From an uncultured Sulfitobacter sp. (GTDB lineage: Bacteria > Pseudomonadota > Alphaproteobacteria > Rhodobacterales > Rhodobacteraceae), in assembly GCF_947497275.1 (NCBI RefSeq), contig NZ_CANMFS010000013.1, forward strand, positions 1-64,000: a stretch of DNA of 64,000 nt, in the 5' to 3' direction. The notes beneath the pieces are model-generated. The model ran no database searches. It worked only from the letters and a program-made list of their open reading frames with translations, and was not told the DNA's origin. Both the position numbers and the translations under genes were made by a program. Position 1 is the first letter of the stretch. Each line of letters begins with the position of its first letter. This document shows, piece by piece, positions 1 to 64,000 of this stretch.

Positions 1-709
1 TATTCAGCCGATCTTTCAGGATCCCTATTCCTCGCTCAATCCGCGCAAGACCATTCAGGACATCATCGCGCTGCCTCTGCGGGTGCACGGCACGGGGGAT
101 GAGGCCAGCCGTGAGAAATCAGTGCGCGAGATCCTCGATGTGGTGGGGCTGCCGTCGCGGGTGCTGACGAATTATCCGAGCCAGATGTCAGGCGGTCAGC
201 GCCAGCGCGTGGCGATTGCCCGCGCATTGGTGATGCGCCCCGAAATCGTGATCTGCGACGAGCCGACTTCGGCGCTCGATGTGTCGGTGCAAAGCCAGAT
301 CCTCAATCTGCTGGGCGATCTACGCCGTGAATTCGGGCTGACCTACCTGTTCATCAGCCACAATCTGGCGGTGGTCGAACACCTCGCCACGGAAGTTGCG
401 GTGATGTATCTGGGCCGGATCGTGGAAAAGACGACGGTGGCCAACCTGTTCGACGCGCCGCGCCATCCTTATTCGCAGGCCCTGCTTAAATCGGTACTGA
501 CGCCCGACCCGGCGATGGATGTGCCCGAGACGCATCTCGGCATGGCCTATCCTAATCCGATCAACCCGCCTTCGGGCTGCCATTTCCACCCCCGCTGTCC
601 CGCGGCGACACCGCTGTGTGAAAGCCGCGCGCCGCGCGCGATACAGGACGCGCAGGGGCTGGTGGAATGCCACCTTCACGATCCCGAAGTCGCGATGGAA
701 ACCACCTGA
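1..709 (+). CDS. Oligo/dipeptide ABC transporter ATP-binding protein (DppF/OppF-like), 5' truncated
   Basis: ATPase subunit of a peptide-type ABC importer. The gene enters the window already open and reads from base 2. The first visible residues are the Q-loop region (QDPYSSLNPR), so Walker A lies outside. The signature MSGGQRQRVAIARAL, Walker B with catalytic Glu (VICDEPTSALD) and the switch His (ISHN) are all present. The C-terminus has the oligopeptide-transporter extension with its cysteine motif (CHFHPRCP and a later Cys). The next gene starts 18 bp downstream, so the transporter is probably co-transcribed with the gamma-glutamyltransferase and M20 peptidase. This fits import and cytoplasmic breakdown of a small peptide or glutathione-like compound (inference). 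Substrate cannot be told from the ATPase. Confidence 0.93.
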   Translation, partial: IQPIFQDPYSSLNPRKTIQDIIALPLRVHGTGDEASREKSVREILDVVGLPSRVLTNYPSQMSGGQRQRVAIARALVMRPEIVICDEPTSALDVSVQSQILNLLGDLRREFGLTYLFISHNLAVVEHLATEVAVMYLGRIVEKTTVANLFDAPRHPYSQALLKSVLTPDPAMDVPETHLGMAYPNPINPPSGCHFHPRCPAATPLCESRAPRAIQDAQGLVECHLHDPEVAMETT

Positions 710-727
710 ACCAGACGGACACATACC

Positions 728-2308
728 ATGAGCCAGAACCTTTCGCGCACCCAGAACACCACGAAGGTGGTGATCGAGACAGAGCACGGCGTTGTTGCCG
801 CCCAGCACCGTGGCGCCGCCGAAGCGGGGGCGCGGGTGCTGGCGGCAGGCGGTGACGCGGTCGATGCCGCCATCGCGACCTCCTTTGCCATCGGTGTGCT
901 TGAGCCGTGGATGAGCGGACCTGCCGGCGGTGGTGGCCTGATGCTGTGGCGCGCGGACGAGGGGCGCGCCTATGCATTGAACTACGGCATGCGCTCTCCC
1001 GCAGGGCTGGACCCTGCCGACTATCCGCTGAGCGGGCAGGGCAAGACGAGCGATCTGTTTCCATGGGACACCGTTGAGGGTGAGCGCAACGTGTACGGCG
1101 CGACGGCGGTGGCGGTGCCGGGGTTGGTCGACGGGATGGGCAAGATGCACGCGCGCTTCGGTACGGTGCCGTGGGCCGAGTTGCTATCCCCCGCGATTGA
1201 CTTTGCGCGCGAAGGGCTGCTGGTAGATTGGTATGCCGCGCTGATCATCGCATCGACAACGCGGATCCTCGCAAAAGACCCGGACGCGGCGGCGCTGTTT
1301 CTCGAAGACGGCCAATGGCCCACCGTATCCGGCTGGACCGCGCTGGCGGAAAAGAGGCTTGGCATGGGCAAGATGGCCGACAGCCTGCAGATCCTCGCAG
1401 AGGAGGGGCACCGCGCGCTGTATGACGGGGACCTGGGTGCGGCGATGGCGCAGGATATGCGCGACAAGGGCGGGAGCCTGTCGCACGACGATCTCAAGAG
1501 CTACCACGCGTGGTTTTCGGACCCGCTGACGTTCGAGTATCGCGGGACCCGTTTCGACGTGCTGCCGGGGCTGACGGCGGGGCCGACGATCCGCGATGCC
1601 TTTGCCGCGATGGAGGCGCAGCAATTCGGCGCCGCGCCGGACAAGACTGCCTACACCGCCTATGCCGACGGACTGCAAAGCGCCTATGCAGCGCGGCTGT
1701 CGCAGATGGGCCATGACGGAGAGACGCACGGCAACGAAGGCTGCACTACGCATTTCTCGGTCGTGGATCGCAAGGGCAATATGGTCAGCCAGACGCAGAC
1801 ACTGTTGTCGATATTTGGCAGCCGGGTCGTGTCGCCCTCCACCGGGTTTCTGATGAACAACGGCATCATGTGGTTCGATCCCGCACAGGGTCGGCCCAAC
1901 TCGCTCGCCCCCGACAAGCCGTGTCTGATGAACGTCTGCCCGATGCTCGGCAGCAAGGGCGACACACGATTCGGCTTTGGGGCGTCGGGAGGGCGCAAAA
2001 TTGTGTCGGCGGTGGCGCAGCTGGGCAGCTTTGTGGCGGATTTCGACATGGACATCGGCGAGGCGTTTCATCAGCAAAGGATCGACGCCTCGGGGGGCGA
2101 TGGAATCGTCGCGGATGAAACCCTGCCCGCCGAAATCATCGAGGGGTTACGGGCAAGCTATGACGTGACGACGACCAAGCGCGCGGTCTTTCCCTATGCG
2201 TTTGCCTGTCCCGCCGGGGTCATGCGGCGCGGCGGGACAAACAGCGGTTGTACAGAAATCATGTCGCCGTGGGGCGACGCCGTGAACGAAAGCGAGGTCA
2301 CAGCATGA
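728..2308 (+). CDS. Gamma-glutamyltransferase family protein
   Basis: Ntn-hydrolase of the gamma-glutamyltranspeptidase family (526 aa), expected to self-cleave and transfer or hydrolyse gamma-glutamyl groups. The self-processing site is visible as CTTHFSVVD around residue 340, where Thr340 would become the N-terminal nucleophile of the small subunit. An N-terminal AGGDAVDAAIA block and a GPAGGGG loop match the large subunit. No signal peptide is seen, unlike the classical periplasmic enzyme, so it is probably cytoplasmic. It follows the peptide ABC ATPase by 18 bp and overlaps the next gene by ATGA. Members of this family also include cephalosporin acylases and other amidases, so the substrate is open. 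Confidence 0.9.
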   Translation: MSQNLSRTQNTTKVVIETEHGVVAAQHRGAAEAGARVLAAGGDAVDAAIATSFAIGVLEPWMSGPAGGGGLMLWRADEGRAYALNYGMRSPAGLDPADYPLSGQGKTSDLFPWDTVEGERNVYGATAVAVPGLVDGMGKMHARFGTVPWAELLSPAIDFAREGLLVDWYAALIIASTTRILAKDPDAAALFLEDGQWPTVSGWTALAEKRLGMGKMADSLQILAEEGHRALYDGDLGAAMAQDMRDKGGSLSHDDLKSYHAWFSDPLTFEYRGTRFDVLPGLTAGPTIRDAFAAMEAQQFGAAPDKTAYTAYADGLQSAYAARLSQMGHDGETHGNEGCTTHFSVVDRKGNMVSQTQTLLSIFGSRVVSPSTGFLMNNGIMWFDPAQGRPNSLAPDKPCLMNVCPMLGSKGDTRFGFGASGGRKIVSAVAQLGSFVADFDMDIGEAFHQQRIDASGGDGIVADETLPAEIIEGLRASYDVTTTKRAVFPYAFACPAGVMRRGGTNSGCTEIMSPWGDAVNESEVTA

Positions 2309-3693
2309 GCCGTGAAAACGCGATTGCCCGCGCCGAGGCGTATTTCGAGAGCGGTCAGCTCAGCACCGATCTGGCGGGACTGGTCGCCTTTGAGACCGAA
2401 AGCCAGAACCCCGGCCAACGCGCCGAACTGGCCCGATACCTGACCGAAGCGATCGAGCCGCGCTTGCGCGGGCTTGGGTTTGAGTGCGAGATCTACGACA
2501 ATCCCAACCCCGATGGCGGCCCGCTTCTGGTGGCGCAGCGGATCGAGGACGCGGCGCTGAAAACCGTGCTCAGCTATGGCCACGGTGACGTGACATGGGC
2601 GCAGACCGGTCAGTGGGACGCGGGGTTGGCACCCTTTGCGCTGACAGAGGTGGATGACCGCCTGTACGGGCGGGGTGCGGCGGACAACAAGGTTCAGCAT
2701 CTGGTCAATATCGCCGCGCTGGAGACAGTGCTGGCGGAGCGCGGAAGCCTTGGCTTCAACGTGAAGTTCATCTTCGAGATGAGCGAGGAAATCGGATCGC
2801 CTGGCCTTGCGGCGTTCATGGAGGCGCACAAGCAGATGCTGTCCGCCGATGTGCTGATTGCGTCGGACGGGCCACGGCTCAAGCCGGATCGCCCGACGAT
2901 GTTCATGGGCGCGCGGGGGGGGATGTCGTTCGATTTGAGCGTTGATCTGCGAGAGGGCGCCCATCATTCTGGCAACTGGGGCGGGCTTCTGGCCGATCCC
3001 GCGATGATCCTCGCGCATGCGTTGGCGTCGATCTGCGATGCGCGCGGGCAGATCTGGATCCCCGAATGGCGGCCCGACAGCCTGAGCAATTCGGTGCGCG
3101 AGGCGCTGGCAGGCCTGCCAGTGACCGAAGACAGCAATCCGCCCGTTGACGAGGATTGGGGCGAGGAAAGCCTGACGCCCGCCGAGCGGGTCTATGGCTG
3201 GAACTCCTTTGCGGTGCTGGCGATGAAGAGCGGCGTGCCCGAAGCGCCGCAAAACGCGATCTCGGACAAGGCGCGGGCGACATGCCAACTGCGCTATGTG
3301 GTGGGCACCGATCCCAAGGAGGTGCTGCCCGCGCTGCGCCGCCATCTGGATGCGCATGGTTTCGACAAGGTACAGATCATCGAACACGAACGCGGGTTCT
3401 TCCCTGCGACGCGGCTCGATCCCGATCACCCGTGGGTCGGCTATGTGAAGGCATCTCTGACGCGCACGGCGGGTCAGGCACCGCATGTGCTGCCGAACCT
3501 TGCCGGATCTTTGCCGAACGAATGCTTTGCGGATATTCTCGGGCTTCCGACGGTCTGGGTGCCGCACAGCTATCTTGGTTGTAACCAGCATGCGCCGAAT
3601 GAGCATGTCCTTAAACCGGTCTGTAAAAGCGCGGTCACGGTGATGACCGGTCTGTTTTGGGACATCGGCGCGGACGGTGGGGCGGCGCCGTAA
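2305..3693 (+). CDS. M20 family metallopeptidase
   Basis: Zinc-dependent peptidase or amidohydrolase of the M20 (ArgE/DapE/CPG2) family, 462 aa. The start is taken at the ATG whose bases overlap the stop of the preceding gene (ATGA). An upstream in-frame ATG at 2248 lies inside that gene and is not needed. Metal-site segments are recognisable: SYGHGDV, GRGAADNK, EMSEEIGS with the catalytic Glu pair, and ASDGPR. An inserted dimerisation domain (GARGGMSFDLSV onward) is present. Position after the peptide transporter and GGT-like gene suggests intracellular hydrolysis of an imported peptide or N-acyl amino acid; that role is inferred. Confidence 0.93.
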   Translation: MSRENAIARAEAYFESGQLSTDLAGLVAFETESQNPGQRAELARYLTEAIEPRLRGLGFECEIYDNPNPDGGPLLVAQRIEDAALKTVLSYGHGDVTWAQTGQWDAGLAPFALTEVDDRLYGRGAADNKVQHLVNIAALETVLAERGSLGFNVKFIFEMSEEIGSPGLAAFMEAHKQMLSADVLIASDGPRLKPDRPTMFMGARGGMSFDLSVDLREGAHHSGNWGGLLADPAMILAHALASICDARGQIWIPEWRPDSLSNSVREALAGLPVTEDSNPPVDEDWGEESLTPAERVYGWNSFAVLAMKSGVPEAPQNAISDKARATCQLRYVVGTDPKEVLPALRRHLDAHGFDKVQIIEHERGFFPATRLDPDHPWVGYVKASLTRTAGQAPHVLPNLAGSLPNECFADILGLPTVWVPHSYLGCNQHAPNEHVLKPVCKSAVTVMTGLFWDIGADGGAAP

Positions 3694-3771
3694 TACATCG
3701 GCTCCCGCTCGCAATGAATTGATGTGCTTTTGCGGGCGGTGCGTTAAATATACGTCCAACTTGCTCCTTAG

Positions 3772-4959
3772 ATGAAGGCATCCGGCATGAAAGTGCTTCG
3801 GCAGATCATTCTCTCGCTCGTCGTGGCAGCGGCCGGTTTTTATATCTGGATCGCCTATGTCCCGGCGGCGCATCCCTTGCTCGCGCGCATGGGGCTGCTT
3901 GATCTGCTGGGCATCGAAGCGACCGATCCGCAAATGGCAGAGGTCATGAACCGTCGCGGCAGCGGCGGTGGGGCGGTGCAGGTGATCGCCGTGCCGGTGG
4001 ATGAGCGCGCCATAGCAGACCGGGTCAACGCCATCGGTGACGGGCGCGCCCGCCGGTCGGTGACAGTGCGTTCCAACGCGGTCGGCGTGATCACCGATCT
4101 TGCCCTGACGGCGGGCGGTTATGTCGAGAGCGGCGAGATCATTGCCCGGCTTCAGGACGAAGAGGAAGAGATCGCGCTGGAGCAGGCAAAGATTCAGTTG
4201 GAGAATGCGCGTGCCGATGCGGACCGCATCGAACGGCTCGAGGCGACAGGTGCGACAACGGGCGTGCGCCTGCGCGAAACCACGCTTGCCCTGCGCAGCG
4301 CCGAATTAGCCGTGCGGCAGGCGGAGTTCGACCTGTCGCAGCGGGTGATTTCCGCGCCGATCTCGGGTTGGGTCGGGATTATAGATCTGGAGGAAGGCGA
4401 CCGCGTGAGCGCACAGGACATGATCGTGACGATCACCGACCGGTCTGACATTCTCATTGATTTTCGCGTGCCGGAACGCATCGTTTCCAAGATCAGAACC
4501 GGGCAGGCGTTCGATGTGAGCCCCCTTGGCCAGGGTGGCACCACGCTGAAAGGCGAGATCAGTGCGATTGACACGGTGGTGGACCGGGCCAGCCGCACCT
4601 TGCTGGTACAGGGACGTGTCACGAATGACGCGGATCTGTTGCGCGCCGGTATGGCGTTTTCGGTCAACCTCACGTTTCCCGGAGAAACGCTTTTGTCGAT
4701 CGCGCCGCTTGCCGTGCAATGGTCAAGCGATGGCCCCTTCGTCTGGGCCGTGCGTGATGGCATCGCAACCCGCGTCGCCGTCGAGATCGCGCAGCGCAAC
4801 AGCGACGAAGTCCTGATCACCGCCGAGGGGTTGGCGGCGGATGATCTTGTCGTGACCGAGGGTGTCCAGACCCTGCGCGACGGGGTCGACGTCGATGTCG
4901 TGACGCACGAAGGATCGGCGTCTGCTGCTTCCGCAACGGTAGAACGGGCGCGCCTGTGA
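3772..4959 (+). CDS. Efflux RND transporter periplasmic adaptor subunit
   Basis: Membrane-fusion protein (395 aa) that links an inner-membrane RND pump to an outer-membrane channel. A hydrophobic N-terminal anchor (IILSLVVAAAGFYIWIAYV) is followed by the lipoyl/barrel-sandwich domain, interrupted by a coiled-coil hairpin rich in Glu, Ala and Arg (about residues 130-185), then beta-barrel and membrane-proximal domains. The second ATG at 3787 has an AAGG at suitable distance and may be the true start, giving 390 aa. The stop overlaps the GTG start of the pump gene by GTGA. No TolC-like outer-membrane gene lies in the cluster, so a shared channel is likely. Confidence 0.93.
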   Translation: MKASGMKVLRQIILSLVVAAAGFYIWIAYVPAAHPLLARMGLLDLLGIEATDPQMAEVMNRRGSGGGAVQVIAVPVDERAIADRVNAIGDGRARRSVTVRSNAVGVITDLALTAGGYVESGEIIARLQDEEEEIALEQAKIQLENARADADRIERLEATGATTGVRLRETTLALRSAELAVRQAEFDLSQRVISAPISGWVGIIDLEEGDRVSAQDMIVTITDRSDILIDFRVPERIVSKIRTGQAFDVSPLGQGGTTLKGEISAIDTVVDRASRTLLVQGRVTNDADLLRAGMAFSVNLTFPGETLLSIAPLAVQWSSDGPFVWAVRDGIATRVAVEIAQRNSDEVLITAEGLAADDLVVTEGVQTLRDGVDVDVVTHEGSASAASATVERARL

Positions 4960-7900
4960 GCGCGCGCACCTCCGGCGGCACGGCGCTTTTCGTGCGCCGA
5001 CCGATCCTTGCGTTCGTCCTGAATGCATTGATCGTTCTGGCCGGTGTGGCGGCGTTTTTCGGGACCGAGATCCGCGAATTGCCGAACGTGGATCGCCCCG
5101 TCGTCACCATCACGACGACATTCTCGGGGGCGTCGCCCGAATCCGTCGATCAGGAACTGACGGGGCGGATCGAAGGCGCTGTGGGCCGCGTGTCAGGGGT
5201 GCGGAGTATTTCGTCGAACTCGCGTTTCGGGCGCAGCCGCGTCACGGTCGAATTCAACGATAACGTCGATATCGACGTGGCGGCGACCGATGTGCGCGAT
5301 GCGGTCGCACGGATCACCAACCAGTTGCCCGAAGACGCCGATCAGCCCGAAATCGTCAAGGCCGACGCCAACGCCCAGCCGGTCATGCGCATCGCCGTCA
5401 CCTCTTCGAGGCGCTCGCCGCAGGAGTTGACGGCCATCGTTCAGGACCGCGTGGAGGACCGTCTGATATCGGTCGAAGGCGTCGCGGATCTGCAGGTTTA
5501 CGGCGACCGCGAGCCGATCTTTCGCGTCGACATTAACCTCTTGGAACTTGCAAGCCGGGGCTTGACGCTTGGCGACATGCAGCGCGCTCTGTCGAGCGTC
5601 GCCTTTGATGCGCCGGCGGGCGATCTGGCGGGCGACCGCCAGTCGATCAACGTGCGCACAACGGCCAGCGTCGCAACGGCGGAGGCGTTCGAGGCGCTCG
5701 ATCTGGGGCCGGATGTGAAGGTCGGCGATGTGGCCCGCGTGTCGCTTGGCCCCGCGCCCGGCGAGACGGTGCTGCGCGCCAATGGCGAGCAGGGGCTGGG
5801 TATCGGGATCATCCGACAGGCCACATCGAACACGCTCGAAATCTCTGCCGCGGTGCGCGCGGTTGTGGCGGAGCTGAACGAAAGCCTGCCCGACGGTGTC
5901 AACATCTTCGTCACCTCCGATGATGCGACTTTTATTTCCGGCTCCATCGAAGAAGTGCTGAAAACACTTGGCTTCGCCGTCGCGATCGTCGTGGCCGTGA
6001 TTTTCATATTCCTGCGCGACATCCGCGCAACGTTGATACCCGCGCTCACACTGCCCGTAGCATTGGTGGGTACGTTGGCGGCGATTTATCTGGTTGGGTT
6101 TTCGGTCAACATCCTGACGCTTCTGGCGCTGGTTCTGGCCACCGGCATGGTCGTCGACGATGCCATCGTCGTGCTCGAGAATATCGTGCGTCAGCGCGCG
6201 GCCGGAATGGGGCCGCGTGCTGCGGCCGTGAACGGCGCCTCGCAGGTTTTCTTTGCCGTCATCACCACCACAGCGACGCTGGCGGCGGTTTTCGTGCCGC
6301 TTTCGTTCCTGCCGGGGCAGGCGGGTGGGTTGTTCCGAGAATTCGGGTTCACGCTAGCAATGGCGGTTCTGTTGTCCTCGGTCGTCGCGCTCAGCCTGTG
6401 TCCGGTGCTGGCCAGCCGCCTGTTGACGAAGGAGCCGGACAAGAACCCGCGTGGCCCGATGATCTGGCTCGGAAACCGGCTGACGCGGTTCTACGAGATC
6501 ACCTTGCGCGGGGCATTGGCGATGCCGTTCGCGGTGGTGCTGGCGGCGCTGTTCGTGGCCGCAACAGCCGCATTGATGGCGTCTGGCATCCGGCAGGAAT
6601 TGACCCCATCGGAGGACCGCGCCGTCGCGTTGTTGAGCGTGACCGCCCCGCAGGGTGTGTCGCTGGATTACACCCAGAGCAAAATGCGCGAAATCGAGGA
6701 TCTGGTGACACCGCTTCAGGACCGCGGTGAGGTGACGAACATTTTCTCGATCAGCGGGTTTGGCGCGGACAATCGCGGTTTTATGGTATTCACGCTGGCA
6801 AATTGGCAAGACCGCGCTCGCGCGCAACAGGAAATCGTTGGCGAGATCAACGGCAAGCTGCGCGGAATCATCGGGGTGCGCGCCTTTGCGATCCAGCCCA
6901 ATTCGCTGGGCATCCGGGGCGCGGGGCGGGGGCTGTCGTTCGCCATCACCGGCACCAGCTATGACCAGCTGGGCGATGTGGCGGTACGCATGGAGGATCG
7001 GTTGCGCCAGATCCCCGCGATGGGCCAGGTGCGGCTGGAATACGAGCGCACCCAGCCACAGTTGTTCGTGCAGATCGACCGCGCGCTTGCTGCCGATCTC
7101 GATATCGACATCACCGGATTGGGGCAGGCGTTGCAGGCGGTCCTTGACGGGCGCACCGTCGGATCGGTGTTCATCGATGACAAGAGTTTCGATGTGCAAA
7201 TGCTGTCAACGACCGATCCGGTGGATGATCCGGGCGATCTGGAGAATATCTTTGTACAATCGGGCACCGGGCAGATGGTTCCGATGGCCAGTTTTGTCAC
7301 GCTGGAAGAGCGCGCGGTCGCCCCCGAGCTTGACCGCGAGGCCCAGAACCGGTCGGTCGAACTGACAGCGGGGCTGACGCCCGAAATGTCACTGGGCGAT
7401 GCGCTGGTACAGGTGCAGCAGATCGGCGACGAAATACTGGCGGACGAAAACCGGATCGTGCCGCTGGCCGAGGCGGCGACGCTGGACCAGACGAACGCGG
7501 GCCTGTTCCTCACGTTCGGGTTTGCAATCCTCGTGGTGTTTCTGGTCCTCGCCGCGCAATTCGAAAGCTTTATCTCCGCCGTCGTGGTCATGGCGACGGT
7601 GCCTTTGGGACTTGCCTGTGCGGTATTCGCGTTACTGATGACCGGGCAAAGCCTGAACGTCTACAGTCAGATCGGGCTGGTGATGCTGATCGGAATCATG
7701 GCGAAGAACGGGATCCTCATCGTCGAATTTGCCAACCAGCTGCGCGATCAGGGGCGCGATGTCCGTACAGCGATCCTCGATGCCTCGACGATCCGTCTGC
7801 GTCCGGTGATGATGACGTTGACGTCGACCGTGCTGGGTGGTGTGCCCCTGGTTCTGTCGTCGGGCGCGGGGGCCGAGGCGCGCGAGGCGCTGGGATGGGT

Positions 7901-8045
7901 GATCGTCGGGGGGCTTGGCCTTGCGACGCTGTTCACGCTGTACCTCACACCGGTTGCCTACGTTCTGATGGCGCGGTTCTCCACGCCGAAGGCACAGGAG
8001 GAAGCGCGGCTGCAAAAAGAGATGGAGGCGGCGCAGACCATTTGA
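4956..8045 (+). CDS. Efflux RND transporter permease subunit
   Basis: AcrB/MexB-type inner-membrane proton antiporter (1029 aa) that exports drugs or other amphiphiles. It begins with GTG overlapping the adaptor stop. The N-terminal LFVRRPILAFVLNALIVLAG segment is the first transmembrane helix. Two large periplasmic loops and twelve predicted membrane segments match the family. The proton-relay Asp pair of TM4 is visible in TGMVVDDAIVVLEN as Asp401-Asp402. The second half carries the family's conserved segment MLIGIMAKNGILIVEFANQL. The gene ends 10 bp before the convergent TRAP permease stop. Confidence 0.96.
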   Translation: MSARTSGGTALFVRRPILAFVLNALIVLAGVAAFFGTEIRELPNVDRPVVTITTTFSGASPESVDQELTGRIEGAVGRVSGVRSISSNSRFGRSRVTVEFNDNVDIDVAATDVRDAVARITNQLPEDADQPEIVKADANAQPVMRIAVTSSRRSPQELTAIVQDRVEDRLISVEGVADLQVYGDREPIFRVDINLLELASRGLTLGDMQRALSSVAFDAPAGDLAGDRQSINVRTTASVATAEAFEALDLGPDVKVGDVARVSLGPAPGETVLRANGEQGLGIGIIRQATSNTLEISAAVRAVVAELNESLPDGVNIFVTSDDATFISGSIEEVLKTLGFAVAIVVAVIFIFLRDIRATLIPALTLPVALVGTLAAIYLVGFSVNILTLLALVLATGMVVDDAIVVLENIVRQRAAGMGPRAAAVNGASQVFFAVITTTATLAAVFVPLSFLPGQAGGLFREFGFTLAMAVLLSSVVALSLCPVLASRLLTKEPDKNPRGPMIWLGNRLTRFYEITLRGALAMPFAVVLAALFVAATAALMASGIRQELTPSEDRAVALLSVTAPQGVSLDYTQSKMREIEDLVTPLQDRGEVTNIFSISGFGADNRGFMVFTLANWQDRARAQQEIVGEINGKLRGIIGVRAFAIQPNSLGIRGAGRGLSFAITGTSYDQLGDVAVRMEDRLRQIPAMGQVRLEYERTQPQLFVQIDRALAADLDIDITGLGQALQAVLDGRTVGSVFIDDKSFDVQMLSTTDPVDDPGDLENIFVQSGTGQMVPMASFVTLEERAVAPELDREAQNRSVELTAGLTPEMSLGDALVQVQQIGDEILADENRIVPLAEAATLDQTNAGLFLTFGFAILVVFLVLAAQFESFISAVVVMATVPLGLACAVFALLMTGQSLNVYSQIGLVMLIGIMAKNGILIVEFANQLRDQGRDVRTAILDASTIRLRPVMMTLTSTVLGGVPLVLSSGAGAEAREALGWVIVGGLGLATLFTLYLTPVAYVLMARFSTPKAQEEARLQKEMEAAQTI

Positions 8046-8055
8046 TCCGCGCGCC

Positions 8056-9828
8056 TCAGATCACGAGGCGGATGAAGATGACGACAGTCCCCGCCACGAG
8101 CAGCGCCAGCCGCAGGGCCGGATTGTATTTCGAGATCACGGCGAACGAAACGCACGCCAGCCCAACCGCCATTTGACCGAAGGCGATGGCGGCGGAAAGC
8201 GGGCTTTGCAGCAGGCGGATGATGTCGGGGTTCGCGATCATGCCCAGCGGAATGATATACAGACCGATGCCAAGCGCCATCGCGCTTGTCGCCACCTTGA
8301 GCCAGTTTTCACCGACCATACCGGCGGCGATGAACACCGCGCCGCAGACGGGTGGCGTGATCGTCGACAGCAGCGCGAACCAGAACACGAACAGATGCGC
8401 CTGCAACGGTTCCAGCCCCAGATCTATCAGCGCGGGACCGGCGACAGAAACGCAGATGACGTAGGCGGCGGTCGTCGGGACCTCCATTCCCAACAGCAGG
8501 CAGGCCAGTGCCGTCAGCAGCAGCGATGGCCACAGGAGACCACCGGACCCCGACACGATGAACGATGTCAGCTTGACCCCCAGCCCGGTGATGCCGAGTA
8601 CGCCGATCACGATGGACGCGCAGATGATGATCGACCCGATCATCGCAATCTGCCGTCCGGCGTTGAGGCAGGCATCGCCCAGCCGTTCGAACCCCATGCG
8701 CGCATCAAATCCGCTGTGCGCGTTGAACAGGAGGGCAACCAGCCCGACAAAGATCGCAAGGGCGGCTGCGTATTGCGGGGTGAAGTCCAACGCGAACATG
8801 CCCAGCAGCAGAACGGCAAAAGGCACCGCGAAGAACGCCGAGGTGATCGCCACATCGCGGCGCAAAGGGCGCTGATCGGCCGGAACCTGGCGCAACTCGT
8901 ATCGGGTGGCGTAGGCGTCGATCCCGACCCAGACAGCGACAAAGAACAGCACCGCGGGCAGAAGGGCCGCGAACATGATTTCAGTGTAGGGAATGCCGGT
9001 CAGCTCGACCATGACGAACGCGCCCGCCCCCATCAGGGGTGGCATGATCTGTCCGCCGGAAGAGGCGACCGCTTCGACGGCGGCGGCGAGGCGTTTGGGA
9101 TAGCCCAGTTTGGTCATTGCGGGCAGGGTGACGGCGCCCGTGGAGGCGACGTTGGCCGACGCTGATCCCGAAATAGACCCGAAAAGCGCCGAGGAAAGCA
9201 CCGACACCTTAGCGGCCCCGCCGCGCAGACGGCCCGCCGCCGCGTTGGCGACATTCATGAAGCCTTGTCCCGCTTCGCCCGCGTTCAGCACCGCGCCGAA
9301 GATCACGAACACCGAGACGACACCGACAGAAACACCGGTAAGGCTGCCCCAGATGCCGCCTTCGGCAATCGTGAGGGTGCCCAGAAAGCTGCCGATGGGA
9401 GTGCCGGAATGGCCGAATTCGCCGGGAATGAGGTGCCCGAAAAGACCATAGGCCAGCATCAGCGCGGCGACCGAGGGCAGGGGCCAGCCGATCATGCGCC
9501 GCGCGCCCTCGATCACCAGCGCGAGCAGCAGGACTGCGATGGCCATTTGAAACCGGGTTTCGATAAATCCGTACTGGTTTCGCAATTCCTGATGGGTGAG
9601 GGCGATCCACAGGCAACTGGCCACGCCGACTGTGGCCAGCATGACGCCCGCCATGCGTGCGACACCGGGCGGCGCGGGATAGACGAACACCCAAGGCAGG
9701 ATCAGAGCAAGGTGCAGCGGGCGGGCGATGAGATTTGGCACGAGACCGTAGAAGATCAGCCCCAGATGGGCCACGATCATCAACAGGCCCAGCCAGACCC
9801 AGAGCCCGCGGGCAGGAAAGTGCGTCAT
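8056..9828 (-). CDS. TRAP transporter fused permease subunit (4TM/12TM, TAXI type)
   Basis: Inner-membrane permease in which the small (DctQ) and large (DctM) TRAP subunits are fused, 590 aa. Almost the whole chain is hydrophobic. Diagnostic loops are present: GSISGSASANVASTGAVTLP and SSGGQIMPPLMGAGAF. The gene follows its solute-binding partner by 52 bp on the same strand, giving a complete sodium-driven importer. TAXI-TRAP systems take up organic acids in the characterised cases; the substrate here is unknown. The gene is convergent with the RND pump. Confidence 0.93.
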   Translation of the reverse strand: MTHFPARGLWVWLGLLMIVAHLGLIFYGLVPNLIARPLHLALILPWVFVYPAPPGVARMAGVMLATVGVASCLWIALTHQELRNQYGFIETRFQMAIAVLLLALVIEGARRMIGWPLPSVAALMLAYGLFGHLIPGEFGHSGTPIGSFLGTLTIAEGGIWGSLTGVSVGVVSVFVIFGAVLNAGEAGQGFMNVANAAAGRLRGGAAKVSVLSSALFGSISGSASANVASTGAVTLPAMTKLGYPKRLAAAVEAVASSGGQIMPPLMGAGAFVMVELTGIPYTEIMFAALLPAVLFFVAVWVGIDAYATRYELRQVPADQRPLRRDVAITSAFFAVPFAVLLLGMFALDFTPQYAAALAIFVGLVALLFNAHSGFDARMGFERLGDACLNAGRQIAMIGSIIICASIVIGVLGITGLGVKLTSFIVSGSGGLLWPSLLLTALACLLLGMEVPTTAAYVICVSVAGPALIDLGLEPLQAHLFVFWFALLSTITPPVCGAVFIAAGMVGENWLKVATSAMALGIGLYIIPLGMIANPDIIRLLQSPLSAAIAFGQMAVGLACVSFAVISKYNPALRLALLVAGTVVIFIRLVI

Positions 9829-9880
9829 TTGGTGTCTTTCAGGATTGGCGCGCGGTTCGTGATCCCCGCGCCAGCCATGT

Positions 9881-10840
9881 TCAACCGCGGTGCGCGTCGG
9901 TCAGCGGCGCGCCGGTTTCCTCATAGTAGCGCAGGGCGCCGGGGTGAATCGCGGTGGTGATGTTCTCGATCATCTCGGGGCTGATCCCTTTCCACCACGC
10001 GGCGGCGCTGCCCATTTCGTCGCGTTGTTCCCAGAATGTCTTGGTCAGCAGATAGGCAGTATCGTCGCTCATCTTAGTCGTTGCATAGGCAACCACTGGC
10101 AGGGACGTCGTGGTGATCGGGGTATCCTGACCGGCGTAGGTGCCCGCCGGAATCGTCAGCGGCGTGCGCTTGGTCTGTGCGACCTGATCGTCCGACAGCG
10201 ACAGCACCCGCACGTCCATCGACGCGGCGGCCTCGATCACGTTGGGGGCCGGGTAGGATCCGGCGGTCACAAAGCCGTCGATCTGGCCGTTCTTCATCGC
10301 GGCGACAGCGTTGGACAATTCGGAATCCGCGATGTTCACTGCGCCTTCGAGGCCGAACAGGCCGATGTACTTCTCACCCTCTGTTGCGCCGAACGAACCG
10401 CTGCCGAGCAGGATCGTCTTGCCCGCCAGATCGGCCATCTGCTCGATGCCGCTGTCTTTGGACACGACGAAATGCATCGTCAGAGAAGGGATCGGGAACA
10501 GTGCGCGGATCTCGTCGAAGGCGGGGTCGCCCTTGCCCTCGAACATGGCGGCACCGCGTTGCGCCAGCCCGACCAGCGCGGGCGGGGTTGTGAACACATA
10601 ATCACCGCCGCGCGCGCGGACTTCCATCACGTTCTGGACCGATCCCTGGCTTTCCTCGACGGTGACAATCACATCACCATCGGTCGCGCTGCGCATGGCC
10701 TCGGAAATCTGCACGCCCATCTGATAATAGGACGACGCGGTTTTGGCGGATTTGTAGGTTATCCTCTCTTGCGCGATTGCGGATGTCGACATCAGGGCAA
10801 GTGACGTGGCCGCGATGAGGGCCTTGAGAAAGTTGGTCAT
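9881..10840 (-). CDS. TAXI family TRAP transporter solute-binding subunit
   Basis: Periplasmic substrate-binding protein of a TAXI-TRAP importer (319 aa). The start at 10840 is preceded by a strong GGAGGAGAAC site and opens a signal peptide (MTNFLKALIAATSLALMSTS, cleavage after AIA at about residue 23). An upstream ATG at 10936 would put 32 charged residues before the signal peptide and is rejected. The mature part has TAXI features: TYKSAKTASSYYQMG near the N-terminus and ILLGSGSFGATEGEKY in the middle. It is first in a two-gene operon with the fused permease. Confidence 0.93.
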   Translation of the reverse strand: MTNFLKALIAATSLALMSTSAIAQERITYKSAKTASSYYQMGVQISEAMRSATDGDVIVTVEESQGSVQNVMEVRARGGDYVFTTPPALVGLAQRGAAMFEGKGDPAFDEIRALFPIPSLTMHFVVSKDSGIEQMADLAGKTILLGSGSFGATEGEKYIGLFGLEGAVNIADSELSNAVAAMKNGQIDGFVTAGSYPAPNVIEAAASMDVRVLSLSDDQVAQTKRTPLTIPAGTYAGQDTPITTTSLPVVAYATTKMSDDTAYLLTKTFWEQRDEMGSAAAWWKGISPEMIENITTAIHPGALRYYEETGAPLTDAHRG

Positions 10841-11159
10841 GTGTTCTCCTCCAAGAGACTGTGCCGGTTCCCTGCGCAGGGTCTTCATTATGGGCCCGCG
10901 GGGAACGGAATAAACCCACAAGATCGGATAAGCCACGCCGCCTCAAGCCATGACTTTGAAAAAAGAAGGCGGAAGGGTGATGAGGGTGCCGCGCGAAACT
11001 GCACGGGGTGTTTCCACTGCGGTTCGAATGTGCCCGCCGACCGGAAAAGATCTGCGCGCGCCCTATTGGAGCGAAGCGCCGGCGTGAGTAGAGTGCGCCA
11101 CATGACCGGACCGGGCCCGACGCGGCACCGGGCAGCACGATAGCGAGAAAGGCTTCGAC
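10841..11159. other. Divergent intergenic region (TAXI-TRAP / acyl-CoA dehydrogenase)
   Basis: 319 bp between the divergent start codons. It holds the ribosome site of the binding-protein gene on the minus strand. A perfect 12-bp palindrome, CCCTGCGCAGGG (10870-10881), lies 30 bp upstream of that start and recurs upstream of the gcv riboswitch. I could not pick out a convincing -35/-10 pair by eye for either direction. The ATG at 11102 heads no useful reading frame. Confidence 0.5.
10870..10881. repeat. Perfect 12-bp palindrome CCCTGCGCAGGG, copy 1
   Basis: Self-complementary 12-mer in the leader of the TAXI-TRAP operon, about 30 bp upstream of the start codon. An identical core, extended by one base pair each side, lies at 12546-12559 upstream of the gcv riboswitch. 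It could be a protein-binding site or chance in GC-rich DNA. Confidence 0.4.
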
Positions 11160-12350
11160 ATGAGTTTTGAAATGGAACGGCGCGGCATATCAGACCGCGC
11201 CCTGGGGGTTGCCGACAGGGTCGAGCAGTTCGTGCGTGACAAGGTTGTGCCGTTCGAGCGGGATCCGCGCCTCGGTACGCATGGTCCGGCAGAGGCGTTG
11301 TCGATCGAATTGAAGGAATTGGCCCGCGCGGCTGATCTGATGACGCCGCACATCCTGGACGGCGGAGATCACTTGACGCAGCGCGAGACGGCGGCGGTAC
11401 TGATCCGGTCGGGCCTGTCGCCATTGGGTCCGCTGGCGGTACACACCTGCGCGCCGGATGAGGGCAACATGTTTTTGTTGGGCAAGGTCGGATCGCAGGA
11501 TCTCAGGGACAGATTCCTGCCGAGAATGGTCAGCGGCGACATACGCTCGGCCTTTTTCATGACGGAACCCGCAGAAGACGGCGGTGCGGGATCCGATCCA
11601 TCGATGATGCAGACCACCTGCAAGCTGGATGGCAATCACTGGGTCATCAACGGGCGCAAGACCTACATCACCGGCGCCGAAGGTGCGGGCATGGGCATCA
11701 TCATGGCAAAGGCCGACGAGGGCGCGTGCATGTTTCTCGTGGACCTTCCGGACCCGGCCGTTCGGATCGAACGGGTGCTAGATACCATCGACAGCTCGAT
11801 GCCGGGCGGGCATGCCGTGATAACCATCGACAACCTGCGCGTGCCTGCCGACCAGATGCTCGGCGAGGCGGGCGAGGGATTCAAATACGCGCAGGTGCGG
11901 CTGGCACCGGCCCGACTGAGCCATTGCATGCGCTGGCTCGGCGCGTGCATCCGCGCCAACGAAATCGCCGCGGATTATGCCAACCGCCGCCACGCGTTCG
12001 GCAAGCCGCTCGTGGATCACGGGGGCGTCGGATTCATGCTGGCCGAGAACATGATGGACCTCAAGCAAGCGGAACTGATGATCTACTGGTGCGCGGATGT
12101 ACTCGATACCGGCGCGCGCGGCACCGTCGAAAGCTCGATGGCAAAGGTGGCGGTATCGGAGGCGCTAATGCGCGTGGCGGACCGCTGTGTTCAGTGCATG
12201 GGCGGACAGGGCGTGACTGCCGACACCATCGTGGAACAGGTGTTTCGCGAAATCAGGGCGTTTCGTATCTATGACGGCCCTACCGAGGTTCACAAATGGA
12301 GCCTTGCCAAGAAGATTAAGAAAGACTGGGCAAAATCCCAACCGGACTAG
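11160..12350 (+). CDS. Acyl-CoA dehydrogenase family protein (ACAD10/11-like)
   Basis: FAD-dependent acyl-CoA dehydrogenase (396 aa) introducing an alpha,beta double bond into an acyl-CoA thioester. Seen are the FAD/substrate motif FMTEPAEDGGAGSDPS, the NGRKTYITGA strand, RHAFGKPLVDHGGV with the FAD-binding Arg, QCMGGQGVT, and a C-terminal YDGPTEVHKW. The DGPxEVH ending is typical of the branch containing human ACAD10/ACAD11 and Pseudomonas LvaC, which act together with an APH-fold kinase on 4-hydroxyacyl-CoAs (established for those proteins). A kinase of that fold is encoded at 28003. The gene stands alone between TRAP and gcv loci. Confidence 0.92.
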   Translation: MSFEMERRGISDRALGVADRVEQFVRDKVVPFERDPRLGTHGPAEALSIELKELARAADLMTPHILDGGDHLTQRETAAVLIRSGLSPLGPLAVHTCAPDEGNMFLLGKVGSQDLRDRFLPRMVSGDIRSAFFMTEPAEDGGAGSDPSMMQTTCKLDGNHWVINGRKTYITGAEGAGMGIIMAKADEGACMFLVDLPDPAVRIERVLDTIDSSMPGGHAVITIDNLRVPADQMLGEAGEGFKYAQVRLAPARLSHCMRWLGACIRANEIAADYANRRHAFGKPLVDHGGVGFMLAENMMDLKQAELMIYWCADVLDTGARGTVESSMAKVAVSEALMRVADRCVQCMGGQGVTADTIVEQVFREIRAFRIYDGPTEVHKWSLAKKIKKDWAKSQPD

Positions 12351-12545
12351 GGCCGCCGGTGTGGCGCGCGTCAAACTCCGTCGGAACAACAGGTGAGGAT
12401 CCGGCGGGGCGTGGCCACAGATCAGCTTGGTCCGGACAGGACAACTTTTCGCTTGGGGTTCAGCGTCGGGGCACAGCGCCTTCGACGCGATTGGCCGGCG
12501 GACACCGGGACGGAAGATCCTGCTGTGGGCGGTGCAGGAGGCGAT

Positions 12546-12559
12546 GCCCTGCGCAGGGC
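12546..12559. repeat. Perfect 14-bp palindrome GCCCTGCGCAGGGC, copy 2
   Basis: Contains the same CCCTGCGCAGGG core as 10870-10881. It lies about 75 bp upstream of the glycine riboswitch. Function unknown. Confidence 0.4.
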
Positions 12560-12600
12560 CTGAAACGTCGACACCGGCTGTTCAAACATCTTGCGAAGCC

Positions 12601-12630
12601 TGACCAACTAGGTCATCTTCGCGCTATTAT
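12601..12630 (+). promoter_or_regulatory. Candidate gcv promoter with inverted repeat TGACC-N5-GGTCA
   Basis: TGACC (12601-12605) and GGTCA (12611-12615) form a perfect inverted repeat separated by AACTA. The TATTAT at 12625-12630 resembles a -10 box, which would place transcription start within a few bases of the riboswitch P1 helix. CTGACC just upstream is a poor -35 at an over-long spacing. The repeat would therefore overlap the polymerase footprint, as an operator does. Both promoter and operator are inferred from sequence only. Confidence 0.4.
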
Positions 12631-12631
12631 C

Positions 12632-12785
12632 ACTGTCGGGAGAACCAGCCTTGCTGGTGCCGAAGGAGCAACCGCCCCGGAAACTCTCAGGCAAACGGAC
12701 CGACGTGGTATCGAAGACTCTGGAGAGCGGCGCGGACAGGCGCACACCGAAGGGATAGCAATCTCAGGTGCAAGGACAGAGGGGG
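12632..12785 (+). promoter_or_regulatory. Tandem glycine riboswitch
   Basis: Two consecutive glycine aptamers upstream of gcvT. Aptamer 1 is closed by GTCGG (12635-12639) pairing with CCGAC (12700-12704) and contains GGGAGAACCAGCC, GCCGAAGGAGCAA and AACTCTCAGGCAAACGGACCG, the classical gcvT-element core. A short linker (12705-12717) leads to aptamer 2, closed by CTCTG (12718-12722) and CAGAG (12777-12781), with TGGAGAGCG, CACCGAAGGGATAGCAA and ATCTCAGGTGCAAGGACAG. In known systems glycine binding turns on glycine-cleavage genes, letting the cell burn excess glycine. The 88 bases between aptamer 2 and the gcvT start would be the expression platform; I see no clear intrinsic terminator there, so control may be translational. 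Confidence 0.95.
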
Positions 12786-12873
12786 CATCACGCGCAAAGG
12801 CCGTAAGCCGATGCGTTGACGTGGTGCCGCAGGATCCCGCTGATCCGCGCGCCTTCTGCAAGAGGAGCTGTCG

Positions 12874-13995
12874 ATGCCGGACCTGATGCACACGCCGCTA
12901 CACGATCTGCACACCGCGCTCGGTGCCAGAATGGTGCCCTTTGCGGGTTACGAGATGCCGGTGCAATATCCGCTGGGCGTGATGAAAGAACACACTCATA
13001 CCCGCGAAAAGGCGGGGCTGTTCGATGTCAGTCACATGGGACAGGTGATCGTCGGTGGGGCGAATTTCGAGACGGCCGCGCGCGCGCTTGAGACGTTGAT
13101 TCCGGTCGATATCTTGGGGTTGGCCGAAAACCGCCAGCGGTATGGTTTATTTACCGACGAGTCCGGCGGTATCACCGATGACCTGATGCTGGCGAACCGG
13201 GGTGATCATATATTCATCGTGGTGAACGCTGCCCGCAAGGCGGCCGACATCGCGCATATGCAAGCGAACCTGAGCGGCGTGACGGTCACGGAAGTGGCCG
13301 ACCGCGCGCTGCTGGCGCTTCAGGGCCCCGCGTCGGAGGGGGTGCTTGGCACGTTCGATGCGAAAGCGGCGCAAATGCGGTTCATGGATGTGGCGACGCT
13401 ATCGCTGGCGGGGGCCGAATGTTGGGTGTCACGCTCCGGCTATACCGGCGAAGACGGATACGAAATTTCGGTGCCCGCAGATCAGGCCGAAATGCTGGCC
13501 AGGGCGCTGCTTGCCCATGCGGAGGTCGAACCAATCGGGCTGGGCGCGCGTGACAGTCTGCGGCTGGAGGCGGGGCTGTGCCTGTATGGGCATGACATGG
13601 ATACCGATACCACCCCGACCGAAGCCGCCCTTGCCTGGGCGATCCAAAAGGTGCGGCGCACGGGTGGCGCACGTGCGGGCGGATTTCCCGGCGCCGGCGT
13701 GATCCTCAAGGAACTGGAGGATGGCGCATCCCGCAAGCGGGTGGGCCTGCTGCCCGAAGGCCGCGCGCCCATGCGCGAAGGCGTTCCGCTGTTTGCTAGC
13801 GCGCAGGACGGCACCCCCATCGGCAAAATCACATCGGGCGGCTTTGGCCCGACCGTCGGCAGCCCCGTCGCCATGGGCTACGTGACAGCAGACCATGCCA
13901 CAAAGGGCACGACGGTATTCGGTGAACTGAGGGGCAAACGATTGCCGCTGACCGTTACGCCGCTTCCCTTTATTCCCGCAAATTTCAAACGCTGA
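12874..13995 (+). CDS. gcvT: Glycine cleavage system aminomethyltransferase (T protein)
   Basis: Tetrahydrofolate-dependent aminomethyltransferase (373 aa). It takes the aminomethyl group from lipoyl-GcvH, releasing ammonia and giving 5,10-methylene-THF. The N-terminal MPDLMHTPLHDLHTALGARM and GLFDVSHMGQ match the T-protein fold. GYTGEDGYEIS and GLGARDSLRLEAGLCLYGHD are the folate-site region, and the C-terminal barrel ends in GKITSGGFGPTVG. An AGAGGAG ribosome site precedes the ATG. It is first in the riboswitch-controlled gcvT-gcvH-gcvP operon. Confidence 0.97.
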   Translation: MPDLMHTPLHDLHTALGARMVPFAGYEMPVQYPLGVMKEHTHTREKAGLFDVSHMGQVIVGGANFETAARALETLIPVDILGLAENRQRYGLFTDESGGITDDLMLANRGDHIFIVVNAARKAADIAHMQANLSGVTVTEVADRALLALQGPASEGVLGTFDAKAAQMRFMDVATLSLAGAECWVSRSGYTGEDGYEISVPADQAEMLARALLAHAEVEPIGLGARDSLRLEAGLCLYGHDMDTDTTPTEAALAWAIQKVRRTGGARAGGFPGAGVILKELEDGASRKRVGLLPEGRAPMREGVPLFASAQDGTPIGKITSGGFGPTVGSPVAMGYVTADHATKGTTVFGELRGKRLPLTVTPLPFIPANFKR

Positions 13996-14012
13996 CCCCA
14001 CGGAGACCCAAG

Positions 14013-14372
14013 ATGAAATTCACCGAAGAACACGAATGGCTGCGCCGCGAAGACGATGTTGTTATCGTCGGCATTACCGAACATGCGACCGCGCAGTTGG
14101 GCGATATCGTTTTTGTCGAACTCCCCGACGTGGGAACCGTGGTGGCCAAGGATGACGAAATTGTCGTGATCGAAAGCGTCAAGGCCGCCTCAGATATCCT
14201 TGCCCCTATCGACGGTGAAGTCGTCGAGGTGAACGAGGCGCTGGCGGACAATCCCGCACTGGCCAACGAGGATGCGACGGGCGCGGGCTGGTTCTTCAAG
14301 ATCAAGCCTTCCGACCCTGCACAGATGGACGCCTACATGGACGACGCCGCCTACAAAGCCCTTATTGCCTGA
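14013..14372 (+). CDS. gcvH: Glycine cleavage system H protein
   Basis: Small lipoylated shuttle protein (119 aa) carrying the aminomethyl intermediate between P, T and L proteins. The lipoyl-lysine motif is [11 protein letters not shown], with Lys57 as modification site. Start [10 protein letters not shown] is the family's normal N-terminus, and length is typical. It lies 17 bp after gcvT and 17 bp before gcvP. Confidence 0.98.
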
Positions 14373-14389
14373 CCGACCGGAGCCCTGCC

Positions 14390-17233
14390 ATGACCTTTAC
14401 GCCCACGGACTATCTGCCCTACGACTTTGCCAACCGTCGCCACATCGGCCCCTCGGTGTCCGAGATGCAAGACATGCTGAAGGTCGTGGGCGCGAAGGAC
14501 CTCGATGCGCTGATCGACGACACGCTGCCCGCCAAGATCCGGCAGGCCAAGCCGCTGGATTTCGGCAAACCGCTGTCGGAGCGGGAACTGCTGCATCACA
14601 TGAAAATCACGGCGTCGCAGAACAAGGTGCTGACCTCGCTGATCGGGCAGGGCTATCACGGCACCGTCACCCCGCCCGCGATCCAGCGGAACATCTTTGA
14701 GAACCCGGCGTGGTACACTGCCTATACGCCCTATCAACCGGAAATTTCGCAAGGGCGTCTCGAGGCGTTGCTCAATTTCCAGACGATGGTGTCCGACCTG
14801 ACCGGGCTGGATATCGCGAACGCGTCGCTGCTGGACGAGGCAACGGCCTGCGCCGAGGCGATGACGATGGCCAAGCGGATCGCGAAATCGAAAGCGATAG
14901 GCTTTTTCATCGATGAGAATTGCCATCCTCAGAACATCAACGTGATAAAGACGCGCGCCGCCCCTCTGGGGATCGAGGTGATTGTCGGCGACCCCGATGA
15001 TCTGGATGCCTCTGCCGTATTCGGCGCGATCTTTCAGTTTCCGGGGACATACGGCCATCTGCGCGACTTCACCGCCGAAATTTCGGCGCTGCACGAAGCG
15101 AATGCCGTCGGCATCGTTGCGGCGGACCCTTTGTCGCTGACTTTGCTGAAAGAACCCGGAGCAATGGGTGCGGATATTGCCGTGGGCAGTACCCAGCGGT
15201 TCGGCGTGCCGGTTGGATACGGCGGCCCGCACGCCGCCTATATGGCGACCAAAAAGAACTTTGCCCGCTCCATGCCGGGCCGCATCGTGGGCGTGTCCAT
15301 CGACAGCCACGGCAATCGCGCCTACCGTTTGTCGCTGCAAACCCGCGAACAGCATATTCGGCGCGAGAAAGCGAATTCGAACGTCTGCACGGCGCAGGCC
15401 CTGCTGGCAGTGATGGCGGGTTTTTATGCGGTTTTCCACGGCCCCGAGGGCTTGAAAGCCATCGCCCAGCGGATCCACCGCAAGACCGCGCGTCTTGTGG
15501 AAGGGTTGAGATCCGGCGGTTTCGACATCCGTCCCGCGACGTTCTTCGACACGATCACCGTCGATGTCGGCCCGCTGCAATCCGCCGTGATGAAATCGGC
15601 CGTCGACGAGGGCATAAATCTGCGTAAGGTGGGCACCACGCAGGTCGGTATCACGCTTGATGAACGGTCGCGGTCCGCGACCATTGAAGCGGTCTGGCGC
15701 GCCTTCGGGATCGCGCGCGAGGACAAGGATTACACGCCACATTACCACATGCCGGAAAAGCTGATCCGTACGTCTGCGTATCTCACGCATCCGGTATTTC
15801 ATATGAACCGCGCCGAGACGGAAATGATGCGCTACATGCGCCGTCTCGCCGACCGCGATCTGGCGCTGGACCGTGCGATGATTCCGCTGGGGTCATGTAC
15901 GATGAAGCTGAACTCCGCCGCCGAGATGATGCCGGTCAGCTGGGACGAATTTGCGCTCTTGCACCCCTATATCCCCAAGGATCAGGCTGCAGGCTATACC
16001 CGAATGATCGACGATCTGTCGTCCAAGCTGTGCGATGTGACCGGGTATGCCGCGATTTCGATGCAGCCGAATTCTGGCGCGCAGGGGGAGTACGCCGGAC
16101 TGCTGACAATTGCCGCCTATCACCGTGCAAATGGTCAAGGGCACCGCAACGTCTGCCTGATTCCGATGTCAGCGCACGGGACAAACCCGGCCTCGGCCCA
16201 TATGGTCGGCTGGAAAGTGGTGCCGATCCGATCCGCCGTCAACGGCGATATCGATCTGGAAGATTTCAACGCGAAGGTGGCGGAGCACGCCGACAACCTT
16301 GCCGCCTGCATGATCACCTATCCCTCCACCCACGGTGTTTTTGAGGAAACCGTGATCGACGTGTGCGATATCGTTCATGCGCACGGCGGGCAGGTCTATA
16401 TCGACGGGGCCAACATGAATGCAATGGTCGGCCTGTCGCGCCCCGGCGATCTGGGCGGTGATGTGAGCCATCTCAACCTGCACAAGACATTCTGTATCCC
16501 GCATGGCGGCGGTGGCCCCGGCATGGGTCCGATCGGGGTCAAGGAACATCTGATCGAACATCTGCCCGGCGATCCGGTCTCGGGGCAGGGGGCCGTTTCC
16601 GCAGCTCCCTTTGGTTCGCCCTCGCTTTTACCCATTTCTTGGGCGTACTGCCTGATGATGGGCGGCGAGGGGCTGACGCAGGCCACGCGCGTCGCCATCC
16701 TGAACGCCAACTACATCGCCAAGCGGCTCGAAGGGTCGTTCGACGTGCTCTACAAAGGGCCGACAGGGCGCATCGCGCACGAATGCATCATCGACACGCG
16801 CCCCTTCGCCGACAGCGTCAAAGTGACGGTGGATGACATCGCCAAACGTCTGATGGACTGCGGATTTCACGCCCCCACGATGAGCTGGCCCGTCGCCGGC
16901 ACCTTGATGATCGAGCCGACAGAGTCGGAGACCAAGGCCGAGCTTGACCGCTTTTGCGACGCGATGATCGCCATCCGTGCCGAGATCGCGGAGATCGAGA
17001 ACGGGACGATCGACGCCGAGAACAACCCGCTCAGGAACGCGCCGCACACGATGGAAGATCTCGTAAAGGACTGGGACCGCCCCTATACCCGCGAGAAAGG
17101 CTGCTTTCCTCCGGGGGCGTTCCGGGTCGATAAATACTGGCCCCCGGTGAACCGCGTGGACAATGTCTGGGGCGACCGCAACCTGGCCTGTACCTGCCCG
17201 CCGATGGACAGTTATCTGGACGCTGCGGAATAA
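14390..17233 (+). CDS. gcvP: Glycine dehydrogenase (decarboxylating), P protein
   Basis: PLP-dependent glycine decarboxylase (947 aa), single-chain form containing both halves that are split into GcvPA and GcvPB in some bacteria. It decarboxylates glycine and loads the aminomethyl group on lipoyl-GcvH. The N-terminal segment [15 protein letters not shown] is typical. The PLP-binding motif [18 protein letters not shown] places the Schiff-base Lys at residue 699. The first-half motif [12 protein letters not shown] belongs to the cofactor pocket. The L protein (lpd) is not in the window and is usually shared with other dehydrogenases. Confidence 0.98.
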
Positions 17234-17274
17234 CAGTGCCCCGTATGCGCGGACCGGAATTGAAGGAGCTTACG

Positions 17275-17586
17275 ATGAGAGCGACGTGGAGGCTTCCCGA
17301 TGGAAGCACGCAAACGGCGGATGTAGATGCCGGCACCACTCTGATGGAAGCCGCGAAAGCAAACGGCATCCCGAATTTCGGGGAAACTTGCGGCGGTCGT
17401 CTGGATTGTACCGCCTGCCATGTCGTCGTTGATGACGGGTGGCTGGCCAAACTGCAACCGGTGCATGCCTTCGAGGATGCGATGCTGGATCAGACCACCG
17501 CGCGGCAGGAAGCCAGCCGGATGTCGTGCCAGATCAGGATGTCGGCCGCGCTTGACGGGATCACCGTGAGCGTGCCGAAAGCGTGA
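17275..17586 (+). CDS. [2Fe-2S] ferredoxin
   Basis: Adrenodoxin/putidaredoxin-like electron carrier (103 aa). Cysteines are spaced C-x5-C-x2-C (Cys39, Cys45, Cys48) with the fourth at Cys85, the plant/vertebrate-type [2Fe-2S] ligand set. The ATG at 17275 is preceded by AAGGAGCT; the in-frame ATG at 17236 would add 13 residues with no homology and no ribosome site. It follows gcvP by 41 bp on the same strand, so it may be co-transcribed with the glycine-cleavage genes. No partner reductase or oxygenase is adjacent, and its electron partner is unknown. Confidence 0.93.
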   Translation: MRATWRLPDGSTQTADVDAGTTLMEAAKANGIPNFGETCGGRLDCTACHVVVDDGWLAKLQPVHAFEDAMLDQTTARQEASRMSCQIRMSAALDGITVSVPKA

Positions 17587-17587
17587 T

Positions 17588-17620
17588 GCGCGCGCCGGCG
17601 TGAACCACCGCCGCGCGCGC
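17588..17620. terminator. GC-rich stem-loop between convergent genes
   Basis: GCGCGCGC (17588-17595) pairs with GCGCGCGC (17613-17620), and GGCG (17597-17600) pairs with CGCC (17609-17612). One C is bulged and the loop is 8 nt. It lies between the ferredoxin stop and the convergent MaoC gene, where a bidirectional terminator would sit, but there is no T-run on either side. Confidence 0.4.
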
Positions 17621-17626
17621 GCGCCT

Positions 17627-18097
17627 TCAGTCTTCGAATATGGCTAGGCCAAGCCATTCCGCGATCAGCGCGGGGGTCTCTTCGCCCTCGATTTCGATCG
17701 TCAAAAGGTTCTCGCGCAGCAGGTTCGTCTCGCTTTTGGCGGTAGCTTTTTGCAGCGTGAACCGCCCGCGCAGACGACTGCCCGCGACGACGGGCTTGAG
17801 GAACCGTAGCTTGTTCATGCCATAGTTGATGCCCATGACCTGCCCCGGCATCGTGCTGAAACAGTCGTAGGCAAAGCGGCTGGCGAGCGAGAGCGTCAAG
17901 AACCCGTGCGCGATGGCACCGCCGAACGGCGTCTCGCGCGCGGCGCGTTCGGGATCGACGTGGATCCATTGCTCGTCGTGGGTGGTTTTGGCGAACTGGT
18001 CGATCATGTCCTGATCGACCAGAATCCAGTTCGACACGCCAACTTCTGTGCCGATCAGTTTCTGAGAGGTCTCAAGGGCGTCTTGCAATGCGGACAT
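17627..18097 (-). CDS. MaoC family dehydratase
   Basis: Single hot-dog-domain hydratase of the MaoC / (R)-specific enoyl-CoA hydratase family (156 aa). The hydratase motif is visible as DEQWIHVDPERA followed by TPFGGAIAHGFLTLSL, containing the conserved Asp and His used to add water across a 2-enoyl-CoA. A GAAGGAGCTACCCC ribosome site precedes the start. It lies 12 bp downstream of an MDR oxidoreductase on the same strand, forming a two-gene operon. Substrate chain length cannot be judged. Confidence 0.92.
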   Translation of the reverse strand: MSALQDALETSQKLIGTEVGVSNWILVDQDMIDQFAKTTHDEQWIHVDPERAARETPFGGAIAHGFLTLSLASRFAYDCFSTMPGQVMGINYGMNKLRFLKPVVAGSRLRGRFTLQKATAKSETNLLRENLLTIEIEGEETPALIAEWLGLAIFED

Positions 18098-18109
18098 GGG
18101 GTAGCTCCT

Positions 18110-19114
18110 TCAGCTTGGATCGGCGGACACGCGCACCATGCGCTTGCCCTTGTTGTCGCCGCCCAGCAGACCGATCAGCGCGGAGGGGGCGTTTTCCAGT
18201 CCCTCGACGATGTCTTCGGTCACTTTCATCTGGCCGCGTTCTATCATGCCCTGCATCGCACGGATCGCCTTGGCGTCGTCGCGGGCGAAGTCCATCACGA
18301 TAAAGCCTTCCATCCGCAGGCGCTTGACGACGATGGCACCGGGCAGGTTGCGCGGGCCGGTGGGCGCGGTGCTCTCGTACTGGCTGATGGCACCACAGCA
18401 GACGATGCGGCCACGTTCGTTCATCAGGTTGAGCGCAGTTTCCAGAACGGTGCCACCCACGTTGTCAAAATAGACATCGACGCCCTCGGGGCACGCGGCG
18501 CGCAAGGCCTTGAACATGCCGTCGGCGCGGTAGTCGATGCAGGCGTCAAAGCCCAGATGCTCCACCACCCAGTCGCATTTTTCGGCTCCCCCGGCGATGC
18601 CGACGACGCGGCAGCCGAGACTTTTGGCGATCTGTCCGACATATCCGCCGACCGATCCGGCGGCGGCGGAGACAAGCACCGTCTCGCCCGGCTGCGGCTG
18701 TCCGATGGACATCAGACCGTGATAGGCCGTCTTGCCCGCAATTCCGAACACCGACATCAGATGCGACAGTGTTTTTACCGACGGCAGCTTGGTGGCCTTG
18801 TGCGCGGGCACCGTGACATAGTCGGACCATGTGGCTTCGGCCGCCACGATGTCGCCTTTGGCAAGGCGTGGGGAGTTGCTTTCGACGACTTCGCAGATCG
18901 CGTAGGTCGGCATTGCATCGCCGGCCTTGACCGCATCGCGGTAGGTCGCGCCCTGCATCCACGACCGGTTGGCCGCGTCGATGGACATCAAGATCACCCG
19001 CAACAGCACATCTCCCTCGGCGGGCACCGGCATGTCGACCTCGGTCATCGTGAAGTTCTCGGGAGCAAGCTGGCCCTTGGGCAGCTCTGCGACGACGATT
19101 TGTCGGTTTGTCAT
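18110..19114 (-). CDS. NADP-dependent oxidoreductase, medium-chain (leukotriene B4 12-hydroxydehydrogenase/CurA-like)
   Basis: Zinc-independent medium-chain dehydrogenase/reductase (334 aa) of the prostaglandin/2-alkenal reductase branch. The N-terminal MTNRQIVVAELPKGQ, the cofactor fold VLVSAAAGSVGGYVGQIAK with the AAxGxxG motif, and DVYFDNVGG are characteristic. Such enzymes reduce double bonds of alpha,beta-unsaturated ketones or aldehydes with NADPH. It is the first gene of an operon with the MaoC hydratase, and an AAGGA site stands before its ATG. The next gene is divergent, 46 bp away. Confidence 0.93.
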   Translation of the reverse strand: MTNRQIVVAELPKGQLAPENFTMTEVDMPVPAEGDVLLRVILMSIDAANRSWMQGATYRDAVKAGDAMPTYAICEVVESNSPRLAKGDIVAAEATWSDYVTVPAHKATKLPSVKTLSHLMSVFGIAGKTAYHGLMSIGQPQPGETVLVSAAAGSVGGYVGQIAKSLGCRVVGIAGGAEKCDWVVEHLGFDACIDYRADGMFKALRAACPEGVDVYFDNVGGTVLETALNLMNERGRIVCCGAISQYESTAPTGPRNLPGAIVVKRLRMEGFIVMDFARDDAKAIRAMQGMIERGQMKVTEDIVEGLENAPSALIGLLGGDNKGKRMVRVSADPS

Positions 19115-19160
19115 AGTGTTGTCCTTGCGGTTAATGTGTCAGAAAACGAGAGGGAAAGTT

Positions 19161-19814
19161 ATGAGCAACGAAGCGCGCCAGCACCGTTTCACGCCACCGC
19201 CGGGAGCGACGGACATTCTGTTGATCCGGCACGGCGAAACACAGGCCGCCGTGCGCGGCGAGGTGTTTCCGATGATCGACGGGCAGGGCGATCCGGCGCT
19301 GCGCTCCGAAGGGGAGGCACAGGCCCGCGCCGTCGCAGACCGTCTCGTCCGCGAGGCGATCGACGCGATATACGTCACGACGATGCAACGCACGCACCAG
19401 ACGGCAGCCCCGCTTGCAAAGGCGTTGGGCCGCACGCCGATCGTGATGCCGGAACTGCGCGAAGTATTTCTGGGCGATTGGGACGGGGGCGAATACCGCT
19501 TTCGCGCGGCGTCGAACGATCCCGCTTTCGTGCGGGCGCGCGACAGCGGTGAATGGGGTGAAATACCGGGGGCCGAAACAACGGCGGATCTGCATGCCCG
19601 CGTTGCGCGCGGTCTGCGCCAGATTGCGGCGACCCACCCCGACCAACTGGTCGCGGTAGTGGTACATGGCGGGGTGGTGGGTGCGGCGCTGGCGATTGCC
19701 AGCGGATCGGCGCCCTTTGCGTTCAACGGTGCAGCCAACGGGTCGATCAGCCGCATCGTCATACACGAAGAACGCATGATCGTGCGCGGCTTTAACGACT
19801 GCGCGCATTTGTAA
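19161..19814 (+). CDS. Histidine phosphatase family protein
   Basis: Phosphoglycerate-mutase-like phosphatase (217 aa). The catalytic RHGET motif (ILLIRHGETQ) lies near residue 20, with the second catalytic His in VVVHGGVVGAAL. The ATG at 19161 is preceded by GAGGGAAAGTT; earlier in-frame starts (18969) run through the divergent neighbour and are rejected. The gene is single, flanked by a divergent MDR gene and a convergent quinone oxidoreductase. Substrate unknown; a second unrelated member is at 27341. Confidence 0.92.
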   Translation: MSNEARQHRFTPPPGATDILLIRHGETQAAVRGEVFPMIDGQGDPALRSEGEAQARAVADRLVREAIDAIYVTTMQRTHQTAAPLAKALGRTPIVMPELREVFLGDWDGGEYRFRAASNDPAFVRARDSGEWGEIPGAETTADLHARVARGLRQIAATHPDQLVAVVVHGGVVGAALAIASGSAPFAFNGAANGSISRIVIHEERMIVRGFNDCAHL

Positions 19815-19866
19815 CGCGCAGTCGTCCAAGGGTACGTATCGGGGCCGCTGCATCCGCATCGCGGGG

Positions 19867-20865
19867 TTACGCGATGTCCAGAACGACTTTGCCCTGTACC
19901 TTGCGGTCCTGCATCAGGTTAAGTGCATCCGCCGCCTGTTCCAGCGGGAAGCGCGCCGAGATGCGCGGCTTGATCTGACCATCCGCATACATGCGGAACA
20001 GATCGGCCATGTTTTCGGCGTGCATATCAGGTTCGCGCAGGGTGTGCGCGCCCCAGAACACGCCGACGATCTGGCAGCCCTTGAGCAGTGTGAGGTTCAG
20101 CGGAATTTTCGGAATGCCGGCAGGGAAACCGACGACCAGATAGCGGCCTTTCCATGCCAGCGCGCGGACCGCCGGTTCGGCATAGGGCCCACCGACTGCA
20201 TCGTAGACGACATCGACGCCGTCACCGCCCGCAAGCTCCTTGATCTTGTTCGAGAACGCCTTTTGCGTGTCGCGGTCGTCCATCTCCCGGCTGTAAACGA
20301 TGGTTTCGTCGGCACCCAGGTCGCGGCAGAACTGCGCCTTGTCCTCGGACGAGACGGCGGCGATGACGCGCGCACCCGCCGCCTTGCCAAGCTCTATCGC
20401 GGCCACACCCACGCCACCGGCAGCGCCGAGGATCAGCAGTGATTCGCCCGGCTTGATCTCGGCGCGGTTTTTCAGCGCGTGATGCGACGTGCCATAGGTA
20501 AGCATCAGACAGGCCGCCTCGTCGAATGGCATCCCTTCGGGTATCTTCATCACCCGCGCGGCCTCCGCCACGATATGGGTGGCAAACCCGCCGAAACCGG
20601 TCATCGCCAGCACACGGTCGCCCACAGCAAAACCGGTGACACCCTCGCCGACCGCGTCGATTTCGCCCGCAACCTCACCGCCCGGCGCAAAGGGGCGCGG
20701 TGGTTTCATTTGGTACATGTCCTTGATAATCAGCGTATCAGGGAAATTCAGACCGGCGGCGCGGATGCGGATTCGCACGTGGTTCTTTTTGGGTTCCGGC
20801 GTATCCATTTCGCTTAATTTCAGCGTCTCGGGGCCGCCCGGCTCGTGGCTCAGCATTGCTTTCAT
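19867..20865 (-). CDS. NADPH:quinone oxidoreductase family protein
   Basis: Medium-chain reductase of the quinone oxidoreductase branch (332 aa). The start at 20865 follows GGAGGATTACCCAG and gives the normal N-terminus MKAMLSHEPGGPETL; the longer frame from 20943 is unlikely. The NADPH site is LLILGAAGGVGVAAIELGK. Residues LMLTYGTSHHAL and FAPGGEVAGEIDAVGEG are typical of the family and there are no zinc ligands. It is divergent from the acyl-CoA operon at 21004, and the 138-bp region between them carries an IclR-type operator candidate, so the two may be co-regulated. Confidence 0.93.
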   Translation of the reverse strand: MKAMLSHEPGGPETLKLSEMDTPEPKKNHVRIRIRAAGLNFPDTLIIKDMYQMKPPRPFAPGGEVAGEIDAVGEGVTGFAVGDRVLAMTGFGGFATHIVAEAARVMKIPEGMPFDEAACLMLTYGTSHHALKNRAEIKPGESLLILGAAGGVGVAAIELGKAAGARVIAAVSSEDKAQFCRDLGADETIVYSREMDDRDTQKAFSNKIKELAGGDGVDVVYDAVGGPYAEPAVRALAWKGRYLVVGFPAGIPKIPLNLTLLKGCQIVGVFWGAHTLREPDMHAENMADLFRMYADGQIKPRISARFPLEQAADALNLMQDRKVQGKVVLDIA

Positions 20866-20942
20866 CTGGGTAATCCTCCGTTGAATTTGGGATGCAGTAG
20901 GGTCAGTGCAACTCGGTCTTGTCAATCGAATTTCGAAATGCA

Positions 20943-20959
20943 ATTCTGCTCTGCGGAAT
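20943..20959. promoter_or_regulatory. IclR-type operator candidate ATTCTGC-TCT-GCGGAAT
   Basis: Inverted repeat with 7-base arms, one mismatch, and a 3-base spacer, between the divergent quinone oxidoreductase and acyl-CoA operons. It closely matches the perfect repeat GTTCCGC-ACA-GCGGAAC just after the IclR gene at the end of the same operon (29855-29871). A weak TTGTCA (20919-20924) lies one 17-base spacer upstream, so binding here would block the promoter. Assignment to the IclR protein is inference. Confidence 0.55.
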
Positions 20960-20964
20960 GGTAG

Positions 20965-20986
20965 CCCGCAAGAGGTTGCGGGTTTT
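20965..20986 (+). promoter_or_regulatory. Leader stem-loop with T-run (attenuator-like)
   Basis: CCCGCAA (20965-20971) pairs perfectly with TTGCGGG (20976-20982) around a GAGG loop, followed at once by TTTT. The structure sits between the operator candidate and the GGGAGGAT ribosome site of the acyl-CoA dehydrogenase at 21004. By shape it is a small intrinsic terminator inside the 5' leader. Whether it terminates in vivo cannot be seen. Confidence 0.45.
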
Positions 20987-21003
20987 CACAGGGAGGATGA
21001 CGC

Positions 21004-22182
21004 ATGGACACTGGTCAGACGGCTGAGGAATTCCGCGCGGAGCTGCGCGCGTGGCTCGAAGAGAATTGTCCGCAGGAAATGCGCGACAGCGGGGCCGGCG
21101 AAGAGGACATCTGCTGGGGCGGCAAGAACTGGGAGTTTACCAGCGAGGCGCAGAAGCAGTGGCTCGAACGCTGCGCCGCCAAGGGCTACACGGTGCCGAC
21201 TTGGCCCAGGGACTACGGCGGAGCCGGTCTGACGCGCGAGCAGGAAAAGATCTTCCACGAGGAGATGGACCGGATCAACGCGCGCTCACCTCTGCAAAGC
21301 TTCGGCATCTGGATGCTGGGGCCCGCGCTTTTGCATTTCGGCAGCCACGAGCAGAAGTTGCACTATCTCCCTCCGATCGCACGCGGCGAGATCCGCTGGT
21401 GCCAGGGCTATTCAGAGCCGGGCGCGGGATCGGATCTGGCCAATGTGCAGACCAAGGGCGAGGACAAGGGCGATCACTGGCTCGTCAACGGCCAGAAGAT
21501 CTGGACCTCCTACGCCGATCAGGCCGATTGGATCTTTGCGCTGGTGCGCACCGACCGCGAGGCCCCCAAGCACAAGGGCATTTCGTTTTTGCTGATCGAC
21601 ATGGAGCAGGACGGCGTCGAAACGCGGCCCATCCGCATGATTTCGGGCATCTCGCCGTTCTGCGAGACGTTTTTCGACGATGCCAAAGTGCCGAAGGAGC
21701 AGATCGTGGGCGAGGAGAATCGCGGCTGGGATGTTGCGAAATACCTGCTCACCCACGAACGCGAGATGATCTCGGGCGGCGGTCAGGGATTGTCGGGCGG
21801 CGGCCGTGCCCTGGGCGCGGTGCTGGCCGAGACGATGGGCGACGACGGGCTGACGGATGCCACGCTGCGCGCCGACGCGATGCGTTGCGAGGTGGACGCG
21901 CTTGCGATTGGCCTGACGCTTGAGCGGTACAAGGACCAGTCTGAAGCGGGGCAAGGTGCGGGCGATGCCTCCGCGATGCTGAAATACATGGGCACCGAGC
22001 TGAACAAGCAGCGCCACGAATTGCTGATGGCGGCGGGCGGCTCGGACGCGCTGGAATGGGACGGGCCGCAGGGCAACCGCGCAGGCAACTGGCTGCGCAC
22101 CAAGGCCAATTCAATCGAAGGCGGGACGAGCGAAGTGATGCTGAGCATCGTGTCGCGCCGCGTGCTGGGACTTCCGGGGTAA
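21004..22182 (+). CDS. Acyl-CoA dehydrogenase, subunit with catalytic half-site
   Basis: First of two adjacent acyl-CoA dehydrogenases (392 aa). It retains the substrate/FAD motif YSEPGAGSDLAN (Ser137-Glu138-Pro139), NGQKIWTSYAD, and the C-terminal SIEGGTSEVMLSIVSRRVLGLPG carrying the expected catalytic Glu region (Glu372/Glu377). It lacks the RxxFG and Q-HGGxG FAD-binding motifs, which the next gene supplies. This complementary loss is known for alpha2beta2 acyl-CoA dehydrogenases of steroid side-chain degradation. It opens a nine-gene operon ending in an IclR regulator and has a GGGAGGAT ribosome site. Confidence 0.93.
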   Translation: MDTGQTAEEFRAELRAWLEENCPQEMRDSGAGEEDICWGGKNWEFTSEAQKQWLERCAAKGYTVPTWPRDYGGAGLTREQEKIFHEEMDRINARSPLQSFGIWMLGPALLHFGSHEQKLHYLPPIARGEIRWCQGYSEPGAGSDLANVQTKGEDKGDHWLVNGQKIWTSYADQADWIFALVRTDREAPKHKGISFLLIDMEQDGVETRPIRMISGISPFCETFFDDAKVPKEQIVGEENRGWDVAKYLLTHEREMISGGGQGLSGGGRALGAVLAETMGDDGLTDATLRADAMRCEVDALAIGLTLERYKDQSEAGQGAGDASAMLKYMGTELNKQRHELLMAAGGSDALEWDGPQGNRAGNWLRTKANSIEGGTSEVMLSIVSRRVLGLPG

Positions 22183-22187
22183 CTGAC

Positions 22188-23303
22188 ATGACCAAACTAG
22201 TGCTGACCGAAGAAGAAACGATGCTGGGCGACATGGCGCGCGGATTTCTTGACGGGGCTGCACCCGTCAAGGCGTTCCGCAAGCTGCGCGACGAGGGCAA
22301 GACCTTTGATGCGAAGCTGTGGAAGGAAATGGCCGACATGGGCTGGGCCGGGGTGCTGATATCCGAAGAGCAGGGCGGCTCTGACATGGGATATGCGGCC
22401 GCCAATGTGATCGCGCAGGAGATGGGCAAGACGCTGGTGGTCAGCCCGTTTCTGTCGACCGCCGTGATGGCGGCGACGGCCCTGCGGCAAGTGGGCGATA
22501 CACGGGCCAAGGATGCACTGTCGAAGATCGCCAGCGGCGATCTGACCTATGCGCTGGCGATCGACGAGGGGATCAAACATGACCCCAACGCCACCGAGAT
22601 GGACGCGAAGGCGGACGGCAATGGGTTCCGGCTGAATGGCAGGAAGACTTTTGTCGTCGACGGTGCCATGGCCGACAGGTTGCTGGTGCTGGCGAAAACC
22701 GGTGATGGTCTGACGCTGTTCGACATTCCGGCAGACCGCGCAGGAATCACTCGAGATGCGTCCAACATGATCGACGCCCGGGATGCGGCGCGGATCACCT
22801 TTGACGATGTCGAGGCGACGGGCGATGACGTTCTGGGCCAGGTCGACAGCGCGATGAGCGTTCTGAAGCCCGCGCTCGAAGCGGGACAGGCGGCACTGGC
22901 GGCGGAAACGGCTGGCCTTGCGGCGGGGGCTTTCGGCATGACGGTTGGCTACCTCAAGGAGCGCAAGCAATTCGGCACTCTGATCGGCAGCTTTCAGGCG
23001 TTGCAGCACCGTGCGGCGCACCTGTGGTGCGAAACCGAAGTCACCGCGTCGGCGGTTCTGAACGCGGGCCGCTTGCTCGACACTGATCCCGGCAATGCGA
23101 CGCTGGCGGTCTCACTGGCCAAGGCGCGTGCCACCGCGACGGCCAAGCTGGCGGTGATCGAGGGTGTGCAGATGCACGGTGGTATTGGCATGACCGATGA
23201 TTACGATATGGGTTTTTACATGAAGCGGGCGCGGGTCGCGGCGGAGTGGCTGGGAGATTACAGCTATCACGCCGAGAAAATCGCCGCACTGAGGGGATTC
23301 TGA
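22188..23303 (+). CDS. Acyl-CoA dehydrogenase, partner subunit
   Basis: Second acyl-CoA dehydrogenase (371 aa), starting 6 bp after the first stops. It has the FAD-binding ERKQFGTLIGSFQALQH (Arg259) and VQMHGGIGMTDDYD motifs. Where the first protein has SEPGAGSD, it reads ALAIDEGIKHDPNAT, so the TEPxxGSD element is missing, as is the C-terminal EGGTSE block. It probably cannot act alone and should form a heteromer with the 21004 product. The start at 22188 gives MTKLVLTEEETML; longer frames overlap the preceding gene. Confidence 0.92.
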   Translation: MTKLVLTEEETMLGDMARGFLDGAAPVKAFRKLRDEGKTFDAKLWKEMADMGWAGVLISEEQGGSDMGYAAANVIAQEMGKTLVVSPFLSTAVMAATALRQVGDTRAKDALSKIASGDLTYALAIDEGIKHDPNATEMDAKADGNGFRLNGRKTFVVDGAMADRLLVLAKTGDGLTLFDIPADRAGITRDASNMIDARDAARITFDDVEATGDDVLGQVDSAMSVLKPALEAGQAALAAETAGLAAGAFGMTVGYLKERKQFGTLIGSFQALQHRAAHLWCETEVTASAVLNAGRLLDTDPGNATLAVSLAKARATATAKLAVIEGVQMHGGIGMTDDYDMGFYMKRARVAAEWLGDYSYHAEKIAALRGF

Positions 23304-23305
23304 GC

Positions 23306-24127
23306 ATGGATATTCAGTCACTATTCGGGCTTGAGGGCAAAACAGTCCTTGTTACCGGCGGGGCCACCGGGATCGGCCGCATGGCTGCCGAGGCACTGGT
23401 GCGCGCGGGGGCAACCGTGTTGATTGCCAGCCGCAAGGGCGAGGCATGTGAAGCCGTCGCCGAAGAGCTCAACGATTTGGGCGCATCCGGCAAGGCGATC
23501 GGTTTTGCCGGGGACGTCGGCAGCGAAGAGGGTGTCGACGCCTTGGTCGCCGCCGTGAAGGAGCGGACGGAAACGCTCGATATCCTGATGAACAACGCCG
23601 GCCTGACATGGGGTGCCCCGCTGGGCGACTTCCCGTTCAAGGCGTGGGACAAGGTGATGAGCGTGAACGTCGCCGGGGTCTTCGACCTGACGCAAAAGCT
23701 GTTGCCGATGCTCAAGGCCGGGGGCAGCGTCGACGACCCGGCCCGCGTGATCAACGTAGGCTCTGTCATGGGCGAGCGGGAAATGGGCGACGGCGCTTAC
23801 AGCTATTCCGCGTCCAAGGCCGCTGTCATGCATCTGACGCGGATACTGGCCAAGGAGTTGGCGGGCGATGCGATCACCGTCAATTCCTTGGCGCCGGGGC
23901 CCTTCGTCAGCCGCATGACCGCCTTTGCGACCCATGATACGGACATGCGCGACAAGGTTGGCAAAGATGTGCCGCTGCAGCGGGTCGGCCGCGAGGAAGA
24001 CATCGCGGGCAGCGTTCTGTTCCTGTGTGGGCGCGGTGGTGCCTATGTCACCGGCGCGGCAATCCCGATTTCCGGCGGCATCAACGTGATGTCAGGGCCG
24101 AACATCTTTGAACAGGCGCTGCACTGA
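23306..24127 (+). CDS. SDR family oxidoreductase
   Basis: Classical short-chain dehydrogenase/reductase (273 aa). NAD(P) motif TGGATGIG at residues 17-24, NNAG in the middle, and catalytic YSASK with an upstream Ser in NVGSVMG. The ATG at 23306 lies 2 bp after the dehydrogenase stop. The stop overlaps the next SDR start (TGATG). Probably oxidises or reduces a hydroxyacyl or keto intermediate in the same pathway. Confidence 0.93.
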   Translation: MDIQSLFGLEGKTVLVTGGATGIGRMAAEALVRAGATVLIASRKGEACEAVAEELNDLGASGKAIGFAGDVGSEEGVDALVAAVKERTETLDILMNNAGLTWGAPLGDFPFKAWDKVMSVNVAGVFDLTQKLLPMLKAGGSVDDPARVINVGSVMGEREMGDGAYSYSASKAAVMHLTRILAKELAGDAITVNSLAPGPFVSRMTAFATHDTDMRDKVGKDVPLQRVGREEDIAGSVLFLCGRGGAYVTGAAIPISGGINVMSGPNIFEQALH

Positions 24128-25053
24128 TGGCTGATATTCAATTTGACGGACGGGTGGCGATTGTCACCGGCGCGGGGGTCGGCCTTGGCCGCTGTCACGC
24201 ATTGGGTCTGGCCGCGCGTGGTGCCAAGGTTGTCGTCAATGATCTGGGCGTGGGCCGCGACGGTGTCGGCGCGTCGTCGGAGGCGGCGGATTCCGTGGTG
24301 GCCGAGATCAAGGCGGCGGGCGGCGAAGCGATGGCGCATGGCTGTGACGTGTCCGACGAGGACGGCGTCAGGGATATGGTCGCGCAGGCGATGGACGCCT
24401 GGGGCCGCATCGACGTGGTGGTCAACAACGCAGGTATCCTGCGCGACAAGACGTTCGCCAAGATGGACATGGCGGATTTCCGCAAAGTCGTGGATGTGCA
24501 CCTGATCGGATCCGCCAACGTCTGCCATGCGTGCTGGCCGATCATGCGCGAACAGAAATACGGACGCATCGTTCTGACCTCCTCGGGGTCGGGGCTTTAC
24601 GGTAATTTCGGGCAGTCGAATTACGGTGCCGCGAAGGCGGCCATGCTGGGGTTGATGAATGTCCTGCACATGGAAGGCGCGCGCGACAACATCCGCGTCA
24701 ACACCCTGGCCCCGACGGCGGCGACACGGATGACCGAGGATCTATTGCCACCCGAGGCGCAGGAATTGCTTGCTCCCGAAACCATCACGCCGGGCTTGCT
24801 CTATCTGGTGAGCGACGACGGCCCGAGCCAGGTGATTCTTGGCGCGGGGGCGGGCAGCTTTGCCGAAACCCGCGTGTACGAGACGCGCGGCATCACCCTG
24901 ACGGGCGACGACAACACCCCCGAAGCTGTCGCTGCGCAATTCGCGCAAATTCGAGATCCGCAAAATCAGGAACAACTGGGCGACGCATTCGGCCAGACCA
25001 AGAAATACGCCCTCAGTGCAGCCAAGGCCAGTGGCCTGAAGCTGGACTGGTAA
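24127..25053 (+). CDS. SDR family oxidoreductase, MFE-2 / (R)-3-hydroxyacyl-CoA dehydrogenase-like
   Basis: Longer SDR (308 aa) with TGAGVGLG, the inserted VVNDLGVGRDGVGASSEAAD loop, NNAGILRDKTFAKM and the catalytic YGAAK after TSSGSGLYGNFGQSN. The NDLG loop and the NNAG-I-L-R-D sequence are characteristic of the dehydrogenase domain of peroxisomal multifunctional enzyme type 2 and its bacterial relatives. It likely oxidises a 3-hydroxyacyl-CoA before thiolysis by the next gene. The C-terminal roughly 50 residues extend beyond the core fold. Confidence 0.92.
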   Translation: MADIQFDGRVAIVTGAGVGLGRCHALGLAARGAKVVVNDLGVGRDGVGASSEAADSVVAEIKAAGGEAMAHGCDVSDEDGVRDMVAQAMDAWGRIDVVVNNAGILRDKTFAKMDMADFRKVVDVHLIGSANVCHACWPIMREQKYGRIVLTSSGSGLYGNFGQSNYGAAKAAMLGLMNVLHMEGARDNIRVNTLAPTAATRMTEDLLPPEAQELLAPETITPGLLYLVSDDGPSQVILGAGAGSFAETRVYETRGITLTGDDNTPEAVAAQFAQIRDPQNQEQLGDAFGQTKKYALSAAKASGLKLDW

Positions 25054-25077
25054 TTTAACTACAAAGGAGACTTCAAC

Positions 25078-26274
25078 ATGCGCGACGCAGTCATCGTATC
25101 CACAGCACGGACCCCCATTGGCAAAGCCTACCGGGGTGCGTTCAACAACACCACGCCACAGGCGCTTGCGGGCCACGTTATCGCCGAGGCGGTCAAGCGC
25201 GCCGGCGTCGACCCGGCGGAAATTCAGGATTGCCTCATGGGTTCCGCCCTGCAGCAGGGCCACGCGGCGGGCAACATCGCGCGTCAGGCGGCGATCCGTG
25301 CGGGTCTTCCGGTCACGGTTGCGGGCATGTCGCTGGATCGGCAGTGCGCCTCCGGCATGATGGCGATCGCCACGGCGGCCAAGCAGGTCATCACGGACGG
25401 CATGGACGTCGTCGTGGGCGGCGGTGTCGAAAGCATCTCGATGGTGCAGACGCCCGAAATGCGCGTCAAGGCCGATCCATGGCTTCAGGAGCACAAGCCC
25501 GCGATCTACATGTCGATGCTGGAAACCGCCGAAACGGTGGCAGAGCGGTACAACGTCAGCCGCGAGCGGCAGGACGAGTACGCTGCACGCAGCCAGGACC
25601 GCACCCATGCGGCACAGGAAGCGGGTAAGTTCGACGACGAGATCGTGCCGATGACATCCAAGATGATGGTGCAGAACAAGGAAACCAAGGAAATCAGCGA
25701 GCACGAAGTGACGCTGGAAAAGGACGAGGGCAACCGCCCCGGTACCTCCAAGGAAAGCCTTGCGGGTTTGCAGCCGGTGTTCAAGGACGGCATCGTCATC
25801 CAGGAAGGCAAATACATCACGGCCGGTAACGCGTCGCAGCTCAGCGATGGCGCCTCCGCGACCGTGGTGATGGAAGCGAAGAAGGCCGAACAGATGGGCC
25901 TGCAACCACTGGGCCGCTACGTCGGCGTGATGGCCGCGGGCTGCGAGCCCGACGAGATGGGCATCGGCCCGATCTACGCCGTGCCGCCGCTGCTCAAGGC
26001 ACACGGGTTGACGATGGACGACATTGGCCTGTGGGAGCTGAACGAAGCCTTCGCCGTGCAGGTGATCCAGTCGCGCGATGTCCTGGGCATCCCCGACGAT
26101 ATCCTGAACGTCAACGGCGGTGCGATCTCCATCGGTCACCCCTACGGCATGTCCGGTGCGCGCATGGTCGGTCACGCGCTGATCGAGGGCAAGCGCCGCG
26201 GTGCGAAATACGTCGTCTGCACCATGTGCGTGGGCGGCGGAATGGGTGCTGCGGGCCTTTTCGAAGTCCTGTAA
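25078..26274 (+). CDS. Acetyl-CoA C-acyltransferase (thiolase)
   Basis: Degradative-type thiolase (398 aa) cleaving a 3-ketoacyl-CoA with CoA. The nucleophilic Cys90 is in [11 protein letters not shown]. His354 of the [10 protein letters not shown] motif and Cys384 of [10 protein letters not shown] complete the triad. N-terminus [19 protein letters not shown] is standard. It sits 24 bp after the MFE-2-like SDR with an AAAGGAG site. Thiolase after paired dehydrogenases and two SDRs makes a near-complete beta-oxidation cycle; the enoyl-CoA hydratase must come from elsewhere, for example the MaoC at 17627 or the crotonase at 42743. Confidence 0.96.
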
Positions 26275-26346
26275 GCCTTGCGCTTTGCCAACAAGAGGGG
26301 CGGGTTTTCCCGCCCCCTCACCGTCAATATGCCATCAGGAGGCCCC

Positions 26347-27339
26347 ATGCCCCGAGACGATTCCCACCTGCCAGAGGCGTTGCGCGGTCTGCGCATCCCG
26401 CTGATCGCATCGCCATTGTTCATCATCTCGGTGCCCAAGCTGGTCATCGCCCAGTGCAAGGCGGGCATCATCGGCGCATTTCCCGCGCTCAACGCGCGTG
26501 AGGGCAAGGGCGAGCATCCGCTGCTCGACACCTGGCTGACAGAGATCAAGGAAGAACTGGACCGCCACAACCAGGCGAACCCGGATACCCCTGCTGCGCC
26601 CTATGCGGTCAACCAGATCGTCCACCGCTCGAACGAGCGTCTGGAGCGGGATCTGGAGATTTGCGTCAAGCACGAGGTGCCGGTCTGGATCACGTCGCTG
26701 GGCGCGCGGGTAGAAGTCAACGAGGCGGCGCATTCGTGCGGTGGCATCGTGCTGCACGACATCATCAACAACAAATTCGCCAGGAAGGCTGTTGAGAAGG
26801 GCGCCGATGGTCTGGTTGCCGTGGCCGCCGGTGCAGGCGGACATGCGGGCCAACAATCGCCCTTCGCGCTCGTGCGCGAAATCCGCGAATGGTACGACGG
26901 GCCGATCGCGCTGTCGGGGGCGATAGCGACGGGCGAAAGCCTGTTGGCCGCGCGCGCGCTGGGGGCCGATCTGGGCTATACCGGTTCGCCGTTCATCGCC
27001 ACGGACGAGGCCAACGCCGATCAGGCCTACAAGGATATGATCGTCGGCAGCGGTGCGGATGATATCGTGTATTCATCGCTGTTCACCGGCGTCTGGGGCA
27101 ACTACCTGAAAGGGTCGGTCGAGGCAGCGGGCATGGATCCCGACAACCTGCCACAGGCCGACGCGTCGTCGATGAATTTCGGGTCGGACCGCGAAAAGCC
27201 GAAAGCCTGGAAAACGATCTGGGGGTCGGGCCAAGGCATCGGGGCGATCAAATCGGTCGGACCGGCCAGAAACATCGTGGACCGCATGGCGCGTGAATAC
27301 GAAGCGGCGGGCAAAAAGCTGGCGGCCGAGTTCTCCTGA
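26347..27339 (+). CDS. Nitronate monooxygenase-like FMN flavoprotein
   Basis: TIM-barrel FMN enzyme of the 2-nitropropane dioxygenase/nitronate monooxygenase family (330 aa). N-terminal LRIPLIASPLFIISVPKLV, VAAGAGGHAG (phosphate and catalytic-His region), ALSGAIATGESLLAA and DLGYTGSPFIAT are recognisable. The start at 26347 is chosen because AGGAGGCCCC precedes it. Family members in catabolic operons have been linked to nitroalkane detoxification, but several act as enoyl reductases; its step in this pathway is unclear. Confidence 0.88.
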   Translation: MPRDDSHLPEALRGLRIPLIASPLFIISVPKLVIAQCKAGIIGAFPALNAREGKGEHPLLDTWLTEIKEELDRHNQANPDTPAAPYAVNQIVHRSNERLERDLEICVKHEVPVWITSLGARVEVNEAAHSCGGIVLHDIINNKFARKAVEKGADGLVAVAAGAGGHAGQQSPFALVREIREWYDGPIALSGAIATGESLLAARALGADLGYTGSPFIATDEANADQAYKDMIVGSGADDIVYSSLFTGVWGNYLKGSVEAAGMDPDNLPQADASSMNFGSDREKPKAWKTIWGSGQGIGAIKSVGPARNIVDRMAREYEAAGKKLAAEFS

Positions 27340-27340
27340 G

Positions 27341-27991
27341 ATGGCCGAGCTTGTTATCATACGGCACGGACAGGCCTCTTTCGGACAGCAGAACTACGAT
27401 GTGCTGTCTGATTTGGGACGTGCGCAGGCGCGGGCCGCCGGGGACTGGCTGCGCGGGATGGACTGGATCCCGGACCGGATTGTGACCGGCACGCTTGACC
27501 GGCAAATCGACACCGCCGTGGAAATGGGGTTCGGCGCGGACGGCGAACGTCACGCTGGCCTGAATGAATACGATTTTGCCGCACTTCTCGATGCGCGGTT
27601 CAACGGTAAGGTGCCAGACGTCGTAAAAGGCGACCGCAAGGAACATTTCCGGACGCTGCGCGACACTGTATTCGCGTGGCAGGACGGCGAGATCGACAAC
27701 CCCTACGAGACGTGGGATGCTTTCGCGGACAGGGTCGAGGCGGCACGCGCCTTTGCCACCGATACGGCGGCAAGGCGGGTTCTGGTCGTAAGTTCGGGTG
27801 GCGTTATCGGGCAGCTTACGGCGGCGTCGCTGGGTGCTCCCGCGCGGCACATGATGCACTTGAACCTGCAAATCAAGAATGCGGCGATCACGCGGTTCGT
27901 GTTTTCGGGCCCGCTGTTTTCGTTGAATGAATTCAATACGACACCGCATTTCGCAACACCGGATGCAATCAAGCTGATGAGTTATAGCTAA
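27341..27991 (+). CDS. Histidine phosphatase family protein
   Basis: Phosphoglycerate-mutase-fold phosphatase (216 aa) starting 1 bp after the preceding stop. Catalytic RHG lies at the extreme N-terminus (MAELVIIRHGQASFG). The second catalytic His of other members seems replaced by Ser/Gly in VLVVSSGGVIGQL, so activity is uncertain. It precedes an APH-fold kinase; if that kinase phosphorylates a hydroxyacyl substrate, this protein could edit or reverse the reaction (inference). Confidence 0.88.
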   Translation: MAELVIIRHGQASFGQQNYDVLSDLGRAQARAAGDWLRGMDWIPDRIVTGTLDRQIDTAVEMGFGADGERHAGLNEYDFAALLDARFNGKVPDVVKGDRKEHFRTLRDTVFAWQDGEIDNPYETWDAFADRVEAARAFATDTAARRVLVVSSGGVIGQLTAASLGAPARHMMHLNLQIKNAAITRFVFSGPLFSLNEFNTTPHFATPDAIKLMSYS

Positions 27992-28002
27992 GGGATACTG
28001 GC

Positions 28003-29034
28003 ATGAGCGCCGACACACAGACACTCGACGAAGCGGCGGTTTCCGCCTACCTCAAAGATAATCTGCCCGGTTTCGAAGGGCCGATGGAGGTCACCAAGTT
28101 TCAGGGCGGGCAGTCGAACCCGACGTTCATGCTCAAGACACCGGCGCATGCCTATGTTCTGCGTCGCAAGCCACCGGGAATCCTGTTGAAATCCGCCCAT
28201 GCGGTTGACCGCGAGTATCGTGTGCAAAAAGCACTGGCGGATACGGACGTGCCGGTGGCAAAAATGCATATCCTGTGCGAGGACGATGATGTCATCGGGT
28301 CGATGTTCTATATCATGGATCATGTGGAAGGGCGCAATTTTAACCTGCCCGCCATGCCCGAGGAAACGAACGAGAACCGTGGCAAGATCATCGACGAGAT
28401 GAACCGCGTGCTGGCGGCTCTTCACATGGTGGACATCGACGCGGTGGGTCTGTCGGATTATGGCCCCGAAGGAAACTATTTCGAACGGCAGGTCGGGCGT
28501 TGGTCGAAACAGTACCGTGCATCCGAAACCGAGAAGATCCCGGCGATGGACCAGTTGATGGACGCGCTCGTCGCCGAGCGTCCCGAAGACGACGGCCAGC
28601 GCACGCTGGTGCACGGCGATTACCGGATCGACAACATGATCTTTGCCAAGGATGGCACCGATTGCCGCGCGGTTCTGGATTGGGAGTTGTCGACCATCGG
28701 CCACCCCTTTGCCGATCTCGCCGCCGTCATCATGCAATGGCAAATGCCCGGGAACACCGAAGGACGGGGTCTGGCAGGGATCGACCGCGCCAGCATCGGT
28801 ATCCCGACCGACGAGGAATTCATTGCGGCCTATTGCGCGCGGCGCGGCCTCAAGGGCATCGACAATTTCGGCTACTACCTCGGGTTCAACTTCTTCCGCA
28901 TGGCGGCGATCATCCAGGGGGTTCTGAAGCGCGCGCTCGACGGGAATGCGTCCAATCCCGAACGGGCGATGAAGGTGGGCCAGTACGTGCCGGTGTTCGC
29001 GCAGCACGGGCTTGACGCCCTGAAGCGGGGGTAA
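28003..29034 (+). CDS. APH-fold phosphotransferase family protein (ACAD10/11 kinase-domain / LvaA-like)
   Basis: Aminoglycoside-phosphotransferase-fold small-molecule kinase (343 aa). The ATP-side motif QGGQSNPTF and YVLRRKPPG are followed by catalytic HGDYRIDNMIF (Asp206) and metal-binding VLDWELSTIGHPFADLA (Asp226). This sequence type matches the kinase half of human ACAD10/ACAD11 and Pseudomonas LvaA, which phosphorylate 4-hydroxyacyl-CoAs (established for those). Here it lies in an acyl-CoA operon, and the genome also encodes DGPxEVH-type acyl-CoA dehydrogenases at 11160 and 41422. A 4-hydroxyacid role is therefore likely but unproven. Confidence 0.9.
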   Translation: MSADTQTLDEAAVSAYLKDNLPGFEGPMEVTKFQGGQSNPTFMLKTPAHAYVLRRKPPGILLKSAHAVDREYRVQKALADTDVPVAKMHILCEDDDVIGSMFYIMDHVEGRNFNLPAMPEETNENRGKIIDEMNRVLAALHMVDIDAVGLSDYGPEGNYFERQVGRWSKQYRASETEKIPAMDQLMDALVAERPEDDGQRTLVHGDYRIDNMIFAKDGTDCRAVLDWELSTIGHPFADLAAVIMQWQMPGNTEGRGLAGIDRASIGIPTDEEFIAAYCARRGLKGIDNFGYYLGFNFFRMAAIIQGVLKRALDGNASNPERAMKVGQYVPVFAQHGLDALKRG

Positions 29035-29039
29035 CGGCA

Positions 29040-29834
29040 GTGGATCCGCTTGGTACAGATCTGACTGAGGAGAAGGACCGCAACTTCGTGACCGCGCTGG
29101 CGCGGGGTCTGGAGATTCTTCGCTGCTTTCGCCGCGATGACATGACCCTGACCAACAGCGATTTTTCCGAACGCACGGGCCTGCCGAAAGCCACTATTTC
29201 GCGGCTGACCCACACTCTGTGCGCGCTCGACTATCTTGTGGCGGACACCCGAGTCGGTACATACCGTCTGAGCGCGGGCGTGTTGCGGCTTGGCTTCAGC
29301 CGCCTTGCCGCAATGGAAATGCGTGACCGTGCCAAGCACGAGATGCGCGCGCTGCGTCTGGACGGACCCAACTCGTTCGTCACCGTGGCACTGGGCGAGC
29401 AACACCGCACCGAGGTTATTTATCTAGCAACGGAGACCTCGACGGAACACATCACATTGATGGTGCATGTCGGAACGCGGCTACCTTTGTTTCATTCCGC
29501 CATCGGCAAGGCGATCCTGGTCGCGACCCCGCAAGAGCGTTGCGACCAGATTTTCAGTTTTGCCCGCGAACGCGGCAAGGCCTTCGAGATCGAGGCGCGC
29601 ACCATTTATGAGGACGCAAAGCGGGAGTATGCCCTCAAGGGGTATTGCACCGGGTTTGGCAACTGGCGGTCGGATGTGAACGGCATCGCTGTCCCGGTCC
29701 ACTCGCTAGGCGATGGCCGCATCTACGGATTGAACGTGGGCGGGCCGTCTTACCAAGTCAAACCAAAGCAGCTTGAAAATGTCTATGCCGAACGGCTGAT
29801 GAAAGTGGCACAGGGGCTGAGCCTGCAACAGTAG
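29040..29834 (+). CDS. IclR family transcriptional regulator
   Basis: One-component regulator (264 aa) with an N-terminal winged helix (FVTALARGLEILRCF, then DFSERTGLPKATISRLTHTL) and a C-terminal effector domain (HIGTRLP-like VHVGTRLPLFHSAIGKAIL). It starts with GTG, 5 bp after the kinase gene, so it is the last gene of the operon it probably controls. Matching inverted repeats lie upstream of the operon (20943-20959) and immediately after this gene, upstream of livK (29855-29871), suggesting one regulon covering both. Effector unknown. Confidence 0.94.
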   Translation: MDPLGTDLTEEKDRNFVTALARGLEILRCFRRDDMTLTNSDFSERTGLPKATISRLTHTLCALDYLVADTRVGTYRLSAGVLRLGFSRLAAMEMRDRAKHEMRALRLDGPNSFVTVALGEQHRTEVIYLATETSTEHITLMVHVGTRLPLFHSAIGKAILVATPQERCDQIFSFARERGKAFEIEARTIYEDAKREYALKGYCTGFGNWRSDVNGIAVPVHSLGDGRIYGLNVGGPSYQVKPKQLENVYAERLMKVAQGLSLQQ

Positions 29835-30227
29835 CCCGGAATCAACGGGCGCTTGTTCCGCACAGCGGAACGATCGGGGGAGCCGCCGAGTCTTTCCTTG
29901 CCGGCTACAGACGCCGAAAGCGCCCTATGCGGCATGCGGCCGAACCTACTTTCGGGGTTGCGACCGCCGCCGATCCGGCGGGACTGCGTTCGCAGAGCGT
30001 CTCCTCGTAAACAATTGAAATGTATCATGATAAATTCATTATTTCGCTAACGTGACGGAAGGTCAACCCTGCGGATATCGGTGCCGCGCCTGTCAAGAAA
30101 ATTTCAAATAGCCATGACAAATCGCACCTGAATGCTTGACTTACACGGGGGGTGTGCAACGATCAAAAACAGGTCCGAGACTTGAAAAATCGCACCACAG
30201 CGATGGACCGTCCTAGGGAGGAAAGAA
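29835..30227. other. Intergenic region upstream of the ABC importer operon
   Basis: 393 bp without a credible gene. It carries the perfect IclR-type repeat at 29855-29871, an AT-rich stretch with the palindrome TATCATGATA (30023-30032), and a candidate promoter TTGACT (30136-30141) with a weak AACGAT 16 bases downstream. The ribosome site AGGGAGGAAAG lies just before the livK-type start. No known structured RNA is recognised. Confidence 0.5.
29855..29871. promoter_or_regulatory. IclR-type operator candidate GTTCCGC-ACA-GCGGAAC
   Basis: Perfect inverted repeat with 7-base arms and a 3-base spacer, 21 bp after the IclR stop and 357 bp upstream of the ABC binding-protein gene. It shares the TTCYGC-N3-GCGGAA pattern with 20943-20959. 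No T-run follows, so it is not a terminator. Confidence 0.55.
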
Positions 30228-31472
30228 ATGAAGAAAACCACCAAGCTTGGTGCGGTCTCCGCACTCTCACTTGTCATCGGCGCAAGCGCCGCATTCGCCG
30301 AGAATATCAAGATCGGATTCATCGATCCCCTGTCCGGCCCATTTGCAAGCACCGGTGCGAACGGCTTGCACCAGCTTGAGTTCGCCGCGGACTATATGGT
30401 CAACCAGAACGGCGGTGTTCTTGACGGCGACATGTTCGAAGTCATTGGTTTCGACAACAAGACAAGCCCGAAAGAATCGCTGATCCAGCTTCAGGTCGCT
30501 ATCGACCAGGGGATCCGCTATATCGTGCAGGGCAACGGCTCGGCCGTGGCGCTCGCGCTGACCGAAGCGATCGACAAGCATAACCGTCGCAATCCCGATA
30601 GCCGCGTTCTGTTCCTGAACTACGCCGCTGTCGATCCTGCGCTGACCAACGAAAAGTGCAACTTCTGGCACTTTCGTTTCGATGCAAACGCCGACATGAA
30701 AATGGACGCGATGACGGATGTGATCGCCGAGGATGACTCCATCAAGAAGGTCTATGTCATCGGTCAGGACTACTCCTTCGGCAAGGCCGTCGCCGACGCC
30801 GCAGTCAGCATGCTGGACGAGAAGCGGTCCGACATTGAAGTCGTCGGCAACGAATTGCACCCCATCGGCAAGGTGAAGGACTTCACCCCCTACTCGCGCA
30901 AGATCGTCGCATCCGGTGCGGATGCCGTGATCACCGGCAACTGGGGCGCGGACATGCTGGGTCTGGGTAAATCCATCATCGAAAACGGCTTTGACGGACC
31001 GATCTACACTTACTATGGTGCCGGTTCGGGGATGACAGCCGCATTCGGCGAGACAGGCAAAGGTGTTATTCGTCTGGTGTCAGAAGGGATCGTAAACCCG
31101 CCGCCAACCGAAGAAGCATCCGCGTACTATGACGCGTTTTCTGCCAAATACCCCGAAGGCAATGTCGACCAGACCCGGATTTCCAATACGGTCGGGATGC
31201 TTGCCGAAGCGATCAAGAAAGCCGGTACAGCGGATGATGTCGTCGCCGTTGCGAAAGCCCTCGAAGGCATGGAGTACCAGACGATCTGGGGTTCCAAGGT
31301 CATGATGCGTCCCGAAGACCATCAGGCGATCCAGAACATCAACATTCTGAACCATACGGATGAAGATGTGACGTATACCTTCGACAGCTCGACATTCGGC
31401 GTTGTGAACGAAGCGACCGTCGAAATGGCGTCCGCCGATATCGCCACAACCTGCGAGATGAAGCGCCCTTAA
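30228..31472 (+). CDS. Branched-chain amino acid-type ABC transporter substrate-binding protein
   Basis: Periplasmic binding protein of the LivK/HAAT family (414 aa). A signal peptide with Lys-rich start (MKKTTKLG) and a hydrophobic core ends at about residue 24 (AFA). The mature N-terminus NIKIGFIDPLSGPFASTG and the ITGNWGADMLGLGKS region fit the type I binding fold. It is the first gene of an eight-gene operon with two permeases and two ATPases. LivK relatives bind amino acids, amides, aromatic acids or other small carboxylates; the downstream acyl-CoA genes suggest a carboxylate or ester rather than leucine (inference). Confidence 0.94.
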   Translation: MKKTTKLGAVSALSLVIGASAAFAENIKIGFIDPLSGPFASTGANGLHQLEFAADYMVNQNGGVLDGDMFEVIGFDNKTSPKESLIQLQVAIDQGIRYIVQGNGSAVALALTEAIDKHNRRNPDSRVLFLNYAAVDPALTNEKCNFWHFRFDANADMKMDAMTDVIAEDDSIKKVYVIGQDYSFGKAVADAAVSMLDEKRSDIEVVGNELHPIGKVKDFTPYSRKIVASGADAVITGNWGADMLGLGKSIIENGFDGPIYTYYGAGSGMTAAFGETGKGVIRLVSEGIVNPPPTEEASAYYDAFSAKYPEGNVDQTRISNTVGMLAEAIKKAGTADDVVAVAKALEGMEYQTIWGSKVMMRPEDHQAIQNINILNHTDEDVTYTFDSSTFGVVNEATVEMASADIATTCEMKRP

Positions 31473-31487
31473 CTGCGCGCTGCATCC

Positions 31488-31517
31488 TGCCTGCCTTCCG
31501 ACCATGGAAGGCAGGCA
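31488..31517 (+). terminator. Intercistronic stem-loop
   Basis: TGCCTGCCTTCC (31488-31499) and GGAAGGCAGGCA (31506-31517) form a perfect 12-bp stem with a 6-base loop. No T-run follows, so it is more likely an mRNA-protecting hairpin or weak attenuator than a full terminator. Such a structure after a binding-protein gene commonly raises its product relative to the permeases. Confidence 0.6.
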
Positions 31518-31553
31518 CCTATAACCCGCATCACCACTCTACCGGAGGGGCCA

Positions 31554-32510
31554 ATGGACCTCATTCTCGTCAATCTGATCGACGGGCTGGTGACAGGACT
31601 GCTGCTTTTCATGCTGTCCGCCGGCCTGACCCTTATTTTCTCGATGATGGGTGTATTGAATTTTGCCCACGCAAGTTTCTACATGCTAGGCGCGTATTTC
31701 GCCTATCAGATCAGCATTGCGCTGGGGTTCTGGATGGGCCTTCTGATCGCGCCGCTGATCGTCGGCGTGCTGGGCGCCGGCGTCGAACGCTATGGCTTAC
31801 GCCGGGTGCACAAATACGGCCACGTCCCCGAGTTGATCTTTACCTTCGGTCTGGCGTTGCTGATCGAGGAACTGGTGCAATTCATCTGGGGTAAGAACCA
31901 GATGCCCTACAACGTACCGGACATCCTCAACTTTACCGCATTCGCCATCTCCGGCGCCGCGATCCCGGCGTACAAGATCTTCATGATCTTCGTGTCGGTG
32001 GCCATCTTCATCGGCCTGCTCTTCGTTCTGACCAAAACCCGCGTCGGCATGATCATTCAGGCCGCACTCAGCTATCCGCGCACTGTCGAGGCGCTGGGGC
32101 ACAACGTGCCGCTGATCTTTATGGGCGTCTTTGGCGTCGGCACGGCGCTGGCCGGTGTTGCCGGTGTGATCGCCGGACCGGTGCTTGGCACGTTTCCGGG
32201 CATGGCATTCGTCCTCGGGTCCATCGTGTTCGTGACCATCGTGATCGGTGGCCTCGGCTCGCTTTGGGGGGCGTTGGTCGCATCGCTGTTGATCGGCTGG
32301 ATCACCACCTTCGCGAAATCCTACAACATCGAGATGGAGAACATCCTGAACGGATTGGGAATCTCGACGCCGGAAAACCTCGACGAGAGTATCTTCCGTG
32401 ACCTGTGGAGCCTCACGAGCCCCCAAATCGCCGATATCCTTCCCTACATCCTGATGGTGCTGATCCTCATCTTCCGCCCTGCAGGACTTTTCGGAAAGCG
32501 CAGCACATGA
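31554..32510 (+). CDS. Branched-chain amino acid-type ABC transporter permease (LivH-like)
   Basis: Inner-membrane permease (318 aa) with about eight hydrophobic segments. N-terminal LINLIDGLVTGLLLFMLSAG-type sequence and SMMGVLNFAHASFYMLGAY are the LivH hallmark. The C-terminus VLGSIVFVTIVIGGLGSLWG holds the ATPase-contact loop. A GGAGGGGCCA ribosome site precedes the ATG. The stop overlaps the next permease start by ATGA. Confidence 0.94.
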   Translation: MDLILVNLIDGLVTGLLLFMLSAGLTLIFSMMGVLNFAHASFYMLGAYFAYQISIALGFWMGLLIAPLIVGVLGAGVERYGLRRVHKYGHVPELIFTFGLALLIEELVQFIWGKNQMPYNVPDILNFTAFAISGAAIPAYKIFMIFVSVAIFIGLLFVLTKTRVGMIIQAALSYPRTVEALGHNVPLIFMGVFGVGTALAGVAGVIAGPVLGTFPGMAFVLGSIVFVTIVIGGLGSLWGALVASLLIGWITTFAKSYNIEMENILNGLGISTPENLDESIFRDLWSLTSPQIADILPYILMVLILIFRPAGLFGKRST

Positions 32511-33868
32511 GCCAATTTGATCCCGATACCGACCTGCCCAAAGGGGCACGCCCCAAAGAGCAGATCACGACCGATCCCTCGCGCCCGTCCGAGAGGATGC
32601 AGTTCCGGCCATTGATGATCGCCGTCGCGCCTTGGGTTATCGCGTCTGCCGCGTTGCTGATGTTGCCGCTGGTGTTCACCAACAACTCCGCGCTGACGAT
32701 CATGAACCAGATGTCGATCACGATCGTCTTCGCGCTGGCCTATAACATGCTGCTGGGACAGGGCGGGATGCTGTCGTTCGGCCATGCCGTCTATGCCGGT
32801 GTCGGCGGGTTTGCGTGTATGCACATCATGAACATGTCTGATTTCTTCGCCAGCTTCCCGCTGGTGATCCTGCCGCTGTTCGGCGGTCTGTTCGGCATGG
32901 GGCTGGCAATGATCGTGGGCGCGTTTTCGACACGTTCGGCGGGTACCGTGTTTGCGATGATCTCGCTCGGTGTCGGCGAATTGATCGCGGCATGTTCCGT
33001 CATAATCGTCGCCTTTTTCGGCGGCGAGGGCGGGGTGTCCGGTGACCGGACCTATGCCCAGCCCTTCTTCGGGGTCGAATTTCTGCAACAGATCGAGGTG
33101 TACTACCTCACCGCTGCCTGGGTCGTTCTCTCGGCGCTGCTGATGTACCTGTGGAGCCGCACGCCCGTCGGTCGGATGGCCAACGCCGTACGCGACAACC
33201 CCGAACGCGCCGAATTCCTCGGCTACTCATCGCGCTGGGTCCGGTTTTACAGCTTCGTCGCGTCCGGCTTCTTCGCCGGTGTGTCGGGCGGGCTTTTCGC
33301 CATCAACTACGAGATCCTGACCGAGGAAAACCTGAACACGGCCTCTTCCGGCGTGATCCTTCTGGTGACGTTCCTTGGCGGCGTCGGGTTCTTCTTCGGG
33401 CCGATTATCGGTGCGGTGGTGTTCACGCTGGTCCAGACCGTTCTCAGCCTCCAGACAGAGCTTTGGGCCTTCTATGCCGGCTCGCTGTTCCTCGCGACTG
33501 TCATGTTCTTTCCCGGCGGTCTGGCGGGTCTGATCATGATGCACGTGCCCGCGTTCAAGATGGGGCGTGCGCGGCTGCTCATCGTGCCGTATCTGCGAAC
33601 ACTGCTACCGGCGGCGATCGGCATTCTCGGCCTCGCGGCCCTGGTCGAGATGATGTTCCACTTTCGCCACGCGGCAACCGGGGATAACGAGATGACGCTG
33701 TTCTGGACGACCTTCGACAGCCACGCGATTCTCCCCTGGATCATCGCGGGCGCAATCACGCTGATCGGGCTGGGCATTGCCCGTGCCACCGCGCCCTCTC
33801 TCAAAGATGCGTGGAATTCGGCGAACACGGCACCTGCATCCCAGACTGTGAAAGGAGGTGCCGCATGA
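32507..33868 (+). CDS. Branched-chain amino acid-type ABC transporter permease (LivM-like)
   Basis: Second permease (453 aa), longer than the usual 320-430 residues because of a hydrophilic 40-residue N-terminal leader and a C-terminal extension with two extra hydrophobic segments (LRTLLPAAIGILGLAALV and AILPWIIAGAITLIGLGIA). Core LivM motifs are present: NMLLGQGGMLSFGHAVYAG and VTFLGGVGFFFGPIIGA. The start is the ATG overlapping the LivH stop. An AAAGGAGGTG at its end serves the next gene. Confidence 0.93.
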   Translation: MSQFDPDTDLPKGARPKEQITTDPSRPSERMQFRPLMIAVAPWVIASAALLMLPLVFTNNSALTIMNQMSITIVFALAYNMLLGQGGMLSFGHAVYAGVGGFACMHIMNMSDFFASFPLVILPLFGGLFGMGLAMIVGAFSTRSAGTVFAMISLGVGELIAACSVIIVAFFGGEGGVSGDRTYAQPFFGVEFLQQIEVYYLTAAWVVLSALLMYLWSRTPVGRMANAVRDNPERAEFLGYSSRWVRFYSFVASGFFAGVSGGLFAINYEILTEENLNTASSGVILLVTFLGGVGFFFGPIIGAVVFTLVQTVLSLQTELWAFYAGSLFLATVMFFPGGLAGLIMMHVPAFKMGRARLLIVPYLRTLLPAAIGILGLAALVEMMFHFRHAATGDNEMTLFWTTFDSHAILPWIIAGAITLIGLGIARATAPSLKDAWNSANTAPASQTVKGGAA

Positions 33869-34626
33869 GCACGCCCGCTCTCGAACTCAAAGGTCTCAAG
33901 AAGAGCTTTGGCAAGGCGGAGATCATCAGGGGCATCGACCTGAGCATCGGCAAGGCGGAACGCCATGCGGTGATCGGGCCGAACGGCGCCGGTAAATCGA
34001 CCCTTTTCAATCTGATCACGGCCCGTTTCGCGCCGACGGCCGGTACGGTCAAGCTGCACGGCGAAGACCTGACCGGACTTGAGCCGTTCCAGATCAACCG
34101 CAAGGGGTTGTCTCGGTCCTTTCAGATCACCAACATCTTTCCGGCGATGACGGTATTCGAAAATGTCCGCTGCGCTCTTTTATGGTCCATGGGGTACAGG
34201 TATTCCTTCTGGGACATGGTCAACCGCAAGCGGGACTTGACCGAAGGGACAGAAGCCGTGCTGGAGCAAATCAACCTGTCCGAGCGGAGTCACCTGCCCG
34301 CAGGTACGCTCAGCTACGCCGAACAACGCGCGCTGGAAATCGGGATCACCATCGCGGGCGGCGCGAACGTAATCATGCTGGATGAACCGACGGCGGGGAT
34401 GAGCCATTCGGAAACCGACTATATCACCGATCTGATCCTGAAGGTCACCGAAGGCAAGACGCTGATCATGGTGGAGCACGACATGGGCGTCGTCTTCGGG
34501 CTGGCGGACCGGATCAGCGTGCTGGTCTACGGAGAGATCATCGCGACCGGCAAACCCGCCGACGTGCGCGCCGATGCGCGCGTGCAAGAAGCCTATCTTG
34601 GCGCGGCATTGGAGGCAGAACATTGA
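33865..34626 (+). CDS. ABC transporter ATP-binding protein (LivG-like)
   Basis: ATPase (253 aa) of the importer. Walker A GPNGAGKST, LivG-type signature LSYAEQRALEIG, Walker B VIMLDEPTAGM and switch His in VEHDMG are intact. It starts with ATG overlapping the LivM stop. Paired with the LivF-like ATPase, whose Walker A lacks Lys, this subunit may carry the functional Walker Lys of the heterodimer (inference). Confidence 0.95.
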   Translation: MSTPALELKGLKKSFGKAEIIRGIDLSIGKAERHAVIGPNGAGKSTLFNLITARFAPTAGTVKLHGEDLTGLEPFQINRKGLSRSFQITNIFPAMTVFENVRCALLWSMGYRYSFWDMVNRKRDLTEGTEAVLEQINLSERSHLPAGTLSYAEQRALEIGITIAGGANVIMLDEPTAGMSHSETDYITDLILKVTEGKTLIMVEHDMGVVFGLADRISVLVYGEIIATGKPADVRADARVQEAYLGAALEAEH

Positions 34627-35324
34627 TCGAAGTCACAGACATGCACGCCTACTACGGAAAATCGCACATCCTTCAGGGTGTGTCGATGAATGTGCAGGAG
34701 GGCGAGATCGTGGCCCTGTTGGGCCGCAACGGCGTGGGGCGGTCGACCACATGCAAGGCGATCATGGGCGAGGTTACACCGCACGGATCGGTCAAGTTCA
34801 AAGGTCAGGAAATATCCGGCAAGAAGGCGTACGAAGTCGCCAATCTGGGGATCGGTTATGTGCCGGAGAATCGCGATATCTTTCCGGGGCTGACGACACG
34901 CCAGAACCTGACACTTGGGCTTAAGCCCGGCCAGAAGGATGGAACCGGACGCTGGTCGATGGAGAACATGTTCGACATGTTCGAAAATCTCAGACGCCGC
35001 GCCGATGTCGAGGCATCGGTGCTCTCTGGGGGAGAGCAGCAAATGCTCACGATGTGCCGTACCCTGATGGGGGATCCGGAATTCATCATGATCGACGAAC
35101 CAACCGAAGGGTTGAGCCCGCAAATGGTGCAAAAAGTCGCCGAAGTGCTCAAGGAGATCGCAAAGCGCGGTATTTCCACACTTTTGGTCGAGCAAAAACT
35201 GTCGATCGCCATGGATATCGCGGATCGCGTCTATGTCATGGGTCACGGGCAGGTTGTCTTTGAGGGTACGCCCAATGAGTTGAAAAACCGCGAAGACGTG
35301 CGTAAGGAATGGCTCGAAGTTTGA
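34623..35324 (+). CDS. ABC transporter ATP-binding protein (LivF-like) with Arg in Walker A
   Basis: Second ATPase (233 aa), starting with TTG that overlaps the LivG stop (TTGA); an ATG six codons later is the alternative start. Signature LSGGEQQMLTMCRTLM, Walker B FIMIDEPTEGL and the C-terminal LivF region are normal. Walker A reads GRNGVGRST: the nucleotide-binding Lys is replaced by Arg40, encoded by CGG, two substitutions away from a Lys codon and so not a single-base error. ATP hydrolysis at this site may be weakened. Confidence 0.94.
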   Translation: MIEVTDMHAYYGKSHILQGVSMNVQEGEIVALLGRNGVGRSTTCKAIMGEVTPHGSVKFKGQEISGKKAYEVANLGIGYVPENRDIFPGLTTRQNLTLGLKPGQKDGTGRWSMENMFDMFENLRRRADVEASVLSGGEQQMLTMCRTLMGDPEFIMIDEPTEGLSPQMVQKVAEVLKEIAKRGISTLLVEQKLSIAMDIADRVYVMGHGQVVFEGTPNELKNREDVRKEWLEV

Positions 35325-35339
35325 GCAAAGGACAGCCCG

Positions 35340-36545
35340 ATGACCGGTTATGACCAGCCCCGCCTCGACCGTATCGCGACATGGATGCAAAGCTACATAG
35401 ACACGCGCCGGTTCGCCGGCGCGTCCGTCCTTGTCGCGCAGGGTGGGCAGGAAGTATACTATCACGACTGCGGGCTGCGCGATCTGGCCCGCGCGACACC
35501 ATTCCAGCGCGATACCGTTGCGCGCATCTATTCGATGACCAAACCGATCACGTCCGTTGCCCTGATGATGCTCGCCGAGCGCGGATTGTTTCACCTTGAT
35601 GCACCGCTGTCGGAATTCATCCCCGCATTCAATGATATGGAATGCCTGATCACCGGCGCCACGACGATCGACGACGTGACGCGTTGCGCCACGCCGACGC
35701 TGCACCAGTTGCTGACCCACACCTCCGGTCTGAGCTATCCGTTCAATCCTGGTGTCCTGGGCGAGAAGATGGCCGACGAAGACATCATATTCCGGTCCAA
35801 CCAGGGAACTCTGGCACAGATGTGCGACCGCGTCGCCGACCTGCCGCTTGCCTTTCACCCCGGCACCCGGTGGGAGTATTCCGTCAGTATCGACATTCTG
35901 GGTCATGTGATCGAAGTGGTTTCGGGCAAAACGCTCGAGCAGTTCTTCGTCGAAGAGATCTTTGATCCGCTGGGTATGAACGAGACGCGGTTTTCCGTAC
36001 CCGTCACCGCACGTGACAGGTTCTCTGCTCTCTACACGCCGCTGGCGGGCAGCGGCTTTTCTCTCGGTAGGGTCGACAACACCAACGAAACGCTGCGGCT
36101 GATCGACGATGTCGAGGGATCGCCCTTTCTCGACGCCAAGATGTATTCCGGCGGCGGCGGATTGGTCGGCACAATAGACGATTACCTGAAATTCGCCGAA
36201 ATGATGCGCACCGGCGGTGCCGGCCTGATCGGGCCAAAGACGTTGTCCTTCATGATGCGCAACCATCTCAATGGCGACATTGCTTCGATGGGACCGTCAA
36301 GTTTTGCCGAACAGCCCATGGAAGGCATGGGGTTCGGACTTGGCGGTGCGGTCGTGCTGGACCCGGGCCGGTCGCGTACGCCTTCGAGCATCGGCGATTA
36401 CAGCTGGGGCGGCATGGCATCGACGTTTTTCTGGATCGACCCGCAAACGGAGACGTCCGTGATCTTTTTCACCCAACTTTCGCCAAGCAGCGCGTACCCC
36501 GCCCGTCCGCAGCTCAAGGCACTGGTGCATGGAGCGATGACATGA
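35340..36545 (+). CDS. Serine hydrolase, beta-lactamase/esterase family
   Basis: Class C beta-lactamase-fold hydrolase (401 aa) of the EstB/penicillin-binding-protein-like family. The catalytic SxxK motif is Ser65-Met-Thr-Lys68 in IYSMTKPITS. The second motif appears as YSVS in WEYSVSIDILGHVIE, and HTSGLSYPF and WGGMASTFFWIDP fit the family. No signal peptide is seen, so it is probably cytoplasmic. Most members outside true beta-lactamases are esterases. Its place between an ABC importer and acetoacetyl-CoA synthetase suggests hydrolysis of an imported ester or lactone that yields an acid for CoA activation (inference). Confidence 0.92.
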   Translation: MTGYDQPRLDRIATWMQSYIDTRRFAGASVLVAQGGQEVYYHDCGLRDLARATPFQRDTVARIYSMTKPITSVALMMLAERGLFHLDAPLSEFIPAFNDMECLITGATTIDDVTRCATPTLHQLLTHTSGLSYPFNPGVLGEKMADEDIIFRSNQGTLAQMCDRVADLPLAFHPGTRWEYSVSIDILGHVIEVVSGKTLEQFFVEEIFDPLGMNETRFSVPVTARDRFSALYTPLAGSGFSLGRVDNTNETLRLIDDVEGSPFLDAKMYSGGGGLVGTIDDYLKFAEMMRTGGAGLIGPKTLSFMMRNHLNGDIASMGPSSFAEQPMEGMGFGLGGAVVLDPGRSRTPSSIGDYSWGGMASTFFWIDPQTETSVIFFTQLSPSSAYPARPQLKALVHGAMT

Positions 36546-38494
36546 GCGATATTTTATGGACCCCGACGGCCGAGCGGGCCGAAAGTTCGACGATGGCCGA
36601 TTTCGAGCGGTTTCTCGGTGACACGCGCGATCTTTCGTTTGAGGATTACAACGAGATGTGGCGCTGGAGCGTGTCCGACCTTGAGGCGTTCTGGGCCGCG
36701 ATCTGGGATTTCTTCGAGATCCGCGCAAGTGTGCCGTACAAGCGCATTCTGGCGTCGCGCGAGATGCCCGGTGCCGAATGGTGCCCCGGTGTGATGCTCA
36801 ATTACACCGACCAGATCCTCAAGCATGCCGATGGCCACGAAAACGAACCCGCGATCATCTCGTACTCCGAAACTGCGGGGCGGGTCGAACTGAGCTGGGG
36901 CGAATTGCGCCGTCAGGTCGCCTCTGTCGCGGCAGAGCTGCGCGAGATGGGTGTGGAGCAGGGCGACCGTGTCGCGGCGATCCTGCCGAACACAGAAACT
37001 GCGCTGATCGCGTTTCTGGCAAGCGCCAGCCTGGGTGCGGCATGGTCGCTCTGCGCGCCCGATATGGGCCATGTCGCGATCCTGGACCGGTTCAGGCAGA
37101 TCGCGCCGAAAGTGCTGATCGCGCAGGATGGTTACGTTCACGCCGGCAAAACCATCGACCGGCGTGAGGTTTTGGCCGAAATCGACGCGCAATTGCCCAG
37201 CGTGGTCCAATTCGTCACCTTGCCCATGGTCGGCGATCTACCTGAGGGACACGTCGCATGGGGCGATTTGACCCGCCATGATGCCGAATATGCCTCGGTA
37301 CAGGTGCCGTTTGATCAGCCCTTGTGGATCGTCTATTCGTCCGGCACCACCGGAAACCCCAAGCCGCTCGTGCATGGTCACGGCGGCATCGTTCTGGAAG
37401 CCGCGAAGCAATCGCTGCACCATGATCTGCGCCAAGGTGACAGGTTCTGCTGGCTTACATCGTCGGGCTGGATCATGTGGAACGCGCAATGGGTTGCGCT
37501 GGGGCAGGGGGCAACGGTGTGCCTTTACGACGGCGCGCCAAATCATCCCGACATGCTGGCCGTCTGGCGCTTCGTCGCGGACGAGCGGATCAACTATTTT
37601 GGCGCCGGTGCGGCGTTCTTCAGCGGCTGCCTCAAGGCGGGCGTGACCCCGCGCACCGAGGTGGATCTTGATGCGCTCGTCTCCCTCGGCTCTACCGGTT
37701 CACCGCTCAGCAGCGATGCCTACGCCTGGATTTACCGCGATGTGAAACCCGATGTCTGGCTCGCGCCGATTTCGGGCGGCACCGATCTGGCCGGTGCATT
37801 CGTAATGGGCCACCCCGGCATGCCGGTGCGCGCGGGCGAGATGCAGTGCCGCGCTTTGGGCAATGCCGTGCGCGCCTTCGGACCGGACGGCGAAGAGCTG
37901 ATTGGTGAAGTCGGCGAACTCGTATGCACCGAACCGCTGCCGTCGATGCCGCTTTTCTTCTGGGGCGACGATGACGGATCGCGCCTGCACGAAAGCTACT
38001 TCGACACCTATCCCGGCGTCTGGCGCCACGGCGACTGGATTTCCATTGACGCAAAAGGGGCCAGCGTAATCTATGGCCGCTCTGACGCCACGATCAACCG
38101 CAAGGGTCTGCGGCTCGGGTCCGCCGAAATATACCAGGCGGTAGAGGCACTTCCAGAGATCGCGGATTCCCTCGTCATCGATCTCGAGTTTCTGGGCCGT
38201 GACAGCTTCATGCCGCTCTTCGTGGTGCCGGCCGCCGGCGTGGCTTTCGACGACGCGCTCAAGGACAAGATCAACGCCGCCATCCGAAGCAGCGTCTCGG
38301 CGCGCTTCATCCCCAACGAAATTATCGAAGTCGCCGAGATACCCCGGACACTGTCGGGTAAAAAGCTTGAGGTTCCCGTCAAAAAGCTGTTGTTGGGAGG
38401 AGATGCGGAGACGGTCGTCAATCGCGACAGCATGGCCAATCCCGACAGCTTCGATTTCTTCATCGCCTATGCCGCGGCACGGGCCCCTGCCTGA
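36542..38494 (+). CDS. Acetoacetate-CoA ligase
   Basis: Adenylate-forming enzyme (650 aa) of the acetoacetyl-CoA synthetase family. N-terminal LWTPTAERAESSTMADFERF and the FWAAIWDFFEI segment are typical. The AMP-binding P-loop is IVYSSGTTGNPKPLVHGHGG. GDWISIDAKG and RSDATINRKGLRLGSAEIY form the hinge, and the C-terminal catalytic Lys is in LSGKKLEVPVKKLL. It activates acetoacetate (or a close 3-keto acid) with ATP and CoA. The start overlaps the serine hydrolase stop by ATGA. Confidence 0.95.
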   Translation: MSDILWTPTAERAESSTMADFERFLGDTRDLSFEDYNEMWRWSVSDLEAFWAAIWDFFEIRASVPYKRILASREMPGAEWCPGVMLNYTDQILKHADGHENEPAIISYSETAGRVELSWGELRRQVASVAAELREMGVEQGDRVAAILPNTETALIAFLASASLGAAWSLCAPDMGHVAILDRFRQIAPKVLIAQDGYVHAGKTIDRREVLAEIDAQLPSVVQFVTLPMVGDLPEGHVAWGDLTRHDAEYASVQVPFDQPLWIVYSSGTTGNPKPLVHGHGGIVLEAAKQSLHHDLRQGDRFCWLTSSGWIMWNAQWVALGQGATVCLYDGAPNHPDMLAVWRFVADERINYFGAGAAFFSGCLKAGVTPRTEVDLDALVSLGSTGSPLSSDAYAWIYRDVKPDVWLAPISGGTDLAGAFVMGHPGMPVRAGEMQCRALGNAVRAFGPDGEELIGEVGELVCTEPLPSMPLFFWGDDDGSRLHESYFDTYPGVWRHGDWISIDAKGASVIYGRSDATINRKGLRLGSAEIYQAVEALPEIADSLVIDLEFLGRDSFMPLFVVPAAGVAFDDALKDKINAAIRSSVSARFIPNEIIEVAEIPRTLSGKKLEVPVKKLLLGGDAETVVNRDSMANPDSFDFFIAYAAARAPA

Positions 38495-38503
38495 GGCCCT
38501 TTC

Positions 38504-39373
38504 ATGAGCACCGTAGCCGACCAACTTCTCGAACTTCTCGACATCGAACAGCTTGAGGTAGACCTGTTCCGCGGGATCGGATCGGGTGGCGAGACGACAA
38601 CGCGAATCTTCGGCGGTCACGTCATAGCACAGGCCCTGATGGCCGCGTACAGGACAGTTCCGGACCGGCTGTGCCACAGTCTGCACGCCTATTTCATCCG
38701 TCCCGGCGATCCCGAGATCCCCGTTGTCTATCAGGTCGACCGCGCCCGAGATGGCGGCAGCTTCACAACCCGCCGAGTGGTCGCGATCCAGCATGGCAAA
38801 CAGATCTTCAATCTCTCTGCGTCCTTCCATGTCGAAGAAAGTGGCTGGAAGTACCAGCACGAGATGCCCCAGGTCGGCGCACCCGAGGATTGGCCCAACC
38901 GGGACGAACTGCGCGATGCACACGCCGATAAGATCCCGGAACGCCACCGCGCCGATTTCCTGCGTGAACGCCCCATCGAACTGCGCGAGGTCGCCCCGCG
39001 CGATTTCCTCACGCCGGAAAAGACGACGGACCGCAATCAACTGTGGTTCCGGATGGAGGCGGCGCAGGGGCAGGGACCGCAAATGCAGCATTGCCTGCTC
39101 GCCTACGCCTCCGACATGAACCTGCTTGGATCGTCGCTTCGCCCGCACGGGGTTACCTGGTTCCAAGGCAATGTGATGAGCGCGAGCCTCGACCACGCCA
39201 TGTGGTTTCACGCCCCTATCGAGTTCTCGGACTGGCACCTCTACGATCTCGACGCGCCCTGGACCGGCAAGGCGCGGGGATTCAACCGCGGTTCCATCTA
39301 CAACGCCAGCGGTGAGCTCGTGGCAAGTGTCGCTCAGGAAGGCCTGATGCGACCGCTCAATAAAGAGGGCTGA
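38504..39373 (+). CDS. tesB: Acyl-CoA thioesterase II (TesB family)
   Basis: Double hot-dog thioesterase (289 aa) hydrolysing acyl-CoAs to free acids. Typical features are FGGHVIAQALMAA, SLHAYFIRPGDP, SFTTRRVVAIQHGKQIF, and DHAMWFHAP near the C-terminus, with the C-terminal SVAQEGLMR. It follows the ligase by 9 bp and is last in the ABC importer operon. In such operons it may release CoA from intermediates that accumulate. Confidence 0.94.
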   Translation: MSTVADQLLELLDIEQLEVDLFRGIGSGGETTTRIFGGHVIAQALMAAYRTVPDRLCHSLHAYFIRPGDPEIPVVYQVDRARDGGSFTTRRVVAIQHGKQIFNLSASFHVEESGWKYQHEMPQVGAPEDWPNRDELRDAHADKIPERHRADFLRERPIELREVAPRDFLTPEKTTDRNQLWFRMEAAQGQGPQMQHCLLAYASDMNLLGSSLRPHGVTWFQGNVMSASLDHAMWFHAPIEFSDWHLYDLDAPWTGKARGFNRGSIYNASGELVASVAQEGLMRPLNKEG

Positions 39374-39400
39374 TTGCCCATTTCTTTTGGCTGAAAATAT

Positions 39401-39455
39401 CCCGGCACGGACGCCCGCCACACAGGCCGACATCCGCAGGCCGGGAACTTTTTAT
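39401..39455 (+). terminator. Possible terminator after tesB
   Basis: CCCGGC (39401-39406) and GCCGGG (39440-39445) can pair, followed by AACTTTTTAT. The loop is long (33 nt), so this is a weak candidate. It lies between the convergent tesB and VOC genes. Confidence 0.3.
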
Positions 39456-39823
39456 CCAAAAATGAAGAAACACAGCTTGTTGCCGTCCAAGTCCCGGACA
39501 TAAGCGCCGTAGAACCGGTCCGGAATCCGCTGTCCGGCGGGGCCTTCGCATGTCGCGCCAAGCTCGATCGCACGGTTGTAAAGCGCGTCGATCTCTTCTT
39601 TCGTTTCCGCCGGGAACGCGATCATCACGCCATTCCCCGGCGTCGGTGCTTCCTTGTCGTAGGGTTCGCATACGGCAAGCATCGGTGTGCCCCGGCCCGT
39701 TCCGATAAATGCAATGCGACCCGCGTCGATCACAACCTTCGCACCCTGCTTCTCGAACAGGTCGCAATAGAATTTCTTTGCGCGTTCCATATCTGAAACG
39801 CCGATGGTGGTATAGCCGATCAT
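39452..39823 (-). CDS. VOC family protein (glyoxalase/dioxygenase fold)
   Basis: Small vicinal-oxygen-chelate protein (123 aa) with N-terminal IGYTTIGVSDMERAKKFY and C-terminal DRFYGAYVRDLDGNKLCFF, two beta-alpha-beta-beta-beta modules. The start at 39823 gives the standard N-terminus; upstream in-frame sequence is low-complexity and overlaps the region before the next gene. It is the last gene of the leftward acyl-CoA operon, 53 bp after an SDR. Function could be lyase, epimerase (such as methylmalonyl-CoA type) or resistance; not assigned. Confidence 0.88.
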   Translation of the reverse strand: MIGYTTIGVSDMERAKKFYCDLFEKQGAKVVIDAGRIAFIGTGRGTPMLAVCEPYDKEAPTPGNGVMIAFPAETKEEIDALYNRAIELGATCEGPAGQRIPDRFYGAYVRDLDGNKLCFFIFG

Positions 39824-39876
39824 GAAGGTATCCTTGTTGAAAAAAAGACGCCGGCGTAGCCCCGGCGCTCTGGGAA

Positions 39877-40653
39877 TCAAGCGTCGTCGAAGCTGCCGAA
39901 GCGGCGGTTCAGCTTGCGCATGCCGCCGATCCAACGATCATAGTTGTCGGTCTTGTTACGCATGTATTGCACGACTTCCTTATGCGGCAAAACCAGAAAC
40001 GTCTCGTCGCGGATGGTCTGAACACAGGCCTCTGCTACCGGACCGGGTTCCATCATGCCATTGATCGCGGCGACGTGATCCTCGTGGCCGCGGGTCATTT
40101 CGGTACGCACCGCCTGCGGGCACAGAACCGACACCTTGATGCCCTGATCGCCATAGCTCAGCGCCAGCCATTCCGCGAGGCCCACTGCCGCGTGTTTTGT
40201 CACGCCGTAGGGTGCCGATCCGATCTGGTTGAGCAGCCCCGCCGCCGAAGCCGTATTGAGCAGATAGCCGCCGCCACGCTCCGACATCAGCGGCACCAGA
40301 TGGCGCGCCGCCCAGACATGGGACATTACGTTGATCTCCCAGATCTTTTGCCACGCATCGTCCTCGACCTCGACACCACCCGGCACGGAAATACCCGCGT
40401 TCGAGCAGAACAGGTCGATCGGTCCTGCATCCTTCTCTACGGTGTCGATCATGCCGGTGATCTGATCCTTGTCCGAGACGTCGACCTGATAGGCGGTACC
40501 GCCCATCATCTGTGCCGTCTCCTCGGCGCCGGCCTTGTCCCGGTCGACGCAGGCGATGTACTTCGCGCCTTCCTCGGCAAACCGGACGCACATCGCGCGA
40601 CCGATTCCCGATGCTGCACCGGTGACGACGATGATCTTGTCTTTCAATTCCAT
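39877..40653 (-). CDS. SDR family oxidoreductase
   Basis: Classical short-chain dehydrogenase (258 aa). TGAASGIG near residue 12, CSNAG in place of NNAG, and catalytic YGVTK with Ser in NTASAAG. Start at the ATG for MELKDKIIVVTG, 4 bp after the preceding SDR stop. Lies in the leftward operon with ligase, hydratase and dehydrogenases; likely oxidises an alcohol intermediate. Confidence 0.92.
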   Translation of the reverse strand: MELKDKIIVVTGAASGIGRAMCVRFAEEGAKYIACVDRDKAGAEETAQMMGGTAYQVDVSDKDQITGMIDTVEKDAGPIDLFCSNAGISVPGGVEVEDDAWQKIWEINVMSHVWAARHLVPLMSERGGGYLLNTASAAGLLNQIGSAPYGVTKHAAVGLAEWLALSYGDQGIKVSVLCPQAVRTEMTRGHEDHVAAINGMMEPGPVAEACVQTIRDETFLVLPHKEVVQYMRNKTDNYDRWIGGMRKLNRRFGSFDDA

Positions 40654-40657
40654 CGCG

Positions 40658-41425
40658 TCACGTCCACATGTTCGAGCCGCCACAGACGGTCAGCGCCTGT
40701 CCGGTCATGTACTTGCTGGCATCGGAGGCGAGATACACGGCCAGCCCCTTGAAATCTTCGGGCTCGCCCAGACGGCGCAGTGGAATATCCTCGTTGATAC
40801 GCTTTTCCGTTTCCGGGTTTTCCCACAATTCGCGTGCGAATTCTGTTTTCACCAGCCCGGGGCAGATCGCATTGAACCGCACGCCCTTCGGCCCGAACTC
40901 CGCCGCGAGATTGCGGCACAGCCCGATCAACGCCAACTTGGACATCCCGTAGGTGCCCAGCATGACAGACGGCTTGAACGCCCCGATCGAGGAGGTGAAG
41001 GCCATGGACCCCGACCCTTTTTCGATCATGTCCGGCACCACCATCCGTGCCAGCCAAAGGTTGGATTTGACGTTGGCGTTCATCGTCTTGTCATAGGCAT
41101 CATCGGGGATCTTCGAGGTCACGCCGTAATAGGGGTTCACACCCGCATTGCCGATCACTGCGTCGATCTTGCCCGCTTTCTCGTGGGTCTGGTCCACGAG
41201 TGCCTGCAACTGATCCTCATAGCCCACATTGCAACTGATGCCGTAGGCCTTGCCCTTGCCGAGGGCATTGATGCCTTCGGCTGCTTCGTCCAGCTGGTCC
41301 TGCTTGCGCGCGGAAATCACGACGGTCGCTCCGTGCTCTGCCAGTGCGGTCGCCATCGCCAGCCCCATGCCCTTGGAGGCGCCGGTCAGCAGCGCCACCT
41401 TTCCGGTGAGATCGAACAAGCTCAT
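40658..41425 (-). CDS. SDR family oxidoreductase
   Basis: Short-chain dehydrogenase (255 aa) with TGASKGMG, GNAGVNPYYG, a Ser in TSSIGAF and catalytic YGMSK. It resembles the DHRS4-like carbonyl reductase branch. Its start overlaps the stop of the acyl-CoA dehydrogenase gene (ATGA). The N-terminus MSLFDLTGKVALLTG needs no extension. Confidence 0.93.
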   Translation of the reverse strand: MSLFDLTGKVALLTGASKGMGLAMATALAEHGATVVISARKQDQLDEAAEGINALGKGKAYGISCNVGYEDQLQALVDQTHEKAGKIDAVIGNAGVNPYYGVTSKIPDDAYDKTMNANVKSNLWLARMVVPDMIEKGSGSMAFTSSIGAFKPSVMLGTYGMSKLALIGLCRNLAAEFGPKGVRFNAICPGLVKTEFARELWENPETEKRINEDIPLRRLGEPEDFKGLAVYLASDASKYMTGQALTVCGGSNMWT

Positions 41426-42729
41426 ACGCCGCTCCGCTCGCGGCCGGTGGCGATCTCGCTGCGGGCGCGATCGGTACGGGCGTTGGATGACTGATAGTCC
41501 TTCACCTCGGCGCGCGCGATCACATGATGGTGGACCTCATCGGGGCCGTCCGCATAGCGCAGCGTGCGCTGCGACGTGTACATGCCCGACAATGGCGACC
41601 ACTGCGAAATGCCCGTGGCACCATGCACCTGCATGGCGTCGTCGATGATGTTACAGACTTTTTCAGGTACCATCGCCTTGATCATCGACACCCAGATGCG
41701 GGCTTCCTTGTTGCCCAGCGTATCCATCGCCTTGGCCGCTTTCAGGACCATCAGGCGCATCGCCTCGATCTCGATCTTGGCGCGGGAAATGGTTTCCATG
41801 TTCTTGCCCAGGTCGATGATCTTCTTGCCGAACGCTTCGCGCGACAGGCCCCGTTCGATCATCAGATCCAGCGCCTTTTCCGCCGCCCCGATGGAACGCA
41901 TGCAGTGGTGGATGCGGCCCGGCCCAAGGCGGACCTGCGAAATCTCGAATCCACGACCTTCGCCCCACAGGATGTTTTCCTGCGGCACGCGCACATCCTT
42001 GAACTTGATGTGCATGTGGCCGTGCGGCGCGTCGTCGTGGCCAAAGACGTGCATCGGCCCCACGATCTCGACACCGGGGGCGTCGATTGGCACGAGGATC
42101 TGCGATTGCTGGCGGAAAGGTTCGGCATCCGGCGACGTCTTGACCATCGTGATCATGATCTTGCAGCGCGGATCACCCGCACCGGAGATGTAATACTTCT
42201 CGCCGTTGATCACCCATTCGCCGTTTTCCAACACGGCGGAGGTCGAAATGTTCTTTGCATCCGACGACGCCATGTCAGGTTCGGTCATCGCGAAGGCCGA
42301 CCGGATCTCGCCGCGCAGCAGCGGCTTGAGCCACTGCTCCTTCTGCTCGGGCGTGCCGATCCGCTCCAGTACTTCCATGTTGCCGGTGTCGGGCGCAGAG
42401 CAGTTCAGCGTCTCGGACGCGAGCGGGCTCTTGCCCAGCTCCGCCGCGATGTAGGCGTAGTCGAGGTTCGACAGGCCCTCACCGGTTTCCGCGTTCGGCA
42501 AAAAGAAATTCCACAGCCCTTCGTCGCGTGCCTTCTGCTTGGCTGTCTCCAGCAATTCAAGCTGTCCGGGCGCATGTGACCAACGGTCCTCCCGACCTTC
42601 GCCGAGGCGATAATACTCTTCGGTAATCGGATCCACGTTCTCGCGGATATGCTTGATCACAGCTGCCAAGAGAGGCTTGTTCTTCTCTGACATCGCAAGA
42701 TTGTTCATTTCCATCGGTATATCGGACAT
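41422..42729 (-). CDS. Acyl-CoA dehydrogenase family protein (ACAD10/11-like)
   Basis: Acyl-CoA dehydrogenase (435 aa), longer than usual through a 40-residue N-terminal extension. Seen are FAMTEPDMASSDAKNIS (variant of TEPxxGSD), GEWVINGEKYYISGAGD, FGKKIIDLGKN, QVHGATGISQ and the C-terminal YADGPDEVHHH. The DGPDEVH ending and TEPDxASSDAxNI are features of the ACAD10/11 and LvaC branch. The gene is followed by ATGA overlap with an SDR and preceded 13 bp upstream by enoyl-CoA hydratase. Confidence 0.94.
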   Translation of the reverse strand: MSDIPMEMNNLAMSEKNKPLLAAVIKHIRENVDPITEEYYRLGEGREDRWSHAPGQLELLETAKQKARDEGLWNFFLPNAETGEGLSNLDYAYIAAELGKSPLASETLNCSAPDTGNMEVLERIGTPEQKEQWLKPLLRGEIRSAFAMTEPDMASSDAKNISTSAVLENGEWVINGEKYYISGAGDPRCKIMITMVKTSPDAEPFRQQSQILVPIDAPGVEIVGPMHVFGHDDAPHGHMHIKFKDVRVPQENILWGEGRGFEISQVRLGPGRIHHCMRSIGAAEKALDLMIERGLSREAFGKKIIDLGKNMETISRAKIEIEAMRLMVLKAAKAMDTLGNKEARIWVSMIKAMVPEKVCNIIDDAMQVHGATGISQWSPLSGMYTSQRTLRYADGPDEVHHHVIARAEVKDYQSSNARTDRARSEIATGRERSGV

Positions 42730-42742
42730 CGGTGTCTCCTGA

Positions 42743-43522
42743 TTATTTATTGACCCAGTTGGGTTTACGTTTCTCGACGAAGGCGCTGACGCCTTCCTTG
42801 AAATCTTCGGTCTTGCTCAGATCCTCGATCACCTCGCGCGAGAACTCGATGCTGTCGGCCATGCCATCGGCCTTGGCCATCTCGTTGAGCACCCGTTTCG
42901 TCGCCTTCACGGCGGAGGGGGAAACGGTGCACAGCTCTTCGGCCTTGGCCATCGCGCGTTCCATCAATTGATCGTGCGGAACGACTTCGTTCACGCAACC
43001 GATTTTCAACGCCTCATCCGCACCGATGGTGCGTCCGGTGAACATCATTTCCTGCGCGGCCAATCGACCGATATAGCGCGACAAACGCTGTACACCCGAT
43101 GCCGCGGCGAAGAAGCCGACCTTTACCTCGGGCAGCGCGAATTTCGCGTTCTCCGACGCGATCAGCATATCGCAGCTCAGCGCAGTTTCGAACCCGCCAC
43201 CCATGGCAAAGCCGTTCACCGCAGCGATCAGCGGTTTCTCCAGATCAAAGCGCGAGGACAGACCGGCAAAACCGCTGTCAGGCATCCCCTTCTTGCCGCC
43301 ACCTGTGGCCGTCGCCTTGAGATCGTTACCGGCGGAAAAGGCCTTGTCCCCCGCGCCGGTCAGCACCGCGACCCACAGATCGCGGTCGGCGGCGAAGTCG
43401 TCCCAACACTGCGCCATCTCGTGGTGCATGTCGGCGTGCACCGCGTTGTACACGTCGGGGCGGTTCATGGTCACGACCAGAATATGGCCCTTCTTCTCTG
43501 TCTTGATGAAGTCGTAGCTCAT
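42743..43522 (-). CDS. Enoyl-CoA hydratase/isomerase family protein
   Basis: Crotonase-fold enzyme (259 aa). Oxyanion-hole segments are FSAGNDLKA and NGFAMGGGFE. Both catalytic acids of true hydratases are kept: Glu132 in LPEVKVG and Glu158 in AAQEMMFTG. It should hydrate a 2-enoyl-CoA to the 3-hydroxyacyl-CoA oxidised by the gene upstream. The start overlaps the stop of the 3-hydroxyacyl-CoA dehydrogenase (ATGA). Confidence 0.95.
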   Translation of the reverse strand: MSYDFIKTEKKGHILVVTMNRPDVYNAVHADMHHEMAQCWDDFAADRDLWVAVLTGAGDKAFSAGNDLKATATGGGKKGMPDSGFAGLSSRFDLEKPLIAAVNGFAMGGGFETALSCDMLIASENAKFALPEVKVGFFAAASGVQRLSRYIGRLAAQEMMFTGRTIGADEALKIGCVNEVVPHDQLMERAMAKAEELCTVSPSAVKATKRVLNEMAKADGMADSIEFSREVIEDLSKTEDFKEGVSAFVEKRKPNWVNK

Positions 43523-44808
43523 ACCTTCAGCCCTCCGGTGTCGATTTCGGTAAACTTGCCACCTTCTTTTGCCAATTTGCGCAGCGTCTCGGCGGGGGCG
43601 AATTCAGGATCTTCCGCGCCGAGTTTTTCCATCCGGTCCAGCACCGCCTGCGCGCCGACCATGTCGCCATAGAACATCGGTCCGCCCTTGTCGGCGGGCC
43701 AGCCATAGCCGTTGAGCCAGACCACATCGATATCCGACGGACGCTGTGCCTTGTTCTCTTCGAGAATTTTCACCGCCTCGTTGATCATCGGATAGATACA
43801 GATTTCGATGATTTCATCCTCGCTCATCGTGGAGGGTTCCGCGCCGGTGATGTCCTTGATCACCTTCGCCGTCACATCCGACGGGACCGGCTGGCGGTTC
43901 TCGTCGTAGTCATAGAAACCCGCCTTGGTCTTCTGGCCGCGCCGGTCCATTTCGCAAAGCGCGTCGCGGATCGGGTTGTCGGTCGTTGCGCCCTTGGACC
44001 AGCCGATATCGAGGCCTGCGAGATCGCTCATCTGGAACGGACCCATCTTGAAGCCGAACGCGTTCAGCGCCGCATCCACATCCCACGGCATCAGCCCCTG
44101 TTGCAGCAGCTTGTTGGCTTGCTTCTGGCGCGCGAACAAAATGCGGTTGCCCACGAAACCGGGGCAGACGCCCACCAGCGTCGCAATCTTGTTGATGTCT
44201 TTCGCCAGATCCATACAGGTTGCAACCACGTCGTCCGCGGTATGCTTGGCACGCACGATTTCGAGCAGCTTCATCACGTTGGCAGGCGAGAAGAAATGAA
44301 GGCCGATCACGTCTTCGGGGCGATCTGTCATGCCAGCGATTTCGTTGATGTCCAGCGCGGACGTGTTGGTGGCGAGGATCGCGCCCTTCTTCATCACACG
44401 GTCCAGCTCGGTGAAGATCTTGCGCTTGAGGTCCATGTCCTCGAACACCGCTTCGATCACCAGATCGCATTCCGCCAGATCGCCCAGCTCAAGCCGCCCC
44501 TCGAAACGGTTCATTCGCGCCTCGACCTCATCCTGCGGAAAACGTCCCTTGTCGGAAGATCGCTGATAGTTGCCGCGTACCACCTTCAGGCCACGGTCAA
44601 GCGCCTCCTGCGTCGTCTCAACGATCTTCACCTCATATCCCGCCGTGGCGAAATTCATCGCGATGCCGCCGCCCATGGTTCCGGCGCCGATGATGCCCAC
44701 GGTCTTGATCTCGCGCTTGGGCGTGTTGGGGTCCAGGCCTTCGACGTCCCACGCCTTTTTGCCGGCTTGCGCGATGTAGGATCCGATGTCTTCTGTCGTT
44801 GGTGTCAT
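43519..44808 (-). CDS. 3-hydroxyacyl-CoA dehydrogenase
   Basis: NAD-dependent (S)-3-hydroxyacyl-CoA dehydrogenase (429 aa) without the crotonase half of FadB. Rossmann motif [14 protein letters not shown] (residues 38-50), [12 protein letters not shown], the catalytic His-Glu region [31 protein letters not shown], and two C-terminal 3HCDH repeats. A 30-residue N-terminal leader precedes the fold. It overlaps the AMP ligase gene stop by ATGA and lies directly upstream of the hydratase. Confidence 0.95.
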
Positions 44809-46538
44809 GCTTTGTTGTCTCCGTTTTCCAGACAGACCGCGCGCAGGCTGCGCCGGTCAATTTTATCTGTGGTTCCGCGTGCCAGCGGTTCGTGCTGGAC
44901 CCACAGATGCTGCGGTATCTTGAATTGCGCCAAATGGCTGTCCAGCGCCTGCGCCATTTCGGCGTGTGTCATGCTCGCCCCTTCGGCGAGTTGCACACAG
45001 GCACCTACGCTTTCGCCCAACCGTTCATCGGGTACCGAGAATGCGCAGGCGTCGATGACGTGCGGCAGGCGGTGCAGCGCGCCTTCGACATCAAGACAGG
45101 CGATGTTTTCACCGCCGCGAATGATGATGTTCTTCTTGCGGTCGAGAATGGTGATGTAGCCGTCCGCGTCCATTACCGCCAAATCACCGGTTTTCAGCCA
45201 GCCATCCTGCAGGGCATCCGCCGTCGCCTCAGGCTGATTGAGATAGCAGCGCATGTTGGCGGGGCTTTTGACGGTAATCTCGCCCAGCTCGCCCAGAGGG
45301 ACCTCGTTGCCATCATCGTCAAGCAGTTTGAGTTCCTGAACCGGCGGGTGAAGTTTGCCCGCGCATTCGGGGCGCGCGACGTAGTCATCACCGATCATCC
45401 CGATGCCAAGGGCGTTCGTTTCCGTCATACCCCAACCGGTCGCGATACCCGCGTTCGGAAAGGCGTCGGCCAGCGCCGCCACCTGTGCTCCGGGCCGCTT
45501 GGCCCCGCCCGAGCCGACATAATCCAGTGTTTCCAGTTGCGTGCCCATGCGGCGCGCCGCCGTCATCAGCTCTGCCGATTGCGTCGGCACGCCCAGAAAG
45601 CGGGTGATCTTCTCGGAACGGATCAGCCGTACCGCCTCCTCCGCGTCCCACTTTCGCATGAGTGTGACGTGCGCCCCGGCCACGAGGCTCAGCAGGAACA
45701 GCGGATGGGTGGCAGTGACATGGAACAGCGGCGTCGCCACCAGAGCTGAGGGCCGCAACGCATCGGGCGCGCCTCCCTCGGGCGGCGTGACAAGGGGTGC
45801 CACGACCGCCTGCATCAACCAGGTGAATACCGCGTTCACCGCACTGCGGTGGGTCTGGACCACCCCCTTGGGATGCCCCATGGTGCCCGATGAATACATC
45901 ACCGCGAAATCGTCATCGGTATCGATCGTGATATCCAGAGGTTCCGCACTGGATGCGCCATCGCGCAGAGCTCCGTATTTGTGTTGCGACATCTGTTCAC
46001 CATCGCGCACCCCGATCACGGTCAGATCAAGCTCCGCCGTCAGCGGCTGCAGACGTTCCGCCCGCGGGCCATCGGCGAACACCAGCTTTGCGTCGCTGTC
46101 GCGCAACGCGTACTCAAGTTCTTGCGTTGTCCACCAGGCGTTCAGGAACACCACTGTGGCGCCGGTGGCGGAAATCGCGAGAACCGCTGTCAGCAATTCA
46201 GGATAGTTACGCAAGGCAATCGCAACGCGGTCCTGCTTGCCGATGCCGAACGTGTCCTTGAGAACATGTGACATTCGATGCACTTCCTCGGAGAAAGCGC
46301 CGTACGTCCACCGCTCTCCCTCATAAAGAAGGTAATTCGCAGCGCCGTCCGCATGTTGTGCCATTCCAGCGGCAAGCAACGCGGGAACGGTCGGTGGAAT
46401 GTTCTTAAAAGCTTTGTACGTCACGCCGCGTATTTCCGCGGGCGCAACTGCGAAGGTCGGATTGGTGCTCAGGACATGCGCTACGGCCTCTTCGGGGCTC
46501 ATCGCGGTCATGCGTGGCACTTCCGGGTAAAGTGACAT
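44805..46538 (-). CDS. Class I adenylate-forming acyl-CoA ligase
   Basis: Acyl-CoA synthetase of the fatty-acid/aromatic-acid ligase superfamily (577 aa), activating a carboxylic acid with ATP and CoA. P-loop MYSSGTMGHPKGVVQTH, A-motif GWGMTETNALG, hinge KTGDLAVMDADGYITILDRKK and C-terminal catalytic Lys in GTTDKIDRRSL. The start at 46538 follows GGGAGGGTCACG; the longer frame to 46712 reads through the leader and is rejected. First gene of the seven-gene leftward operon, so it likely commits the substrate to the pathway. Substrate unknown. Confidence 0.94.
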   Translation of the reverse strand: MSLYPEVPRMTAMSPEEAVAHVLSTNPTFAVAPAEIRGVTYKAFKNIPPTVPALLAAGMAQHADGAANYLLYEGERWTYGAFSEEVHRMSHVLKDTFGIGKQDRVAIALRNYPELLTAVLAISATGATVVFLNAWWTTQELEYALRDSDAKLVFADGPRAERLQPLTAELDLTVIGVRDGEQMSQHKYGALRDGASSAEPLDITIDTDDDFAVMYSSGTMGHPKGVVQTHRSAVNAVFTWLMQAVVAPLVTPPEGGAPDALRPSALVATPLFHVTATHPLFLLSLVAGAHVTLMRKWDAEEAVRLIRSEKITRFLGVPTQSAELMTAARRMGTQLETLDYVGSGGAKRPGAQVAALADAFPNAGIATGWGMTETNALGIGMIGDDYVARPECAGKLHPPVQELKLLDDDGNEVPLGELGEITVKSPANMRCYLNQPEATADALQDGWLKTGDLAVMDADGYITILDRKKNIIIRGGENIACLDVEGALHRLPHVIDACAFSVPDERLGESVGACVQLAEGASMTHAEMAQALDSHLAQFKIPQHLWVQHEPLARGTTDKIDRRSLRAVCLENGDNKA

Positions 46539-47163
46539 TCTTTCATCGTGACCCTCCCAAGTCGATGCCGTCCGCACCCACCTCCCTTGGGGGCGCGACT
46601 CCTTCTGAAGGTAGACTAGGGGTAAATTTCTTCGCTGCCAATACCGCAGGTCGGAACTTCGTTTCGCAATATCAGATTCCCGCATATGCGCCGGCTTTGG
46701 CCAAGCGGGCATATATAGGTGCCTGCTCGAAGAGACACCAAAATATTACATAACTAGTATTACGCCTGCTTTAGTGGTCACTGGCGCACACCCCCTGATC
46801 GGCCCCATGGGATGCGACCCTGTCTACTTTGCTATCGAAAAACCAATCCAGGGTTGCGAAAATAACACGCATTTACCGAAATATCGCGGAATTACAACCA
46901 TGCGGCGAAAATCTGCCGGTTGGCATCTTCCCGTTTGACCTTACAACTCATTGAAACAACATAGTTATTTCACGCTTTTTCTAATGGCCGCCAAAGCAAT
47001 TTACCCTGTCGCGCCGCTGAAATTTCAAGTGAGAAATTATCAGCTTATAGGCAATTAATATCAATATAGCTTTCCCCATACGCTTCTTCTATACGGTTTG
47101 ACAGCACAGAAGCTCCCGGTCCTTGCGATAGGTCGGGTCACCTTTTTGGGAAAGGAATGACCC
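46539..47163. other. Long AT-richer divergent intergenic region
   Basis: 625 bp without a gene, visibly richer in A and T than its surroundings. The first 110 bp hold the leftward leader and promoter candidate. Farther right are direct repeats of TATTAC (in AATATTACATAACTAGTATTACG, near 46742-46762) and long AT-rich tracts (46950-47075). A TTGACA at 47098-47103 has no acceptable -10 at 16-18 bases. Ribosome site GGGAAAGGAATGACCC precedes the DUF481 gene. No structured RNA or reading frame is recognised. Confidence 0.5.
46613..46641 (-). promoter_or_regulatory. Candidate sigma-70 promoter for the acyl-CoA ligase operon
   Basis: Read on the minus strand, TTGGCA (46641-46636) and TAGTCT (46618-46613) are separated by exactly 17 bases. 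Transcription would start near 46606, leaving a leader of about 70 nt. An 11-base inverted repeat CCTTC-T-GAAGG (46601-46611) overlaps the start and could be an operator. Confidence 0.45.
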
Positions 47164-48018
47164 ATGAACACTCTTTTGAAACTCGCCACCGTTTCCGCGC
47201 TGGCACTTTCCGTTGCTGCCCCTGCGTTCGCGCAGACCCGCATCACCGGTATCGAAGCCCTGAACGACGACATCGACGACATCACAGATGACGTAAACGA
47301 TGATCTCGACGACCAGAACGACATCGAGCGTTTCGGCCCGAACGGCGTGCCACAAGGCTGGCGCGGTTCGTTCGCTTTGTCCGCATCCGGAACGGACGGC
47401 AACACCGACACAGGTGAAGTCGCCGGTGCCGGCCGCCTGACATATGGTGTCGGCGATTGGAACCACCTGATGGGCTTCGCCATCGAATACGGCGAAGACA
47501 ATGGCGACACCAGCGAAGAGAAATTCTTTGCAACATACGAAGGCAGCCGCCAGTTCACACCCGAATGGTATGCGTTCGGTATCGCCCGGTACCAGTATGA
47601 CGGCTACCTGACAGACGACAACGATGACGAAATCGACGGCTCCGAAACAGACGCCTTCCTCGGCTTTGGTCCAGGCTACCGTGTCCTGCGGGATCCAAAC
47701 CACACATGGCGTGTGCAGGCGGGCCCCGGCGTGCGTTACTTCAAGGACGTGACCGGCGACTCTGAGACCGAAGGTGGTTTCATCGTTTCCTCGCGCTACT
47801 TCTACGCGTTCAACGATACCGTATCGTTCACAATGGACACGGACATTCTTGGCTCCGATGTCAACACGATCGTCTCGAACGACGCTGGCGTGAACTACAA
47901 ACTGTCGGACAACCTGTCGACACGGGTCAGCTTGCGGACAGACTACAACACCGATCCGGTTGCTGGCACAGAATCCACCGACAACACACTCGGTGTTTCT
48001 CTGGTTCTCGGCTTCTGA
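47164..48018 (+). CDS. DUF481 family outer-membrane protein
   Basis: Probable outer-membrane beta-barrel of the DUF481/YdiY type (284 aa). A signal peptide MNTLLKLATVSALALSVAAP ends at about residue 23 (AFA-Q). Residues about 30-55 form an Asp-rich segment with repeated I/V/L-N/D-D-D pattern, then alternating aromatic strands (SFALSASGTDGN, WNHLMGFAIEYG, WYAFGIARYQYDGY) to a C-terminal VSLVLGF ending in Phe, as barrels do. Relatives include a salt-inducible outer-membrane protein. Stands alone, followed by a strong terminator. Confidence 0.9.
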   Translation: MNTLLKLATVSALALSVAAPAFAQTRITGIEALNDDIDDITDDVNDDLDDQNDIERFGPNGVPQGWRGSFALSASGTDGNTDTGEVAGAGRLTYGVGDWNHLMGFAIEYGEDNGDTSEEKFFATYEGSRQFTPEWYAFGIARYQYDGYLTDDNDDEIDGSETDAFLGFGPGYRVLRDPNHTWRVQAGPGVRYFKDVTGDSETEGGFIVSSRYFYAFNDTVSFTMDTDILGSDVNTIVSNDAGVNYKLSDNLSTRVSLRTDYNTDPVAGTESTDNTLGVSLVLGF

Positions 48019-48032
48019 ACCGGAAAAACGGT

Positions 48033-48070
48033 ATGGTGTCGCCGGGTACCCTCGTACCGCGCGACACCAT
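48033..48070 (+). repeat. Extended hairpin after the DUF481 gene
   Basis: ATGGTGTCGC (48033-48042) pairs perfectly with GCGACACCAT (48061-48070). An inner GGTAC/GTACC stem (48045-48049 with 48054-48058) continues it after a 2x2 mismatch. It lies directly before the intrinsic terminator. Confidence 0.65.
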
Positions 48071-48076
48071 CACCGG

Positions 48077-48108
48077 AGGAGGATGGGATTGCCCCCATCC
48101 TCCTTTTT
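48077..48108 (+). terminator. Rho-independent terminator
   Basis: AGGAGGATGGG (48077-48087) pairs with CCCATCCTCCT (48094-48104), 6-base loop, followed by TTTTT to 48108. It ends transcription of the DUF481 gene ahead of the convergent nitroreductase. Confidence 0.88.
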
Positions 48109-48133
48109 CCGTTTTCAGTACATCATTTCTGAA

Positions 48134-48811
48134 TTATTCGTCGAACCCAACGAACCGCGCGACGTCATTTACATCGCGCCGCTTTGACACCACGGCATTG
48201 GCCGAGAAATCCTCGTCCGGCCAACCCATCGCCACGCAGGTCATGATCACTTCGTCGTCGGGGATTTGCGCGTGCTCGCGCACAACAGGCGATTGCATGA
48301 TGCCCTGGCCATTGATCACAGCACCCAATCCGCGCGACCACGCTGCAAGCACCAGACCGTAGGTCACGGCACCCAGATCGAAGTGCGCGATGGTGCCACC
48401 GTCGAGCGATTTGTCGAAAGTCACGACGATCGAGACCGGCGCGTCGAACTGGCGAAACCCGCGCATCACCCAATCTTGCCGCATCTCCTTGTCGTCCCGC
48501 GCGATGCCCATTGCGGCGAACAGCTGTTTTGCGATTTCAACCTGTCGATCGCGGTGCGGACCCTCATAGGCGCCGTGGTCAGCGATCTCACGCACGGGCG
48601 CGATCCCGGAGAGCATGCGGGTGGAGTTGCCCTCCCGCACTTTCTCCAACGGCTTCCCGGTCAGCACGTGCAGATGCCAGGGCTGCGTGTTCATCGACGA
48701 CGGCGCGCGATTGGCCAGTGCGATGATCTCTTCGATCACGTCGCGCGGAACGGGTTTTTTCTGAAATCCGCGAATGCTGCGGCGCGATTGCATCGCCTCG
48801 TCAAGGTTCAT
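48134..48811 (-). CDS. Nitroreductase family protein
   Basis: FMN-dependent nitroreductase-fold oxidoreductase (225 aa). N-terminal MQSRRSIRGFQKKPVPRDVI with the RRSxRxF FMN-binding motif, APSSMNTQPWHLHVLTG, and C-terminal VAMGWPDEDF are standard. These enzymes reduce nitro groups, quinones or enones with NAD(P)H. Single gene, convergent with DUF481, 19 bp downstream of the mipA-like stop on the same strand. Confidence 0.94.
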   Translation of the reverse strand: MNLDEAMQSRRSIRGFQKKPVPRDVIEEIIALANRAPSSMNTQPWHLHVLTGKPLEKVREGNSTRMLSGIAPVREIADHGAYEGPHRDRQVEIAKQLFAAMGIARDDKEMRQDWVMRGFRQFDAPVSIVVTFDKSLDGGTIAHFDLGAVTYGLVLAAWSRGLGAVINGQGIMQSPVVREHAQIPDDEVIMTCVAMGWPDEDFSANAVVSKRRDVNDVARFVGFDE

Positions 48812-48830
48812 GAAGGGATCTATCCGTCGT

Positions 48831-49598
48831 TTAGAAGTTCAGCGTGAAAACGCGGCTCAGACCCAGGCGCACACGCCATTGGTCTTCCGATCCGGTGGCC
48901 GTGATCGGGCTGTCGGCGGCATCGTTGAGCAGCTTCTCATAGCTGACCGCACCCTCAATGGCCCATCTATCATCGAGGAAATAGGTGCCCTGCACCTCGA
49001 TACCCGCTGACATGGCACCGCCATCCGCGTCGTAGATCCCGAACGAAGACGCCGCCGCCTCGTCAGCAGTCACGCCGAAATAGGTGTTGGCATAGTCGCT
49101 GTCGCCGAAGTTCACGCGAGGGCCCGCGGTAAACAGCCAACGGTCGCTGGGGCGATAGATCAAGTCGGCACCCACGGTCCCGGTGACGGCGGTATGTCCG
49201 CCGATACCCTTGCGCACTTCGCCAAAGGCCTTCCAATAGGTCTGCTGGTATCCGATGCCGAAACCCAGCTCGACTGCTGTATCAATATCGTCAAGGCCCG
49301 TCAGCTCGTCATAGTCGTCGCTGTCCCGCTCGCCGATCACCTTGAACGCGCCAAAGTAGGTGAAGCCGTTGGCGGGGATGCCGCGCACACCGCTGCCGAT
49401 GTCTGTGCCGCCCCATTTCAGCGCGCCGAATTTGAAACCGAAATCCGCAGCACCCTGATAGTTGTCGGAACCGGGGTAATCGGGCACCGCAGCAGCACCA
49501 CCGCGCAGTGAGAAGTTGAAGGACCGGTCCTGCGCGGACGCTGGCAGGGCCAGACCGATCGCGAAAATGCTGGCAGACAGAAGGGGAACGAAACGCAT
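48831..49598 (-). CDS. MipA/OmpV family outer-membrane protein
   Basis: Outer-membrane beta-barrel (255 aa) of the MltA-interacting protein/OmpV family. Signal peptide MRFVPLLSASIFAIGLALPA with cleavage near residue 23 (ASA-Q). The mature part begins with FNFSLRGGAAAVPDYPGSDN, a family hallmark, and ends LSRVFTLNF with terminal Phe. The start at 49598 is chosen over 49661 because only it places the signal peptide at the N-terminus. It lies 130 bp after the TRAP dctM-like stop and probably has its own promoter. Confidence 0.92.
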   Translation of the reverse strand: MRFVPLLSASIFAIGLALPASAQDRSFNFSLRGGAAAVPDYPGSDNYQGAADFGFKFGALKWGGTDIGSGVRGIPANGFTYFGAFKVIGERDSDDYDELTGLDDIDTAVELGFGIGYQQTYWKAFGEVRKGIGGHTAVTGTVGADLIYRPSDRWLFTAGPRVNFGDSDYANTYFGVTADEAAASSFGIYDADGGAMSAGIEVQGTYFLDDRWAIEGAVSYEKLLNDAADSPITATGSEDQWRVRLGLSRVFTLNF

Positions 49599-49728
49599 CG
49601 GGGCAAACTCCAAAAACAGATGCGAACGCAGCAGCAGCGTCCGCGGATTGCGACCATTCATAAGCGCCGCGTTTCATCAAGTATATCGGGAAAATGATAT
49701 TTCCACCCCGCATGTTGCCGCTGCACCC

Positions 49729-51036
49729 TCACAAACCGGGCAACCACAGCGCGAGCTGCGGAAATGCGATCAACAGCACGACCAGAAGCATTGAGCAGGC
49801 CATATAGGGCAGTGCCGAGCCGTAGATTTCGCGCATCGTCGTTTCTTTGGGCGCCACGCCTTTCATCACGAACAACAGCAGTCCGAACGGCGGCGTGGTA
49901 AAACTGATTTCCAGCGCGAGCAGGATGATAAGCCCGAACCAGATCGGATCGAATCCCAGCGTTGCCGCCAGCGGAAAAAAGATCGGCACGGTGAGCAACA
50001 TCATCGAAATCTGCTCCATGAACATGCCGAGCAGCAAAAGGACCCCGAACATCACCAGCAGCATCGCGACCGGGGCAAGATCGAACGAGGTGGCCCAGCG
50101 GATCAACCCGCTGGACGCACCCGAGAACGCCAACAGCTGGCTGAACGTCGCGGACCCGAACACGATGAGATAGGCCATGAGCGTCACCCGGAGCGCGCCG
50201 ATCACCGATTTCTTCATCGAATCCCATGTCAGGCAGCGGAACAAAACGCCCAGGATCAACACCCCCAGCGCACCGAAGGCCGCCGCCTCGGAGGGCGTGA
50301 TCAGACCACCCACCATGCCGATCACGATGATGACCATCACCGATAGCATCGGCACGATGTCCCTGAACAGCAGCCCCAGCTTGGCACCGGTGTTCAGCGT
50401 CTCGACGTCATAGGCTGGGGCGGCATCCGGGTCGATCCGCGTTTGCACGTAGATCGTTGCAATATAGAAGGTCGCAAGGATCAGCCCCGGAACAACCCCC
50501 GCGATCAGCAATGCCCCCACATCGATTCGCGCCAGCGTCGCCAGCAGCACGGCCAGCGCCGAGGGCGGGATGATGATCGCCAAACCGCCGGTGCCGAGGA
50601 TCGGACCGATAGACATGTGTTTCTTGTACCCCCGGTTCGTCATCTCCGGCACCATGAGAGAGCCCAGCAGGGCGGTAGAGCCCATCGACGACCCCGACAG
50701 CGTCGAGAATGCGGTGCCGCCCAGCACCGTCACATACGACAGGCGGCCCGGCAGCCGGCCCAGCAGCTTGTCGATGGCATTGAACATGCGCGCGCCCAGA
50801 CCGGTGTGAAAAAAGATCTCTCCCATAAGAAGAAACAGCGGGATCGGCACCAGTGCAAAATTGGTCAGCCCGCCAAACCCGTTGTTGAGCATTAGGGTGA
50901 CACCGCGCGCGCCGCCCATGAAAAACCACGCGCCGATGATATTCGCTGCCAGAAACGCGAGCGCGACAGGCATACCGATCGCCATCAGCACGAGGATAGA
51001 GCCGATCAGCAGGCCGAGCGATTCAAACCATTCCAT
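49729..51036 (-). CDS. TRAP transporter large permease subunit (DctM-like)
   Basis: Inner-membrane transport subunit (435 aa) with about twelve hydrophobic segments. Typical TRAP-L elements are IPLFLLMGEIFFHTGLG, LSGSSMGSTALLGSLMVPEM, LGTGGLAIIIPPSALAVLLA and FTTPPFGLLLFVMKGVAP. The start overlaps the small-permease stop by one base (TAATG). With the DctP and DctQ genes it makes a complete three-part importer, transcribed from the leuCD-like genes. Substrate is likely the acid handled by the adjacent enzymes (inference). Confidence 0.95.
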   Translation of the reverse strand: MEWFESLGLLIGSILVLMAIGMPVALAFLAANIIGAWFFMGGARGVTLMLNNGFGGLTNFALVPIPLFLLMGEIFFHTGLGARMFNAIDKLLGRLPGRLSYVTVLGGTAFSTLSGSSMGSTALLGSLMVPEMTNRGYKKHMSIGPILGTGGLAIIIPPSALAVLLATLARIDVGALLIAGVVPGLILATFYIATIYVQTRIDPDAAPAYDVETLNTGAKLGLLFRDIVPMLSVMVIIVIGMVGGLITPSEAAAFGALGVLILGVLFRCLTWDSMKKSVIGALRVTLMAYLIVFGSATFSQLLAFSGASSGLIRWATSFDLAPVAMLLVMFGVLLLLGMFMEQISMMLLTVPIFFPLAATLGFDPIWFGLIILLALEISFTTPPFGLLLFVMKGVAPKETTMREIYGSALPYMACSMLLVVLLIAFPQLALWLPGL

Positions 51037-51542
51037 TATTCGTGAATTCCCGCTTCGCCGGAGTGCATGAGGTCAGCGCCGAATACGAAGCGACTGAATT
51101 CGATGGCCATGAGGCCAAAGCTGACCGGAAAAGCCAGCGTCAGTATCCATTTCGGGAAATAATAGGCCCGCACGTCCAGATCATTACGCGCGATATTGGT
51201 AAGCATCAGCTCCCCGCCTTTCCACGCCAGCATCACACAGACAGCAACGCAGAGCGCCGCCACCGTGCGGCTGACGATCCGGCGTGCGGAGCCGGGCAAG
51301 GCGGCCGTGACCAGCTCAATATGCACATGGCCTTTTTCGCGCACCAGCCAGGGCGCGCCCAGCATCGTCATGTACAAGATCGCGTATTCGGAAGAGGTGA
51401 ACAGCCACGCAAAAGGCTGCATTCCGAGATTGCGCATGGTGACGGACATGATGACGGAAATCATCAACCAGACAAGCATAAGTCCCGCGATGCCCGCCAT
51501 CGCGTAGAGTACCGCGCGGTACGCCTTGCCGATCAGTTCCAT
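51036..51542 (-). CDS. TRAP transporter small permease subunit (DctQ-like)
   Basis: Four-helix inner-membrane subunit (168 aa). Hydrophobic segments include AVLYAMAGIAGLMLVWLMIS and ILTLAFPVSFGLMAIEF. EYAILYMTMLGAPWLVREKGHVHIEL is the conserved loop of the DctQ family. It lies 57 bp after the binding protein and overlaps the large permease. Confidence 0.93.
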   Translation of the reverse strand: MELIGKAYRAVLYAMAGIAGLMLVWLMISVIMSVTMRNLGMQPFAWLFTSSEYAILYMTMLGAPWLVREKGHVHIELVTAALPGSARRIVSRTVAALCVAVCVMLAWKGGELMLTNIARNDLDVRAYYFPKWILTLAFPVSFGLMAIEFSRFVFGADLMHSGEAGIHE

Positions 51543-51599
51543 TCTGTGCGCCGCCTCCGTAAGACAGGCGCACGGGTGATCCCGCGCGCCACGTTTCGT

Positions 51600-52598
51600 C
51601 TATTTGTCGTAAAAAAGCTCGATCAGCTTGTCGTAGTTTCCAGCCCCCTGGGGCGCCTCTTCCATGAGGCTTTTCATGCGGTCCCACGTGTTCTGGACCG
51701 CTGCCGCCAGATATTCGTCGGCCGCGTCCCCTTCGAGCGTTACCACCGTCATCCCCGCCTCCTCGAGCGCCTTGAAATCTTCGTCGCGCACGGCGCCCAG
51801 CTTTTCGGCGGATTCTTTTTCGTGTGCAATCGCCACGTCCTGCACAATTGTCCGCGCCTCTTCCGACAGGCTGTTCCACTTCTCAAGGTTCACAATCACG
51901 CCCAGGTCGGTCGAGAAAAAGCACGGCTCGATCCGATAGTTCAGGAACTCGTTCCACTTCAGGTCGATCAAACCGATCTGGGTCCAGCCGGTCGCATCCA
52001 CGACGCCCCTCTCTAGCGCGGCGTAGACTTCGGTGGTGGGCAAGTCGATCACCTGCGCGCCGAGATAGTCGGTGAAGAACGCATTATAAACGGCGTTGCC
52101 GCGCAGCTTCAGTCCGGAGACATCCAGATTTCCGCTGTCGTCCAGCGCCGGCTCATCGCGCGTCCACAGGTTGTAGCAGACCCCGGAATCGAACCAGCCG
52201 AGGTATTTGACGCCCATCTTTTCCTGGTGGATCTCGTCGATCAATGCGATGCCGCCATTCTCGCGCACTTCGGCCGCGACCTTGTTCGACGTGACCAGCG
52301 CGTCTTTCTCGGGCAAGGCACCTGCGTAAAAGCTGCCGGGTGTGTAGACCATGTCGACGACACCGGCGCGCACCGCGTCGGGCTGCTGGAACATGCCGAT
52401 GGCCTCCGGTCCGCCGCGCACTTCGATCTGCACGACGCCGTCGCCCGCGTCGTTCACCTTGTCGACAAATTCCAGAAACGATTTCGTATAGATCAGCGAT
52501 TCGGGAAAGGCGTGCACGGCAGTGATCGTTTCCTGCGCATAGGCCGTGCCGGCCAGCGCCGTCGTGGCGAGGATGCCGCCGAGAATTGTATTTTTCAT
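51600..52598 (-). CDS. TRAP transporter substrate-binding protein (DctP-like)
   Basis: Periplasmic binding protein (332 aa). Signal peptide MKNTILGGILATTALAGTAY with cleavage near residue 21 (AYA-Q). DctP features include VDMVYTPGSFYAGALPEKDA, GLKLRGNAVYNAF with the conserved Arg that binds the substrate carboxylate in this family, and DLPTTEVYAALERGVVDATGW. It starts 48 bp after leuD on the same strand, with GGGAGAAAAACC upstream. The ligand is expected to be a carboxylate. Confidence 0.95.
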   Translation of the reverse strand: MKNTILGGILATTALAGTAYAQETITAVHAFPESLIYTKSFLEFVDKVNDAGDGVVQIEVRGGPEAIGMFQQPDAVRAGVVDMVYTPGSFYAGALPEKDALVTSNKVAAEVRENGGIALIDEIHQEKMGVKYLGWFDSGVCYNLWTRDEPALDDSGNLDVSGLKLRGNAVYNAFFTDYLGAQVIDLPTTEVYAALERGVVDATGWTQIGLIDLKWNEFLNYRIEPCFFSTDLGVIVNLEKWNSLSEEARTIVQDVAIAHEKESAEKLGAVRDEDFKALEEAGMTVVTLEGDAADEYLAAAVQNTWDRMKSLMEEAPQGAGNYDKLIELFYDK

Positions 52599-52646
52599 TT
52601 GGTTTTTCTCCCTTGTTGGTGACGCATTTCGCGCCTTTCATGCTTG

Positions 52647-53237
52647 CTATTGCGTGGGTTTCGTCCACGGATGCGCGGCAAGTCTGCCCGCCCAAAACTG
52701 TCTGATCGCGTCCGCGTGCTGTGCTGTCAGATCAATGTCGTCCCAGCCGTTCATCAGCTTTTGCCGCCAGACAGGGTCCAGATCAAAGGTCACGGTGGTG
52801 TCGCCTACGGTTACGGTTCCCGCGTCAAGATCCACGCGCGCCGACGCATCCGCCTGTCCAAGCGCATTGATCAGCGCCTCGATCTCCTCCGTCTTGATGC
52901 GTGCGGGAAGCAGGCCGTTGTTCACCGCATTGCCCGCGAAAATATCCCCGAAGCTGGGGGCGAGCACGGCGCGGACTCCGAAATCAACCAGCGCATAAAC
53001 CGCTGCCTCGCGGCTTGATCCGGTACCGAAATTGCGACGGGTAATCAGAACATCAATCTGCGCGTGGCGGTTCAAAGGATGATCTGCGTCATCCACACGC
53101 GCATCGTAGAGCAGGAACTCTCCATAACCATCCTTGCGCGGCTGCGACATGAACCGCGACGGAATCAATTGATCGGTGTCTACATTCGCCTGCGCCAACG
53201 CCACCGCACGCCCTTCGATCATGCTCCAGCCGCTCAT
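52647..53237 (-). CDS. LeuD-like aconitase-family small subunit (3-isopropylmalate dehydratase type), variant active-site loop
   Basis: Swivel-domain subunit (196 aa) of a LeuCD-type hydro-lyase. NVDTDQLIPSRFM at residues 18-30 and the substrate loop NFGTGSSREAAVYALVDFG at 69-87 are clear. Biosynthetic LeuD normally reads NFGCGSSREHAPWAL here, so Cys, His, Pro and Trp are all changed. There is no leuA or leuB nearby. The context (lyase, hydantoinase, TRAP importer) argues for a catabolic hydratase acting on a maleate- or citraconate-like acid (inference). The start overlaps the intended leuC stop (ATGA). Confidence 0.9.
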   Translation of the reverse strand: MSGWSMIEGRAVALAQANVDTDQLIPSRFMSQPRKDGYGEFLLYDARVDDADHPLNRHAQIDVLITRRNFGTGSSREAAVYALVDFGVRAVLAPSFGDIFAGNAVNNGLLPARIKTEEIEALINALGQADASARVDLDAGTVTVGDTTVTFDLDPVWRQKLMNGWDDIDLTAQHADAIRQFWAGRLAAHPWTKPTQ

Positions 53238-54627
53238 GTCCGCCCCTCCAGCAGGGGCCGCACATCGCCAGATGCCCGTTGACCGCAGCGGCGGCCACCA
53301 TCGCCGGGCTCATCAGGTGGGTGCGCGCACCGCGTCCCTGTCGGCCCTTGAAATTGCGGTTGGTGGATGACGCACAGCGTTTACCGTTCCCGACGCGGTC
53401 GCCGTTCATGCCGACACACATCGAACAGCCCGCATCGGCCCATTCAAGCCCCGCATCCACGAACACCTTCGCCAACCCTTCGGCCTCGGCCTGTTCCTTT
53501 ACCTGCGTGGACCCCGGAGACACCAACCCCGGCACCTTCGCGGTGCGCCCTTTCAGCACCGCCGCAGCCAGTCGCAAATCCTCGATCCGCCCGTTGGTGC
53601 ACGAGCCGATGAACACCTGATCAATGGCGATCCGGTCCAGCGGCGTACCTGCCGTCAGTTTCATATAATCCAGCGACGCGCGGGCGTGCGCCGCCTTGCC
53701 CCCCGGCAGGCTGTCGGGATCGGGTACCGCACCGGTGATCGGCAGCGCCTCTTCGGGCGTGGTGCCCCAGGTGACGGTCGGCGCGATGTCGCCCGCATCA
53801 AACGCCACCTCGCGGTCAAACGCGGCATCCCTATCGCTTATCAGCGCGCGCCAATCGGCAACCGCCGCTGTCCGGGCCTCGCCCGCCGGCGCGAACGGAC
53901 GCCCCTTGATATATGCAAATGTCACATCATCAGGCGCCACCATGCCCAGCCGCGCGCCGCCCTCGATCGACAGGTTACACAGGGTCATCCGCCCCTCCAT
54001 GCTCAGCGCCTCGACCGCCGCGCCGGTATATTCAATCGCGTGACCGCGCGCCCCGCCCGCGCCCAACTGCGCAATCCAGTGCAGCGCCATATCCTTCGCC
54101 GCGACCCCGGCGCCAAGCGCCCCGTCAAACCGAATGCGCATTGTTTCGGGCCGCTTTTGCCAGATCGTCTGCGTGGCAAGGATATGCGCCACCTCTGTCG
54201 CCCCGACCCCGAACGCCAGCGCGCCAAAGGCTCCATGGGTAGATGTATGACTGTCGCCGCAGTTGATCAGCAGCCCCGGCAGGGTCAGCCCCTGCTCCGG
54301 CCCGATCACATGCACGATCCCCTGCCCCGGATCGCGCAGATCGAATAGCTTGATCCCCGTCTCTCGCGCGTTCTCGCCCAGCGTCGTGATCATCCGGCGA
54401 ATGTCGGGGGCCATGTCGCCCGCCCGCGTCGGCGCGTAGTGATCGACAACCCCGAATGTCAGGTCCGGCTGTGCGACCGGCATACCGCGTTCCTTGAGCT
54501 TGGCAAACGCGTGGTGCGACCCTTCGTGCACCAGATGCCGGTCCACCCACAGCAGGGATGTGCCATCGTCGCGCCTGAGGATCTCGTGTGCGTCCCACAG
54601 CTTGTCGAGCATCGTGCGCGCCGTCAT
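53234..54627 (-). CDS. LeuC-like aconitase-family large subunit, frameshifted near the C-terminus
   Basis: [4Fe-4S] hydro-lyase large subunit. N-terminal MLDKLWDAHEI, NCGDSHTSTHGAFG, and cluster ligands Cys343 (GSCTNGR), Cys401 and Cys404 (CSMCVGMNGD) are present, followed by SPAMVAAAAVNGHLA. After codon 454 the frame runs into 72 unrelated codons ending at 53089, inside leuD. Inserting one base between 53267 and 53266 restores DVRPLLEGRT and a stop at 53234 that overlaps the leuD ATG, as expected. So there is a one-base deletion, real or from sequencing. The cluster site is unaffected. The start overlaps the GntR stop (ATGA). Confidence 0.9.
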
Positions 54628-55439
54628 TCCGCAGCCTCCTGCATCGCCTTGTTCACCACCGGCTCCCAATGCCGGCCTTCGCCGGCGCCCACACGGCTCA
54701 GCATCATCTCCAGCTTAAACATGTCGGGGCGGTAAAGGGCCGCGAGGTATTCCACCCCCCGCCCGTCCACGTCACGCACGACACGGTTGAGCGACAGCAA
54801 GGGTGCGCCGACGCTCAGCCCCAGCACCTCGGCGACGTCCGGCGAGGCGAGCGTCGCGCTGACGCTTTGATCCGCTGTCTCGACCTCGACGCCCGACCGC
54901 TCCAGCAACCGGAACAGCGGCGTCGTGGCCAGTTCGGCCTCGGTATAATTCTCGGCAATCGCTTCGGGGACGTAGGTCGTCAGATGCGAAAACGCCTGTC
55001 CCTCGACCAACCGCAAGCGCACGGCGGTCTGCACGCGCGCCTGCGAACCCAGCTTCATCGCGGCGGCGACGCCCGTGGGCGGCAGCCCATAGCTGAACGA
55101 CAGCAACCGCGCCGTCGTCGTCTGGCCCATCTCCACGACCTGCGGCATCAGCGTCGTGAAATCGGCAGCCATCGAGGGCGTCGCCGTCGATGCGCGTACC
55201 CGCGTACCGGCCCCCGCGCGCCGCTCGATCAACCCGTCCGCATCCAGCGCGTCCAAGGCACGGCGGACCGTGACCCGTGAGACGTTCAGCGCCGCCGCCA
55301 GCTTTTGCTCGCCGGGAAGGATGTCGCCGACCGGATAGACACCCCGCGCGATTTCGTCGTGCAACTGAAGATAGACACGCCGCGCCTTGCCCCCCTCGGG
55401 GAGGCCGCTCTGCGTTTTCACAGAAGGTCTGTCAGGCAT
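54624..55439 (-). CDS. GntR family transcriptional regulator (HutC/UTRA type)
   Basis: One-component regulator (271 aa). The N-terminal winged helix reads YLQLHDEIARGVYPVGDILP, then LAAALNVSRVTVRRALDAL, and the C-terminal UTRA ligand domain runs from about residue 100 (LSFSYGLPP to YLAALYRPDMFKLEM). It heads the leftward operon with leuC- and leuD-like genes and the TRAP importer, and is divergent from the hydantoinase operon. The 144-bp gap between them holds an inverted repeat suited to this family. Members bind small metabolites, often an intermediate of the pathway. Confidence 0.95.
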   Translation of the reverse strand: MPDRPSVKTQSGLPEGGKARRVYLQLHDEIARGVYPVGDILPGEQKLAAALNVSRVTVRRALDALDADGLIERRAGAGTRVRASTATPSMAADFTTLMPQVVEMGQTTTARLLSFSYGLPPTGVAAAMKLGSQARVQTAVRLRLVEGQAFSHLTTYVPEAIAENYTEAELATTPLFRLLERSGVEVETADQSVSATLASPDVAEVLGLSVGAPLLSLNRVVRDVDGRGVEYLAALYRPDMFKLEMMLSRVGAGEGRHWEPVVNKAMQEAAE

Positions 55440-55583
55440 ACTTTTGAACCCTTTCCGGTATGGCAAGCCTAACGGCGAAAAACACAAATGCAAGAAATCT
55501 ATCTGCTTTTGGCCGAAAAATTTGATCTATGCCTAACGTCTAATCTGTATTACAAAACATACAGCTTTCAGAGGAGGACAGAC
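55440..55583. promoter_or_regulatory. Divergent control region with inverted and direct repeats
   Basis: An inverted repeat CTGTAT-N8-ATACAG (55545-55564) lies 20 bp before the rightward GTG start. TTGATC (55522-55527) is 17 bases upstream of CTGTAT, so the repeat would cover the -10 and start site. GCCTAACG occurs twice in direct orientation (55467-55474 and 55531-55538), each next to a GGC/GCCGAAAAA element. HutC-type GntR proteins bind GT/AT-rich inverted repeats of this size, so autoregulation of both operons is likely (inference). Confidence 0.5.
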
Positions 55584-56150
55584 GTGCCGGTACTGCAAAT
55601 TCATGTGCTCGAAGGGTACTCGGACGCCGACAAGACCCGCCTGAGCCACGCATTGACGGACGCCGTGCGCATCGTCGTGCCCGCGCCGCCCGAGGCCGTC
55701 ACGGTCATGATCCACGAGATGCAATCGAACGACTACATGCGTGGCCGTGAACGGCGCACCCCCGCGCCTGCCCTGCCCGACCCCGCCGAAACCGTGCGTC
55801 GCTTTCTCGCCGCGATGGAGGCGCGTGATCTGGACACTGCGGGCAGCATGCTGGGCGCGGGATTCACCATGACTTTTCCAGCCACCGCACCGATGACCAC
55901 CCTGACCGAGATGATCGACTGGGCCGCGCCCCGCTACCGCTTTGTCGCCAAGACCTACGAAGGCATCGACGCAATGCAATCCGCTGGCGAGGCCGCAATC
56001 GTCTACTGTCGTGGCACATTGTCGGGCGAATGGCCTGATGGCACCGCCTTCGACGGCATCCGGTTCATCGACCGCTTCGAGGTGATTCAGGGCCTTTTGA
56101 CCCGGCAGGATGTCTGGAACGACATCGCAGAAACAAAGGCATTGTCATGA
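55584..56150 (+). CDS. 4-oxalocrotonate tautomerase / SnoaL-like fusion protein
   Basis: Two-domain protein (188 aa). Residues 1-62 are a 4-oxalocrotonate tautomerase domain: [20 protein letters not shown] gives the catalytic Pro at position 1 after Met removal. Residues about 67-188 form an NTF2/SnoaL-like cone ([20 protein letters not shown], then [12 protein letters not shown]). The GTG start at 55584 is fixed by the preceding GAGGAGGA and by the need for Pro2; the frame from 55488 lacks both. First gene of the rightward operon; its stop overlaps hyuB (ATGA). May isomerise an enol or unsaturated acid in the pathway. Confidence 0.88.
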
Positions 56151-57844
56151 CTACAGAAATCGACCCGATCACGCTGGCCGTACTGGCCGGACGCATGGAG
56201 CAGATCGCCGACGAGATGGACGCGACCCTGTTTCGTGCGGCCTTCAACCCGATCATCGCGGAGGCGCATGATGCCTCGCACGGCCTGTATCACGCGGTAT
56301 CGGGCGACACGCTGGTACAGGGCAAATCCGGCCTGCCGATTTTTGTCGGTGTGATGTCGTTCGCCGTGAAGGCGGTGATCGACAAGGCGGCGAAGAACGG
56401 TGATTTGGAAGACGGCGATATCTATATCTTCAACGATGCGCACATCGGCGGCACCCATCTGAGCGATATGCGCCTTGTCAGACCTTATTTTCACGATGGG
56501 AAGCTGTTTTGCTATCTCGCCTCGGTAGGTCACTGGCACGATGTGGGTGGTGCCGTGCCGGGCAACTACAACCCGGCGGCCACAGACGCGTTTCAGGAGG
56601 CTTTCGTGCTGCCGCCCGTGCGCTTGGTCAAAGGCGGCGAGACGCAGACTGACATCATCGAGATCCTCATGCGCAACACCCGCCTGCCGCAATCCGCACA
56701 GGGCGATCTGAACGGACAATTGGGCGCGCTCGACCTCGGCGTGCGCCGGATGGACGAGCTGTTGGCGGAATACGGTGCGGATACGGTACGCGCCGCATTG
56801 GATGCGCTGCAGGACCGTGCGGAAGCGTTGATGCGCGCAGAGCTTTCGGATCTGCCCGATGGCCGCTGGGAGGCGACAGATTACCTCGATAACGATGGCA
56901 TCACAGATACGCCGCTCGCGATCAAGGTCGCCCTTGAGATCAGCGGCGACACCATGACGCTGGATTTTGACGGCACCGCGCCGCGCTGTGCCGGTCCGGT
57001 CAACATCGCGCTGCCTACCGCGGTCGCTACGGCCTATGTCGCGATCAAACATATTTTCCCCAGCCTTCCGGCCAATGCGGGCGTGATGCGCCCCATCAAC
57101 GTAAAGATCCCTGACGGCTCGCTCCTGTGCGCCCCCTTCCCCGCCCCCGTTGGCGGATATACGGAGACGATCTTGCGGATGATCGACGTGATATTTACCG
57201 CCGCAGCCGGGGCCGCCCCGGACCGCGTGGTGGCCAACGCCTATGGCACGATCAACGCGCTGTCGATCTCGGGCAAGCGTGACAATGGTCAGCCGTGGGT
57301 AATGTTCAGCTTTTACGGCGGCGGGCATGGCGGCTCCGCCGAAAGCGACGGGCTCAACCACGGCAACGCGCCGATCTCCACCGCAACGATTCCGCCGATG
57401 GAAATCCTCGAGGCCGCCTATCCGGTGATGTTCAAACAGTGGGCCCTGCGCCCTGACAGCGCAGGCGCGGGGATGCATCGCGGCGGCATGGGTGCCACCT
57501 ATGAGATCGAAGTGCTGGAGGGCAACGGCGCGAAAGCGTTCCTGTTCGGAGAGCGCGGACGCTATGCCCCGCACGGCGTGGCGGGCGGCGGCGATGCGGC
57601 GCTCAACGTGTTCAGCTATGAGCAGGACGACGGCTGGCATCACCCGCCGATGGCCTCGAAAATGGTCGGTATCCGTCTCGAACAAGGGCAATCCGTGCGG
57701 CTCGACACACCCGGCGGTGGGGGGTACGGCGCACCCTCCGACCGCGCACCCGAAGCGGTGGCGCGCGACGTTGCCGCAGGGTTCCTCTCGCCCGACAAGG
57801 CCGACACAGACTATGGCCCGGCGTGGCAGGAGGTTACACAATGA
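56147..57844 (+). CDS. Hydantoinase B/oxoprolinase family protein
   Basis: HyuB-type subunit (565 aa) of an ATP-dependent cyclic-amide hydrolase or related carboxylase. Typical segments are [20 protein letters not shown] at the start, [35 protein letters not shown], and the C-terminal [10 protein letters not shown]. Characterised relatives with HyuA include 5-oxoprolinase, N-methylhydantoinase, caprolactamase and acetone carboxylase. The stop overlaps hyuA (ATGA), so the two are translationally coupled. Substrate unassigned. Confidence 0.95.
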
Positions 57845-59901
57845 GCAGCCGCATGATCGGTGTCGACGTGGGCGGCACATTCACCGACATTTTCGTTCTC
57901 GACGAAGCGACCGGCAAGGCGCAGGTCGCCAAGGTGCCGACAACGCGCCCGGACCAGTCGGGCGGGTTTCTGGGCGCCATCGGGGCGCGCGTCGATGACC
58001 TATCGACGGTGTCCGTTGTTGTGCATGGCACCACCGCCGGTACCAACGCGCTGCTCGAACGCAAGGGTGCCAAGATCGGTGTGATTACCACTGCCGGTCT
58101 GCGCGATGTGCTGGAAATGCGCCGCCGCGACCGACCCCGCACATGGGGTCTGCGCGGAGAGTTCACGCCCGTGGTCGACCGCGCACACCGTCTTGAGGTG
58201 CCTGAACGCACGCTTGCCGATGGTACAATCCGCACGCCCGTCGATCTCGACGCCGTGCGCGACGCCGCCCGCCAGCTGATCGCGGATGATTGCCGCGCCG
58301 TGGCGATCCTGTTCGCCAATTCCTACGCCAACGCTGAAAACGAGGTCAAAGCCGTCGCCGCCGTCCGCGAAATATGGCCCAACGCGCATGTCTCTTCCTC
58401 CTCCGAAATCCTGCCCGAGATCCGCGAGTTCGAACGGTTCTCGACCACCGCGCTCAACGCCTATCTTCAGCCCGAAGTGTCGGGGTACCTCAACCGGCTG
58501 GAAACCGCATTGAAGGATGGCGGGTTCGGGGGCGAGTTCATGATCGTGCAATCGAACGGCGGCGTGATGGATGTGGACACTGCGGCGAAATTGCCAGTGC
58601 GCACGGCGCTGTCCGGTCCCGCCGCCGGGGTGATCGCTGCAGGCTATATCGCGCAGGCAGCAGGTTTTCCCGACGTCATCACCGGCGATATGGGCGGCAC
58701 ATCGTTCGACGTGTCGCTGATTGCCAAGGGCGAAAGCATGCTGTCCCCGCAAACCTCCATCGACTTCGGCATGGTCGTCCGCTCCCCGATGATCGAAATC
58801 ACGACCATCGGCGCGGGTGGCGGATCCATCGCCTGGGTGGACAGAGGCGGATTGCTTAACATCGGGCCGGAAAGCGCGGGATCGACGCCCGGCCCTGTTG
58901 CTTACGGCCAGGGCAATACCCGCCCCACCGTGACGGATGCCAACGTGGTTCTGGGCCGGATCGACCCCGACAATCCCATCGGCGGCAAGCTTGCCCGTCT
59001 TGATGTAGAGGCCGCCAAGGCCGCAATCCTCGAACATGTGGGCAAGCCGCTGAACCTCGATGCGCTGGCCGCCGCAGAGGCAATCCTGCGCGTCGCCAAC
59101 AGCCGGATGGCGGGGGCGCTGCGGCTTGTCTCCATCGAACGCGGGTTCGACCCGAAACGCTTTGCATTTATGCCGTTCGGTGGCGGCGGCGCGCTTCATT
59201 CCGGTGCGATGCTGGCCGATGTGGGCCTCGCCCGGGCCATCGTGCCGCGCTATCCCGGTGTCACCTCCGCGATGGGCTGTGTCATCGCCGATATGCGGCA
59301 GGATTTCGTGCAGACCGTCAACGCCATGCTCGACGGGATCGATGCGCAGGCCATCGGCGCGCAGATGCAACGCCACGTCGACGACGGGCTCGCCATGCTC
59401 GACGCCGCGCGTACGACCTTTGAGGCGCGCGAGACCACATTCACTTTCGACATGGCCTACCTCGGCCAGACCCACACCGTTAGCGTGCCGGTGAATGTCG
59501 ATGTAACGGACGGGCAGGTGTCCGCACCGACGCAGGACCAGATCGGCGAAGCGTTCGACGGCGCCTACCGCGCCACATACGGTCGACTGCTGGCGAACGG
59601 CACCCGACGCGTGATCAACCTGCGCTCTGCGGTGACGGGCAAACGGCCGCGCTTTGATCTGGCCACGCTCGCCCCGGCGGGTGGTTCCGTCGAGGCGGCG
59701 TTCAAGGGCACGCGTCAAGTCTACTTCGATAGCGCGTGGCACGAAACCAAACTCTACGACAGGCTTGCCCTGCCGGTGGGTGCCGAAATTGCCGGTCCGG
59801 CGATTCTGGAGCAGCCGGACACGACCGTGCTGATCGAACCCGATCTTGTCGGGCGCATCGACGCCTTCGGAAATACACTGATTGAAAGGGCGACCCCATG
59901 A
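57841..59901 (+). CDS. Hydantoinase A/oxoprolinase family protein
   Basis: HyuA-type subunit (686 aa). The ATP-binding ASKHA motif is VDVGGTFTDIFVLD at the N-terminus, with HGTTAGTNALLERKGAKIG and ITGDMGGTSFDVSLI farther on. PFGGGGALHSGAMLADVG marks the C-terminal half. The start at 57841 overlaps the hyuB stop. Together the pair should open a lactam or imide ring, or carboxylate a ketone, at the cost of ATP. Genes for lyase, dehydrogenase and hydratase around it suggest a ring opening that yields a dicarboxylate half-amide (inference). Confidence 0.96.
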   Translation: MSSRMIGVDVGGTFTDIFVLDEATGKAQVAKVPTTRPDQSGGFLGAIGARVDDLSTVSVVVHGTTAGTNALLERKGAKIGVITTAGLRDVLEMRRRDRPRTWGLRGEFTPVVDRAHRLEVPERTLADGTIRTPVDLDAVRDAARQLIADDCRAVAILFANSYANAENEVKAVAAVREIWPNAHVSSSSEILPEIREFERFSTTALNAYLQPEVSGYLNRLETALKDGGFGGEFMIVQSNGGVMDVDTAAKLPVRTALSGPAAGVIAAGYIAQAAGFPDVITGDMGGTSFDVSLIAKGESMLSPQTSIDFGMVVRSPMIEITTIGAGGGSIAWVDRGGLLNIGPESAGSTPGPVAYGQGNTRPTVTDANVVLGRIDPDNPIGGKLARLDVEAAKAAILEHVGKPLNLDALAAAEAILRVANSRMAGALRLVSIERGFDPKRFAFMPFGGGGALHSGAMLADVGLARAIVPRYPGVTSAMGCVIADMRQDFVQTVNAMLDGIDAQAIGAQMQRHVDDGLAMLDAARTTFEARETTFTFDMAYLGQTHTVSVPVNVDVTDGQVSAPTQDQIGEAFDGAYRATYGRLLANGTRRVINLRSAVTGKRPRFDLATLAPAGGSVEAAFKGTRQVYFDSAWHETKLYDRLALPVGAEIAGPAILEQPDTTVLIEPDLVGRIDAFGNTLIERATP

Positions 59902-60500
59902 TCCCCGCGCGCACCGCACTTCTGACAATCGATCTTCAGAACGACTTTCTGCACCCCGAAGGCGCGTACGGACGTGCCGGACAATCGGCGGAGGCGATCG
60001 CGGCCCTGCCCGACCGGATCAAACCCTTGCGCGACGTGTTGCTCGCGGCGGGCGGTACATATATTTCCGCGCAGTTCACCCTGGTACCCGGACGCGCAGG
60101 TGAGCCGCTGATTGCCGAGCACCTCAGGACATTACGCCCATTCCTGACCAAGGGCGATTTCGCCCCCAACAGCTTCGGCCACGCGCTTACCGATACACTG
60201 GCCCCCGCCGATTTCACGGTCGAAAAGGTCGCCTATTCCGCCTTCTACCAGACCCGCCTCGAATATGTCCTCCGCAAAACGGGCATCGACACGCTGATCA
60301 TCGGCGGGATCGTAACCAACGGCGGTGTCGCCAGCACCGTGCGCGACGCGCATCTGCGCGACATTCACACGATCCTGCTGTCCGATGGATGCGCCGCGTT
60401 CAAGGCAGACGTGCACGATGCGACACTCGTTTCGCTCGGCTCGGTTTCGAAGATCACGACCTGCGCACAGGCCACCGCCCTGATTGGCGGTGCGTCATGA
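59898..60500 (+). CDS. Isochorismatase-fold hydrolase lacking the catalytic cysteine
   Basis: Member of the isochorismatase/cysteine-amidase fold (200 aa). Asp12 (LTIDLQNDF) and Lys110 (VEKVAYSAF) of the catalytic set are present. At the position of the nucleophilic Cys in amidases (TNVCVxST) it reads TNGGVASTVRD, so Cys is replaced by Gly143. Gly at this position is found in true isochorismatases such as EntB and PhzD, which hydrolyse vinyl ethers without a Cys. It may therefore not be an amidase despite its place after HyuAB. Starts and ends with ATGA overlaps. Confidence 0.92.
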   Translation: MIPARTALLTIDLQNDFLHPEGAYGRAGQSAEAIAALPDRIKPLRDVLLAAGGTYISAQFTLVPGRAGEPLIAEHLRTLRPFLTKGDFAPNSFGHALTDTLAPADFTVEKVAYSAFYQTRLEYVLRKTGIDTLIIGGIVTNGGVASTVRDAHLRDIHTILLSDGCAAFKADVHDATLVSLGSVSKITTCAQATALIGGAS

Positions 60501-61357
60501 TCCTGCGCAACCGGTTGACCGCTTCGGAAATCCTTATCGCGCCGGGCGTCTACGACGGGCTGACCGCCGCATTGGCCACCGATGCGGGGTTCGAGGCGCT
60601 GTATCTCTCCGGTGCCGCAGTCGCGTACACCCGGCTGGGCCGTCCCGACATCGGCCTGACCACGGCGAGCGAAATGGCGGAGACGATGGCGCTGATCGCG
60701 GACCGCACGGATCTGCCGGTGATCATGGATGCCGATACCGGCTTTGGCAACGCGCTCAATGCGCGGCGCACCATGCAAAGCTACGAACGCGCGGGCGCGG
60801 CCGCCTTGCAGGTGGAGGACCAGACCTATCCGAAGAAATGCGGGCATCTGTCGGACAAATCGCTGATCCCCGTCAACGAGATGACAGGCAAGATCGCCGC
60901 GATGGCTGATGCACGCCGGCACGATACGCTGATTGTCGCGCGCACGGATGCCATCGCAGTGGAAGGTTTTTCCGCCGCCGCGGACCGTGCCGATGCCTAT
61001 ATCGAGGCGGGTGCCGATGTTTTGTTCATTGAGGCTCCGCGCGACCGCGACGAGCTGGCTAACATCCCCGCGCGCTTCAAGGGCCGCGTGCCGCTGCTCG
61101 CCAACATGGTCGAAGGCGGCGCGACGCCGATTTCATCGGCACATGCGTTGCAGGAGATCGGATTCGACGTGGTTATCTTTCCCGGCGGCATCGTGCGCGC
61201 GCTGGCCCGCACGGCGCAGGATTACTATGCGAGTCTCCACAAAGCAGGCTCTAACAAGCCCTTCTCGGACCGGATGCATGATTTTGATGGACTGAACGAC
61301 GCCATCGGAACGCCGGAAATGCTATCTTTGGGAAAGAAATTCGATGGCCGATCCTGA
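60497..61357 (+). CDS. Isocitrate lyase/PEP mutase family protein (2,3-dimethylmalate lyase-like)
   Basis: TIM-barrel C-C lyase of the PEP mutase/isocitrate lyase superfamily (286 aa). The lyase loop is KKCGH (residues 113-117, Cys115), the mark of lyases rather than mutases. Mg ligands are Asp78 and Asp80 (PVIMDADTGFGN) and Glu107 (QVEDQ). Relatives include 2-methylisocitrate lyase, 2,3-dimethylmalate lyase and oxaloacetate hydrolase. With LeuCD-like genes in the same locus, cleavage of a substituted malate to pyruvate and a short acid is the best guess (inference). Overlaps its neighbours by 4 and 14 bp. Confidence 0.93.
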   Translation: MILRNRLTASEILIAPGVYDGLTAALATDAGFEALYLSGAAVAYTRLGRPDIGLTTASEMAETMALIADRTDLPVIMDADTGFGNALNARRTMQSYERAGAAALQVEDQTYPKKCGHLSDKSLIPVNEMTGKIAAMADARRHDTLIVARTDAIAVEGFSAAADRADAYIEAGADVLFIEAPRDRDELANIPARFKGRVPLLANMVEGGATPISSAHALQEIGFDVVIFPGGIVRALARTAQDYYASLHKAGSNKPFSDRMHDFDGLNDAIGTPEMLSLGKKFDGRS

Positions 61358-62723
61358 GGTCCAGCTGCCGCGCGAAAGTTACGATATCGACGTCGAAACC
61401 CTGATCATCGGCGCGGGCGCCTGTGGAATGGTTGCTGCACTTGCCGCGCACGAGGCGGGACAGGACGTTATGATTGTCGAAGCAGATCCGCTGCCGACCG
61501 GCTCAACCGCGCTCAGCGCCGGTCTGATCCCGGCCGCCGGCACCCGGTTTCAGCGCGCGGAAGCCATCGACGACACGCCCGACCTGTTTGCCGCAGATAT
61601 CCGCGCAAAGGCCCACGACGAAAACGAGCACGCGCTGGAAAACGCGCTCGCGCAAGGGGCGGCTCCGGTGATCGAATGGCTGGCCGATAGGCACGGCCTG
61701 CCGTTTTCCGTCATCACCGATTTCGATTACCCCGGCCACGCCCGGCGGCGGATGCACGGGCTGCCGGCCCGATCGGGAGCCGAGCTTATCGACGCGCTGC
61801 GCAGCAGGATCGAGGCGCTGGACATTCCGCTGATCTGCGATCGCCGCGCCGATGTGCTTTACGCCAAGGGCGCTCGCGTGTCCGGCGCTCGCCTTACCCT
61901 ACCCGACGGCAGCCACGAGACCATTGGCGCGGGACGCATTATTCTTGCCTGCAACGGATTTGGGGGAAATCGCGAGATGGTGTCCGCTCACATGCCCGAT
62001 ATCGATAACGGGGTGTGGTTCGGCCACGACGGCAATCGGGGCGAGGCCGTGCTGTGGGGCACGGCGTTGGGCGCCGCCACCCGGCATCTCGGCGCGTATC
62101 AGGGCCACGGCAACGTCGCCCACCCGCACGGGATACTGATCACATGGGCGGTCATCAGCCAAGGTGGTTTTCAGGTGAACATCGAAGGCAAACGCTTTTG
62201 GAACGAGGCGCAAGGCTATTCCGAGGCCGCGCGCGCCGTGCTCGCGCAACCGGGCGGTGTGGCATGGACCATTTTCGATGCGCGCATCGGGGGGACCGCA
62301 CGGCAATTCGCCGACTTCAAACAGGCGGAAACGCAGGGCGCGATATTACAGGCCGGCAGCATCGAAACACTGGAAGAACTTTGCAAGTTCCCGCGGGGCG
62401 TTCTTGCGGCCACAGTCGATGAACTCCCCTATGCAAAGACGGATTCCTTCGGACGCAACTGGGATGTGCCCCGCCTGCAGCCGCCGTTCTGCGCCGTTCA
62501 GGTGACAGGGGCGCTGTTCCATACCCAAGGCGGTCTGGACATCGATCCTGACAGCGCGCTGGTGCGCCGGGCGTCCGGCGGTTGCTTCGACAACCTGTAC
62601 GCCGCCGGAGGGGCGGCCTGCGGCGTATCGGGCGCAGGCGACAGCGGATATCTGTCCGGCAACGGTCTGCTGGCGGCCACGGTGCTTGGCTACATCGCTG
62701 GCACGCACCGCGTGCAGGGTTGA
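61344..62723 (+). CDS. FAD-dependent oxidoreductase (fumarate reductase/3-ketosteroid dehydrogenase-like flavoprotein)
   Basis: FAD-binding_2 family enzyme (459 aa). Dinucleotide motif LIIGAGACGMVAALAAHEAG at residues 20-39, GSTALSAGLIPAAGT after the first beta-alpha-beta unit, and the C-terminal FAD-binding AGGAACGVSGAGDSGYLSGN. No signal peptide and no heme motif, so it is a cytoplasmic dehydrogenase or reductase. Relatives dehydrogenate CH-CH next to a carbonyl or carboxylate (KstD, tricarballylate dehydrogenase TcuA, fumarate reductase). It starts 14 bp inside the lyase gene and ends the rightward operon, nearly touching the convergent aminotransferase. Confidence 0.93.
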   Translation: MADPEVQLPRESYDIDVETLIIGAGACGMVAALAAHEAGQDVMIVEADPLPTGSTALSAGLIPAAGTRFQRAEAIDDTPDLFAADIRAKAHDENEHALENALAQGAAPVIEWLADRHGLPFSVITDFDYPGHARRRMHGLPARSGAELIDALRSRIEALDIPLICDRRADVLYAKGARVSGARLTLPDGSHETIGAGRIILACNGFGGNREMVSAHMPDIDNGVWFGHDGNRGEAVLWGTALGAATRHLGAYQGHGNVAHPHGILITWAVISQGGFQVNIEGKRFWNEAQGYSEAARAVLAQPGGVAWTIFDARIGGTARQFADFKQAETQGAILQAGSIETLEELCKFPRGVLAATVDELPYAKTDSFGRNWDVPRLQPPFCAVQVTGALFHTQGGLDIDPDSALVRRASGGCFDNLYAAGGAACGVSGAGDSGYLSGNGLLAATVLGYIAGTHRVQG

Positions 62724-62724
62724 G

Positions 62725-63864
62725 TCAAACCGGTGTGGCTGCCTGCCAATCCGAGAGCGCGCAGGAAAGCCGGTCGAGCCCGTCCGACAGATTGACCGAC
62801 GCGCCGCCGCCCACGCCAAGACGGATATGTCCGGGTTGATCATAGGCGCTGCCCGGCAGCACGAATGTGCGGTAAGGATCGCCCAGAAGGAATCGCGCGA
62901 ACGCATCGCTGTCGATGCCCTCAGGCAAGCGGCCCAGCCCGATCAGACCAGCGCGCGGGCTGACCCAGCCAAGTCCCCGCTGCGCCGCGATCCACTCGTT
63001 CATCTGCGTCAGATGCGCCTTGCCCGCGCCGCGTGCCTGCGTCATTGCGGCGTCATAGCGGTCGGGGCGCAGTGCGACTTCGGCGATCACCTCGCCCATG
63101 ATGTTCATGATTTCCGAAGAGTTTTCGCGCAGGATCACCGCATCGCGCACCATACCTGCATCGGGACAGATCAGCCACCCGGTGCGCAGGCCCTGCAGAC
63201 CCAGCGCCTTGCTGACCGAGCCTGTGGTGATCCCGCGTGCGTACATCCCCGCGACGGAGGCCGCGCGCGGTCCGTTCCATTCCAGCCCGGCATAGACCTC
63301 GTCCACCAGCAGCCACGCACCCGCCCGGTCCGCGATGCGCACCACCTCGCGCAGCTCCGCATCCGACAAAAGATCCCCCGTGGGATTGTTGGGGTTGGTT
63401 AGAAAGATCATCCGCGTCTTTGCGGATACCGCATCCGCCAGCGCGTCCAGCGGCAGGTGCCATCCCTCCTCCTCGCGTCGCGTGACCTTGACGATATCCG
63501 CGCCGATCGCCTTGGCCAGAACCTCGGCCTGCGGCCAGCCCGGCGTCTCGATCACGATCTCGTCGCCCGGCTGCACCAGCTGCATGATCGCCAGGTAATT
63601 CGCCTCTGCCGCACCGGCGGTGATCAGAACATCGGCAGGCGTGAACAGGCCGCCCAGACTCGCCTGCCGTAAGACGTGCTCCTTCAGCTCAGGCAGACCG
63701 GTAAAATCACGGTTGTTCCAGTCCAGCCTCAGCGTCGGATCAAGGTCGGGCAGGAAATCGCCAAGCACCGGAGAGTCAGCCAGCGAGAACCCCACGATGG
63801 CTTCAGGCTCCGCTTGCGTGGTCTCCAGAAGATATTGAAACAACGTGTGTATCTTGACTTTCAT
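62725..63864 (-). CDS. Class I/II pyridoxal-phosphate aminotransferase
   Basis: Fold-type I aminotransferase (379 aa). The cofactor Lys219 is in TTGSVSKALGLQGLRTGW. NPNNPTG (157-163) and DEVYAGLEW (Asp188, Tyr191) are the PLP-ring contacts, and ITAGAAEANYLAI forms the phosphate-side loop. The start at 63864 gives MKVKIHTLFQYL; the longer frame to 63984 has no homology-like sequence. It is convergent with the FAD enzyme, 1 bp apart, and divergent from the partial gene at 63910. Whether it belongs to the hydantoinase pathway is unclear. Confidence 0.92.
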   Translation of the reverse strand: MKVKIHTLFQYLLETTQAEPEAIVGFSLADSPVLGDFLPDLDPTLRLDWNNRDFTGLPELKEHVLRQASLGGLFTPADVLITAGAAEANYLAIMQLVQPGDEIVIETPGWPQAEVLAKAIGADIVKVTRREEEGWHLPLDALADAVSAKTRMIFLTNPNNPTGDLLSDAELREVVRIADRAGAWLLVDEVYAGLEWNGPRAASVAGMYARGITTGSVSKALGLQGLRTGWLICPDAGMVRDAVILRENSSEIMNIMGEVIAEVALRPDRYDAAMTQARGAGKAHLTQMNEWIAAQRGLGWVSPRAGLIGLGRLPEGIDSDAFARFLLGDPYRTFVLPGSAYDQPGHIRLGVGGGASVNLSDGLDRLSCALSDWQAATPV

Positions 63865-63909
63865 TCCGCGCCCTCGCTTACTCGCGTGCAGTTGCGCGAG
63901 GTGATTGAC

Positions 63910-64000
63910 ATGAAAAACCAAACCCGCCTGAAGGGCAAACCCATTCGCATGGCGGTACTTGATTACGGTCTGTTTCAGGTCCACGCCAACGGGCGCATCA
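63910..64000 (+). CDS. Start of an unidentified protein, 3' truncated by window end
   Basis: An open frame begins ATGAAAAACCAAACC and reads MKNQTRLKGKPIRMAVLDYG, then LFQVHANGRI, to the window edge. Divergent from the aminotransferase with a 45-bp gap, which fits a real start. The fragment loosely recalls the N-terminus of metallo-beta-lactamase-fold lactonases, but 30 residues are too few to assign a function. Confidence 0.45.
   Translation, partial: MKNQTRLKGKPIRMAVLDYGLFQVHANGRI

Follow-up and report, generated by a model that had tools for sequence, protein, structure and literature searches.

Gene content and organization of the locus

The window analyzed here, a stretch of 64,000 nucleotides from an uncultured Sulfitobacter sp., carries between positions 49729 and 62723 the features listed in Table 1. 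The sequence-only reading had assigned this gene set to the locus, and Pfam and curated-family scans confirmed all positions and families. The minus strand encodes DctM, DctQ, DctP, LeuD, LeuC, and a GntR-UTRA regulator; the plus strand encodes a tautomerase+SnoaL protein, HyuB, HyuA, an isochorismatase-fold protein, a PEP-mutase/ICL-family lyase, and an FAD_binding_2 protein.

Table 1. Features of the catabolic locus
Feature	Position	Strand	Basis
DctM, TRAP large permease	49729..51036	-	Pfam PF06808, 271.7 bits
DctQ, TRAP small permease	51036..51542	-	Pfam PF04290, 81.2 bits
DctP, solute-binding protein	51600..52598	-	Pfam PF03480, 88.3 bits; nearest solved 4mnc/4mni
LeuD-type hydratase small subunit	52647..53237	-	Pfam Aconitase_C; NF002458 201.6 bits, over cut-off 167
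LeuC-type hydratase large subunit	53089..54627	-	Pfam Aconitase, 510.7 bits
GntR-UTRA regulator (HutC/PhnF-like)	54624..55439	-	Family scans; ATG start read directly
Operator-like inverted repeat CTGTAT-N8-ATACAG	55545..55564	.	Only exact match in genome
4-OT (Pro-1 kept) + SnoaL fusion, GTG start	55584..56150	+	Pfam; alignment; model pLDDT 91
HyuB	56147..57844	+	Pfam 557.2 bits; CapB 311.7 and ApcD 133.9 bits, both under cut-off
HyuA, ATP-binding subunit	57841..59901	+	Pfam; CapA 504.8 bits; nearest solved N-methylhydantoinase, 450.9 bits
Isochorismatase-fold protein, Gly at nucleophile Cys position, Asp and Lys kept	59898..60500	+	Alignments, motif search
ICL/PEP-mutase-family C-C lyase (PKKCGHL, NMVEGG)	60497..61357	+	PrpB 293.3 bits, below cut-off 354.4
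FAD_binding_2 dehydrogenase	61344..62723	+	Family scan; alignments

When the gene junctions were read directly, ATGA overlaps were found between GntR and LeuC (54624-54627), 4-OT-SnoaL and HyuB (56147-56150), HyuB and HyuA (57841-57844), HyuA and the isochorismatase (59898-59901), and the isochorismatase and the lyase (60497-60500); the lyase and FAD genes overlap by 14 bases. Both operons start from one intergenic region (55440-55583), and the proposed layout of two divergent, translationally coupled operons with a single control region was borne out. This region contains an inverted repeat that is kept in close relatives: with at most two mismatches, CTGTAT-N8-ATACAG was present in 64 of 86 of their intergenic regions (mean of 0.6 for shuffled sequences). 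No copy within one mismatch was found in the 32 distant loci, and the site is thus informative for close relatives only. We describe it as a new, conserved candidate control site, at which the GntR-UTRA protein would act; this protein scored below the family cut-off in all matches listed (25 of 27 families). Together with the compact operon, the candidate operator permits an induction screen for the substrate.

Co-conservation and exchange of segments

The sequence-only reading had proposed a search for conservation of the whole gene set. Among loci of named genomes anchored on HyuB (best 80 of 442), HyuA was present in 80, LeuC and the isochorismatase in 75 each, the lyase in 73, and LeuD in 72. 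In 32 further, distant loci, the corresponding counts were 32 (HyuA), 27 (isochorismatase), 24 (lyase), 22 (LeuC), and 21 (LeuD). None of the seven control HyuB loci (six loci from five genomes at 41-43% identity plus the HyuB paralogue of the same genome) carried the isochorismatase, the lyase, LeuC, or LeuD. At the genome level (385 class genomes, HyuB threshold of at least 58% identity), HyuB was found in 28 genomes, the Gly-type isochorismatase in 26, and both in 24, with about 1.9 shared genomes being the chance expectation without regard to kinship. The gene set is real and strongly co-conserved, far beyond chance: its core recurs in most of the 80 and of the 32 loci and in none of the controls.

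A similar arrangement recurs across many alpha- and some beta-proteobacteria. Its carriers include many marine Rhodobacterales and, from soil and roots, Azospirillum, Paraburkholderia, Neorhizobium, and Roseomonas. Except for one doubtful MAG label, all examined loci belong to Pseudomonadota or to MAGs filed there; beyond this phylum, the search covered the matches listed in one scan and the plasmid records. In Tistrella (L218, L272) and G932 (L239, L277), the two halves of the module lie at separate sites of the same genome.

Two components that had been regarded as defining parts turned out not to be so. Of the 80 named-genome loci (the best of 442), 62 have DctP next to HyuB, vs 1 of the 32 further loci, and LivK was detected in 12 of the latter; the TRAP system is not universal and the importer is exchangeable between loci, which is a new observation. 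The 4-OT/SnoaL fusion is swapped or absent in many loci (76/80 vs 6/32 present). What stands of the earlier interpretation is one co-conserved catabolic unit with ring opening by HyuAB and a hydratase/lyase lower half.

The module also exchanges a catalytic segment, again a new observation. In 5 of 20 lyase-anchored loci, a Cys-type isochorismatase and two PuuE-like hydrolases take the place of HyuB, HyuA, and the Gly-type isochorismatase, and LeuC, LeuD, and the lyase are kept. Two of these swapped loci retain still more, namely regulator, 4-OT/SnoaL, and either ABC importer, FAD enzyme, and MmgE (L261) or TRAP (L266). Another variant, seen in L080 (L081 shares its gene clusters), combines SnoaL, an AcnA-type hydratase, and a lyase with a dihydropyrimidinase-like hydrolase and a Cys-type isochorismatase. 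Replacement by other hydrolases supports the view that the exchanged segment serves to open the ring and release nitrogen, and with unrelated enzymes in its place this chemistry can be tested with few candidates.

Three observations count against the pathway proposed below. The lyase subfamily extends beyond the module (46 genomes vs 28 with this HyuB, 24 being common to both). In three HyuB genomes (L230, L231, L233), neither isochorismatase nor lyase was found at the thresholds used, whether next to HyuB or elsewhere in the genome. Finally, L240 lacks LeuCD, has a lyase relative of only 42%, and carries CoA transferases and other lyase types.

Relatives and catalytic residues of the enzymes

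The Pfam domains of HyuAB (Hydantoinase_A, Hydant_A_N, Hydant_A_C, Hydantoinase_B) are intact and the Gly-rich ATP-binding motif DVGGTFTD is invariant (12/12 aligned). HyuAB reached no curated equivalog cut-off, the CapA and CapB scores (Table 1) facing cut-offs of 1000. Its nearest relatives, curated or solved, are amide hydrolases (caprolactamase, N-methylhydantoinase, and 5-oxoprolinase), not ketone carboxylases. HyuAB shares a superfamily with the ATP-dependent acetone/acetophenone carboxylases, and the nearest solved DctP relative (4mnc/4mni, 165.5 bits; next best 60.9) binds benzoylformate, so one may consider that a ketone is carboxylated and degraded without ring opening. We consider this highly improbable: HyuA scored lower with ApcC than with CapA among curated families (300.8 vs 504.8 bits) and than with N-methylhydantoinase among solved structures (296.8 vs 450.9 bits), the operon has no third subunit, and sister loci exchange the segment for cyclic-amide hydrolases. 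The earlier claim that HyuAB opens a cyclic amide is supported as a prediction by these amide hydrolase relatives and by the PuuE-like replacements in five sister modules.

The isochorismatase-fold protein lacks the nucleophilic cysteine, as had been claimed. Among 129 distinct sequences, this position is Gly in all 127 informative ones. A motif search located Gly after the TN motif in 126/129, the remaining three being two truncated sequences and one that likewise has Gly-Gly. With truncated sequences included, the active-site Asp motif is present in 129/129 and the Lys motif in 121/129, and both residues are invariant in the 12 aligned proteins. The invariant Gly is a new observation. Absence of the Cys nucleophile counts against ordinary half-amidase chemistry, and from the change one would expect either a new type of reaction or substrate-assisted catalysis within a familiar fold.

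LeuC (612.2 bits, cut-off 560.25) and LeuD (158.4 bits, cut-off 116.25) both passed the leuC/leuD family cut-offs, but this label leaves the substrate of the hydratase unsettled. In this window, the leuC frame passes its usual stop into leuD, and comparison of the junction with five relatives gave a length difference of one base. The sequence-only reading would have been contradicted if this pair were the only leucine-biosynthetic enzyme of the genome, but a second LeuC (G000:C6:137888) is 56% identical to that of the module. Two LeuCD types interchange among the loci, and the second, scanned in a single pair, exceeded the cut-off of the LeuD/DmdB family there, which supports the hydratase-plus-lyase lower half.

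For the lyase, the KKCGH motif was read correctly: PK[KR]CGHL occurs in 126 and N(M/I)(V/I)EGGxTP in 125 of 127 distinct sequences. Among five alignments compared, its motifs are closest to 1zlp, the petal death protein, an enzyme acting on alkylmalate substrates. It shares the PKxCGH(M/L) and NM(V/I)EGGKTP-type motifs with 1zlp. The fungal 2,3-dimethylmalate lyase 3fa3 is among the solved matches but outside the five alignments. The top solved relative, 4iqd, combines PKKCGHL with NMTEFG; the motifs thus sort uncleanly, which counts against our reading. A role as the methylcitrate-cycle enzyme of the genome, which would also have contradicted the sequence-only reading, was not borne out: the lyase is the only PrpB-like protein found in the genome at E 1e-5, but no methylcitrate synthase scored over cut-off. 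The genome also contains three MmgE/PrpD-family genes.

In the FAD enzyme, Tyr292 and Tyr436 are invariant (12/12 aligned); fumarate reductase (1qo8) has Arg at both positions. The 4-OT/SnoaL protein matches PDB 9mua/9mup from P. atlanticus, the same two-domain protein, at about 60% identity (TM 0.89 to our model); the match to 9mua is full-length and includes the N-terminal Pro after Met. In the literature searched, we found no paper on the gene context of 9mua/9mup.

Proposed pathway and comparison with known systems

To the following interpretation we give an even chance: the module would be a self-contained, substrate-induced system that converts a carboxylated ring, a cyclic imide or a hydantoin-like one, to an unsaturated diacid and then to a malate analogue, which is cleaved. 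The importer, here TRAP, would bring in a small ring compound bearing a carboxyl group and a cyclic amide; the most likely candidate is a C-substituted cyclic imide of the succinimide/maleimide type. The FAD enzyme would place a double bond adjacent to a ring carbonyl, and HyuAB would open the ring with ATP to a half-amide. The Gly-type isochorismatase-fold protein may then finish nitrogen removal without a cysteine nucleophile, perhaps aided by the adjacent carboxylate if the substrate resembles maleamate. Hydration of the resulting alkylmaleate-like diacid by the LeuCD-type Fe-S hydratase would give an alkylmalate-like acid, which the lyase would cleave to a 2-oxo acid plus a carboxylic acid, both feeding central metabolism. 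The 4-OT/SnoaL protein may serve as accessory isomerase. This reading is supported by the co-conservation with controls, the amide hydrolase relatives of HyuAB, the segment swaps and the L080 variant, the interchange of two LeuCD types, the separate halves in Tistrella and G932, the lyase motifs, the FAD Tyr residues, and the control site. All likely steps of a discrete pathway lie in one operon for which no function is described in the literature searched, where we found no paper joining these enzymes in one pathway. The substrate would add a compound class to the use of dissolved organic nitrogen by these bacteria.

The evidence is compatible with imide, hydantoin-like, or lactam substrates. 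A carboxylated 5-substituted hydantoin is possible, though rather unlikely: HyuAB would form an N-carbamoyl compound, the FAD enzyme an exocyclic double bond, and the isochorismatase-fold protein, resembling ureidoacrylate hydrolase without the Cys, would cleave the enamine C-N, leaving the remainder to hydratase and lyase. N-methylhydantoinase is the nearest solved HyuA relative and RutB gave the best curated-family score for the Gly-type isochorismatase. The replacement Cys-type isochorismatase matches N-carbamoylsarcosine amidohydrolase at 113.5 bits vs 66.6 bits for 3ot4/3uao, the maleamate amidase NicF, and PuuE allantoinase is the closest match of the replacement hydrolases; like HyuAB, these enzymes thus fit hydantoin chemistry too, which argues against an imide. 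The same applies to racemase-family genes in L171 (annotated; weak family match for one of two), L272 (similarity), and L070 (by eye). In L226, a PuuE above its cut-off immediately follows the FAD gene. However, a hydantoin leaves the hydratase and the alkylmalate-type lyase without clear need, and the core operon has no enzyme that would take off the amino group if the product were an ordinary amino acid. The core genes of L229, L232, L236, L237, and L242, all compact operons, include no aminotransferase or amino-acid dehydrogenase, and an imide is therefore favoured.

Among imides, a route for tetrapyrrole-derived maleimides (hematinic acid and relatives) appears quite improbable but would have consequences. 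HyuAB would open the imide, the Cys-less isochorismatase would free ammonia from a dialkylmaleamate that activates itself, the hydratase, here homoaconitase/DmdAB-like, would act on a methyl-homoaconitate-like triacid, and the lyase would yield pyruvate and glutarate. If true, the turnover of chlorophyll, haem, and bilins in sea and soil would include a step not recognised before, and the isochorismatase fold would have a new use that needs no nucleophile.

Known systems share parts of the module. With the methylcitrate cycle (PrpB/AcnD), it has the lyase family in common, but its lyase stays under the PrpB cut-off, the motifs differ from those of the three methylisocitrate lyases compared, and the genome lacks a methylcitrate synthase over cut-off. 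Caprolactamase CapAB provides the closest curated HyuA and HyuB families, yet at scores far from equivalog level (504.8 and 311.7 bits vs 1000), and its operon differs. Creatinine/N-methylhydantoin degradation employs N-methylhydantoinase and N-carbamoylsarcosine amidohydrolase; the module likewise has a HyuAB-type hydrolase followed by an isochorismatase-fold protein, but the latter lacks the Cys, there is no sarcosine enzyme among the core genes, and hydratase, lyase, and dehydrogenase follow.

The lower pathway of nicotinate fermentation consists of dimethylmaleate hydratase DmdAB and 2,3-dimethylmalate lyase. A related lactam or cyclic-enamide route, in which HyuAB and the Cys-less isochorismatase form a split enamidase acting on a partly reduced oxo-pyridine carboxylate and isomerisation of the formyl diacid so formed yields a dialkylmaleate, would explain this pairing and the LeuD variant within the LeuD/DmdB family. 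One Sulfitobacter plasmid carries downstream a molybdenum hydroxylase and a protein annotated as 6-hydroxynicotinate reductase, but the reductase matched no other locus in the set compared and the hydroxylase has only distant relatives (29-36%) in three loci. Hydroxynicotinate reductase, enamidase, and methyleneglutarate mutase were not among the scanned genes of the locus, and, by inspection rather than family-level search, no B12 mutase or enamidase was noticed among the module neighbours, unlike in nicotinate fermentation. We judge the lactam route unlikely. As in nicotinate fermentation, the module pairs an aconitase-family two-subunit hydratase with an ICL/PEP-mutase-family lyase; unlike it, the module adds HyuAB, a Cys-less isochorismatase, a flavin dehydrogenase, and an importer.

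Gene content and conservation of the set

All genes named in the sequence-only reading were borne out by the ORF list and by Pfam/NCBIfam scans. The minus strand carries GntR-UTRA, LeuC, LeuD, DctP, DctQ and DctM, and the plus strand a 4-OT/SnoaL fusion, HyuB, HyuA, an isochorismatase-fold protein, a lyase of the ICL/PEP-mutase family and an FAD_binding_2 protein; ATGA overlaps were found at five gene junctions of the module. The window represents bases 1-64000 of contig 13 of the 4.29 Mb genome. In its last codons leuC departs by one base from the length seen in five relatives, so that its frame continues into leuD in another frame, which reflects either a real frameshift or a sequencing or assembly error. 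The nitroreductase and the MipA-like gene next to the module recur in the close relatives L034 and L087, not in most loci.

Features in and around the module and in one related plasmid
Feature	Coordinates	Position	Remark
Nitroreductase and MipA-like gene	48134-49661	adjoining DctM	
Divergent catabolic locus	49729-62723		
leuC frame, one-base length difference	53089-53310		
Control region	55440-55583	shared, intergenic	
CTGTAT-N8-ATACAG	55545-55564	in control region	inverted repeat
Aminotransferase	62725-63984	tail to tail after plus operon	outside conserved set
Molybdenum hydroxylase and annotated 6-hydroxynicotinate reductase	L172:18663-25695	downstream of module	Sulfitobacter sp. S190 plasmid

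The conservation search proposed for the whole set found it repeated in alpha- and betaproteobacterial loci and in none of seven control HyuB loci (six loci of five genomes with the next-nearest HyuB, 41-43%, plus the genome's own paralogue), where isochorismatase, lyase, LeuC and LeuD were absent from all seven. When 295 genomes of the family were searched with the 4-OT/SnoaL protein, matches were obtained in 55 genomes at 58 places, 37 of which (own included) covered essentially the whole fusion at no less than 41% identity. Among the 50 neighbourhoods compared (L034-L083, taken from these 58 places), the lyase gene cluster extended over 40, followed by HyuB (38), LeuC (37), HyuA and GntR (34 each), isochorismatase and LeuD (33 each), the FAD enzyme (30) and DctM (25). 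Codon-scored gene calls in relatives' loci can miss genes and they failed in two AT-rich loci (L070, L071), for which the genes were taken from the ORF listing.

HyuB-anchored loci of named genomes (the best 80 of 442 confirmed, a sample that thus favours close relatives) contained HyuA in 80, 4-OT/SnoaL in 76, isochorismatase and LeuC in 75 each, lyase in 73, LeuD in 72, GntR in 68, the FAD enzyme in 67 and DctP in 62. Carriers of the locus that are marine laboratory strains include Phaeobacter marinintestinus (L121) and Sulfitobacter sp. SK012. L105 and L106, both among the 80, share length, contig number and match position and probably represent a single contig present in two assemblies; they are filed under Roseobacter and Flavobacteriia, and a mislabelled MAG contig is likely. 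The open frame of the HyuB match holds one TGA in L179 and L180 (G614, G647). In 32 further alpha- and betaproteobacterial loci (28 alphaproteobacterial genomes minus our own plus five from a phylum search; L216 is the genome record of L170), we counted HyuA in 32, isochorismatase in 27, lyase in 24, LeuC and GntR in 22 each, LeuD in 21, the FAD enzyme in 17 and 4-OT/SnoaL in 6. The similarity thresholds behind these locus counts were chosen after data inspection (the L238 isochorismatase, 49.5% identical, fell just under the 50% cut and was not counted), and since many loci stop at contig ends, absences are overstated. Plasmid records with HyuB at 60% identity or more came from Sulfitobacter, Tistrella, Azospirillum, Paraburkholderia, Neorhizobium, Allorhizobium, Roseomonas and Variovorax, and among the 40 of 44 records listed the identities drop from 60% directly to 43%.

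Independent of adjacency, 385 genomes of the class contained HyuB (at least 58%) in 28 and the isochorismatase with Gly at the position of the nucleophilic Cys in 26, with both in 24, compared with an expected overlap of 1.9 genomes (26 x 28 / 385, kinship ignored). In G878, one of the two isochorismatase-only genomes, this gene adjoins the lyase and the FAD enzyme where the contig ends. The lyase was present in 46 of the 385 genomes, 24 of which also had HyuB. By these distributions, HyuB and the Gly-type isochorismatase are nearly obligate partners, whereas the wider lyase subfamily serves more than one context.

Another context of this lyase is represented by L265, L271 and L273, where a SnoaL protein and the lyase stand beside UbiX-like and CMD-like genes, a CoA transferase pair and CaiB (by eye). 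The genomes of L230, L231 and L233 have HyuB but, at the thresholds used, neither isochorismatase nor lyase beside it or elsewhere, and their HyuB may have another function. The neighbourhoods of L230 and L233 resemble each other and by eye are housekeeping-like; they contain HyuB-HyuA (with MmgE in L230) but no isochorismatase, lyase or LeuCD, and these members of the subfamily probably have a function of their own. In L240 LeuCD is missing and the lyase is represented by no more than a distant relative; its HyuB-HyuA-isochorismatase is accompanied by two CaiB genes, an HMG-CoA-lyase-like and a RipC/CitE-like protein, possibly a CoA-dependent version of the lower half. In Tistrella (G818; L218, L272) and in G932 (L239, L277) the set is divided between two genome places, HyuB-HyuA-isochorismatase at one and lyase, FAD enzyme and regulator at the other. 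Replacement of the FAD enzyme by acyl-CoA dehydrogenase and CaiB in Tistrella was dismissed, as its second locus has FAD enzyme and lyase. The SnoaL-carrying module loci L223, L078, L079 and L274 repeatedly have, as neighbours, a methyltransferase-like gene with a small gene of about 100-112 aa next to it; in L078 and L079 these are joined by OYE, GMC and CMD-like genes that resemble an upper pathway.

Control region and candidate operator

The inverted repeat CTGTAT-N8-ATACAG ends 19 bases 5' of the GTG with which the plus operon starts; this operon has a GGAGG ribosome-binding site. Scanning the control region for promoters and terminators gave no hits. This is the sole exact match in the genome, and one-mismatch matches occur at two further places versus one for the reversed pattern. 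With up to two mismatches, the repeat was detected in 64 of 86 divergent intergenic regions against a shuffled mean of 0.6, a control that overstates independence because the regions (window included, only identical sequences merged) are related by descent and the motif was first noticed in them. Other spacings from 4 to 12 were found in 0 to 3 of the 86. Allowing one mismatch, 33 of the 80 named loci (best 80 of 442) carried the repeat, always within the control region or immediately in front of the anchored operon, and none of the 32 further loci did, which suggests a feature of close relatives. We infer that the GntR-UTRA protein binds this site.

Active sites and exchanged segments

The isochorismatase-fold protein retains Asp and Lys, and Gly replaces Cys in every sequence long enough (127 of 129); Gly also occurs in EntB/PhzD. 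The Cys is kept in nine isochorismatases of other module types (L059, L063, L074, L080, L261, L266, L267, L268, L274). The lyase motifs of the window, PKKCGHL and NMVEGG, resemble those of the petal death protein 1zlp (PKKCGHM, NMIEGG), whose substrates are alkylmalates; the three methylisocitrate lyases shown (1o5q, 1mum, 6t4v) have KRCGHRP and NITEFG, and the top match 4iqd is intermediate (PKKCGHL with NMTEFG). A role of the lyase as PrpB of the methylcitrate cycle was rejected on family score, motifs and the lack of a methylcitrate synthase match over cut-off in the genome, and a role of LeuCD in leucine synthesis because the genome has a second LeuC. Three MmgE/PrpD-family genes lie elsewhere in the genome. 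The 4-OT/SnoaL fusion keeps Pro-1 in 20 of 20 sequences (model pLDDT 91) and shares about 60% identity with the solved structures 9mua/9mup.

Although the FAD protein is similar to flavocytochrome c fumarate reductases, two of its residues, Tyr292 and Tyr436 (conserved in 12 of 12 sequences), occupy the positions of two Arg in 1qo8. In fumarate reductases this Arg pair binds the carboxylates of the substrate, and ketosteroid dehydrogenases typically have Tyr at such positions. Thus, desaturation beside a carbonyl would be more likely than succinate oxidation.

The importer varies. The window has a TRAP system, and the 32 further loci have LivK in 12 and DctP in 1; polar-amino-acid ABC systems in L219 and L226 and a BMP-type ABC near L238 were named by eye without family scan, as were the CMD-, UbiX- and housekeeping-like genes mentioned earlier and a hydantoin-racemase-like gene in L070. 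The nearest solved DctP, with what we take to be its ligand, is the one importer-based substrate lead. LeuCD occurs in two types, that of the window and a second one about 30-40% identical, one pair of which scored above the homoaconitase-family and LeuD/DmdB-family cut-offs.

Twenty lyase-anchored loci were inspected (from 18 of the 22 genomes that have the lyase but not this HyuB, and from G818 and G932, which have both). In five of them (L261, L266, L267, L268, L274; L267 and L268 from one genus) LeuC-LeuD-lyase is accompanied by a Cys-type isochorismatase and a pair of PuuE-like hydrolases, and HyuB and HyuA are missing. L261 reads 4-OT/SnoaL (divergent), MmgE, GntR, five LIV genes, LeuC, LeuD, lyase, isochorismatase, two PuuE-like genes and FAD, which is the usual operon with a single segment exchanged. 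L266 retains GntR, TRAP and 4-OT/SnoaL, and L267, L268 and L274 fewer parts. A further version, L080, combines a dihydropyrimidinase-like hydrolase with an AcnA-type hydratase, and L081 has the same gene clusters. These swaps suggest that HyuB-HyuA-isochorismatase opens a cyclic amide and frees nitrogen, the remaining steps falling to hydratase and lyase.

Readings of the pathway

The Cys-type isochorismatase of L261 was nearest to N-carbamoylsarcosine amidohydrolase among solved structures (113.5 bits versus 66.6 for 3ot4/3uao, presumably NicF), and its first replacement hydrolase to PuuE allantoinase (110.5 bits), although all eight replacement hydrolases scanned lay far below the PuuE cut-off. 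These family relationships are better explained by hydantoin chemistry, but it gives no account of hydratase and lyase, and we regard a hydantoin-type pathway as rather unlikely. The PuuE fold includes cyclic imide hydrolases. A cyclic imide fits every core enzyme without a leftover amine. A lactam or enamide route is unlikely, and ketone carboxylation highly improbable. For the imide-type scheme, the catabolism of a carboxylated cyclic imide, we see an even chance. The division of the set in G932, the absence of the control site from distant loci and the 4iqd motifs cut both ways.

If the substrate were a dialkylmaleimide, ring opening would yield a half-amide prone to self-hydrolysis, as dialkylmaleamic acids are, so that the isochorismatase could dispense with its nucleophile; this account of the missing residue is conjectural. 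The 6-hydroxynicotinate reductase next to the S190 plasmid module was set aside, as the other loci compared, most extending no more than about 10 kb to each side, gave no match.

The nicotinate and creatinine pathways and hematinic acid chemistry form the background to these readings. Each enzyme family is known already, and this combination was not found in the literature searched, in which subscription journals were mostly missing. We regard the locus as a catabolic operon of known enzyme folds in an undescribed joining, with one fold apparently put to a new use.
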